The notes beneath the pieces were generated by a model, which made no database searches, was not told the DNA's origin, and saw only the letters and a list, made by a program, of their open reading frames with translations. The position numbers and the translations under genes are program-made. From contig JANTHG010000008.1 of NCBI GenBank assembly GCA_024762535.1, positions 1 to 38,432 of the forward strand: a DNA stretch of 38,432 nucleotides, read 5' to 3'. Position 1 is the stretch's first letter. Each line of letters begins with the position of its first letter. This document shows, one piece after another, positions 1 through 38,432 of the stretch. The DNA is from Calditrichaceae bacterium (GTDB lineage: Bacteria; Calditrichota; Calditrichia; Calditrichales; Calditrichaceae).

Positions 1-1296
1 GCCAATAGTGCGCACATCGGAAAAATAGGAAGGCTCAATGGGGATGCCCTCCTCGGTACCGTTAGTTAAACGAGTGGTCTGAAAACCCAAATCGGCCGAT
101 TCCCGTTTATGCACCCAACTGTTACGCCGTTTATAGTCCACGTAATTACGCCAATATAGTCCGGATACCGCATTATAGTTATATCGTATTCGGTGGGAAT
201 AGGTAATGTGATGATCCCGGTTGTAAGCTTTAACACCATAGGGATCGGATGCATCGTTATCTTCTTCCAATTTGCGGCTGTAACTAAGGCTTTGGCCGAT
301 ATTTAGTTTTTTATCCCAAAACGTATCGGTTGATTTCAAACTGCCGCTGATTCGATGGTATTCGTCTCCCTTAATCCGAAGGGCTCGTTCACTGTATCCG
401 TAATTAAAATTATAGGCCAAATCGGTACCAAGGGCTTTAAAGCCGCCCATAAAATTGGCTTCCTGCGTATCCGGATTGTGTTTGATTTTAAGCCGTGTCG
501 GCAGATTACGCGTTCGGGTTTGCGCCACAATCACACCGGCCGTATGATCGCCATATTCCACGGAAGAAGCGCCTGCTTCCACATCCACTTTCTTTAAATT
601 ATCTGCCACCACTTCGCGCAGATCATATTGTTGTTCGGCCGTTGATTGTACCGATGTGCCGTAGTTAACGCCCACACCTGTTTGTAAATCCGCATTATTG
701 GTAAGCGGTACATCGTCCACAATTATTTTAGTACCAAACATGGCCGAAGCATCATTTACAGGGTCATTTAGATTCCGCAAGGCAATTTGTTGCTTGCGCC
801 CCAGGCCCGGATGTTCGCTTTTTTCATTACCGGGAATGAGATCCAGTACATCCGAAAGGCTGTTGGCCTGCATGTGTTCGATTTCGCCGCTGGAAATGCG
901 CTGAACCGTTTCCGATTCTTCCGGTAACAATTCCCGTTGCGCCGTTACCTGAATACCGCCGATTTCCAGAAAAAGATATTCGGACTCATCGCCCGGATAC
1001 ATTTTAATATTAAGCAGAGTGTTCTTCCCGCTTTTTACCTCAATATCCGGAATGACCAGCGAATAAAAATTAGTTTTTCGGAAAATAATATAGTGTTTGC
1101 CGACCGGTATGTTTTGCAAATTATAATAGCCGCCATCTGTTGTAGAACCGGATATATCCGTCCCATCCACATGGACGATTACTTTGGCAATGCCCTTAGA
1201 ATCGGATTCGTTTTGGACCGTACCCTGCAATCCACCCGTCTGGGCCAGAAGATTCCCCCCAAGGAAAACTAAGGCAAAAAGAATGTTCTTTTTCAT
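1..1296 (-). CDS. TonB-dependent outer-membrane receptor, partial (C-terminal part beyond the left edge)
   Basis: One uninterrupted frame reads leftward from the ATG at 1294-1296 to the window edge, giving about 432 codons with no stop. A signal peptide (residues 1 to about 19, ending near LLAQ) is followed by a carboxypeptidase-regulatory-like beta-sandwich (about 20-105, with the TDGGYYNLQNIPVG pattern). Next come VTAQRELLPEESETVQRISS and the plug-domain pattern SLSDVLDLIPG (about 147-156). Later, VEAGASSVEYGDHTAGVI is the end-of-plug motif, and beta-barrel strands follow. In this family the barrel imports a ligand across the outer membrane using TonB energy. The substrate cannot be told. 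The gene stands alone on its upstream side, with a repeat-rich gap behind it. It is intact as far as visible; only the window edge truncates it. Confidence 0.88.
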   Translation of the reverse strand, partial: MKKNILFALVFLGGNLLAQTGGLQGTVQNESDSKGIAKVIVHVDGTDISGSTTDGGYYNLQNIPVGKHYIIFRKTNFYSLVIPDIEVKSGKNTLLNIKMYPGDESEYLFLEIGGIQVTAQRELLPEESETVQRISSGEIEHMQANSLSDVLDLIPGNEKSEHPGLGRKQQIALRNLNDPVNDASAMFGTKIIVDDVPLTNNADLQTGVGVNYGTSVQSTAEQQYDLREVVADNLKKVDVEAGASSVEYGDHTAGVIVAQTRTRNLPTRLKIKHNPDTQEANFMGGFKALGTDLAYNFNYGYSERALRIKGDEYHRISGSLKSTDTFWDKKLNIGQSLSYSRKLEEDNDASDPYGVKAYNRDHHITYSHRIRYNYNAVSGLYWRNYVDYKRRNSWVHKRESADLGFQTTRLTNGTEEGIPIEPSYFSDVRTIG

Positions 1297-1310
1297 TAAA
1301 TTTACTTAAT

Positions 1311-1452
1311 CCTAAGTCGAGCGATTGTTGATATAAACCCAATACAATAACGTCATTGCGAGGAACGAAGTGACGAAGCAATCCCCCTGAAGATCGCCAC
1401 ATCGCTGTCGCGATTCGCGATGACGAATAAGAATCGCTCAATTCAGCTTAAT
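1311..1452 (+). repeat. MITE-like dispersed repeat, copy 1
   Basis: It begins CCTAAGTCGAGCGATTGTTG and runs through TATAAACCCA, a core GTCATTGCGAG...GACGAAGCAATCC...ATCGCCAC...CGCGATGACGAATA, and an AATCGCTC...ATTCAG...TTAAT end. The first 31 bases are identical to those of the copy at 33642. GAGCGATT near the left end and AATCGCTC near the right end are exact reverse complements, which gives terminal inverted repeats. There is no coding capacity. It fits a non-autonomous mobile or REP-type element. Confidence 0.75.
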
Positions 1453-1578
1453 GGTAAGTTCTTTCACAATATATACAAACTATTGAATATTTATCAAACT
1501 TTTTTTAAGGTTTCACAGTCATATATTTGTGAACAAAAATTAACATAGTTTGCACCTATAGCCACAGCATTTATCCCT

Positions 1579-1662
1579 CACCCGTCATGGCGAGCGACGC
1601 AGGAGCGAAGCAATCCCCTATGGGTTCGCCCCGTCCTTCGCTTACGCTCGAACCCCGCGATG
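1579..1662 (+). repeat. dispersed GTCATTGCGAG-type repeat, diverged core copy
   Basis: The stretch CCCGTCATGGCGAGCGACG, then GGAGCGAAGCAATCCCC, GGGTTCGCC and CCGCGATG matches the core of the repeat at 1311 and 33642 but lacks the outer arms. It is best read as a core-only or decayed copy. Confidence 0.6.
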
Positions 1663-1834
1663 TTGCTTTCCATTACAAAGAAAATACTGGTTCTAAGTCG
1701 TTTTATGTGGGCAAATTATCTTAAAAATAACTTTAGCACTGATAAACACCGCTAAAATGTTCTAAAATACAAAATTAACAACTTCAAACACTGAATCTCA
1801 CCTCTTAGATAAAACTGCAATATGAGGGGTATAA

Positions 1835-1875
1835 GCCGGCGCGCCCGGCATAGGGATTCAATGCTTTGAATCCCT
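1835..1875. repeat. pair of adjacent hairpins in non-coding DNA
   Basis: GCCGG/CCGGC arms with a 5-base CGCGC loop (1835-1849) are followed by a perfect 10-bp hairpin: AGGGATTCAA (1852-1861), loop TGCT, then TTGAATCCCT (1866-1875). No T-run follows on either strand, so it does not look like an intrinsic terminator. The function is unknown. Confidence 0.5.
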
Positions 1876-2039
1876 GCAAAAGATCATCGGGTTTGTAAAC
1901 GAAGTTGTTTTTGTATTATCGTTCGTTCAAATAAATCCGTGGCAAATCGATTAAAATTATGTTTACCATACTAAACGACATAGATCCAAAATCCTCAACA
2001 AGAAGAAATAGAAACAGGATAACTTTTTTCATCTAACAT

Positions 2040-2100
2040 TTAACATTTAACATTTAAAATCTAAAATTTTAAATTCAAAATTTTGAATGTTAAATGTTAA
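2040..2100. repeat. AT-rich inverted repeat downstream of the radical SAM gene
   Basis: TTAACATTTAACATT (2040-2054) is the exact reverse complement of AATGTTAAATGTTAA (2086-2100). The 31-base loop contains further AAAATTTTAAATTC/AAAATTTT self-complementarity. It starts 21 bases after the stop of the leftward radical SAM gene and may act as its transcript end or stability element. Similar AT-rich words recur at 27779-27814, 36957-36989 and 38263-38297. Confidence 0.55.
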
Positions 2101-2121
2101 AAATACGCTCACAGGAAAACC

Positions 2122-3222
2122 TTACATATCTTCCAGCTCAATAATCCGCGCATAGGGCTGGGGCATGCCTTCGGTGCAATTGTTGCACATTTCCACAGCC
2201 GATCGGTTACTAATTACTTGCCGGCGGAAACGCTGATAAGCCGCATTCTTCCAGACCTTTCGGAATGTAGCGCCGTTTGTAAAGAGAGTGTCAAAAATAT
2301 AGTCCGAGTCCACATCAAAACAGCACGGCACAACGGTTCCGTCCCAGTTTACCGTGGAATTGAGCCACAGACGATTGCACCAATTGGGAACGCCGTTTTT
2401 CCGTTCCACTTTGTCTTGCTCAAGCTTGTACACTTCTTCCTTTTGTTCTGCAGATAAAAACGTATCGGCCTGCTCCGGCGTGTACACCATTGCTGTTTTA
2501 AAAGACAGACGGTCTAATTTGAATTTTTTGGCCAGGCGGATAATGTCGTCGATTTCATCCTGATTGTGTTTGAACACAATGAACTGCAGCTCAATCAGCG
2601 GCTGTTTGCTTTTCAGACGGATACGCGCTTCGGAAAGGCGGCGCAAACTTTCGATGACCAAATTAAAATCACCGCCAATACGGTATTTTTCATAGGTTTC
2701 CTGATTGGTGCCATCCATAGAAAAGATAATCTGGTCCAACCCGGATTCAACTATTTCTTCCGCCTTTTCATCTGTTGGAATAAAATGTCCGTTCGTGGAG
2801 GTAATGGTCATCACGCCTTTGGTTTTGGCATATCGAACCATTTCCAAGAATTCTTTATTGATAAACGGTTCGCCCTGATTCCAAAACTGGACCTGAAAAA
2901 CATACGAACCGACTTCATCCATCAGAGCTTTAAAGTGATTCAGCTTTAATTGGCCCTTGTGTAAAACCCGTTTACCTACAATCGCCGGACACATGGGACA
3001 TTTTAGATTACAAATATTAGTGGGTTCTACCATCAAAATCGGCGGTATTCCCCACACTACTGGCCTGCGAATCAGTTTGGAAACATACATCGAAGCAACA
3101 ATCTTAATGCCATTCCAGAGTCGTTTGGGTGTGTAAGCAATTTTAAAAATGCGCAAAGCCTTTACAGCAGAGCGGAAGGGTACAACCGAGAATGTGAGTT
3201 TATCTAAAAATTTACTGCTCAT
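2122..3222 (-). CDS. radical SAM/SPASM domain protein
   Basis: This is a 366-residue protein. EPTNICNLKCPMC carries the CX3CX2C cluster (Cys71, Cys75, Cys78) that binds the 4Fe-4S cluster and S-adenosylmethionine in radical SAM enzymes. The C-terminal PCCFDVDSD and CNNC stretches match a SPASM auxiliary-cluster region. A longer reading frame upstream is possible. I chose the ATG at 3222 because it follows AAGGATTG at good spacing and sits one base after the stop of the preceding gene. The upstream 46 codons would overlap that gene and are rich in W, R and P, as in an out-of-frame reading. Translational coupling to the flippase-like gene is likely. The substrate is unknown; family members modify peptides, lipids or sugars. 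Confidence 0.85.
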   Translation of the reverse strand: MSSKFLDKLTFSVVPFRSAVKALRIFKIAYTPKRLWNGIKIVASMYVSKLIRRPVVWGIPPILMVEPTNICNLKCPMCPAIVGKRVLHKGQLKLNHFKALMDEVGSYVFQVQFWNQGEPFINKEFLEMVRYAKTKGVMTITSTNGHFIPTDEKAEEIVESGLDQIIFSMDGTNQETYEKYRIGGDFNLVIESLRRLSEARIRLKSKQPLIELQFIVFKHNQDEIDDIIRLAKKFKLDRLSFKTAMVYTPEQADTFLSAEQKEEVYKLEQDKVERKNGVPNWCNRLWLNSTVNWDGTVVPCCFDVDSDYIFDTLFTNGATFRKVWKNAAYQRFRRQVISNRSAVEMCNNCTEGMPQPYARIIELEDM

Positions 3223-3223
3223 A

Positions 3224-4168
3224 TCAATCCTTTTTACTACGTTGCTTCCAGTTCCGCAGCGCCTGCCGGCCGGCCTGCGCCATGGTACTGCGGGCTTGGG
3301 CCAATTGCTTCCTGCGGCGAATGATGTAAACCACTCCGGCCAGGGCCGGTACAATAACATTTATGAAAAAGATGAATAACGAAACACCCACCGCAGCCGA
3401 AGCCGGAAAAGCGTACAGAGTCAGAAAATAAGCCGCCAGATTTTCACGCACGCCCAACCCGGAGATGGAAATGGGAATCAGCCCGGCGCCCCAGATAAAA
3501 ATAACAGTTTCCAGTACGGTTTTTACGGGGAGCGGTTGTACGGCATTTAATAAAATAAAATATTGTGCAGACAGAGTCAGAAACAAGCCACCCGAATAGA
3601 GCAGTACAACACGAAAAACACGGGCGTAATCGATTTCTTTCTCTTTAAACCGACTGAACAGTTTCATCCGAAAAAAAACGGGTAAAAAGAAAAACAGCGC
3701 CGCCAGCAGAAGACCTGCTGCATAAAACCAGTTGCGAAATTGTGGTAGTACGGCAGGCAATGCAAACAGAACTAACGTCAGTTTAAAATAGGCTTCAAAA
3801 TATTTTTCGATGCCAAAGGCCACCACTTTGCCGCTTTTTCTGCCGGGCAGCAGGAAAATCTTGGTTATTTCGGCATGGCCGCCGGGAATGAGCAAACGAA
3901 AGGCGAATCCGGAAAAAAAGGCGGGAAGCAAATCACTGTGATTAAAATCCGTAGAATGGCTGCCAATAAGATAGCGCCAGCGTTTGTACTGCAAAATCAA
4001 ACTCAGTACGGAAATCAGCAGTACCGCACTTATATCAACAAGCGAGAAATGAACCACTGTGGTCAAAATTTTACGGTAATCAAAGCGCCATAAAATCCAG
4101 CCCAACAAAGCAAACCCAACAAGATATTTTAAAGTAAATACAATGTATTCTTTGATAGCTGCCTTCAT
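3224..4168 (-). CDS. LPG-synthase-TM / flippase-like integral membrane protein (UPF0104 type)
   Basis: About 314 residues with roughly 8 hydrophobic segments. The LIPGGHAEITKIFLLPGRKSGKVVAFGIEKYFEAY region matches the conserved core of the lysylphosphatidylglycerol synthetase TM region/UPF0104 family. The late GLIPISISGLGVRE motif is also typical of that family. Members are thought to flip or modify lipids, and none of the soluble aminoacyl-transfer domain of MprF is present. An ATG exists at 4180, but the ATG at 4168 has GGAAG at good spacing and avoids a 10-base overlap, so I prefer it. The gene ends in TGA, one of only two TGA stops in this window, with an in-frame TAA three codons later. 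It lies between a glycosyltransferase and a radical SAM gene, so surface-lipid or glycan export is plausible. Confidence 0.82.
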   Translation of the reverse strand: MKAAIKEYIVFTLKYLVGFALLGWILWRFDYRKILTTVVHFSLVDISAVLLISVLSLILQYKRWRYLIGSHSTDFNHSDLLPAFFSGFAFRLLIPGGHAEITKIFLLPGRKSGKVVAFGIEKYFEAYFKLTLVLFALPAVLPQFRNWFYAAGLLLAALFFFLPVFFRMKLFSRFKEKEIDYARVFRVVLLYSGGLFLTLSAQYFILLNAVQPLPVKTVLETVIFIWGAGLIPISISGLGVRENLAAYFLTLYAFPASAAVGVSLFIFFINVIVPALAGVVYIIRRRKQLAQARSTMAQAGRQALRNWKQRSKKD

Positions 4169-4170
4169 AT

Positions 4171-5268
4171 TTACTTCCATTTATAAAGATGTAAACTGCC
4201 CAGCAGACCAAAGTACATCACGTAAAAAGGATAGATAAGCTGCATCAGGGGCAGCCATTTAAAGAGTTGCGGCATTTTAAAAATGCGCACAGCGTTGGCC
4301 AACGCCCAAAATTCCAATAAAAATTTAACAGCCAGCACAGTCAGCCAGGGAACCAGCCAGGCCGGATTAAACAGAGGCAGGGTAAAAAACAGCAGATAGG
4401 TGAGCAGGAGCGCTACGGAAAATGTAGCGGATTTCAGGCTTTTATCTAAAATTTTACTGTTTTTACGAATCTGCTGCTGATAGATTTCCCGGCGCGTGGC
4501 AGGCGGTTGGGTGCGGACAAAGGTTTCCGGGTGGGCGCAAAATGTAATCTTTCCCTTTACCCCGTCCCGCATACGTTCCGTTAAATGAATATCATCGCCG
4601 CTGCGGAATTTGGTGAGCGAGGCGTAACCGCCAATCTCGTTGTACGCGCTTTTGCGAAAGGCCATGTTCCTGCCTACGCTGCTGATGGGAAAACCCAGTA
4701 TGGTGGGCGCTGCTGAGACAATCACCGAAAAGAGATTATCAAACTGTAAAAGCGCGTCCCAATACTGGCTGGTTTTCTCGATGGGAGAATAGCCCAGAAC
4801 CATCTGGGTTTGAGCATCGAAAAACCGCCCCATCACTTCCAGCCAATTGGGCGGCGGTGCACAGTCGGCATCTGTGGTAAATATCAATTCACCCTGCGCC
4901 GAATCTATGGCCAGAGCCAGGGCCATTTTTTTGGCATGATAGCGGTCACTTGCTTCCGTACGGCGCAGCACCTTCCAGTTAGTATGTTTTTCCGCTTCCG
5001 TTTGCAAAATATCAAAGGTAGCATCCGTGGATGCATCGTCTACCAAAATAATCTCAAATTTATCTTCCGGGTAATTCAGCGCATTCAATGACTGCAGTAG
5101 CGGATTCAAACGCTCCTGTTCATTTTTGGCTGCCACTACCACGGAGATAAAAGGCCGTTCCAGGGGCAACGGATCTTTGCGCAGACGGGTAAAAGCAAAA
5201 ATTACCAGAATCAGTACACCCAGGTAAAAAGCGCTGAAGGCCAAAAAGAGCCACAAAATCCATTGCAT
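4171..5268 (-). CDS. membrane-anchored family 2 glycosyltransferase
   Basis: 365 residues. An N-terminal membrane segment (about 3-27) is followed by a GT-A fold: ISVVVAAKNE (41-50), ILVDDASTD (74-82) and the DXD-like TTDADC (131-136). RSGDDIHLTERM is the later acceptor-site acidic motif. Two or three C-terminal membrane spans follow, as in processive or polyprenyl-linked GT2 enzymes. It transfers a sugar from a nucleotide donor to a lipid or glycan at the cytoplasmic face; neither donor nor acceptor can be read from sequence. It is the first gene of a leftward unit with the flippase-like and radical SAM genes; the next start is 2 bases after its stop. It diverges from the symporter gene across a 100-bp gap. 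Confidence 0.88.
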   Translation of the reverse strand: MQWILWLFLAFSAFYLGVLILVIFAFTRLRKDPLPLERPFISVVVAAKNEQERLNPLLQSLNALNYPEDKFEIILVDDASTDATFDILQTEAEKHTNWKVLRRTEASDRYHAKKMALALAIDSAQGELIFTTDADCAPPPNWLEVMGRFFDAQTQMVLGYSPIEKTSQYWDALLQFDNLFSVIVSAAPTILGFPISSVGRNMAFRKSAYNEIGGYASLTKFRSGDDIHLTERMRDGVKGKITFCAHPETFVRTQPPATRREIYQQQIRKNSKILDKSLKSATFSVALLLTYLLFFTLPLFNPAWLVPWLTVLAVKFLLEFWALANAVRIFKMPQLFKWLPLMQLIYPFYVMYFGLLGSLHLYKWK

Positions 5269-5368
5269 TGAATACTATCCTGTTTTAATATAAAAAAAAT
5301 AATTTACCCGACGTGAGGAATAATTACAACTTTATCGCCTCTAAAAGCGGCAGACAGGTACGGAATCG

Positions 5369-6829
5369 ATGTTCAGCGAAATAGTTTACTATTGGGCCGG
5401 CTTTGTTTTATACGCTGTAATTGTAATAGGAATCGGCGTTTACGTCTGGCTAAAAGACAAAAAGACGCAGTGTGCCACAGACAACAACGCCTACTGGGAA
5501 GCCAGCCGCAATCTTTCGGCCTGGTCCGTAGGGCTGTCCATTTCCGCCAGTATGATGTCCATTAGCTGGTCCTGTGTGTATGGCGTGCAGCTTTTTTACT
5601 GGTACGGCTGGGGCGGCGCCTGGTTGCTGATTATCCCCTGGCTGGTAACCATGACCGGATTTTATCTGTTTAGCGCCAAATTCCGCAGTATTGATGCGTT
5701 TTCTCAGCCGCAGCTTCTCGAAAAACGTTTTGGCCCGCGTACCCGGCAATTACTGGCCCCGGCGCTGATTATTGTGTTTATCACCTGGACGGGCGCCGAA
5801 ATTTACGCTGCCGGACAAATCATCGCGCCGTTTCTCGGTATTTCGCACACCTGGACTCTATTTTTAATTACCATTGTAGTAGCGGCTTACACGTACACCG
5901 GCGGTTTTGAAGCCGTGGTTTCCACCGATAAAATTCAGTTTGCCCTGGTGGCTTTTTTTATCACAGTGATCGCCTGGCTTGGTTGGCGGGCACTGCCGGT
6001 CGGCGCTTCTATTCTGCATATTCCCACACCGCCCAAAGCCGTGAGTCCTCTCACTCTGTTTACGCCGGGCATTGCTTTAATACTGATTACGTTTTTCGCT
6101 TATCTGCCTGGCTGGCTGATTGAAACCGACGTCTGGATTCGGCTACAGGCTGCCAAAGATAACCGCACCGCACGTCGGGGCATTCTGATTGCGGGAATCA
6201 ATTCTTTTGTATTTGTGGGTATCATGCCGCTGATTATCGGACTTTCTGCGCTGATTCTTTTTCCGCCGCAACAGGGCGTGATTCCCGCTCAAATTCAGGA
6301 CGGCGCGCTTATTTTTACTGTTTTTATGAAAGAATTTGCACCAACAGGCCTCAGTATTTTCCTGGCCATCGGACTCATTGCCGCGGCCATGTCCACCATC
6401 GATACCTGCGGTAATGTGGTCGCACTCTCTTTTTCACACGATTTGATGGAGCCGTTGTTCAAAGATAAATGGAATGCCATACAGTTGAATACCCTGGCCC
6501 GGCTTTCGTCCGTGGGCGCCATACTCATTGCCTTTGTGTACGCGGTGTTCACGGAAAGTCTGTGGGATATTTTTTACCTCTCTTCCGGCATATTAACCAC
6601 TACGGTCTTTATTCCAGTTATCAGCAGCTTTTTTCCCTCTACCCGCGCCAGACAGGTAAACCGTTCCATTACAGCCGGACTCTTGGCTACTCTACTCTTT
6701 TATTTTCTCGAATCCCGCGGACTGATGAGCGCTCTGGAACCTGCGGCGTTCAGTGAAACGGGATTGGGCTATATTTTTTGGGGATTTGTATTCGCACTGG
6801 CCGGATTTTGGAGTGCGAAAAAACGATAA
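5369..6829 (+). CDS. sodium:solute symporter (SSS family)
   Basis: 486 residues with about 13 hydrophobic segments, the usual SSS/SLC5 length. The YTYTGGFEAVVSTDKIQ stretch (174-190) is the family signature following TM5. AYWEASRNLSAWSVGLSISASMMS (41-64) is the TM1-TM2 region with the small-residue sodium-site context. It should import a small organic solute with Na+ at the inner membrane; the substrate is not predictable (sugars, proline, pantothenate and others are known). It is not tightly packed with the next gene (155 bp) and may be a single-gene unit. The N-terminal half has no obvious missing residue. Confidence 0.88.
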   Translation: MFSEIVYYWAGFVLYAVIVIGIGVYVWLKDKKTQCATDNNAYWEASRNLSAWSVGLSISASMMSISWSCVYGVQLFYWYGWGGAWLLIIPWLVTMTGFYLFSAKFRSIDAFSQPQLLEKRFGPRTRQLLAPALIIVFITWTGAEIYAAGQIIAPFLGISHTWTLFLITIVVAAYTYTGGFEAVVSTDKIQFALVAFFITVIAWLGWRALPVGASILHIPTPPKAVSPLTLFTPGIALILITFFAYLPGWLIETDVWIRLQAAKDNRTARRGILIAGINSFVFVGIMPLIIGLSALILFPPQQGVIPAQIQDGALIFTVFMKEFAPTGLSIFLAIGLIAAAMSTIDTCGNVVALSFSHDLMEPLFKDKWNAIQLNTLARLSSVGAILIAFVYAVFTESLWDIFYLSSGILTTTVFIPVISSFFPSTRARQVNRSITAGLLATLLFYFLESRGLMSALEPAAFSETGLGYIFWGFVFALAGFWSAKKR

Positions 6830-6984
6830 TTTTATAGCAGAGAATAATTTCCAACACCAGTGAAAGGCAAACTGGAAGCTTCATTATGATTTACGATTTT
6901 ACATTTTTTAATTGCAAACGGTCGATGGAAAACGTAAAATTTTTTCACTTGTTTTTTTGCAACCTAAAACATGTTTGAATCATC

Positions 6985-7800
6985 ATGCGTCAGATCTTTA
7001 TTTTAACACTGTTTTTATTCATTTTAATGGCTTCAGGGCTACAGGCTGCTTTTGAACCCAAAGGCTTCGGCGCTTCCTACTTGGCACTGGGCGGCGCCGG
7101 ACGCGCGCGGGCGGCGGCGCCCTTCTCAGTTTTTCTTAATCCTGCAGCATTGCAGGCAGATACGCTATTGCAACTGAATTTGTACTACCGAAATTTTTAC
7201 GGGCTTAAAGAACTCAATCAACTTGCCTTCGAAGCACAAACCCGGATACAGGATATTCCTCTGTCTGTCGGGTTAAGCCGATACGGAAATGCGTTGTATG
7301 CCGAAAGCGAGCTACGCCTGGCCGCGGCCTACACATTATTTCAAGGGCTGTCTGCCGGTCTAAGCGTTAACGGCTATTTTGTATCACTTAGCGGTTACGG
7401 CAACAGCGCTACAGCCGGCCTTTCCGCCGCGTTACGATACCGGATTTTTTCTAATTTGGATATCGCCTTTGTAATCAATAATTTAAACGAACCGGTTTTG
7501 GGAGCAGCCAAAGAGCCTGTACCCATGCAAACAGCGCTGAGTGTTGCCCTGCGTCCGGAAGCGCATACGGAATTATTTATCGATTTGGTGCAGGAAGAAG
7601 GCGTCTCAGCGGACTGGCGGCTCGGCCTGGCCTTTCGCCCGGTGCAATGGCTGCAATTGCTGGCCGGTTTTAAAAACAGTGTGCATGCCGTAAGCGCCGG
7701 AATGAGCATTTTTAAGGGTACGTTACGCATGGATTATGGTTTGGAATATCATCTGGAATTGGGCGTAAGTAACGCCATGAGTGTGGGCTATGCGTTTTAA
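6985..7800 (+). CDS. PorV/UPF0164-like outer-membrane protein
   Basis: 271 residues. A signal peptide (about 1-21, ending LQAAFE) precedes GFGASYLALGGAGRARAAAPFSVFLNPAAL. This matches the family opening, in which a glycine/alanine-rich first strand is followed by an NPA motif. Alternating hydrophobic beta-strands follow, and the chain ends in aromatic Phe (SVGYAF), typical of barrels inserted by BamA. PorV/PorQ-type proteins act in type IX secretion or as FadL-like barrels. Nothing else for type IX secretion is seen here, so the role stays open. The start has no strong Shine-Dalgarno. The end overlaps the start of the next gene by 11 bases, which suggests coupling. Confidence 0.75.
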   Translation: MRQIFILTLFLFILMASGLQAAFEPKGFGASYLALGGAGRARAAAPFSVFLNPAALQADTLLQLNLYYRNFYGLKELNQLAFEAQTRIQDIPLSVGLSRYGNALYAESELRLAAAYTLFQGLSAGLSVNGYFVSLSGYGNSATAGLSAALRYRIFSNLDIAFVINNLNEPVLGAAKEPVPMQTALSVALRPEAHTELFIDLVQEEGVSADWRLGLAFRPVQWLQLLAGFKNSVHAVSAGMSIFKGTLRMDYGLEYHLELGVSNAMSVGYAF

Positions 7801-8998
7801 GTATTTCATCATTATTGCATTACTATGCGTTGCTGGACTTTCGGGACAGTCGATTGACCGGCAAATGGACGCTAACCGCCGGCAATTGGAATCGCTTAAA
7901 AGCGAAATCAGCCGTATAAAAGATTCCCTTAGCCGGGTAAAGAAGAACGAAACTTCCGTACTCAAACAGATTGACTTAATCGATGAACATTCCGCTTTAA
8001 TTGCCCGCCAAAAAGGGATACTTAAACAGCAAAGCCGTCTGCTGCAAAAGCAGATTCAGCGCACCAACCGTAATTTGGAATCCACTAAACAACGTTTAAC
8101 ACAGCTTAAATCCCTTTACGCCAAACGGTTGGTGTACGCTTACAAATACGGCAGAATGCGTCAGGCGGAACTGCTGCTCAGCTCCGCGTCTCTTAATCAG
8201 GCCATGATTCGTTACCGCTACTTAAAGGAAATCGAAGCCCACGACCGGCGCACCTTAAAATCCATTCAAAAAAAGAAAATCGAAATCGAAAAGCTTAAAG
8301 CAGCGCTCAAAAACAATTTAAAACGTAAACAGGATAATATTCGTGAGCAGAAGCGACAAGAATCCATCTACCTTAGCCAAAAGAAGGAAAAGAACCGGCT
8401 GCTTAAAAAAATCCGCTGGAACCAGATAACCTACGGAAAGGAACTGGCAGCGAGGGAGAAGGAAAAAGAAAACCTCATTCAGATTCTTCTGGAATTGGAA
8501 CGTAAGCGGCAGTTGGATTTGGAACGCAGGCAAAAGCAGAGTCTCTCAGCTAAACCGGAAAAACGGACTGAGCCCCTGGTGGATTTTAAATTCGATAATT
8601 TCCGTAAAGCCAAAGGAAAACTGCCCTGGCCGGTATCGGGAAAGGTTATTAGTAAATACGGCAAGCATAAAGACCCTAAATCCAAAACCTATGTAAAAAA
8701 CACAGATATCGAAATCCGCAGTAAACTAGGTACACCTGTACGCTGTGTATTTAAAGGAGTGGTGCGGGTCATTACCTATCTACCCGGATACGGCAACACG
8801 GTGATTGTGGATCACGGAAACGGCTACTATACGGTCTATTCTCATCTTGATGAAATTTATGTGCAGAAAAACAGCAGTGTGCGCACCAATCAGGTTATTG
8901 CCACGGTTGGCGATTCGGGATCCCTGGCAGGTGCCAAACTACAGTTCGGTATTTACGGCAAGCAGAAAGTGTACAACCCGGAAAAATGGTTACGTTAG
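7790..8998 (+). CDS. EnvC-like murein hydrolase activator with degenerate LytM/M23 domain
   Basis: About 402 residues. A signal peptide (MRFKYFIIIALLCVAGLSG) is followed by a long coiled coil (about 25-250) rich in K, R, Q and L. The C-terminal domain (about 280-402) has the M23 layout: GTPVRC, GNTVIVDHGNGYYTVYSHL and NPEKWL. The metal ligands appear lost: the HxxxD position reads NTDIE and the HxH position reads KLQ. This is the pattern of EnvC and NlpD proteins, which activate cell-division amidases rather than cut peptidoglycan. I prefer the ATG at 7790 over 7781 because it begins the signal peptide cleanly. The gene ends in TAG, overlapping by 4 bases the stop of the convergent penicillin-binding protein gene. 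Confidence 0.85.
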   Translation: MRFKYFIIIALLCVAGLSGQSIDRQMDANRRQLESLKSEISRIKDSLSRVKKNETSVLKQIDLIDEHSALIARQKGILKQQSRLLQKQIQRTNRNLESTKQRLTQLKSLYAKRLVYAYKYGRMRQAELLLSSASLNQAMIRYRYLKEIEAHDRRTLKSIQKKKIEIEKLKAALKNNLKRKQDNIREQKRQESIYLSQKKEKNRLLKKIRWNQITYGKELAAREKEKENLIQILLELERKRQLDLERRQKQSLSAKPEKRTEPLVDFKFDNFRKAKGKLPWPVSGKVISKYGKHKDPKSKTYVKNTDIEIRSKLGTPVRCVFKGVVRVITYLPGYGNTVIVDHGNGYYTVYSHLDEIYVQKNSSVRTNQVIATVGDSGSLAGAKLQFGIYGKQKVYNPEKWLR

Positions 8999-11157
8999 AA
9001 CCGTTTACGCCGTTTGCGGTTTAAAAGCTGCGGTCCGGTATGCACATCGCAGGTTTCCGTTGGCTGGTACTTTACATTAAAAATTTCTTCGTATGGTTTG
9101 GGACAAAAAGAAGTGGCCAGTTTTTTTGTTTCCCCACAAATTTTGAGATGCACCACTTGCGCACAGTCCGGGAATTGACTCTCTTCAAATTCAAGGGAAT
9201 CGTACACGGTCTTCATAAAATCCGCCCAAAAGGGCAAAGCAGCCACAGAACCGGCCATGTGTGGCCCGAGCGTGTATTGAAAATCATCCAAACCCACCCA
9301 AACTCCGGCCACTATATCCGGTGTAAAGCCTACAAACCAGGCGTTGGTATTGTCGTTGGTAGTACCGGTTTTGCCCCCTGCCGGTCGTGTAAAATGAAAG
9401 CGGGTACGCGCTCCAATCCCCGTACCATGGTTCACCACATTTTGCAGCATGTCGTTCATAATATAGGTAGTAGCTGAGGAAAGCACTTCTTTGGGCATGG
9501 GGTGCGGTTCGTAAATAACATTTCCGTTTTTATCTTCGATGCGTACAATGGAAATGGGCTTCATGTGTACGCCGTTATTGGCAAAGGTGCCGTAGGCGGA
9601 AACCAATTCTAAAGGAATAACTTCCGAACTACCAAGCGCTAATGATGAAAAGGGACGCAGAGAGGTGGTAATCCCCATATCACGTGCATACTGAATAACC
9701 ACTTTAGGTGTAATATCGGCAATCAGACGCACAGCCACAGAGTTAAGCGAACGCCGCAAAGCTTCACGCAGGGTTACCATTTTTCCGCTGAATGTGCCGT
9801 TATAATTTTTCGGCGTCCAGCGTGAACTGTCGGGCCCAATTTCCACGGTCGGCAAATCACGATATTCATCCGCCGGTGTGTAGCCGTTATCGATGGCAGC
9901 GGTGTATAAAAAGGGTTTAAAAGCCGAACCCGGCTGCCGTGCCATCTGTGTTGCCCGGTTCCATTTGGATTTATTGAAATCCCTGCCGCCAATCATGGCT
10001 AAAATATGTCCGTTATGAGGATTGATGGCCACAAACGCCAGCTGCATGGTACTCAGTTCATTAAAAGCAGAATCACTAAGTGTTTCCTTTAAATCTTTAA
10101 ACGCCCGCTGATTTCGTACCCTTTCCTGAATGGCTGGCAACTGACGTTCCACGGCTTCTTCCATGGATTTTTGGATTTTAGTATTCAGCGTGGTGTAGAT
10201 ACGTAAGCCGTCTTTGTACACATTTACATGCAGTGAATCCTGCAAACGATTCATCTGCCGACGGATATATTCCGTAAAATAAGGCGCTGTATGCAAAGCG
10301 TAGGGGTCATTCAAATCCAGATTAAGGGGCTCTTCTTTTAAACTGTCAAATGCGGCTTTGGTCAGTTTACCATTGGTCATCATAGAAAGCAGCACCACAT
10401 TGCGTCGTTTAAGGGCCCGTTCCGGGTGGCGGACCGGCGAGTAATAAGTTTGACCTTTTAATATACCGATTAACGCAGCAGCTTCGGATACGGTCAAATC
10501 CTGCACTTCCTTATTAAAATAGCGCAGAGCAGCCGCCTTAATGCCGTACGCGTGATTTCCAAAAAAGGTGATATTCAAATACATATTTAAAATTTCATCT
10601 TTGGAATAGGTACGTTCAATCTGAATGGCAGTCAGCGCTTCTTTGATTTTACGGTTCCAGCTTTTGGCAAAACCGAAGTAGAGATTACGCGCCAATTGCA
10701 TGGTAATGGTACTAGCACCCTGTCCTTTTAAATCGAAATGCATTAAATTGAATACCAGCGAACGCGCAATCCCCGCCATATTGATGCCCCAATGCGAATA
10801 GAAATCGCGGTCTTCTGTGGAAAGCAAAGCATCTATTACCGGTTTCGGAATCTGATCAAACGGCGTAAAGGTGCGGTTATGCGTAAAAAAGGAATGAATT
10901 AGTTCACCGTCTGCGGAATACACCTGCGATGCCCGTTCCGGGTCAATTTGCTCCAGTTGAGTCAGCGGAGGCAGTTCATCGGTCAAAGAATAAATATAGT
11001 AGCTGCCGGCAACTACAAACAGCACGACCAGTCCCCAAATTGTAAAAAAAAGAGTTCGTTTACGGGGAGTAGCAGGTTTAAGCTCTGTTTGGGTTTTTGA
11101 TTGTGTAATAGTGGTGATTCGCGTGGATGTTTTACTGTTTCGTTTTTGACGTTTCAT
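8995..11157 (-). CDS. class A penicillin-binding protein (PBP1A type)
   Basis: 720 residues, bifunctional. A basic cytoplasmic N-terminus and one membrane anchor (about 36-58) precede the GT51 glycosyltransferase domain: STEDRDFYSHWG with catalytic Glu115, GASTITMQLARNLYF (147-161) and RKIKEALTAIQIE (169-181). The transpeptidase domain has SAFK (Ser411/Lys414), SLN (470-472) and KTGT (596-599). All catalytic motifs are present. It polymerises and cross-links peptidoglycan at the periplasmic face. A cysteine-bearing C-terminal tail (Cys665, 674, 685 and 703) and a very basic end follow the catalytic domain. It converges with the EnvC-like gene and diverges from the TPR operon across 183 bp, so cell-wall functions flank it. 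Confidence 0.93.
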   Translation of the reverse strand: MKRQKRNSKTSTRITTITQSKTQTELKPATPRKRTLFFTIWGLVVLFVVAGSYYIYSLTDELPPLTQLEQIDPERASQVYSADGELIHSFFTHNRTFTPFDQIPKPVIDALLSTEDRDFYSHWGINMAGIARSLVFNLMHFDLKGQGASTITMQLARNLYFGFAKSWNRKIKEALTAIQIERTYSKDEILNMYLNITFFGNHAYGIKAAALRYFNKEVQDLTVSEAAALIGILKGQTYYSPVRHPERALKRRNVVLLSMMTNGKLTKAAFDSLKEEPLNLDLNDPYALHTAPYFTEYIRRQMNRLQDSLHVNVYKDGLRIYTTLNTKIQKSMEEAVERQLPAIQERVRNQRAFKDLKETLSDSAFNELSTMQLAFVAINPHNGHILAMIGGRDFNKSKWNRATQMARQPGSAFKPFLYTAAIDNGYTPADEYRDLPTVEIGPDSSRWTPKNYNGTFSGKMVTLREALRRSLNSVAVRLIADITPKVVIQYARDMGITTSLRPFSSLALGSSEVIPLELVSAYGTFANNGVHMKPISIVRIEDKNGNVIYEPHPMPKEVLSSATTYIMNDMLQNVVNHGTGIGARTRFHFTRPAGGKTGTTNDNTNAWFVGFTPDIVAGVWVGLDDFQYTLGPHMAGSVAALPFWADFMKTVYDSLEFEESQFPDCAQVVHLKICGETKKLATSFCPKPYEEIFNVKYQPTETCDVHTGPQLLNRKRRKRF

Positions 11158-11340
11158 GCGGGATTAAACCATTCCTGATTAAAGTTTGTTCCAAACTGTT
11201 TTCAAACTAAAAAATTAAAGATTTAATCACTCATTTGCAACCAGAAGCAAAAAAGAGCGTTAACTGGTATAAAAGCGCTCCCCTTTGGGCAATCGCGCTT
11301 GTTATTAGCAGGGATTAATTTTATATTAAGCGACTTAATT

Positions 11341-13026
11341 ATGAAAAAAATACTTTTACATAGCACACTACTTTTAACTCTGGTTTGGGCTTCCGGATGC
11401 ATGCCTGCACTTAAACAACATCCTCATATGGATGAACACAAAGCAGAGCGGCTGAAAGCACGGGATTTTTACACTACGGGTATTTTTAAGCAGCAGCAGG
11501 GCCACTACAACGAAGCCCTAGTCGCTTTTTATCAGGCTTTACAGTACGATACCACTTCGGCTACTATCTACAATTCCATTGCCGAAAACCATATGAAACT
11601 CAGTCACTTTGAAAGCGCCAAAATCTACTTACAAAAATCCCTGCGTTTGAAGCCCGAGAATAGTGAGGCCCTGCAGCTATTGGCAGAATGCTATTTGCGC
11701 CTTGGGCAGGACGACCAGGCCATTGCCACATTTAAGCGCATCCTGAAAGCCAACCCCTACGATACAGACGCGCGGCAATATTTAATTTTACTCTATGAAA
11801 AAAATGACGACGCTCTGGGCATTGCAAAAGAAAACGAAGCTATGCTTCGCCTGTACGGCAAAAGTCCCGAAATCTTACAACGCCTGTCACAAATTTATAT
11901 ACGGCAAAAAATGTACAACAAAGCCTTGTATTATTTGAATGAACTTCAGGCCATAGACAGCACATCCGCTGAAACGCCTTATTTAATGGGTCAAATCAAA
12001 GATGTGCAGAATCAACCGGATTCCGCCGCTTTCTTCTACCGTAAAACCCTGGATCGGGAACCCACACATAAGGGCGCACTCGACCGCCTGACCCTCCGAT
12101 ACCGTTCTAAGCGGGACTGGAAGGCTATTATTGATTTGTACCGTCCTGTGCTCAAGGCCGATTCCACGAATCGCGCCGCGCGCATTATGAGCGCCGAGGC
12201 CTATTACTATCTAGAAACATACGACCAGGCACGCCGCCTTTTACTTCCGCTGGTACAGGGCGCCGAGGCAGACCCCGCCTTAATGGAACTGATGGGTCGC
12301 ATAGAACTGGAAAGCAAACATGCCGCTTCTGCCGCCTCTTATTTTCGGCGTATTCTGCAACACGCACACGATAACCGCATCGCCTGGATGTTCCTGGCCT
12401 TTTCCCTGAGCGATATGGACAGTTTACAGCAAGCGCAAAAAGTGTTCGAAGAGGCGCTTAACCACTTTCCGGAGGACGTCAATCTGTGGGCATTTTACGG
12501 CAATAACCTGCAGGAGCAGGAATTTTACGAACCGGCTATTTCCGCTTACCATAAAACGCTGGAACTGGATTCCACCAATCGTACGGCACTAGCCGGACTG
12601 CCCGTAATCTATGAAACTTTGAAAATGTACACCCAATGTGACAGTGTGTATGAACTGGCGATTAAACGTCTGCCCAATAACGCTTTGATTCTGAATAATT
12701 TTGGCTACAGCCTATCCGAGCGGAACATCCGTTTACAAGATGCGCTTAAAATGGCTCAAAAAGCCATTTCCATTCAGCCGGACAACGCTGCCTATCTCGA
12801 CACCATTGGCTGGATTTATTATAAGTTGGGTCAGTTTGAAAAAGCAGCACACTATATTCAAAAAGCTGTGGATTCCGGCGAAGCATCAGCCGTTGTACTG
12901 GAACATCTTGGTGACGTATACGCCGGTTTGGAACAAGTGGAGCAGGCCAGAACCTACTGGCAAAAGTCCATTGAGCTTGAACCGGATAATCCAACCTTAC
13001 TAAAAAAATTAGAAAAGATAAAATAA
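11341..13026 (+). CDS. TPR-repeat lipoprotein
   Basis: 561 residues from the ATG at 11341. A TTG-initiated extension from 11299 is possible but would bury the signal peptide. MKKILLHSTLLLTLVWASGC is a lipoprotein signal with lipobox Cys20. The rest is about 14 tetratricopeptide repeats, recognisable from A..F..AL..DP/N spacing such as YNEALVAFYQALQYDTTSA and FEKAAHYIQKAVDSG. It should sit at a membrane surface as a protein-protein scaffold. It heads a five-gene rightward operon; its TAA shares one base with the next ATG (TAATG), so translation is coupled to the DUF4292 lipoprotein gene. This TPR-plus-LolB-like pairing suggests envelope lipoprotein or glycan trafficking. Confidence 0.85.
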   Translation: MKKILLHSTLLLTLVWASGCMPALKQHPHMDEHKAERLKARDFYTTGIFKQQQGHYNEALVAFYQALQYDTTSATIYNSIAENHMKLSHFESAKIYLQKSLRLKPENSEALQLLAECYLRLGQDDQAIATFKRILKANPYDTDARQYLILLYEKNDDALGIAKENEAMLRLYGKSPEILQRLSQIYIRQKMYNKALYYLNELQAIDSTSAETPYLMGQIKDVQNQPDSAAFFYRKTLDREPTHKGALDRLTLRYRSKRDWKAIIDLYRPVLKADSTNRAARIMSAEAYYYLETYDQARRLLLPLVQGAEADPALMELMGRIELESKHAASAASYFRRILQHAHDNRIAWMFLAFSLSDMDSLQQAQKVFEEALNHFPEDVNLWAFYGNNLQEQEFYEPAISAYHKTLELDSTNRTALAGLPVIYETLKMYTQCDSVYELAIKRLPNNALILNNFGYSLSERNIRLQDALKMAQKAISIQPDNAAYLDTIGWIYYKLGQFEKAAHYIQKAVDSGEASAVVLEHLGDVYAGLEQVEQARTYWQKSIELEPDNPTLLKKLEKIK

Positions 13027-13802
13027 TGCGTATATTCATAATTCTGTTTTCACTTCTTATGATAACCGGCAGTTGTGTATTTCAAAAGAACCTGCGGAAA
13101 GACACCAACCAATTGACCTACCGCGAATTGCTGGCCGGCAACGAAAGCTGGCACCATTCGGTTAAAACCTTGCAGGGACAGGCGCGCATTACGTTAGACT
13201 CGCCACAGTATTCCGGTAATTTTAATGCCGATATCCTGGTAAACGGTCCGGATTCCCTGCTCATAACCATTACCGGCCCCATGGGTATCCGCGTGGGAAA
13301 AGTTTTTATTACGGCCAATCGCTTTGTATTTTACAATCAGGTAATGAATCAGTTCATCACTGGAACGCAAAAGGATTTTGAAGATACCAATTTTCTGCAG
13401 TTCCCTTTGGAAATCGGCCAGTTACGCAGTGTGTTTGCAGCACAGGACGCTTTCGAAATTTTAAAGGAAGAAAAATTTAAGCGCACCGAAGACGGCTTTT
13501 ATGTGGAAGCTTTGAACGGAGACCTCAATTTCCATATCTGGTTTGAACCGGAGTATCTGCATATCAAAAAAATTGAATATTATGATAATCGTCAACTGCT
13601 CTTTTACAAAGAATACGACCGTTTTAAAGTAACGGACGGTATTGTTTTCCCCCGATCTATCAATTTTGTCCGTCCGGAAGAAAAACAGGGACTAACTATC
13701 TTTTTTACAGAGTTGCATCTTAATCAACCCATTGATCCGGAACGATTTATCATTAATATTTCAGATAATGCCAAACAAATTGACCTTTCATTAGAACAGT
13801 AA
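13026..13802 (+). CDS. DUF4292 family lipoprotein (LolA/LolB-like fold)
   Basis: 258 residues with a short lipoprotein signal (MRIFIILFSLLMITGSC, Cys17). The body is almost all beta-strand: LQGQARITLDSPQYSGNFNADILVNGPDSLLITITGPMGIRVGKVFI followed by FYNQVMNQFITG. The typical late DGIVFPRSINF and FFTELHLNQPID strands are also present. This matches DUF4292, related in fold to lipoprotein carriers, and has no known enzyme residues. It is coupled by a one-base overlap to the upstream TPR lipoprotein gene. It is followed after 17 bases by a glycosyltransferase gene. A role in moving lipid or lipoprotein across the envelope is inferred from fold and context only. Confidence 0.8.
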   Translation: MRIFIILFSLLMITGSCVFQKNLRKDTNQLTYRELLAGNESWHHSVKTLQGQARITLDSPQYSGNFNADILVNGPDSLLITITGPMGIRVGKVFITANRFVFYNQVMNQFITGTQKDFEDTNFLQFPLEIGQLRSVFAAQDAFEILKEEKFKRTEDGFYVEALNGDLNFHIWFEPEYLHIKKIEYYDNRQLLFYKEYDRFKVTDGIVFPRSINFVRPEEKQGLTIFFTELHLNQPIDPERFIINISDNAKQIDLSLEQ

Positions 13803-13819
13803 CACAACTCAGGAATATT

Positions 13820-14743
13820 ATGGATGTTTCAATTGTAATCCCCATGTTAAACGAAGAAGAATCACTCCAGGAGCTGGTTGAACGTATTCATACTCAGGTT
13901 ACCGCGATGAATCTGAATCACGAAATCATCTTTGTGGATGACGGTAGCACAGACCATTCATTCGAAACGCTGCTTCGTTTAAAGGATACTTATCCGGCCA
14001 TAAAAGTTATCCGTTTCCGCCGGAATTTTGGTAAAAGCGCAGCCCTGTGTGTGGGCTTCGAAAAGGCCGTCGGCACTTATGTAATTACCATGGACGCCGA
14101 TTTACAGGACGACCCGGCTGAAATTCCCAATTTAATTGCCGAGTTGGAAAAGGGACTGGATTTGGTTTCCGGCTGGAAGAAGAAACGACACGACCCGATT
14201 AGTAAAACCGTGCCTTCCAAATTATTCAACTGGACTACCCAAAAGCTGACCGGTATCAAAATCCATGATTTCAATTGCGGTTTAAAAGCCTATCGCAGCG
14301 AAGTTATTAAATCCATTCCGGTTTACGGAGAACTGCATCGTTATTTACCCGTTCTGGCCCACTGGCAAGGTTTTAAAGTTGGTGAAATTGTGGTTAAACA
14401 CCACGAGCGGAAGTTTGGCGTTTCCAAATTCGGAGTGCGCCGGTTTTTCAGCGGATTTTTTGATTTGCTGACTGTGCTATTTATAACCCGCTACCGACAA
14501 AAGCCCCTGCATCTGTTTGGCTTTTTTGGTCTGGTATTTGGGTTTGCCGGTATTGGTATTTTAACCTACTTGTCTGTTTTATGGTTTCAGGGTATTGGTA
14601 TCGGCCACCGTCCGTTACTATTTTTGGGCGTTCTGCTTGTTATTGTGGGCGCACAATCCTTTTCCCTGGGCCTGATTGGCGAGATGATTACAAATACACG
14701 TACCCGAAGTAATAAATATACCATCCGCGAAATTATTGAATAA
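13820..14743 (+). CDS. polyprenyl-phosphate glycosyltransferase (GtrB/DPM1-like GT2)
   Basis: 307 residues. The GT-A motifs are SIVIPMLNEEESL (4-16), FVDDGSTD (38-45) and the metal-binding MDADLQDDP (91-99). Then comes FRRNFGKSAAL and two C-terminal membrane spans (about 231-255 and 265-292), ending ITNTRTRSNKYTIREIIE. This is the layout of GtrB/ArnC/DPM1 enzymes, which load a sugar onto a polyprenyl phosphate at the cytoplasmic face. The lipid-linked sugar is then used by integral glycosyltransferases outside. It lies 17 bases after the DUF4292 gene and 12 bases before another GT2 gene, in one operon. Confidence 0.88.
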   Translation: MDVSIVIPMLNEEESLQELVERIHTQVTAMNLNHEIIFVDDGSTDHSFETLLRLKDTYPAIKVIRFRRNFGKSAALCVGFEKAVGTYVITMDADLQDDPAEIPNLIAELEKGLDLVSGWKKKRHDPISKTVPSKLFNWTTQKLTGIKIHDFNCGLKAYRSEVIKSIPVYGELHRYLPVLAHWQGFKVGEIVVKHHERKFGVSKFGVRRFFSGFFDLLTVLFITRYRQKPLHLFGFFGLVFGFAGIGILTYLSVLWFQGIGIGHRPLLFLGVLLVIVGAQSFSLGLIGEMITNTRTRSNKYTIREIIE

Positions 14744-14755
14744 AGGCTGCTTTGT

Positions 14756-15793
14756 ATGACTGAACCCTACTCCCTCTATTCTGTTATTATCCCCTCTTTT
14801 AACCGGGCGGATGAAATGCAGGATTTGCTGCACTCGGTTCAGAATCTGGATTTCCCGCGGGAACGGTTTGAAATCGTAGTGGCTGACGACGGTTCCACGG
14901 ACAACACCGCAGAAATTGTAAACAGCTTTCAGGATGCTTCTTTTACCCTGCGTTATGTTTCACAGAAGAATCAGGGCCCGGGCGCGGCCCGCAATCTGGG
15001 AATGCAGGAGGCTAATGGGGATTTCTTTATTTTCATCGATTCCGATGTAACGCTTCCCTCATCCTGGCTTACCGAAATTGACCGCGCTCTGCAGGCGGAA
15101 CAGGCCGATGCCTTTGGCGGACCGGATACGTTTCTGCCGGACTTCCCGCCCCTGCTTAAGGCCATCAATTATTCTATGACCTCTTTTATTACGACCGGCG
15201 GTATGCGCGGTAAAAAAGGGAAGAAACTGGCTAAGTTTTATCCACGTTCCTTTAATATGGGGCTCAGCCGCAAACTATATGAAAAAATCGGCGGATTTGG
15301 TAATTTACGCCACGGACAGGATATTGAATATTCCAACCGCATCATCCGCAGCGGCGCGCAGGTTGTGTATGTAGATGCAGCTCCGGTTTATCACAAACGC
15401 CGCACCAATTTACGACGGTTTTACCGTCAGGTATTTAACTGGGGGATTGCCCGCGTTAACCTGTTCCACATCGACCCGAATATGTTTGAACCGTTGCACG
15501 CCATGCCGGCTCTGGCTACGTTTTTGGTTCTGCTTGTTACGGTTCTGGCGCCCTTTTCCTCTTTTTTTACCACTGTGTTCCTGGCCGGGCTGGTTCTGGC
15601 TCTACTGATTTTTATCGTTTCCATGCTCGATGCGGTGCGTATGTACAAAGAAATCACTCCCGCGCTTTATTTACCTCTGGTGATGCCGGCTCAAATTTTG
15701 GGTTACGGCCTGGGATTTATTTATAATTTTATCCGCCGTTCCGTTTTCGGCAAAGACGCCAAGGTGGGTTTTAAAAAGAATTATTACAAATAA
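14756..15793 (+). CDS. family 2 glycosyltransferase with C-terminal membrane spans
   Basis: 345 residues. SVIIPSFNRADEM (9-21), VVADDGSTD (41-49) and FIFIDSDVTLP (91-101, the DXD site) identify a GT-A fold. GGPDTFLP and the RHGQDIEYSNRIIRSG acceptor-site motif follow. Two hydrophobic spans at about 250-295 anchor it. It should extend a membrane-linked glycan; donor and acceptor are unknown. RBS-like AAAGG precedes the ATG. Gene spacing (12 bases before, 19 after) puts it in the TPR to YfhO operon. Confidence 0.85.
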   Translation: MTEPYSLYSVIIPSFNRADEMQDLLHSVQNLDFPRERFEIVVADDGSTDNTAEIVNSFQDASFTLRYVSQKNQGPGAARNLGMQEANGDFFIFIDSDVTLPSSWLTEIDRALQAEQADAFGGPDTFLPDFPPLLKAINYSMTSFITTGGMRGKKGKKLAKFYPRSFNMGLSRKLYEKIGGFGNLRHGQDIEYSNRIIRSGAQVVYVDAAPVYHKRRTNLRRFYRQVFNWGIARVNLFHIDPNMFEPLHAMPALATFLVLLVTVLAPFSSFFTTVFLAGLVLALLIFIVSMLDAVRMYKEITPALYLPLVMPAQILGYGLGFIYNFIRRSVFGKDAKVGFKKNYYK

Positions 15794-15812
15794 CCTGATT
15801 TAGGATACAATT

Positions 15813-18314
15813 ATGGCAAAGAATCCAAAGAAAAAAAGTAAACCGCAGTCTAAAGCACAAAGCGGTACAAACACCTTCTCTTTTTCTACTTCCGCACAAT
15901 CCTGGTTATTGCTCGGTGTGATGGCTCTCTTTCTAATCATTTTGCTTAAACCGCTGGTCATCGACCATTTGTCCCCCCAGGGCGTGGACGTGGTGGGTTC
16001 CCTTGGCAAAATGCACCAGCTCAACGAATTTCATAAAAAGACCGGCGAACAGGGCTTGTGGAATCCTAACATCTTTGCGGGCATGCCCGTGTATCACCGG
16101 CTCAGTCCGCAGGCTTATTCCTTAGACAACCTTATCGGCTTGTTCAGCCGTTGGTTCAGTAGTGTGTTTATGTATCTGCTGTTAGGCGCGGTAGGTTTTT
16201 TTGTGTTGATGCGCTATTTAAACATGCCGCCTTTGCTGGCTTTTTTCGGGGCCATACTTTTTGTGATGATGCCGCATTACAAATCGCTTTATCTCGAAGG
16301 GCATATGTCCAAACTACGCGCGCTTATGTACCTGCCCTGGATTTTCCTAACCTTCCGTTATTTTCTGGATAAACGCACTGTTTTGGCAGCCGCGTTGTTT
16401 GCTCTTTCTTTTGGATTGCAAATCCGGACCCAGCACTACCAAATTGTGTTTTACAGCGGACTGATGGTTTTTGCCTTAGGTGTATATCCGCTTCTTAAAG
16501 ATATTTTTGATAAAGAATACACCCGCTTTTCCAAAGCGGTGGGACTGCTGCTTGTTTCATTGATTCTGGCTCTGGCTATGGCTGCGCAGCCTTTGTTTTT
16601 GGCTAAAGAATATCTGCCCTACTCCAAACGCGGTAAAACCACTATTGAGGCCAATCAGCAAAAAACAAGCGCTAAAAATAACGGCGTTTCCATGAAATAC
16701 GCTACTCAGTGGTCCACCCATCCGGCGGAGCTTGCCACCTGGCTGGTGCCGCGCTTTTATGGCGGTATGTCCGGCGAAACCTACCAGGGAAGCCAGTACA
16801 AACAATTAAAAGGCCGCGCCATTCCGGGTTATTGGGGACACATGCCTTTTACCCAGAGTTATGAATATATGGGCGTGTTGTTGCTGCTTCTGGCTCTGCT
16901 TGGTTTTGTGGCTTTTCGCAAAGAAAAGATGATTTTGAGCCTGTTTCTGTTTGCCGTATTTCTTATTCTGCTCTCGTTCGGGCGGCATTTCGAATCTTTT
17001 TACAGCCTGTTCTACCATTACATGCCCTTCTTCAACAAATTCCGCACGCCTATGATGAGTGTGGCGGTTACCTATTTTATTTTCACGATTCTGGCCATGT
17101 ACGGATTCAAATATCTGGCTGAAATCCGTAACGAAGACAAAAGCTGGCAATCCTATAAAAGCATTTTGTACAGCCTGATTGGTCTTTTTGCGCTTGGCGT
17201 GATTTTCTGGCTGTACGGACAGAGCGCTTCGTTTGTTAAGACGGGCGGCGAACCGTACCACGGTCAAACCCTGCAAATGATTCGCAATATCCGTTCCGAA
17301 TTTTTTATGAACGACCTGACCCGCTATTTTATTCTAATACTGCTCGGCGGCGGTGTGTTAATCGCTTATTTAAAGAAAAAGATTCCCTTTGGCGTTCTTA
17401 CCTTGATTTTGGGCATCCTGGCTGTGGCGGACCTGGTACAAATTCAATCCCGTTCCCATAAAGATTATCAGAATATCAAACGCATCGAACGACAGTATTT
17501 CCGCCAAACGGCTACAGACCGTTTCCTGCTTTCGGACCACGAGACCTTTCGCATATTTCCGTTGGGTAAATTATTCGGCGATAACCGCTGGGCCTATTAC
17601 CACCAAACCATTGGCGGATACACGCCTATTAAAATGTACACGATTGAAGAATTGGTGGAGAAAAATATTTACAACGGCCCGGACGCCCAATTACCGATTA
17701 ACTGGAACGTTCTTAAAATTCTCGATGTAAAATATGTAGTCGCTCAACAACCGTTAAACAGCCCGCATCTGCAGCCCGCTTTCACGGATAAAGCCGGGCG
17801 GCTCTACACTTATCTTTTTAAAGAGCGCCTGCCGCGCGCCTTTTTTGTTTCCGGATTCGAAGTCATTCCGAATGAACACAAACGGTTGCAAACCATCAAC
17901 AGCGCCGCGTTTAATCCGGCAAAAACGGCCATCCTGGAAACAAAGCCCGCACAGCCGTTTTCAGCGCCGGATTCTGCTTTTGCCAAACTGAAGGCATTCA
18001 GCCCCAACCGAGTAGATTTTTCTGTGTACACCGATAAACAGGCATTGTTGGTACTATCCGAAGTCTACTATCCGCCGGGCTGGAAGATTTTTATGGACGA
18101 TACACAGGTAAAGGATGTGTACAAAACCGACCACGCCATTCAGTCGATTGTGGTGCCGGCCGGAGCGCACAAAGTGAGCCTGCGTTTTGAACCGGATTCC
18201 TATTTTAAAGACATCCGCATTGCCACGATTTCCAGCTGGCTTTTGTATCTTGTTATCATACTTTCTTTGGTGCAGATGTACAGGGAGAAGGGGAGAAAAA
18301 AAAGTAAGAAGTAA
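15813..18314 (+). CDS. YfhO-like large integral membrane protein
   Basis: 833 residues with about 12 membrane segments after a basic N-terminus (MAKNPKKKSKPQSK). A long periplasmic loop after the first span carries GLWNPNIFAGMPVYHR, where GT-C enzymes have acidic residues. The C-terminal 200 residues form a soluble beta-rich domain with YYPPGWKIFMDD, a hallmark of the YfhO family. Family members resemble GT-C polyprenyl-phosphate-sugar transferases. The preceding GtrB-like gene would supply exactly such a donor, so the two genes probably work in sequence. It is last in its operon, and no clear terminator follows. The soluble domain may bind acceptor. Confidence 0.85.
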   Translation: MAKNPKKKSKPQSKAQSGTNTFSFSTSAQSWLLLGVMALFLIILLKPLVIDHLSPQGVDVVGSLGKMHQLNEFHKKTGEQGLWNPNIFAGMPVYHRLSPQAYSLDNLIGLFSRWFSSVFMYLLLGAVGFFVLMRYLNMPPLLAFFGAILFVMMPHYKSLYLEGHMSKLRALMYLPWIFLTFRYFLDKRTVLAAALFALSFGLQIRTQHYQIVFYSGLMVFALGVYPLLKDIFDKEYTRFSKAVGLLLVSLILALAMAAQPLFLAKEYLPYSKRGKTTIEANQQKTSAKNNGVSMKYATQWSTHPAELATWLVPRFYGGMSGETYQGSQYKQLKGRAIPGYWGHMPFTQSYEYMGVLLLLLALLGFVAFRKEKMILSLFLFAVFLILLSFGRHFESFYSLFYHYMPFFNKFRTPMMSVAVTYFIFTILAMYGFKYLAEIRNEDKSWQSYKSILYSLIGLFALGVIFWLYGQSASFVKTGGEPYHGQTLQMIRNIRSEFFMNDLTRYFILILLGGGVLIAYLKKKIPFGVLTLILGILAVADLVQIQSRSHKDYQNIKRIERQYFRQTATDRFLLSDHETFRIFPLGKLFGDNRWAYYHQTIGGYTPIKMYTIEELVEKNIYNGPDAQLPINWNVLKILDVKYVVAQQPLNSPHLQPAFTDKAGRLYTYLFKERLPRAFFVSGFEVIPNEHKRLQTINSAAFNPAKTAILETKPAQPFSAPDSAFAKLKAFSPNRVDFSVYTDKQALLVLSEVYYPPGWKIFMDDTQVKDVYKTDHAIQSIVVPAGAHKVSLRFEPDSYFKDIRIATISSWLLYLVIILSLVQMYREKGRKKSKK

Positions 18315-18637
18315 GAAGTAGAAAGGGGGAAGTTAGTAAGTTGTTGGTTAGCGTCAGGAATACGGCAATCGCGAAGAACCAATGAATAAACCATAAACAA
18401 TATTCAACGCTTGCCCTCCTACCCCCTAAAAATGACCGTACATTCAGCATGAATGACTTTAAAGCTTAAAATATTTGAGTTTTAAATCCCCAATGAATCT
18501 TTATTTTCTCTTCTATTTATTTTTGCTCACAAACAGCTAATATTTTTGAAGCAATTGACGAGTTTGTGTATATTGGCGACGAAATAAATTAAACCGAGGC
18601 ACTCACTTTAATTTTTTATTTAACCGGAGGATAGATT
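18315..18637 (+). other. intergenic region upstream of the cytochrome gene
   Basis: 323 bp without a credible gene. The left end has a short direct repeat (AAGTAAGAAGTAAGAAGTAG). The right half holds a promoter candidate (18546-18574) and a strong ribosome binding site, GGAGG at 18626-18630, seven bases before the cytochrome ATG. No terminator for the upstream operon is obvious. Confidence 0.5.
18546..18574 (+). promoter_or_regulatory. candidate sigma-70 promoter of the cytochrome gene
   Basis: TTGAAG (18546-18551) and TATATT (18569-18574) are separated by exactly 17 bases and match the -35 and -10 consensus at 4 of 6 and 5 of 6 positions. The predicted leader is about 55-60 bases. Consensus-based only. 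Confidence 0.4.
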
Positions 18638-21199
18638 ATGAAGACCCGCTTTACCGCATGGGTCGGTTTGCTGGTTTTGCTTATCCCAGCATTTCAGGCC
18701 TTTGCGGATGAACATCCCAAAATTCCGCTACTCGATAAGAACGGCGACAATGTTATTGAAATGGCCAAAGCCCAGGGACAAAAACTGGTCATTAACGGCG
18801 TTACCTACTTCAAAGGCAATCCGTACAGTCCCGAACAAACCTGCGGCTCCTGCCACGATTACGAGGCAATTACTTCCGCTTACCACTTTCAGCTTGGCGC
18901 TACGGATATGGGAGACGACTGGGGTAAGAAACATCCTCAGTTCCACTATTCCCATCTTTTATCCGCCGGTCAGTACGGCTCCTGGTGACCGCCTTCTTAC
19001 CGCCAGTTGGCGCAAAAGAAGAATAAATCTCAATTAACTTTTGATATTGGCACCGCAGAAGAAGTAGCAACCTGCGCATCTTGTCACCCCGGCGGTGGCC
19101 CTTATGAATTTGACCGTAACGGGAATCGTCTGGATTCCGTAAACCCTGATGACGCACCTGCTTTAGACGGTGATTATTATACCTATTCATCCGATGAAAC
19201 CAAAGACGGCACTGCAGCCAAACCTCATAAATTTGACTGGCGCAAGTCCGGTTCCTTAGAAGCCGATTGTTTTACCTGTCATTTAGACCCGGACACCAAA
19301 CGGCTTACGGATGCCAACGGTGTTAAGCCTGTAACCTACAATCCCCGTATCCGCATTTTCGCCAAACGGGTCAACGGAAAAGCCGAAGCCATCTCTATGG
19401 GCATCTATCCCGGTGCCGGTTGGGAATCAGCCTTTACGTATTCCGATCCGCTTTCCCGCAGTAAAACAAAATTTGAAGCCGGTAAATTCTACAGCGATCT
19501 GGACAACCCAATGGCCGATTCGCGTAATTACCTGCGTCAGCCCTATGTGGAAGGCGAAGGAACACCGTTTACCGATTTACAGGCTAAACGTAAATTTTTG
19601 GGCAATTTCTTTACCGAAGCACCTTCCGGTGCTTTAATGGGTTGGGATAATAATCAGGATGGCTATCCTGTGACCTATGTAAAGCTTGAGAAGAATAAAG
19701 ATGAATTCGATGCCCTTGTTTACTACGAAGTGAGCGAATTCGACGAAGACGATGAAATCACCATTCCCGTGCTCAGCTCCAAAGATACGGAGAGCGGAGA
19801 CAACAAATGGACCCGGGTGTGCGGACAATGCCATGTGGGTGTAAAAGACCCAATCAACGGCAGCCTTCAGGTACGTACCTGGGGATTAGGTATGAAGGCG
19901 GATATCGTAAAACGGGCCGAAGTGTGGAATTTAGACCCGCAAACAGAAAAAGATCCCGGTTACGACGTTCACGCGGCCGCCGGTCTGGAATGTACCAGTT
20001 GCCATGCCAAAGGGAAACCGGATGGCGTGGATTGGGAAGACTATGTGACGGATGCAGATCATAATTTCCCCAAAGGCACGGACAGCGGCAACCATGTACG
20101 GGATGATCTGGATAATCAGCCGGGCCCAAAGAATTGCACGTATTGCCATATCCAGGAAGGCAGCGGCCCCGACCCTGCGGAAGCGCACGAAAACGTATTC
20201 GGCAGCGCTGCGCAATCTCATATAAAAGGTATTGCCTGCGAAACCTGCCATGTGCCGCAGGTTCGCTACTGGACCTTCCGCACCTTTGATTATTCCTTAG
20301 GCTTTACTTACAATTATGATAACCGTCATTTCCCAGGCCCCAACGGTAAAATGATGGATGTGATGCTAGCACCTTACTACGGCCCGATTCCGGGTTACGG
20401 CATGGGTAATGTGAGCTGGCTGGTTGGCCACAGAGATAGCGAAGATTTTTCTACTGATTTGCTGGCCCCGGTCGCCTATATGGAACCGGATAAAAGTAAT
20501 GACATGTACGGCCAGATGTACCAGCACATGACCGGCCAAAAAGGATTTGAATGGTCGCCACCTATGATTTATACCAAAAACAAACAGGGCGAACAGATTA
20601 CATTGGCTAATCCCATCACTATTCAAACCTGGTTTGACAAGACCCTTAAGAAAGTGCTCTATCCCAGAGAAATCAATGCGGCGATAAAAGGACATTTCTT
20701 CACACAAAAAGGGCAGCGTTACGCCTTGCTCAGTACCGGTGACAAAATCTATGATAAAACCGGTTATATGGGCCATCCGGATATGAAGCCGGAAATCAGC
20801 ACGCTGGACGATGTACAGAAAATGCGTAAAGCTCTGATTGAAATTCTGAAAAAAGAGGGTGAACAGAATCCGGATCCGGTGCTGTTCATTGGCGCGCATT
20901 ATTTCAAAATATCGCACGGCGTTCTGCCTGCGGATCAGGCGCTGGGCGCTAATGGCACCTGTACCGCCTGTCACGGTAAAAACGGACGCATTGAAGACCG
21001 GACGCTTGCCTTTACACCAAACAGCATCCAGGGCTTTGAAGAGGGCATCCAAAAAGGATTGATTATGATTGATCCGGAGGTCAACTATATCAAACCTGTT
21101 GATCTGGATGGTGACGGTACTGCCGATATCCTGGGCGCTTCTCAAAAAGAAGTACTGGAAAAAATGAAAGAAGAACTGCACGAAACAGAAAAGAAATAA
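18638..21199 (+). CDS. octahaem c-type cytochrome with probable selenocysteine at in-frame UGA (18986-18988)
   Basis: Read as one gene this is 853 residues. A signal peptide (1 to about 23, ending QAFADE) is followed by eight CXXCH haem-binding motifs at about 69-73, 146-150, 211-215, 395-399, 452-456, 500-504, 534-538 and 775-779. Codon 117 is UGA, in GQYGSW-U-PPSYRQLAQ. The frame continues without shift to TAA at 21199. The downstream part has no signal peptide and no Shine-Dalgarno before its first possible start (TTG, 19007), so it could not be exported for haem attachment alone. A SECIS-like hairpin follows the UGA. DKNGDN (about 33-38) and DLDGDGTAD (about 822-830) look like calcium-binding loops. 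It is probably a periplasmic or extracellular electron-transfer protein or reductase; the substrate is unknown. It is a single-gene unit with its own promoter and terminator. A nonsense mutation is the main alternative. Confidence 0.85.
18986..19021 (+). promoter_or_regulatory. SECIS-like element with its UGA codon
   Basis: UGA (18986-18988) is followed by outer stem CTTCTT (18993-18998) pairing with AAGAAG (19016-19021). Inner stem CGCC (19001-19004) pairs with GGCG (19009-19012), with a 2x3 internal loop between the stems. The apical loop is AGUU (19005-19008). It starts 16 bases after the UGA and has G in its second position. Bacterial SECIS elements are known to lie inside the coding region just after the UGA, with an apical loop roughly 16-37 bases away and a G in the first two loop bases. 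The match is by eye, not from a covariance model. Confidence 0.7.
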
Positions 21200-21233
21200 C
21201 TTTATCTGTTTTGAAATTGTTAAGATGTACAAT

Positions 21234-21266
21234 AAAAAAGCCTCACATTTCTTGTGAGGCTTTTTT
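21234..21266. terminator. bidirectional intrinsic terminator
   Basis: AAAAAA, then GCCTCACA (21240-21247), a 5-base TTTCT loop, TGTGAGGC (21253-21260) and TTTTTT. The 8-bp stem is perfect and flanked by A- and T-runs, so it works on both strands. It lies 35 bases after the cytochrome stop and about 107 bases after the end of the leftward RND pump gene, serving both convergent units. Confidence 0.9.
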
Positions 21267-21372
21267 ATAAGCTGCACACAGGGAAAAAGAAAATTCAAAT
21301 AATAAAAGACAAATTACAAGCTGAGCTCAATTCCCGCTTCCTAAAAAAAGTACGTAAAATCCAACAACCGAA

Positions 21373-24300
21373 CTACTTTTTCTTCCGATCTTCAAACACA
21401 TAGTAAAAAGCCGGAATAACAAACAGTGTTAAAAAGGTGGAAACCAGTAACCCGCCAATACTCACCACACCAAGAGGCTGACGCATTTCCACACCGGCAG
21501 AACCGACCCCGATCGCCAGAGGCAACATACCCAGAATAATAGCAATGGTGGACATGATAATCGGTTTCAGTTTGGTGGGACAAGCTTCAATAAGCGCATC
21601 CTTCACACCCATGCCCCGTTCGCGCACCAGTTGATTGGTATAATCCAACATCAAAATAGCGTTATTGACCACAATACCGATAAGCATAATAATTGCCATC
21701 ATAGAGGTAATGGCAAAGGAAATATGCGTGTAATACAGAGATGCCAGCACACCGATAATGGCCAGAGGCACCGTTAATAAAATAAAAATCGGTTGTATAA
21801 AACTCTCCAGAATGGCGGCAAGCAGCATGTAGGTCAGCAGCATGGCCAGCACAAACGCGAAGGACATATCGCTGATCATCTCCGTCATCATTTCGGCCAT
21901 ACCGGCCCATTTTATTTTATAACCTGCGGGGAATTCTATATCTTTCAAACGTGTTTCGATTTCTTTGGTTACATTCCCCATGGGTACGCCGGGCGCATTG
22001 GAACCGGTAAACTGAACCGCCACATATTTATCACGGTGAATAATCTTGGAATAACTTTTAGTGAAATGAATATCCGCCAATTGAGCCAGACGATACATCA
22101 CTCCCCTGCGTGACGGAATGGAAATACGGCCAATTTTATCCGGTGTATCTACGGAAGCATCGTCCATGGTTATGGTGATATCGTACTCTTCGCCCTTTTC
22201 CAAATATTTAGACGCTGTAATACCCGCGAGCGAGGCGCGCACGGTTAATGCCAACTCCTGAGCTGTGATTCCGGTTTCGGCCAGCATAGTCCGTTTAGGA
22301 ATGATTGAGATTTCCGGTTTCCCTTCACGCGAGCTTTGGTCCAGGTTAATCAGCCCCGGCACATCATGTATTTTTTCCATAATCTCTGTTTTAAGTCGGT
22401 TCACCACTTTTAGATCCTGACCCAGCAAAAAGAATTGCAAAGGCGCACCGCCGCCCATTCCGGATTTGTAATCCACTGTTATCAAACGCGCATTGGGAAT
22501 ATCTGAAAAGTCCTTCACAAAATGGCTGATATAATATTTTATTTTATGCTTACGCTGATCCACAGGGACCAGGTTCACATCCATCATAGCCATATTGGTA
22601 CCGGTATTTACATTACTGGTTTTGCCCAGCTCGGTTACTATATTGATGATGCCCGGATACTCTTTAATTTTTTCTTCCATTGCTTTAAGCACTTTACCGG
22701 TTTCGTGGATATTATATTCCTTAGGTAATTCCACGGTAATTTGCATCATGCCGTTATCGGACTGGGGCATCATGTCAAATCCGATCCGCGGGCCGTAGAA
22801 AATAACTGAAAGGATAAACAGGATAAAGGATACCGCAATAATTATGATACTCATGGTTTTATTGCGCAGGGATTTGGTTAGAATTTTACGATAAAAAGTA
22901 TCCCATTTCAGATAAAAGGCGTCCATTTTCTTAGCTAACCGTCCCGGGCCGCCCTCTTCTTTAATCATCAGAGACGCCAGCATCGGCGTAAGAGTAAACG
23001 AAAACAAAAGCGAAAACAAGGTGGAAAAGGAAGCTGCCAGCGCCAGTTCTTTCATGAACATTCCTACCATGGAAGACATGTTGGCAATGGGCAAAAACAC
23101 TACTACATTGGTCAGCGTGGCTGCCAAAACAGCTACCGCAATTTCCGTGGTTCCCTTTAAAGCCGCCTCTTTGGGGCCGTTCCCCATGTTTTTATGCCGG
23201 AAAATATTTTCCAGCACCACTACCGAATTGGAAACCAGCACACCCACAGAAACGGAAATCCCCATCAATGACATTACATTCATACTCATATCAAAAAACT
23301 GAAAGAGCAGAAAAGTGGAAATGATGGAAGCCGGCATGGACAACGCCACAATTATCGTAGAACGGATATTGAATAAAAACAGAAATAATACCAGCGATGT
23401 AAAGATCACACCAAGAATAATATTGCTCATGGTATCTTCTACAGTGCTGCGTGTAAAATTCGCCTTATCGCTGACAATGGATAAATTCATCCCCTTGGGC
23501 AGTTCCTTACGGATTTCCGGCAACACAGCGCGTACCGCATCTGAAACCACAATTTCATTACCGTCCGAACTTTTAACTATAGCCATACGCACCGCGTTGG
23601 AATCGCTCATTTGCGTGGCCGCGTCAAAATAAACAGTACGTTTGATGATATCTTTTCCGCTGTCTTTCACGTTGGCTATCTGGCTTAGTTTTTTATTGCC
23701 AAATACGGTAGGAATTTGCAGGTTGCGTAGTTCATCCACACTTTTGAATTTACCCTGCACCCGCGCCGAATATTCCTGATTGCCGATTTTAAATGAACCA
23801 CCGGGTAAATCGATATTTTGCGAACCAAGAATGCCCAGTAGTTGCGGCATGGAAATAAAATTTTTATAGACCACGCGATTCTTTAATTCTACCCGTATTT
23901 CTCGTTCCTGACCGCCGCTAATTTGTACTTCGGCTACACCGGGAATTTGTGCAAAACGATCTTTAAGCTTGCCATCCGCTAATTGGTACAAAACGCGTGG
24001 ATCAATATTATCGCCGCTTAGAATGATGTCCATAATCGGTTTGGCGTTTAAATCGATTTTCTGCACAATGGGCTTTTTGGCGTCTGTGGGCAACTGATTG
24101 ATAATCTGATCAACCTTGTCCTTCACTTCCTGATTGGCCACATCCACATCTTTGGTCAGTTTAAACTCCAGTACCGAAATGGCCACGCCGTCTAAGTTGT
24201 AAGATTCAATTCGTTTAATTTCACTGATAGTGGAAACCGCATCTTCCACTTTTTTGGTGATAAGCGTTTCATTTTCTTTGGGTCCCGCGCCGGGATATAT

Positions 24301-24447
24301 GGTTGTTACGGTTACATACGGTATTTCGACCTGCGGCATATTGTTCAGGTTCAGAGTAAAATACGCCAGACCGCCGAACAGAATAAACACAGAGAGTAAA
24401 ACGGTGGTAAGCACAGGGCGGTCCACCGAAAGTTTTGCCAGAAACAT
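21373..24447 (-). CDS. RND-family efflux pump inner-membrane protein (HAE1-like)
   Basis: 1024 residues, the usual RND length, with 12 membrane spans in two halves and two large periplasmic loops. It starts MFLAKLSVDRPVLTTVLLSV and has the porter-domain IYPGAGPKENE motif. In TM4, where AcrB has Asp407-Asp408, the sequence reads GVLVSNSVVVLEN, with Ser406-Asn407. In TM10 the AcrB Lys940 position falls in GIVVNNAILMLDY (Asn928-Asn929). The usual proton-relay residues are therefore missing, so coupling may differ. Family members export drugs, dyes or lipids through a tripartite channel. AGGAGG precedes the ATG. It is the last gene of a tetR-tolC-MFP-RND operon, with 10 bases to the membrane fusion gene. 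Confidence 0.9.
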   Translation of the reverse strand: MFLAKLSVDRPVLTTVLLSVFILFGGLAYFTLNLNNMPQVEIPYVTVTTIYPGAGPKENETLITKKVEDAVSTISEIKRIESYNLDGVAISVLEFKLTKDVDVANQEVKDKVDQIINQLPTDAKKPIVQKIDLNAKPIMDIILSGDNIDPRVLYQLADGKLKDRFAQIPGVAEVQISGGQEREIRVELKNRVVYKNFISMPQLLGILGSQNIDLPGGSFKIGNQEYSARVQGKFKSVDELRNLQIPTVFGNKKLSQIANVKDSGKDIIKRTVYFDAATQMSDSNAVRMAIVKSSDGNEIVVSDAVRAVLPEIRKELPKGMNLSIVSDKANFTRSTVEDTMSNIILGVIFTSLVLFLFLFNIRSTIIVALSMPASIISTFLLFQFFDMSMNVMSLMGISVSVGVLVSNSVVVLENIFRHKNMGNGPKEAALKGTTEIAVAVLAATLTNVVVFLPIANMSSMVGMFMKELALAASFSTLFSLLFSFTLTPMLASLMIKEEGGPGRLAKKMDAFYLKWDTFYRKILTKSLRNKTMSIIIIAVSFILFILSVIFYGPRIGFDMMPQSDNGMMQITVELPKEYNIHETGKVLKAMEEKIKEYPGIINIVTELGKTSNVNTGTNMAMMDVNLVPVDQRKHKIKYYISHFVKDFSDIPNARLITVDYKSGMGGGAPLQFFLLGQDLKVVNRLKTEIMEKIHDVPGLINLDQSSREGKPEISIIPKRTMLAETGITAQELALTVRASLAGITASKYLEKGEEYDITITMDDASVDTPDKIGRISIPSRRGVMYRLAQLADIHFTKSYSKIIHRDKYVAVQFTGSNAPGVPMGNVTKEIETRLKDIEFPAGYKIKWAGMAEMMTEMISDMSFAFVLAMLLTYMLLAAILESFIQPIFILLTVPLAIIGVLASLYYTHISFAITSMMAIIMLIGIVVNNAILMLDYTNQLVRERGMGVKDALIEACPTKLKPIIMSTIAIILGMLPLAIGVGSAGVEMRQPLGVVSIGGLLVSTFLTLFVIPAFYYVFEDRKKK

Positions 24448-24457
24448 GGAACCTCCT

Positions 24458-25507
24458 CTATTTTACCACTTTAATTTTTACACCGTCTGTTAAACGGGCA
24501 TTGCCCTGTATAATCAGCGGATCACCAGCCTGCAATCCCTTATCAATTTCGTACCAAACACCGGATACATGGGCAATATGCACAGGTTGCCGAACCGCTT
24601 TATTATCTCTGGCCAAAAAGACAAACGATGTACCGTCTGCATCGTTTTTTACCAGATTGCGCGTAATGGCAATGGTTTTGGGATTTTGGTACAAAATCAC
24701 TTTAACTTCGGCCGTCAGTCCGGGCAAAATATCGCCATTTGGATTATCAAAAATGATATCTGCGTAAAAGGCCTGTTTCATGGGATCCACACTCATGGAT
24801 AGGTCGTATACTTTACCATGAAATATTTTTTTACCCACTTTCGCTTCCACGGCCATGCCTTTTTTCATTTCCATACGCTCTTCGTCCGAAAGCCAGATAC
24901 GCAGCTTCATTTTATTCAGTTGCGCAACCGTGAACAACGGCGTTTTGGCTTTAACGTTATCGCCTTCGTGCACCATCAACTCGGTTACCACACCATTGTA
25001 GGGCGCATCCAAATGCAGCATATCATTCATGATTTCGAAATTACGTTTATCCACAAGATATTTAGTAGTAATGCCGTCAAACTGCGCCTGGGCAATTTCT
25101 CCTTTATCATGCAGCGCCTTCATTCGTTCATACGTCTTTTTGGAATTTTCATATGCCGCTTTGGCTTGCTGAAATTGGGAAGCAGGAGAATCTTTAGGGA
25201 ATTCAATAACCACCTGATTCTCTTTTACCCGATCACCGGGTTTGGCATGAATTGTTTCAACCCGTCCGCCGATCATGGCGCCAATAATGGTTTCCTTGTA
25301 TCCCTTAAACTGGCCGAAAAAGGTTAAGTCCTTTTCAAAAGACCGGGGCTGAACTTTCTGAACCACCACCGGATAACCTTCCGCTTTCTGGATATCTTCC
25401 ATACTTTCCGATTTTACTTCGTCCTGCCCCGAACATCCCGATAAAAGCAAAGCCGTGGCAGTCAGGCTTAAAATAACTACGGAATATATATATGTTTTAA
25501 TACGCAT
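24458..25507 (-). CDS. RND efflux periplasmic adaptor (membrane fusion lipoprotein)
   Basis: 349 residues. A lipoprotein signal ends at Cys25 (ALLLSGC), so the adaptor is tethered to the inner membrane. A beta-barrel/lipoyl half (IGGRVETIHAKPGDRVKENQVV) is followed by a helical hairpin (about 110-150) and the second lipoyl half (LDAPYNGVVTELMVHEGDNV). The beta-barrel and membrane-proximal domains follow, ending DGVKIKVVK. It bridges the RND pump and the TolC-type channel. It lies 11 bases after the tolC-like gene and 10 before the pump gene; a GGAG site precedes its ATG. Confidence 0.92.
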   Translation of the reverse strand: MRIKTYIYSVVILSLTATALLLSGCSGQDEVKSESMEDIQKAEGYPVVVQKVQPRSFEKDLTFFGQFKGYKETIIGAMIGGRVETIHAKPGDRVKENQVVIEFPKDSPASQFQQAKAAYENSKKTYERMKALHDKGEIAQAQFDGITTKYLVDKRNFEIMNDMLHLDAPYNGVVTELMVHEGDNVKAKTPLFTVAQLNKMKLRIWLSDEERMEMKKGMAVEAKVGKKIFHGKVYDLSMSVDPMKQAFYADIIFDNPNGDILPGLTAEVKVILYQNPKTIAITRNLVKNDADGTSFVFLARDNKAVRQPVHIAHVSGVWYEIDKGLQAGDPLIIQGNARLTDGVKIKVVK

Positions 25508-25518
25508 CTTACACTCCT

Positions 25519-26949
25519 CTATTTATTCAAAGATTCTTCAACAAATTTTAAATAACGGTCATCAACCCGCCCGACCAAATTATCCAGTTCGGCTTTGGCA
25601 ACCAGGTAATCATGAACCGCATTGGTGTAGTTGGTTTTAGCCTGACCCAAAGCTACATCCGCATCTTTTAATTCCAGCTCACTTCCCAGACCCTGTTCAT
25701 AACGATCTCGGGCTATCTTATATGCTCTTTGAGCCAAATCGATATTACGCTGCATCAAAGTGATGATACGTTTTACCCGCTTTAAATCATTTAAACGGGA
25801 TTTAATGCCACTCTGCGTGGCGTCCGACAACATACTGATTTGCTGATCGGTCTGCCGGCCGGCAATTTCATCTTGTTCCACTTTTTGAGCCGTACGCCCT
25901 CCCTGAAACAGATTGATGGAAAAACTCAGCCCCACCAGGGATGACGAATAATTCTGAAAATCCCAGCCTTCTCCCGAACCGGCATAGGTGTAGTTGCCAA
26001 ATGCCGCCAGAGTGGGCCAATATCCGCCGCGGTCAATTGCTGCCAGTTCATCGTCCAGTTGCCGTTTAATTTTTAACGTGGAAAGGGTTAAATTCGATTG
26101 AAGCGCCTGATGAATAAGTTCTTCTTCGGTAGGTAAGGGTTCGTCCGTGTAGGTCATTTCGCCCATAACCTGAATGGGTTTATTCTGATCGATATTAAGC
26201 AGAATTTTTAACCCGTTGGTGGCGCTCTGTACAGCATTTTCCAACTGTAAGATAACCGGACGAATATTTTCCACCTGCACTTCGGCCTGCATTTGATCGT
26301 ATTCGGAAATCAGACCCTGAGCATGCATGGATTGAATGGTTTTTAAATGCTCGTTGGCATTGGCAAAACGGCTTTTGGTAATGGCAAGAATATCTCTGGC
26401 CAGTAAAACACCGTAATAGGCTTTTTTTACATCTACGGTTGTTTTGGAAACCGCACTTTTTAATTTTTCCTTGGAAAGATTCAAATAAATCTCTGAAGCG
26501 CCGATACCACGCAGCACAGCAGAATTGAATAAAATTTGCGTAACCTGAGCCTGCGCCTGATAGTTATTCTCCTGCGCAAATGTCTGCAATTTGGTGCCCA
26601 TAGGCATAAATTTGGAAGCATCGTACGGAATCACGCCTTCGTTAAACAACACACCATAAGTGGCATTGGTGAGCATGGCCTGAAAATCCGGAAAAGCCAT
26701 TTTGGGCTTTTGCAGAAAATGGGAAAAATTAGCGCTCACATCCAGGGAAGGAAGGGCATAGCCAAAGGCTTCGCTTACAGCCGCATCCGCCCGGTCCACT
26801 TCTAATTTGGCCATGTGTACTTCCCTGTTATTCTTTAAAGCAAGGGAAATAGCTTCGTCCAAAGTTAAACTTTGTGGTTGCTCCTGTGCCAGGGACATAC
26901 TTAGCAACAGCAGAACCATAAAATAAATCCCTTTGTTTTGTTTGATCAT
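25519..26949 (-). CDS. TolC-family outer-membrane efflux protein
   Basis: 476 residues with a signal peptide (to about residue 21, SLAQE). Two structural repeats of the OEP family are visible: SLTLDEAISLALKNNREVHMAKLEVDRADA near the start, and a second half with LSFSINLFQGGRTAQKVEQ and YEQGLGSELELKDADVALGQAKTNYTNAVHDYLVAKAELDNLVG. It forms the trimeric outer-membrane channel of the tripartite pump. AGGAG precedes the ATG at good spacing. The 66 bases to the tetR stop hold no obvious terminator, so one transcript from the tetR promoter is likely. Confidence 0.92.
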   Translation of the reverse strand: MIKQNKGIYFMVLLLLSMSLAQEQPQSLTLDEAISLALKNNREVHMAKLEVDRADAAVSEAFGYALPSLDVSANFSHFLQKPKMAFPDFQAMLTNATYGVLFNEGVIPYDASKFMPMGTKLQTFAQENNYQAQAQVTQILFNSAVLRGIGASEIYLNLSKEKLKSAVSKTTVDVKKAYYGVLLARDILAITKSRFANANEHLKTIQSMHAQGLISEYDQMQAEVQVENIRPVILQLENAVQSATNGLKILLNIDQNKPIQVMGEMTYTDEPLPTEEELIHQALQSNLTLSTLKIKRQLDDELAAIDRGGYWPTLAAFGNYTYAGSGEGWDFQNYSSSLVGLSFSINLFQGGRTAQKVEQDEIAGRQTDQQISMLSDATQSGIKSRLNDLKRVKRIITLMQRNIDLAQRAYKIARDRYEQGLGSELELKDADVALGQAKTNYTNAVHDYLVAKAELDNLVGRVDDRYLKFVEESLNK

Positions 26950-27015
26950 AAAAAGCTCCTGTATATTTTTAATTCTGTTCTCTCGGTTACGTGTTTCTTC
27001 TGTTTTTGTTTCCCA

Positions 27016-27624
27016 TTACCTATGCACACGAATTCCATCCGTGATATAGCCAATGAGACGGATTATTTCTTCGGCTATGGGCTCAAAATGAACCTCCGAT
27101 ACAAAGGTTACATCAGAGTTCAAATAATGATAATTAAAAATAGCCGGGATGAGCCGGGCTATATCGCTGGATAGCGCACTACTGTCGTGCGCTTTAAATT
27201 CTTTATTGGCGATCCCTTCATCCAAAATAACCTTAATGCTATCCTGATGATGCTTACTGAATTCCGGGAATGTGCTGCAAATTACTTTATTGATCTCCAT
27301 AAATGAAGACAGTTTTATGGCATAATCCGTTGTATTCGATTTTATGAAATTAATGAAACAGGAAACAAACTTTTCCAGTTTCTCTGTTGCCGGAATGGTT
27401 TGTGCCAGAATCTCTTTTTCCCTGTCCGTGTGGGTGGCTATGGTATCCCGGATAATTTCCAAGAACAAAGCTTCTTTGCTTTCGAAATAATAGTAGAGCG
27501 AATTTTTTTTCATACCCAGCACTGCGGCAATATCTTCGAGTGTGGTTTTATAGTAGCCATACGCGGCGAACGAGCGAATACCGGCCTGTTTAATTTCTTC
27601 CCGTTTTTGATCAAACTTTTTCAT
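27016..27624 (-). CDS. TetR-family transcriptional regulator
   Basis: 202 residues. The N-terminal helix-turn-helix (about 27-48, TTLEDIAAVLGMKKNSLYYYF followed by ESKEALF) is a standard TetR DNA-binding domain. The C-terminal ligand-binding half is diverged, with a polar, alpha-helical pattern. As the first gene of the efflux operon it is most likely the local repressor, relieved by a pump substrate. A perfect inverted repeat that overlaps the -10 element and lies just upstream of its ATG supports autoregulation. The Shine-Dalgarno is weak (GAAAG). Confidence 0.9.
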   Translation of the reverse strand: MKKFDQKREEIKQAGIRSFAAYGYYKTTLEDIAAVLGMKKNSLYYYFESKEALFLEIIRDTIATHTDREKEILAQTIPATEKLEKFVSCFINFIKSNTTDYAIKLSSFMEINKVICSTFPEFSKHHQDSIKVILDEGIANKEFKAHDSSALSSDIARLIPAIFNYHYLNSDVTFVSEVHFEPIAEEIIRLIGYITDGIRVHR

Positions 27625-27633
27625 CTTTCAATC

Positions 27634-27662
27634 TTTCGAACTTTTTATTCTTTTGTTCGAAA
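27634..27662. promoter_or_regulatory. probable TetR operator (perfect inverted repeat)
   Basis: TTTCGAAC (27634-27641) and GTTCGAAA (27655-27662) are exact reverse complements separated by 13 bases. Each half also contains the palindrome TTCGAA. The right half overlaps the -10 hexamer of the tetR promoter, so a bound dimer would block RNA polymerase. Confidence 0.75.
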
Positions 27663-27689
27663 TTTAGAAAACAGCTTTAGGCAAGTCAA
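27661..27689 (-). promoter_or_regulatory. sigma-70-like promoter of the tetR/RND operon
   Basis: On the minus strand TTGACT (27689-27684) and TAAATT (27666-27661) are separated by exactly 17 bases, matching consensus at 5 of 6 and 4 of 6 positions. The predicted start of transcription is near 27654, about 30 bases before the tetR ATG and inside the operator spacer. Confidence 0.6.
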
Positions 27690-27710
27690 TTTTTTTTAGC
27701 GGGGGGATAT

Positions 27711-27758
27711 TAAGTTATTAAGTTATTGAGTTATTAAGTTATTGGGTTGATAGGTTGG
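27711..27758 (+). repeat. 8-bp tandem repeat, six units
   Basis: Units read TAAGTTAT, TAAGTTAT, TGAGTTAT, TAAGTTAT, TGGGTTGA and TAGGTTGG, so the right end is decayed. It lies upstream of the tetR promoter. It may be a neutral simple-sequence repeat or a spacer-length variable element. Confidence 0.7.
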
Positions 27759-27778
27759 CGGAAGAACAGTACAACCAC

Positions 27779-27831
27779 ACACATTCAAAATTTAACATTC
27801 AACATCTAAAATTTCCTCCGCCCATGGGCGG
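27779..27831. repeat. AT-rich repeat and GC palindrome after the TatT-like gene
   Basis: ACATTCAAAATTTAACATTCAACATCTAAAATTT (split words of the family seen at 2034-2104) is followed by the perfect 14-base palindrome CCGCCCATGGGCGG (27818-27831). It starts 8 bases after the stop of the leftward TatT-like gene. The palindrome is followed on the minus strand by A-rich rather than T-rich DNA, so it is only a weak terminator candidate. Confidence 0.45.
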
Positions 27832-27838
27832 TTTGCAT

Positions 27839-28699
27839 TTAAAACAAATCCTCTTTTTGCGCCAGCAATCGCCTGGCCTTTTCTTTGGCAATTTGGTTGA
27901 GCAGACGCCATTCGGGACGCTTATCGATGGGCATATCCAGCACTTGTTTTAAATAAGAATCGAACAACGTTTCATCCAAAATTTTAGCCGCGTAAAATTT
28001 AGCGGCATAGACCTGGGCCAGTAAAAATTCATTATTATTTAAATCCATATTTCGCTTAAAATAGGTCAAAGCTTTCTGAGGATCACCGCCCATAATGACC
28101 GGTTTCATACCGTACATACCGCCAAAAAAGAGATAGACCGAACCGTAGAAATATTCCGGTTGCAACGCCTCTACCCGTTCCATAAGGATTTGGATTTCCG
28201 GCAAAGCCAGCAGGGCTTCGGGATTATCCAAAGATAAATTGGCAAAACCGGCCCAGGAAAAACCGGCCCAAAACAGAGCCGGCACTTCTTCCGAGCCATA
28301 GTTTTTTAAATACGCCTGCAACGCATCCGCTCCTTTTGTTTCGGCCTGAACAAAATCCTCATCCTGACGCAGAATGCGCAGGGCATAATCCCGCGCCCGC
28401 AGGTAAAGCCGTTTGGCGCGTGGCGGATTTTGATCTTCGGCAAAGCCCAAAGCATAACCGGCGTAACCCTGGGATGCCAAAAGCAACAGCACTTTGTTAT
28501 CCGGATCACTCTTGAGTAATCCTTCAATGAGCTTGAGATTAGAGGCCAGGGCCTGTTCTGCAATTTGCAAATCATCTTCTTCGTACAAGGCCAGGGCGCT
28601 TTTTCCCAGCGCCGGCCCCATCTGCCGGATAACAAACGTTGTTGGAGAGCAGGCCATTATCAGAGCCAAAACAGTAAAAATCGCGGAGATTCGTTTCAT
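27839..28699 (-). CDS. TRAP transporter TatT-component-like lipoprotein
   Basis: 286 residues with a lipoprotein signal (MKRISAIFTVLALIMAC, Cys17). The body is alpha-helical: LALYEEDDLQIAEQALASNLKLIEGLLKSDPDNKVLLLLASQGYAGYALGF, then GMYGMKPVIMGGDPQKALTYFKRNMDLNNNEFLLAQVYAAKFYA. This matches TatT, the TPR-like T component described in spirochaete TRAP systems. No TRAP permease or binding protein gene lies in this window, so it is an orphan and its partner is unknown. It is 33 bases from the slipin gene on the same strand and may share its transcript. Confidence 0.78.
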   Translation of the reverse strand: MKRISAIFTVLALIMACSPTTFVIRQMGPALGKSALALYEEDDLQIAEQALASNLKLIEGLLKSDPDNKVLLLLASQGYAGYALGFAEDQNPPRAKRLYLRARDYALRILRQDEDFVQAETKGADALQAYLKNYGSEEVPALFWAGFSWAGFANLSLDNPEALLALPEIQILMERVEALQPEYFYGSVYLFFGGMYGMKPVIMGGDPQKALTYFKRNMDLNNNEFLLAQVYAAKFYAAKILDETLFDSYLKQVLDMPIDKRPEWRLLNQIAKEKARRLLAQKEDLF

Positions 28700-28732
28700 A
28701 CCTATTCCGTTCGTGTCGTTTTAACTCGCCTT

Positions 28733-29485
28733 TTAATCTTTTTTCAATATTTTATCGAGATACGGTTTAATCAGATCAATAGGCAACGGAAAGACGGTTG
28801 TGGTATTTTTTTCCACGCCAATTTCCACCAGGGTTTGCAGGTAACGAAGCTGCAAAGCCGATGGCGTTTCATCGATAATGCGGGCTGCATCCGTGAGTTT
28901 CTGCGCCGCCTGATATTCACCTTCCGCAGCAATTATTTTCGCCCGACGTTCACGCTCGGCCTCGGCTTGTTTCGCCATGGAACGCTTCATCTCTTCCGGC
29001 AAATCGATATGTTTTACTTCTACCAAAGAAACTTTTATGCCCCAGGGATCGGAGTGCTGATCAATAATTTCCTGCAACTGGGCATTAATTTTATCGCGCT
29101 CGGTCAACAGATCGTCTAAACTGATTTGCCCGACCACGCTACGTAAGGTAGTTTGCGCCAATTGCGACGTGGCAAAGAGATAGTTTTCCACTTCCACTAC
29201 GCTTTTGGAAGGATCAACCACCCGAAAATAGAGCACAGCATTCACCTGAACCGAAACATTATCTTTAGTAATAACATCCTGTGGCGGCACATCCATTACC
29301 ACCGTACGTAAACTCACTTTAACCATTTTATCGATCAGTGGAATCAGTAAGATAATTCCCGGCCCTTTACTATCAATCAAACGCCCCAAACGAAAAATAA
29401 CACCGCGTTCATATTCTTTTAAAATACGAATCGCGCTGGCGATTAGCATTAAAATCAATACGACAATTGTTATTCCAACCGGCAT
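28733..29485 (-). CDS. slipin-family SPFH/band 7 protein
   Basis: 250 residues. An N-terminal membrane segment (about 3-18) is followed by an SPFH domain: [44 protein letters not shown] and [23 protein letters not shown]-terminal coiled region ([21 protein letters not shown]) mediates oligomerisation. Slipins pair with NfeD proteases (the STOPP partner pattern) and organise membrane microdomains. AGGAGG precedes the ATG. It lies 10 bases after the NfeD-family gene, so the pair is one operon. Confidence 0.92.
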
Positions 29486-29495
29486 ACTGCCTCCT

Positions 29496-30788
29496 TTATT
29501 TTGCGGGTTTAACTTTTATTTCCAGGGAAGCCGGATCCACTTCCGTCACTTCCACTTTGGTTCCTTTTTTAATGGGTTCGTCACTTACGGCTTTCCAAAA
29601 TTCACCATGAATTTTTACGGTTCCTTTAGGATTTAAGGCTTTAAAAACTTCGCCCTGTTCACCCACCATTCCTTCCCTGCCGGTACGGGGCTGTTTTTTC
29701 TGCGCGCGAACCGCCAAACCTATGGCAAACACAAAAAACAGGGTAACCATTACCACCACCGCGGCAATGACCTGCCACGAAATCTGCAAAAACGGTAAAT
29801 TGGTATCGAACAACATGACACTGCCTCCTATAAGCGCCAACACACCGCCAATGGTCAGCATACCGAAACTGGGCACTTTTATTTCCAGCAGGAAGAGAAT
29901 AACAGCAAATAAAATCAGCAAAATACCCGCGTAATTTACGGATAAGGTTTCCATAGCGTACAAACCGAGAATCAGAGAAATACCGCCCACGATACCGGGC
30001 AGGATGGCGCCGGGATTGTATAATTCCAGAGTGAGACCCAAAATCCCCAGCATCATTAGAATATAAGCAATATTGGGATTGGTTATGGTATCCAGTAACT
30101 GCTGGCGCCAACTCATGGGAATCGTTTTAATTTCTGCATTTTTAAGATGAAGCATCTTTTCCGCGCCATGATCCAGTGTAATCGTTTTACCGTCTAAAAC
30201 CTGCAACAGAGAATCCAAAGTGGGAACCACATAATCTACTACGTGTAATTTCAGGGCTTCCCGGGCCGGAATATTGGCGCTTTCGCGAATGGCTTTTTCC
30301 GCCCAGTCGGCGTTGCGGCCGCGCGCCACAGCCACGGCCCGGATTTTGGCTACCGCGTCATTCACAATCTTTTCCATAAGGGTTTCGCTGGTGGTGGAAT
30401 CCGGCTTGCCGCCCGGACTGCCCGCGCCAAATACGGGATGAGCGGAACCGATATTGGTGGAAGGAGCCATAGCCGCCACATGCGCAGCATAGGTAATGAA
30501 CACGCCGGCAGATCCGGCACGCGAACCGGCCGGTGACACATACACGGCTACCGGCACTGTAGATGACTGGATGGCTTTAACGATTTTATGCATGGATTCC
30601 ATCAAACCGCCCGGCGTATCCAGCTCGATTACCAACAGGCCGGCATCATCCTGTTGCGCGCGTTCAATGGATTTAATAATATATTCGGTGGATACCGGAT
30701 TGATGACACCGTCCACAATGATATGGTGTACGGCTCCTGCCGTTAAAATTTGGGACATCAACAGAATTAAGACGATAATTTTTTTCAC
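29496..30788 (-). CDS. NfeD-family membrane serine protease (ClpP-like, long form)
   Basis: 430 residues starting at a GTG (30786-30788) with an AGGTG site before it. After a signal segment the ClpP-fold domain shows [13 protein letters not shown] (54-66), nucleophile Ser93 in RAGSAGVF and a candidate catalytic Lys140 in LMEKIVND. Several membrane spans (about 235-345) follow, then a C-terminal OB-fold NfeD domain ([35 protein letters not shown]). This long form cleaves the hydrophobic C-terminus of partner stomatin/slipin proteins. Its slipin gene follows directly, in the expected order. Confidence 0.92.
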
Positions 30789-30977
30789 CTTACACCTCTA
30801 TTCCCCTAAAAAGACGTCAACAGAAAATTAGACGGAATACACAAGCAAAGCAAGGGATTTTTCATTCATTCCAAAACATCCCTTTCCAGCGACCCGGGAT
30901 AGATCCTAAAAATGAGTGATTTAAATTTGTCTCTTTGCTGAATTCCTTTTAATCTTGGTTAAAACAGAAAGGATCGC

Positions 30978-31430
30978 ATGAACATCATTCGTCTGACAGA
31001 ACGCCAAACCAATTGGTTAGAATCCATTCAGCTCCTGCTGCCGCAACTTACGGATTCCAAAATCGATTTTGACCTTGCGGCTTTTAAACAAGTGATCCAG
31101 TCGCCTAATACGTATCTGCTAGCTGCGGTGGAAGCGAAACAGCTGCACGGTATTTTAACCCTGACCCTGTATCGCATACCCAGCGGATTGCAGGCGCATA
31201 TCGATGATGTGGTAGTGGATACGAACGTTCGCGGCCGGGGAATCGGTCGCCGCCTGATGGAAGAGGCGTTGACTATTTGCAAGCAGAATCAGGTGGATCA
31301 GGTCCATTTATCCAGCCACCCGCGGCGTATCGCTGCCAACCGCCTTTACCGTAAACTGGGCTTTGAGCAGCGGGAAACCCATGTATACGCATTAGATTTG
31401 CGGAAAACGCAGCAAGCGCCTCAGGAGTAG
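30978..31430 (+). CDS. GNAT-family N-acetyltransferase
   Basis: 150 residues. DDVVVDTNVRGRGIG (76-90) contains the R/Q-x-x-G-x-G acetyl-CoA pyrophosphate-binding motif, and LSSHPRRIAANRLYRKLGFEQRETHVYAL is the late motif B typical of the family. It transfers an acetyl group from acetyl-CoA to an unknown amine. AAAGGA precedes the ATG. It stands alone; it has no close neighbour on its strand. Confidence 0.88.
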   Translation: MNIIRLTERQTNWLESIQLLLPQLTDSKIDFDLAAFKQVIQSPNTYLLAAVEAKQLHGILTLTLYRIPSGLQAHIDDVVVDTNVRGRGIGRRLMEEALTICKQNQVDQVHLSSHPRRIAANRLYRKLGFEQRETHVYALDLRKTQQAPQE

Positions 31431-31607
31431 GGATCTAGTTTAATTTTCGCGTTTGGGGGGGCGAGCTTCTAGCCTAATACTATGTTATAACCGTTGTACC
31501 ATATTATCCGAATATTTTGGAATAAAAATCATTTTTATCAGAAAAAGGGTGCAAACAGAATTGAGATTGTTTAATATATCTTAATACCATTTTTAAGAAT
31601 TCTCAAT

Positions 31608-32669
31608 ATGAAATATTTATACTTCTGGGCATTAGTCCTTTTAATTTTAATATCCTGTTCGGAACCAACGGTACCGCCTCCGCCACCCGATACCGGCCCG
31701 GACACTTCCAGCCATAACTTTACGTGGACTATAGATACATTGGGTGAATATGGAAGTTTTCTAAAGGATGTTAGTATAATTGATAAAAATAATATATGGT
31801 TAGTAGGAGAAATCAAATTTCAAGGTAATATTTATAATGCCGTGCACTGGAATGGAACTGCTTGGGAATTAAAAACTATTTTGTACAACTATCAAGGTTC
31901 AAATTTCTATTCTCAAATACTTTCGGTATTTACCTTCGAAAAAAATAATTTATGGATTGGCATGAATCAACCAATGCACTGGGATGGTTCAAATTGGAGC
32001 ACCTTTGATCTTTCAACAAATGCATGGGATGGTTGGATTAATAAAGTATGGGGCACATCATCGGCAAATCTATATTTGGTAGGCGATAATGGCAATATTA
32101 CCCATTACAATGGCTCATCGTGGCAACGGCTGGAAAGCGGTACTGATATAAACTTACTGGATGTCTGGGGCAGCCCGGACGGCAGTGTGGTTTGGGTCTG
32201 TGGGTATACGGAAGTTAAATCAACCGTACTTCTTAAAATAACAAACCTTACAGTAGAAAAAGTTTATGAAGACTCAGAATATCGTTTTACAATGCGTAAT
32301 GATTCTCTATCGGGTGATTTAACCAGCGTATGGACATCCTCAAGTGATTCGATTTACATTGCTTCCCCGTTTGGCATGTATAGCGCTTCAAGTACAACTA
32401 AAGGCGAAGCCAAGCGTTCCTGGGTGCAAGGTGATTTCCAACCTAAACTTCCACGTCGTATACGTGGTTTCTCCATAAATGATATTTTTATGGTGGGCGC
32501 TTTTAACTCAGTTGCTCACTTCAATGGCAGTTCGTGGTGTCAGTATCATGAACTTACAGGGCGTGCTTATTGGTACAGTTTAGATGTGATGGAAGACATC
32601 GTTTGCTTAGCCGGCATAGATCCGGAATCAGGGAAGGCATTAATTGCTAAAGGCATAAGATTAAAATAA
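31608..32669 (+). CDS. lipoprotein with propeller-like repeats
   Basis: 353 residues with lipobox Cys17 (LLILISC), then a proline-rich linker (VPPPPPDTGPD). The rest has short repeats of the form N-IWLVGE / HWNGTAWE / LWIGMNQ / HWDGSNWS / LYLVGDNG / HYNGSSWQ / VWVCG. These resemble blades of glucosyl-hydrolase or photosystem-stability-factor-like beta-propellers. It should be anchored at the outer membrane surface; binding or structural function only. The codon use looks more AT-rich than the neighbouring GNAT gene. Its end lies next to a decayed FISUMP domain. Confidence 0.7.
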   Translation: MKYLYFWALVLLILISCSEPTVPPPPPDTGPDTSSHNFTWTIDTLGEYGSFLKDVSIIDKNNIWLVGEIKFQGNIYNAVHWNGTAWELKTILYNYQGSNFYSQILSVFTFEKNNLWIGMNQPMHWDGSNWSTFDLSTNAWDGWINKVWGTSSANLYLVGDNGNITHYNGSSWQRLESGTDINLLDVWGSPDGSVVWVCGYTEVKSTVLLKITNLTVEKVYEDSEYRFTMRNDSLSGDLTSVWTSSSDSIYIASPFGMYSASSTTKGEAKRSWVQGDFQPKLPRRIRGFSINDIFMVGAFNSVAHFNGSSWCQYHELTGRAYWYSLDVMEDIVCLAGIDPESGKALIAKGIRLK

Positions 32670-33165
32670 TATAACTTGGACAGGTCTTTCAACAGGCGTT
32701 TATTGCAAATACAACAATAATACAAATAATGTTGAAATTTATGATAGACTCTACAACTGGTTCGCGGTAAATGACCGGCGCCATATAGCCCCTGCCGGCT
32801 GGCACGTACCCTCGGATGAGGAATGGAAAGAAATGGAAATATACTTGGGTATGAGCCAAGCTGATGCGGATGATAGTGACTGGCGCGGCACGGATGAAGG
32901 TGGTAAATTAATGGAACGCGACACAATGCACTGGGAAAGTCTAAACAAAGGGGACACTAATTCCAGTGGGTTTTCGGCCATTCTGGGCGGTTACCGTGAC
33001 TACGATTGTACATTCAACAGTTTCAGTATCTACTACTTCTGATGGTCAGCTACTGAGTCTGGTTCCGACGGTTGGTGCCGGACCCTGAGTTATGGTAATT
33101 CAGTCGTATTCCGCTATAGCAACGATAAGCAAGACGGCTTTAGCGTGCGACTTTTCAGAGATTAG
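32660..33165 (+). pseudogene. FISUMP-domain remnant with an internal UGA and no start
   Basis: One frame, offset by +1 from the lipoprotein above, reads ITWTGLSTGVYC, then YDRLYNWFAVN, IAPAGWHVPSDEEWKEMEIYL, GGKLMERDTMHWESLN, TNSSGFSAILGGYR, YYF, UGA at 33040-33042, then WSATESGSDGWCRTLSYG and NDKQDGFSVRLFRD and a TAG. This is the Fibrobacter succinogenes major paralogous domain. The UGA falls where family members often have WWS, so a TGG to TGA mutation is likely. No start codon or N-terminal half exists upstream; a stop precedes it. The end overlaps the stop of a convergent gene at 33162. Confidence 0.8.
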
Positions 33166-33521
33166 ACTATTCGGCTGTTTTCTATTTTCCCATCGATCCT
33201 GTCCATCAGTTCGTACCAGCACTGGATGGTGTTTTCCATATAAAAATAGTGAAGCAGATAGGCTAAGGTGAGAATTAAAAGAATACCGCTTAAAATAATG
33301 GTTTTAGGACAAGGCCAAATAAAAGCCAAAACAAGGGCAAGCAGCGTGAACAAACCGAATGCAAGCATAACGATTAAATGAATCAGGCGTTCGTGCTGCA
33401 TAAAATGAATAACCTGCTTGTGCTTTTCATTTATACGCTGCAGATCTTCCGGATTGTCCACCGTTTTTAACAGACTTTCTATGGTCTGCTCGTGTTTTTT
33501 CATGTAATTACGAATTTTCAT
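33162..33521 (-). CDS. small membrane protein of unknown function, two membrane segments
   Basis: About 119 residues from the second of two tandem ATGs (33521), which has GGAGGG five bases away; the first ATG (33524) would be too close. A charged helix (1-45) precedes two hydrophobic spans (about 47-70 and 75-95, LIVMLAFGLFTLLALVLAFIW and TIILSGILLILTLAYLLHYFY). I recognise no family. No informative neighbour is tightly linked. Confidence 0.65.
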   Translation of the reverse strand: MKIRNYMKKHEQTIESLLKTVDNPEDLQRINEKHKQVIHFMQHERLIHLIVMLAFGLFTLLALVLAFIWPCPKTIILSGILLILTLAYLLHYFYMENTIQCWYELMDRIDGKIENSRIV

Positions 33522-33641
33522 CATTCCCTCCGCTAAGCCGAAGGTAAGAAAACATTCCTTTCAAAATCAAAACAAATCTGATGATCTGTACAGAGCAGTT
33601 TAAACGTGCACCAGAGTAGTATTCAGGCATAATCGCTAATA

Positions 33642-33793
33642 CCTAAGTCGAGCGATTGTTGATATAAACCCAACCCCTTGCCGTCATTGCGAGTCCCGCG
33701 TGAGCGGGATGAAGCAATCCCTAAGGGATCGCCACGTCGTTCGCTTCGCTCACTTCTCGCGATGACGAATACGTTTCGCTCCATTCAGTTAAT
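33642..33793 (+). repeat. MITE-like dispersed repeat, copy 2
   Basis: Starts CCTAAGTCGAGCGATTGTTG, shares 31 identical leading bases with the copy at 1311, and has the same core GTCATTGCGAG...GAAGCAATCC...GGATCGCCAC...CGCGATGACGAATA. Its tail (CGTTTCGCTCCATTCAGTTAAT) is a diverged version of the right arm. An internal TCCCGC/GCGGGA hairpin lies inside the core. It shares orientation with copy 1. Confidence 0.75.
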
Positions 33794-33810
33794 AGAAACT
33801 TTTAATAAAA

Positions 33811-33840
33811 CAAAAAAGGCCGCAAAATAATTTTGCGGCC
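33811..33840 (-). terminator. intrinsic terminator of the winged-helix gene
   Basis: GGCCGCAAAAT (33818-33828) and ATTTTGCGGCC (33830-33840) form an 11-bp perfect arm pair. On the minus strand a run of T follows, then TGTTTTATT. It lies about 21 bases after the stop at 33862. Confidence 0.85.
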
Positions 33841-33861
33841 CTGAAGGAAGAAATAAAATGT

Positions 33862-34059
33862 TTAGCGTAAGGCGACAACCACGCTTTTCCCTTTTTTAGC
33901 TAAGGTAATCTTTTCTTCGCGGGCCAGCCAGCCAATTGCCGCCTGAACTATAAATGCATCCGCTTCTACTGCCTTCTTTAATTTAGCGGTGGTAGCACTG
34001 CCGTTTGCTTCCAGTTCACGATAAATTGCACCTGCTGTTTCACCTATAGAATGAATCAT
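33862..34059 (-). CDS. small winged-helix protein (DUF2582-like)
   Basis: 65 residues from the ATG at 34059, chosen because AAGGAG lies at good spacing; a longer frame to 34119 has no ribosome binding site. MIHSIGETAGAIYRELEANGSATTAKLKKAVEADAFIVQAAIGWLAREEKITLAKKGKSVVVAL is the compact winged-helix fold of the DUF2582 family. It is likely a small DNA- or RNA-binding protein; the target is unknown. A good terminator follows. Single-gene unit. Confidence 0.8.
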   Translation of the reverse strand: MIHSIGETAGAIYRELEANGSATTAKLKKAVEADAFIVQAAIGWLAREEKITLAKKGKSVVVALR

Positions 34060-34299
34060 AATGGTCTCCTTGTTGTTTGAATGAAGCGCAAACCTAACAG
34101 ACTGCCCGGCTAAATGCAAGTTAAAAATTCGTTAAACAATAACTGTTTCTACGATTAATTAAACCGGTTGAAAATACACAACTTTCCACGCCTGCTATTC
34201 CATCCTTTGCACCACCTATTCCGTTTCAGGTCCTTCCCGGTTTCTAATTCCAAATTCCAAGAATTCCCGGAAAAAACAAACTAATCTTCTTTGTAATCC

Positions 34300-36939
34300 C
34301 TACAACGGAAACCAATAGTTCATCTTAATTAAAAATGTATTATTGGGCGTAGTGCGGAATAGATTCCCAAAATTCGTATCCGGTTGAAAATTAGCCTCAG
34401 AATCAAAATAATCCCGATTCTGTGACCAGACCAGATAGAGTGTGGAACCGGGGCGATATTCCCAGCGAATGACCAGATTGGATAAAAACTGATTCCAGTT
34501 GAAATCCGGCAAATCAAAGCTATAATCCCTTGTACCATCCCTATTTTCATCCACACTATACACTTCGTCGGCATATTGCAGTTGATCACTGTCATATAAT
34601 TCATAGCGACCGGCACCCCGGCCACGAGGATTTGTGATCCGCTTGAATGCCGAATATTTACCGCTGGACGTAAAGGGCTGCCCAAAATACTGAATGGATA
34701 GATTGGGTCGCGGACTGTAATTAACCCGAAAGACAATGCCGAGTGTATGCTGCTTTAATTTGGCGAATACATAACGGTCACCATTCGCCGTTTCTTCGTT
34801 TGTTACATATTGCAAATTTTCAATATTTTTAGTGTAAAAAGGATTTGCGTTGAATTCCAATTGCTCACCCATTTTTAATGAAACATTCAGGGAACCATTG
34901 ATTCGGTTGGAAATATGATCATCGTTTTTATTAATAGAAGTATTCGCAAACACGCGCCATTTATTGCGTGAATCACTGTAAGCGGAAGCAAACGCATTCC
35001 AGCTACCGAGGGTACGCGTCATAGGGCCACCGCGCAGCATGGATGTCGACTGCCCGGCCTGCTGCCGATTTATGCCGAGATGCACACCCCAGTAATTTAA
35101 AAATTGCACGCCGCCGTTGATATTCCCGCCCGTAAACAAACGGTCGCCACCAAAATTCCAGCCCTGCCACATATTGGCATTCACATTCACAGAACGGAAT
35201 ATCCCCACCGGATTATTGATTCGATATCCTACCCAAATGTAATCCATAATTTGATCCGCCTGGCGCAGATAACCCAGATCATTGATTTCAAAACCGGGCG
35301 ACCGCCACAGGGCGCCCGCCGCTACCCGCCAGCGGCTGTTCCCCACCCGTCCGATGTTAAAGGCGCCGCCGTGCCCGGCCAACGAAGTACGACTGGAATC
35401 AAAGTACACATAATCCGCATCTGGCCGCTGAAAATAGCGCGAGGAGGAAAGCTGCACCTGTTCCAGGGCCTCGGGCGCCCCTTTTAAATAACTGCCTGCC
35501 AGTTTCAGGCTCACAAAATAGGTTTTATGATCCCACTGATGTCGCAGATCAATTCCGCCGGAATAAGCCGATTTATTTAAAAAGTTAAGATGCTCTTCTT
35601 CAATTTTACGATTGGTCGCCGTAAGCATTCCTCCAAAAGAGGTATTCCCTTCGTCAAAATCTTTGGCCAGGCGACTGACAAAATAATTGGTAAGCGGTTC
35701 CACACTGGCCCGGCTGCGCGCTCCGTTTAAATCCAGATCCGCAAATTCTTTGTTGGTTACGGCATCCAGTACGCCCACACTCCAACCTTTTTGCGTTTTA
35801 CCGCTCAGTTTGGCAGCGCCTAAAATACGCGCCTGCGCCGGTACATCCGCATAATTATAATCGAATCCGTCTTCCGAATCCGGATAGTAATGCGGCTGGC
35901 GCCCGATGCGGCGGGAATAAAAAAGCTGTTCGCTGGAAAAATCACCGTCGCCCATGGCCAACGGAAAGGAAAAAATGTTTTTTCCTTCAATAAAAAAGGG
36001 CCGCTTTTCTTCGAAGAAGGATTCGTAGGCAGAAAGATTCACTTCCGAAGGATCAGCTTCCACCTGACCGAAATCCGGATTAATTGTAAAATCAACGGTT
36101 AAATCACTGGTTAAACCGATTTTTCCGTCCAGCCCGCCGTTTAATGTGACATCATCACCGGAGGCAAAGGGATTGCCCGTTTCCTGCGGGTACGTATGCC
36201 GGCTGAAAACGCCATAGGGCATAATTTCGGCACGGAAGGGCATATGAATACCGCGGATGCCGCGCAGCTCACCAAAATACGAAATCATGCCCGGAGCATC
36301 TTTGGGAATGTATTGCCACATCACTTCTTCCTGCTTACGATGGATTTTACGCAGAATCTGAAAGCCCCACACCTGCTCGTCTTTATCGGCAAAGCGCAGC
36401 TGACTGTAGGGGATAGCCATTTCCGCCACCCAACCGGAATCGGTTACAGCCGCACCGGCCTGCCAAACCGGATCCCAGGAGTCATCCGCATTGTCGCCGT
36501 CATTAGTAAAAATCATGTCCATTTTTACGCCCGCCGCATTCACGCCAAAAACAAATCCGGTACGGTGATCCAGATAACTGTCCAGGCCAACAGCGATAAA
36601 ATCACTGTTATCCACATCATCCCTGCGCGCCAGTTTGGCATCGATTTGCTGCGGATGCCTGTCATAACAGATGAAGGCAAAATAGATATTTTTCGCACCA
36701 TACAGCACCTTAAAACGTGTACGCTCGCTGGGCATTGCTTTTTCAATGGGATTGATTTGAATGAATGAATCCGACCAGACGACTGTTCGCCAGGCAGCAT
36801 CATTTAAACGACCATCTATTTTAGGCGCAGTGGTCGAAAGTTTTGTAGCTATGTGCGTACGCTTTGGAACAGTCTGCCCGTTTTGAGCGCTAAGAAGAAG
36901 TGGGAAAGAAAGAATTAAAAGTAATAACAATTTATTCAT
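34300..36939 (-). CDS. DUF5916 outer-membrane protein with N-terminal CBM9-like domain
   Basis: 879 residues. A signal peptide (1 to about 18, LLLLLILSFPLLLSAQ) precedes a CBM9-like sugar- or ligand-binding domain (about 35-230: KIDGRLNDAAWRT, FKVLYGAKNIYFAFICYD, WVAEMAIPYSQLRF). DUF5916 continues with VDFTINPDFGQVEADPSEVNLSAYE (about 280-305) and EKRPFFIEGKNIFSF. A long C-terminal beta-barrel follows, ending in MNYWFPL. The family is found in the FCB group and is thought to be an outer-membrane protein; the ligand is unknown. The last residues are hydrophobic with an aromatic, as in barrels. It is a single-gene unit with an AT-rich leader (36957-36989). The stop is TAG. Confidence 0.85.
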   Translation of the reverse strand: MNKLLLLLILSFPLLLSAQNGQTVPKRTHIATKLSTTAPKIDGRLNDAAWRTVVWSDSFIQINPIEKAMPSERTRFKVLYGAKNIYFAFICYDRHPQQIDAKLARRDDVDNSDFIAVGLDSYLDHRTGFVFGVNAAGVKMDMIFTNDGDNADDSWDPVWQAGAAVTDSGWVAEMAIPYSQLRFADKDEQVWGFQILRKIHRKQEEVMWQYIPKDAPGMISYFGELRGIRGIHMPFRAEIMPYGVFSRHTYPQETGNPFASGDDVTLNGGLDGKIGLTSDLTVDFTINPDFGQVEADPSEVNLSAYESFFEEKRPFFIEGKNIFSFPLAMGDGDFSSEQLFYSRRIGRQPHYYPDSEDGFDYNYADVPAQARILGAAKLSGKTQKGWSVGVLDAVTNKEFADLDLNGARSRASVEPLTNYFVSRLAKDFDEGNTSFGGMLTATNRKIEEEHLNFLNKSAYSGGIDLRHQWDHKTYFVSLKLAGSYLKGAPEALEQVQLSSSRYFQRPDADYVYFDSSRTSLAGHGGAFNIGRVGNSRWRVAAGALWRSPGFEINDLGYLRQADQIMDYIWVGYRINNPVGIFRSVNVNANMWQGWNFGGDRLFTGGNINGGVQFLNYWGVHLGINRQQAGQSTSMLRGGPMTRTLGSWNAFASAYSDSRNKWRVFANTSINKNDDHISNRINGSLNVSLKMGEQLEFNANPFYTKNIENLQYVTNEETANGDRYVFAKLKQHTLGIVFRVNYSPRPNLSIQYFGQPFTSSGKYSAFKRITNPRGRGAGRYELYDSDQLQYADEVYSVDENRDGTRDYSFDLPDFNWNQFLSNLVIRWEYRPGSTLYLVWSQNRDYFDSEANFQPDTNFGNLFRTTPNNTFLIKMNYWFPL

Positions 36940-37091
36940 CAGAGCGATCCCTTTAAAACTGAAAATTTTAATTTTTAATTTTTAATTTCAGCTAAAGATA
37001 CGAAGGCTTGGAGAATTTGTTGCCTGGTTGAATTTATAAATTGATTGTTCGGGTGATGGGAACTGTGAACGGTAAACTGGGAATTGGGCAT

Positions 37092-37171
37092 TGGAGGAAC
37101 GAAGTGACGAAGCTCCCCCAGGAGTTCACCACGTCGCTGTCGCGATTCGTGACGACGAATACGTTTCGCTT
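37092..37171 (+). repeat. dispersed repeat, right-hand part of a copy
   Basis: GGAGGAACGAAGTGACGAAGC and CGATTCGTGACGACGAATACGTTTCGCTT match the middle and right end of the MITE-like repeat at 33642. The left arm is missing. It abuts a C-run inverted repeat. Confidence 0.6.
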
Positions 37172-37172
37172 G

Positions 37173-37275
37173 ATTCCCCCTTAGAAAAGGGGGCTAGGGG
37201 GTTGTGAAATCTACACTATTCGATAATTTTCAAACGAAAAAAACACCCCCCTTAATCCCCCCTTGATAGGGAAAT
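37173..37275. repeat. C-run inverted repeat element
   Basis: ATTCCCCCTTAG...GGGGGCTAGGGGGTTGTG (37173-37206) is a near reverse complement of AAACACCCCCCTTAATCCCCCCTTGATAGGG (37241-37271), with a 34-base middle. It could be a small palindromic insertion of the CCCCTTAATCCCCCTT type dispersed in many bacteria. It sits at the edge of the repeat copy at 37092-37171. Confidence 0.55.
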
Positions 37276-37304
37276 GCTATGGCAGTATCCGCAATCGCTG
37301 TATG

Positions 37305-37340
37305 CGGAATGAAGCAATCCCCTAAAGGATCGCCACGTTA
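37305..37340 (+). repeat. dispersed repeat, central fragment
   Basis: GCGGAATGAAGCAATCCCC, then TAAAGGATCGCCACG match the central block of the repeat at 33642. TCCGCA/TGCGGA arms just upstream form a hairpin equivalent to the TCCCGC/GCGGGA arm of that copy. Confidence 0.5.
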
Positions 37341-37372
37341 TTTGTCATCTTAAACATCTTTTATACCAAAAC

Positions 37373-37669
37373 TTACCTGTTTAACAGTCGAAGTGATTTC
37401 AAAATATGTTTTTCGTCTATCAATTTATCGTTTGCATATTTATATAAAATACTTGAAATAAACGTCTGGTACGGCAGACCTTCTTCTTGTGCTTTTCTTT
37501 TGATAGATTCTAATGTTTGATTATTTATTCGAAGAGTTATTCTGTTTTTCTCATTTGCTTTTGAGATAATTCTTTTAACCTTTTCCTTAGTCTTCGGTGA
37601 GGCAGTTTCGAATTGTTCGGCATTCTTTTCAATTTCATTTTCAAATTTATCTAATTTTATTTTACTCAT
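37373..37669 (-). CDS. brnA: antitoxin of a BrnT/BrnA-type pair
   Basis: 98 residues. The C-terminal half has a ribbon-helix-helix-like core, ITLRINNQTLESIKRKAQEEGLPYQTFISSILYKY (about 44-78), in which LPYQTFISSILYKY is characteristic of BrnA/CopG-type antitoxins. The N-terminal half is charged and acidic to basic, as expected for a toxin-neutralising tail. Its ATG overlaps the toxin stop in ATGA, so translation is coupled. It should bind the toxin and repress the shared promoter. The next feature leftward is repeat DNA, so the pair is isolated. The symbol is given by family only. Confidence 0.8.
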   Translation of the reverse strand: MSKIKLDKFENEIEKNAEQFETASPKTKEKVKRIISKANEKNRITLRINNQTLESIKRKAQEEGLPYQTFISSILYKYANDKLIDEKHILKSLRLLNR

Positions 37670-37929
37670 AATAGTTTTCCATATATTTTATTAAACTTCC
37701 TACTAGGATATGCAGTCTTTAAAATAATATTTTCCTGCTCATCAATTATAAATGGCACAGCATAGATATAATTGTTCAGGCAAATGATGAAAAGCAGCTG
37801 GTCTTTTCTACTTGGATTTTCCAAAATATCTAAATATTCCTCTTTTAAGATTATCTCAGAAATTTCATCAAAGGATATATTTCTTTCTACAATTAATTTG
37901 TTATTCTTTTCATTATCCCAGTAAATCAT
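37666..37929 (-). CDS. brnT: BrnT-type toxin
   Basis: 87 residues. MIYWDNEKNNKLIVERNISFDEISEIILKEEYLDIL matches the opening of BrnT-like toxins (WD..K..N, then IS-FDE). The later LFIICLNNYIYAVPFIIDEQENIILKTAYPSRKF is the second half of the fold. BrnT toxins are small RNases that halt translation. It ends in TGA, one of only two in the window, with an in-frame TAA two codons later. The toxin comes first in the operon, and the antitoxin overlaps by four bases. No Shine-Dalgarno precedes the ATG, which lies almost at the predicted transcription start. Confidence 0.75.
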   Translation of the reverse strand: MIYWDNEKNNKLIVERNISFDEISEIILKEEYLDILENPSRKDQLLFIICLNNYIYAVPFIIDEQENIILKTAYPSRKFNKIYGKLL

Positions 37930-37935
37930 AGCTCA

Positions 37936-37964
37936 ATATTACACCATTGAATGTACATTGTCAA
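37936..37964 (-). promoter_or_regulatory. promoter and operator candidate of the toxin-antitoxin pair
   Basis: On the minus strand TTGACA (37964-37959) and TAATAT (37941-37936) are separated by exactly 17 bases. The spacer contains the perfect palindrome AATGTACATT (37950-37959). The -10 ends 6 bases before the brnT ATG, so the transcript would start at or within a base or two of that ATG. The palindrome is a natural site for the antitoxin. Confidence 0.6.
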
Positions 37965-38133
37965 TATTTTTGTCAATAAAACAGTATAGTTTTTCGACTA
38001 TCTTCAGGGTAAATTTTCTCTATTAAACCACTATTTTCTAAGGGGATAATTATATGCAGCTGTTGTGTTAATAATGATAGTGCTTGTATGAAGAGTCATA
38101 TGCATTAGGATCCGGTTAAATCCCCGGCCTCAC

Positions 38134-38215
38134 CCATCATTGCCAGTCCCGCATGAGCGGGATGAAGCAATCTCAAAGGTATCGCCACCTCGCTCGATTC
38201 TTGCTATGATAGCTA
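38134..38215 (+). repeat. dispersed GTCATTGCGAG-type repeat, right-end copy
   Basis: CATCATTGCCAGTCCCGC, then GCGGGATGAAGCAATCTC and GTATCGCCACCTCGCTCGATTC, then GCTATGATAGC match the core of the repeat at 33642 with several changes. The TCCCGC/GCGGGA hairpin is intact. Outer arms are missing. Confidence 0.6.
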
Positions 38216-38432
38216 TTGCGGGCACTAATAACTTCACCAATCAACATAGCACCTTTTTCCATTTAAAATTTAAAATCTATCATTTCTCATATTTTAAAAG
38301 CCCCCTTTTTACTTAGAATCTCATAATACAAATCAACTCCCATAAAAACCAAAAACTATTCACATGATTCCCTTTGGAATTCTGAGTTTTTTTAAGTATT
38401 TTTTCTTTTTACATTTTCATACTGTTTCCGGG

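Follow-up and report, generated by a model that had tools for sequence, protein, structure and literature searches.

A likely selenocysteine-containing octahaem cytochrome c with a predicted OTR-like fold, encoded across five phylum-level groups of bacteria

The stretch of DNA analysed here (the window, 38,432 nucleotides) comprises all of contig C8 in a draft genome from Calditrichota; the draft totals 3.27 Mb over 317 contigs and is 89% complete. On its forward strand lies a gene for a predicted exported octahaem c-type cytochrome whose reading frame contains a single UGA. The features of the locus, numbered along the window, are as follows.

18626..18630, + strand: ribosome binding site GGAGG, 7 nt ahead of the start codon (ATG at 18638; read directly)
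18638..21199, + strand: gene for the predicted exported octahaem cytochrome c, 853 residues, with probable selenocysteine (Sec) at 117 and a TAA stop; the UGA position is kept in all orthologues
18638..18706, + strand: hydrophobic signal peptide MKTRFTAWVGLLVLLIPAFQAFA, cleavage inferred after A23 (read from the translation only, without a predictor)
18842..18856, + strand: haem motif 1, CGSCH, residues 69-73, invariant in the family (translation and alignment)
18986..18988, + strand: in-frame UGA, probable Sec117, in the context GSW-U-PPSYRQLA; UGA in 47 of 47 genes of the Sec group, TGC (Cys) in L116/L141
~18993-19021, + strand: longer imperfect stem around the SECIS hairpin, predicted in the window gene
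19001..19012, + strand: SECIS apical hairpin CGCC-AGUU-GGCG, loop AGUU at 19005-19008, 16 nt past the UGA
19073..19087, + strand: haem motif 2, CASCH, residues 146-150
19268..19282, + strand: haem motif 3, CFTCH, residues 211-215
19820..19834, + strand: haem motif 4, CGQCH, residues 395-399
19910..19912, + strand: Lys425 (ADIVK), invariant in 41 of 41 sequences and aligned with Lys153 (GDAVK) of octahaem tetrathionate reductase (OTR) in 11 of 12 alignments
19991..20005, + strand: haem motif 5, CTSCH, residues 452-456
20135..20149, + strand: haem motif 6, CTYCH, residues 500-504
20237..20251, + strand: haem motif 7, CETCH, residues 534-538
20960..20974, + strand: haem motif 8, CTACH, residues 775-779
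21197-21199, + strand: TAA stop of the octahaem gene
21234..21266, + strand: probable intrinsic terminator AAAAAGCCTCACA..TGTGAGGCTTTTT (read directly; absent from the list of the consensus scan)

The UGA splits a stretch of 116 codons, which holds one CXXCH motif, from a stretch of 736 codons holding CXXCH motifs 2 to 8. Downstream of the UGA, no usable start with a ribosome-binding site was found; the mechanical open reading frame begins at TTG 19007, and a start there would give a cytoplasmic seven-haem cytochrome. Because c-type haems are attached after export, a working protein requires that the UGA be read through. The probable intrinsic terminator that follows the gene suggests that it is monocistronic.

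The octahaem gene stands alone among unrelated genes, and no conserved partner was seen in the family neighbourhoods compared; nor were conserved sulfur-metabolism genes found beside family members in those neighbourhoods. Upstream on the plus strand (11299-18314), a TPR protein and a LolB1-like lipoprotein (DUF4292) are encoded together with a pair of family-2 glycosyltransferases and a large membrane protein related to PTPS, apparently in one operon. Downstream on the minus strand (21373-27624) an RND permease, an adaptor, a TolC-type protein, and a TetR regulator make up an ordinary efflux operon.

The UGA is conserved. A contig scan and a search of the phylum gave five Calditrichota orthologues, 69-85% identical to the window protein, each with exactly one in-frame stop, which is TGA at the same codon in the context W-U-P-P-S-Y-R-Q-L-A. 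A profile search over 385 genomes, followed by searches in the phyla of the distant matches, raised the number of distinct homologous genes to 47, from five phylum-level groups; every one carries UGA at this position, usually as W-U-P-P. Six of these genes are from Calditrichota, 36 from 17 genomes of Desulfurobacteriaceae, three from a high-GC group (G214, G552, and G553), one from G273, and one from G210. Genomes of the vent group often carry two or three copies. Two of the 47 genes belong to G049, a single contig of 1,541,968 bp with ~35% GC, which is the finished isolate genome of Desulfurobacterium thermolithotrophum. G553 is taken to be probably Anaeromyxobacter sp. Fw109-5, and all three high-GC genomes are likely to be Anaeromyxobacter. 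Conservation of the in-frame UGA is far beyond chance, and on comparative sequence evidence the family is old and spread over the five groups.

Under a published rule for bacterial SECIS elements (PMC13188914), the apical loop should be small, have G as its first or second base, and lie 16-37 nt after the UGA. This rule is met throughout by the loop AGUU, which lies 16 nt after the UGA in 43 genes and 22 nt after it in four. The ten-base core of the hairpin, GCCAGTTGGC (GCC-AGUU-GGC), is identical in all 47 genes, and the pairs outside it show compensatory changes: the closing pair is C-G in 44 genes, A-U in two, and A.C in one, and the next outer pair is C-G in 29, G-C in three, U-A in two, and unpaired in 13. 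Codon usage at the hairpin is also restricted. Among the six Calditrichota genes, 62 columns are six-fold degenerate and invariant in amino acid; only R122 and L124 keep a single codon throughout, and nowhere in the gene but at RQLA are four successive codons identical. The hairpin TTG is the only TTG among 70 (G214) or 64 (G552) Leu codons in genomes of 75% GC and one of two among 68 in a third such genome, and in G197 the hairpin CGC is one of two CGC among 55 Arg codons. The close homologue in G519, which has Cys at the Sec place, writes RQLA as CGC CAG CTC GCG and has lost the hairpin. Comparison of these sequences shows that the constraint at RQLA acts on the RNA and tracks Sec. A search of the window with Rfam gave no SECIS family match and nothing at the gathering score; most of the weak matches fell at the 3' terminator region.

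Part of the machinery for Sec insertion is encoded in the same genome. It contains selA (494 bits) and a tRNA-Sec (70.6 bits) to which ARAGORN assigns the anticodon tca (UCA); selB was not found in this 89% complete draft. Among family relatives, selB is above the cut-off in all 14 genomes. SelA is present in 17 of the 18 genomes tested, with only the G036 draft having none over the cut-off. We consider it very likely that the UGA at codon 117 is decoded as Sec by the SelB, tRNA-Sec(UCA), and SECIS route, on comparative sequence evidence and with no peptide or selenium measurement.

Most of what a sequence-only reading of this locus had proposed is borne out by these comparisons. Its joining of two same-frame stretches across the UGA at 18986-18988 into one exported octahaem protein held, both in the sequence and in the 47 conserved UGA genes, as did its description of the second stretch (736 residues, seven CXXCH motifs, no ribosome binding site) on direct reading, and its SECIS-like hairpin at the right distance fits the published rule and the invariant core. 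Its placement of Sec at residue 117 is supported by the UGA of the homologues and the Cys of one close homologue. Of the sel genes that it had suggested looking for, selA and tRNA-Sec are in the genome and selB was seen only in the relatives. Other residues do occur at the Sec position in side branches, Ser in more distant paralogues and Asn or Asp in an outgroup.

The Cys homologue (G519, L116/L141) is in the same phylum group as G214 and has TGC at the Sec place, in N-W-C-S-P-A-P-L-Y-R-Q-L-A; plain BLASTP agrees. In a group of paralogues (L103-L108, L035/L037) the Sec position is occupied by Ser, written with various Ser codons, and a distant outgroup has Asn or Asp. The Ser and the Asn or Asp forms indicate that the Sec residue is replaceable in side branches, and the Ser paralogues imply that some relatives do without selenium or a thiol at this position. 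A quick tree built by maximum likelihood nests both the Ser group and the Cys row inside the Sec rows, with the minimum of four state changes. This nesting suggests that Sec was ancestral for the group, but the tree was only a quick one and long branches meet in it. The Ser paralogues share the motif YNRxSVPHM, and several genomes hold both Ser and Sec forms.

The fold of the protein was approached by modelling and alignment. A first structure model, from 13 sequences, was poor (pLDDT 46.6) and was set aside for a second, which was built from 41 sequences without haems and reached pLDDT 73 and pTM 0.79. Foldseek against the PDB returned one significant match for it, 1SP3 (OTR; E 1.8e-5), with low TM-scores of 0.19/0.35. 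When the 1SP3 sequence was included in multiple alignments, haem motifs 1-8 of the family paired with motifs 1-8 of OTR in 12 of 12, and the invariant Lys425 (A-D-I-V-K) aligned with OTR Lys153 (G-D-A-V-K) in all but one. In OTR, Lys153 ligates the active-site haem and Cys64 sits near that haem. Sec117 and Cys64 (N-N-F-C) both lie between haems 1 and 2, past a conserved His; they are directly aligned in three of 12 alignments, and Sec117 otherwise faces gaps or other residues. Six distal-type His residues (H83, H445, H475, H517, H528, and H760) do not vary among the Sec and Cys rows, and H26 is 92% conserved. In searches by sequence alone, phmmer of the window protein against the PDB found nothing, profile searches reached only NrfA-like haem cores, and profile-profile comparison with the OTR sequence aligned only the part around haems 5-7. 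An OTR-like fold with a Lys-haem site is likely, as predicted by the model and alignments, with ligation by Lys425 inferred. We regard the gene as encoding a Sec-containing, exported octahaem c-type cytochrome with an OTR-like fold, with a probability of about 0.8; the substrate is outside this figure.

The protein has features in common with several known systems. OTR of Shewanella oneidensis (PDB 1SP3, TIGR04315) shares the order of its eight CXXCH motifs with the Sec family and likewise has a Lys 10-30 residues past haem 4, a similar pattern of distal His residues (DVH before haem 5, H..H before haem 7, and SH/NH before haem 8), and a Cys between haems 1 and 2, where the Sec family has Sec. 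However, OTR has 443 residues compared with about 850-1500 in the Sec family, and it lacks the conserved W-U-P-P-x-Y-R-Q-L-A motif that holds the Sec. Against TIGR04315 the window protein scores 30.8 bits and the other members tested 19-49, far short of the curated OTR cut-off of 375. A locus in G084 (L071, 4517-8629) contains a true OTR (7202-8626, TIGR04315 558 bits), which directly adjoins a non-Sec (Asn) relative fused to a thiosulfate-reductase-type cytochrome b. The pentahaem and octahaem nitrite reductases of the NrfA type give a weak profile match over haems 4-6 only (~135 positions, E 2e-6), which places them in the same haem-core superfamily, but the Sec family lacks the CXXCK catalytic motif of NrfA. 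This motif is established for most NrfA.

Multihaem cytochromes with Sec are already known. A review of selenoproteomes (PMC13188914) lists a Sec-containing entry under TIGR04315, WP_331457571.1, as 'GenBank annotated'. This entry is likewise a Sec-containing octahaem c-type cytochrome of the OTR superfamily; it is listed under a model for which our family scores far below the cut-off. The second case is ExtKL of Geobacter (GSU2937-GSU2936, NF040886), also a multihaem c-type cytochrome of metal-reducing bacteria with predicted Sec, which lies in a multi-gene porin-cytochrome cluster, whereas the Calditrichota gene is apparently monocistronic. The window protein does not match NF040886 at E 0.01. 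The UGA-containing multihaem cytochromes of Desulfuromonadia that the sequence-only reading had mentioned fit ExtKL but are a different family. NCBIfam (June 2026) has no curated model for the Sec octahaem family, no other curated selenoprotein family matched, and text searches of the literature for Sec in this family gave only the review table and ExtKL. As judged by curated models, the family is distinct from ExtKL and from the TIGR04315 entry, and it is apparently unnamed, leaving aside any Sec annotation in single GenBank records.

A mechanism can be proposed in outline. The UGA at codon 117 would be read via the SECIS 16 nt downstream to give one protein of 853 residues that carries a signal peptide and all eight CXXCH motifs. 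This protein would adopt an OTR-like fold, in which Lys425 would serve as distal ligand to the active-site haem, the part played by Lys153 in OTR, and Sec117 would take the place of Cys64 beside the Lys-ligated haem. Electrons from the quinol pool would pass along the other seven haems to the Lys-haem/Sec site, where a periplasmic or extracellular substrate would be reduced. Entry from quinol is inferred from the G210 member, which is fused to an FdhI-type (formate-dehydrogenase-type) cytochrome b (134 bits). An inorganic compound containing an S-S bond, namely tetrathionate, thiosulfate, or polysulfide, may be the likeliest substrate, and the selenol could attack or hold its sulfur; sulfur is favoured because of the likeness to OTR and a sulfur-reducing host. 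With no activity data, we hold this substrate assignment tentatively and would not be surprised to see it fail.

The position of Sec is also uncertain. That Sec117 sits at the Lys-ligated haem active site of an OTR-like respiratory reductase is an inference as likely to be wrong as right. The sequence-only reading had suggested a haem or metal ligand or an active-site selenol; neither is shown, and comparison with OTR favours an active-site role. The Ser paralogues, the low TM-scores, and the alignment with Cys64 in only a quarter of cases count against the reading proposed here. A bolder reading, in which these proteins form a widespread, undescribed family of respiratory selenoenzymes with Sec directly at a multihaem active site, next to or on the Lys-ligated haem of an OTR-like fold, falls somewhat short of an even chance in our estimate.

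Explanations of the UGA that do without Sec are all but excluded. A pseudogene mutation or a sequencing error could be suspected because the window comes from a draft metagenome-assembled genome in 317 contigs. Against this, the UGA is shared by 47 genes and recurs in the finished D. thermolithotrophum genome, which argues that it is not an assembly error and disposes of the sequencing error that the sequence-only reading had left as a way to be refuted; moreover, the protein is conserved over its full length past the UGA and the SECIS is invariant. The idea that the UGA stands for Trp or some other standard amino acid, whether by an altered genetic code or by plain readthrough, draws some support from the use of TGA as a stop by just one of 22 window genes, the other 21 ending in TAA or TAG, so that TGA is a rare stop in the window. 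However, the other window genes contain 141 TGG codons, a tRNA-Sec with anticodon UCA and SelA are present, and both the SECIS and the Cys homologue are particular to Sec. The shared UGA and this use of TGG led us to reject a pseudogene, a sequencing error, and recoding to Trp.

The rivals to the proposed function are less easily dismissed. Sec117 could be a distal (axial) haem ligand that tunes or gates an electron-transfer cytochrome rather than a catalytic selenol, and the protein could then be a conduit for extracellular electron transfer, to metals or to other cells, rather than a reductase. We consider this unlikely. In its favour, eight haems are served by only six invariant non-motif His residues and K425, which leaves one haem without an invariant distal ligand, and there are no conserved enzyme partners. 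Some members have many-haem cytochromes as neighbours (28 CXXCH-type motifs in L067, 12 in L064), and the GGGGGGCS...RRKK tail of Desulfurobacteriaceae members suggests surface anchoring. On the other hand, H26 could provide the eighth ligand in most members, Ser, which is a poor haem ligand, replaces Sec in one paralogue group, and the alignment of the invariant Lys with OTR speaks for a catalytic haem. If the protein is a reductase as proposed, its substrate may possibly be not a sulfur compound but an oxyanion of selenium, tellurium, or arsenic, in detoxification or respiration. The operon of ExtKL, the other known Sec cytochrome, has been implicated in selenite and tellurite reduction (PMC13188914 among the sources), and the G210 member (L068, 944-12409) is near a Thioredoxin_3 protein, an ArsR-type regulator, an SBF/ACR3-type carrier, and an ArsP permease. 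However, arsenic-type neighbours occur in one genome only, and the solitary setting of the Calditrichota gene offers no such context.

Few selenoproteins are known with Sec at a haem centre. The hosts of this family are thermophilic autotrophs of vents, members of Calditrichota, and the high-GC group, which is probably Anaeromyxobacter, and the wide occurrence of the genes, often in two or three copies in the vent group, makes a role in anaerobic respiration of the hosts probable. As the sequence-only reading had anticipated, normal annotation would split or drop each gene. The relatives provide a natural Sec/Cys/Ser series for one cytochrome fold, and D. thermolithotrophum is a cultured organism in which the function of Sec at a haem centre could be tested.

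Two further observations concern the Desulfurobacteriaceae. At the C-terminus of several members (L065, L066, L067, and L070), a GGGGCS-type stretch rich in Gly leads into a hydrophobic segment and then RRKK, an arrangement with a conserved Cys that resembles a C-terminal sorting or anchoring signal. In D. thermolithotrophum (L067, 3972-7049), a protein of 1025 residues with 28 CXXCH-type motifs is clustered with a cytochrome b561 and an NHL-repeat protein, and this cluster ends next to a Sec cytochrome gene, which is on the opposite strand.
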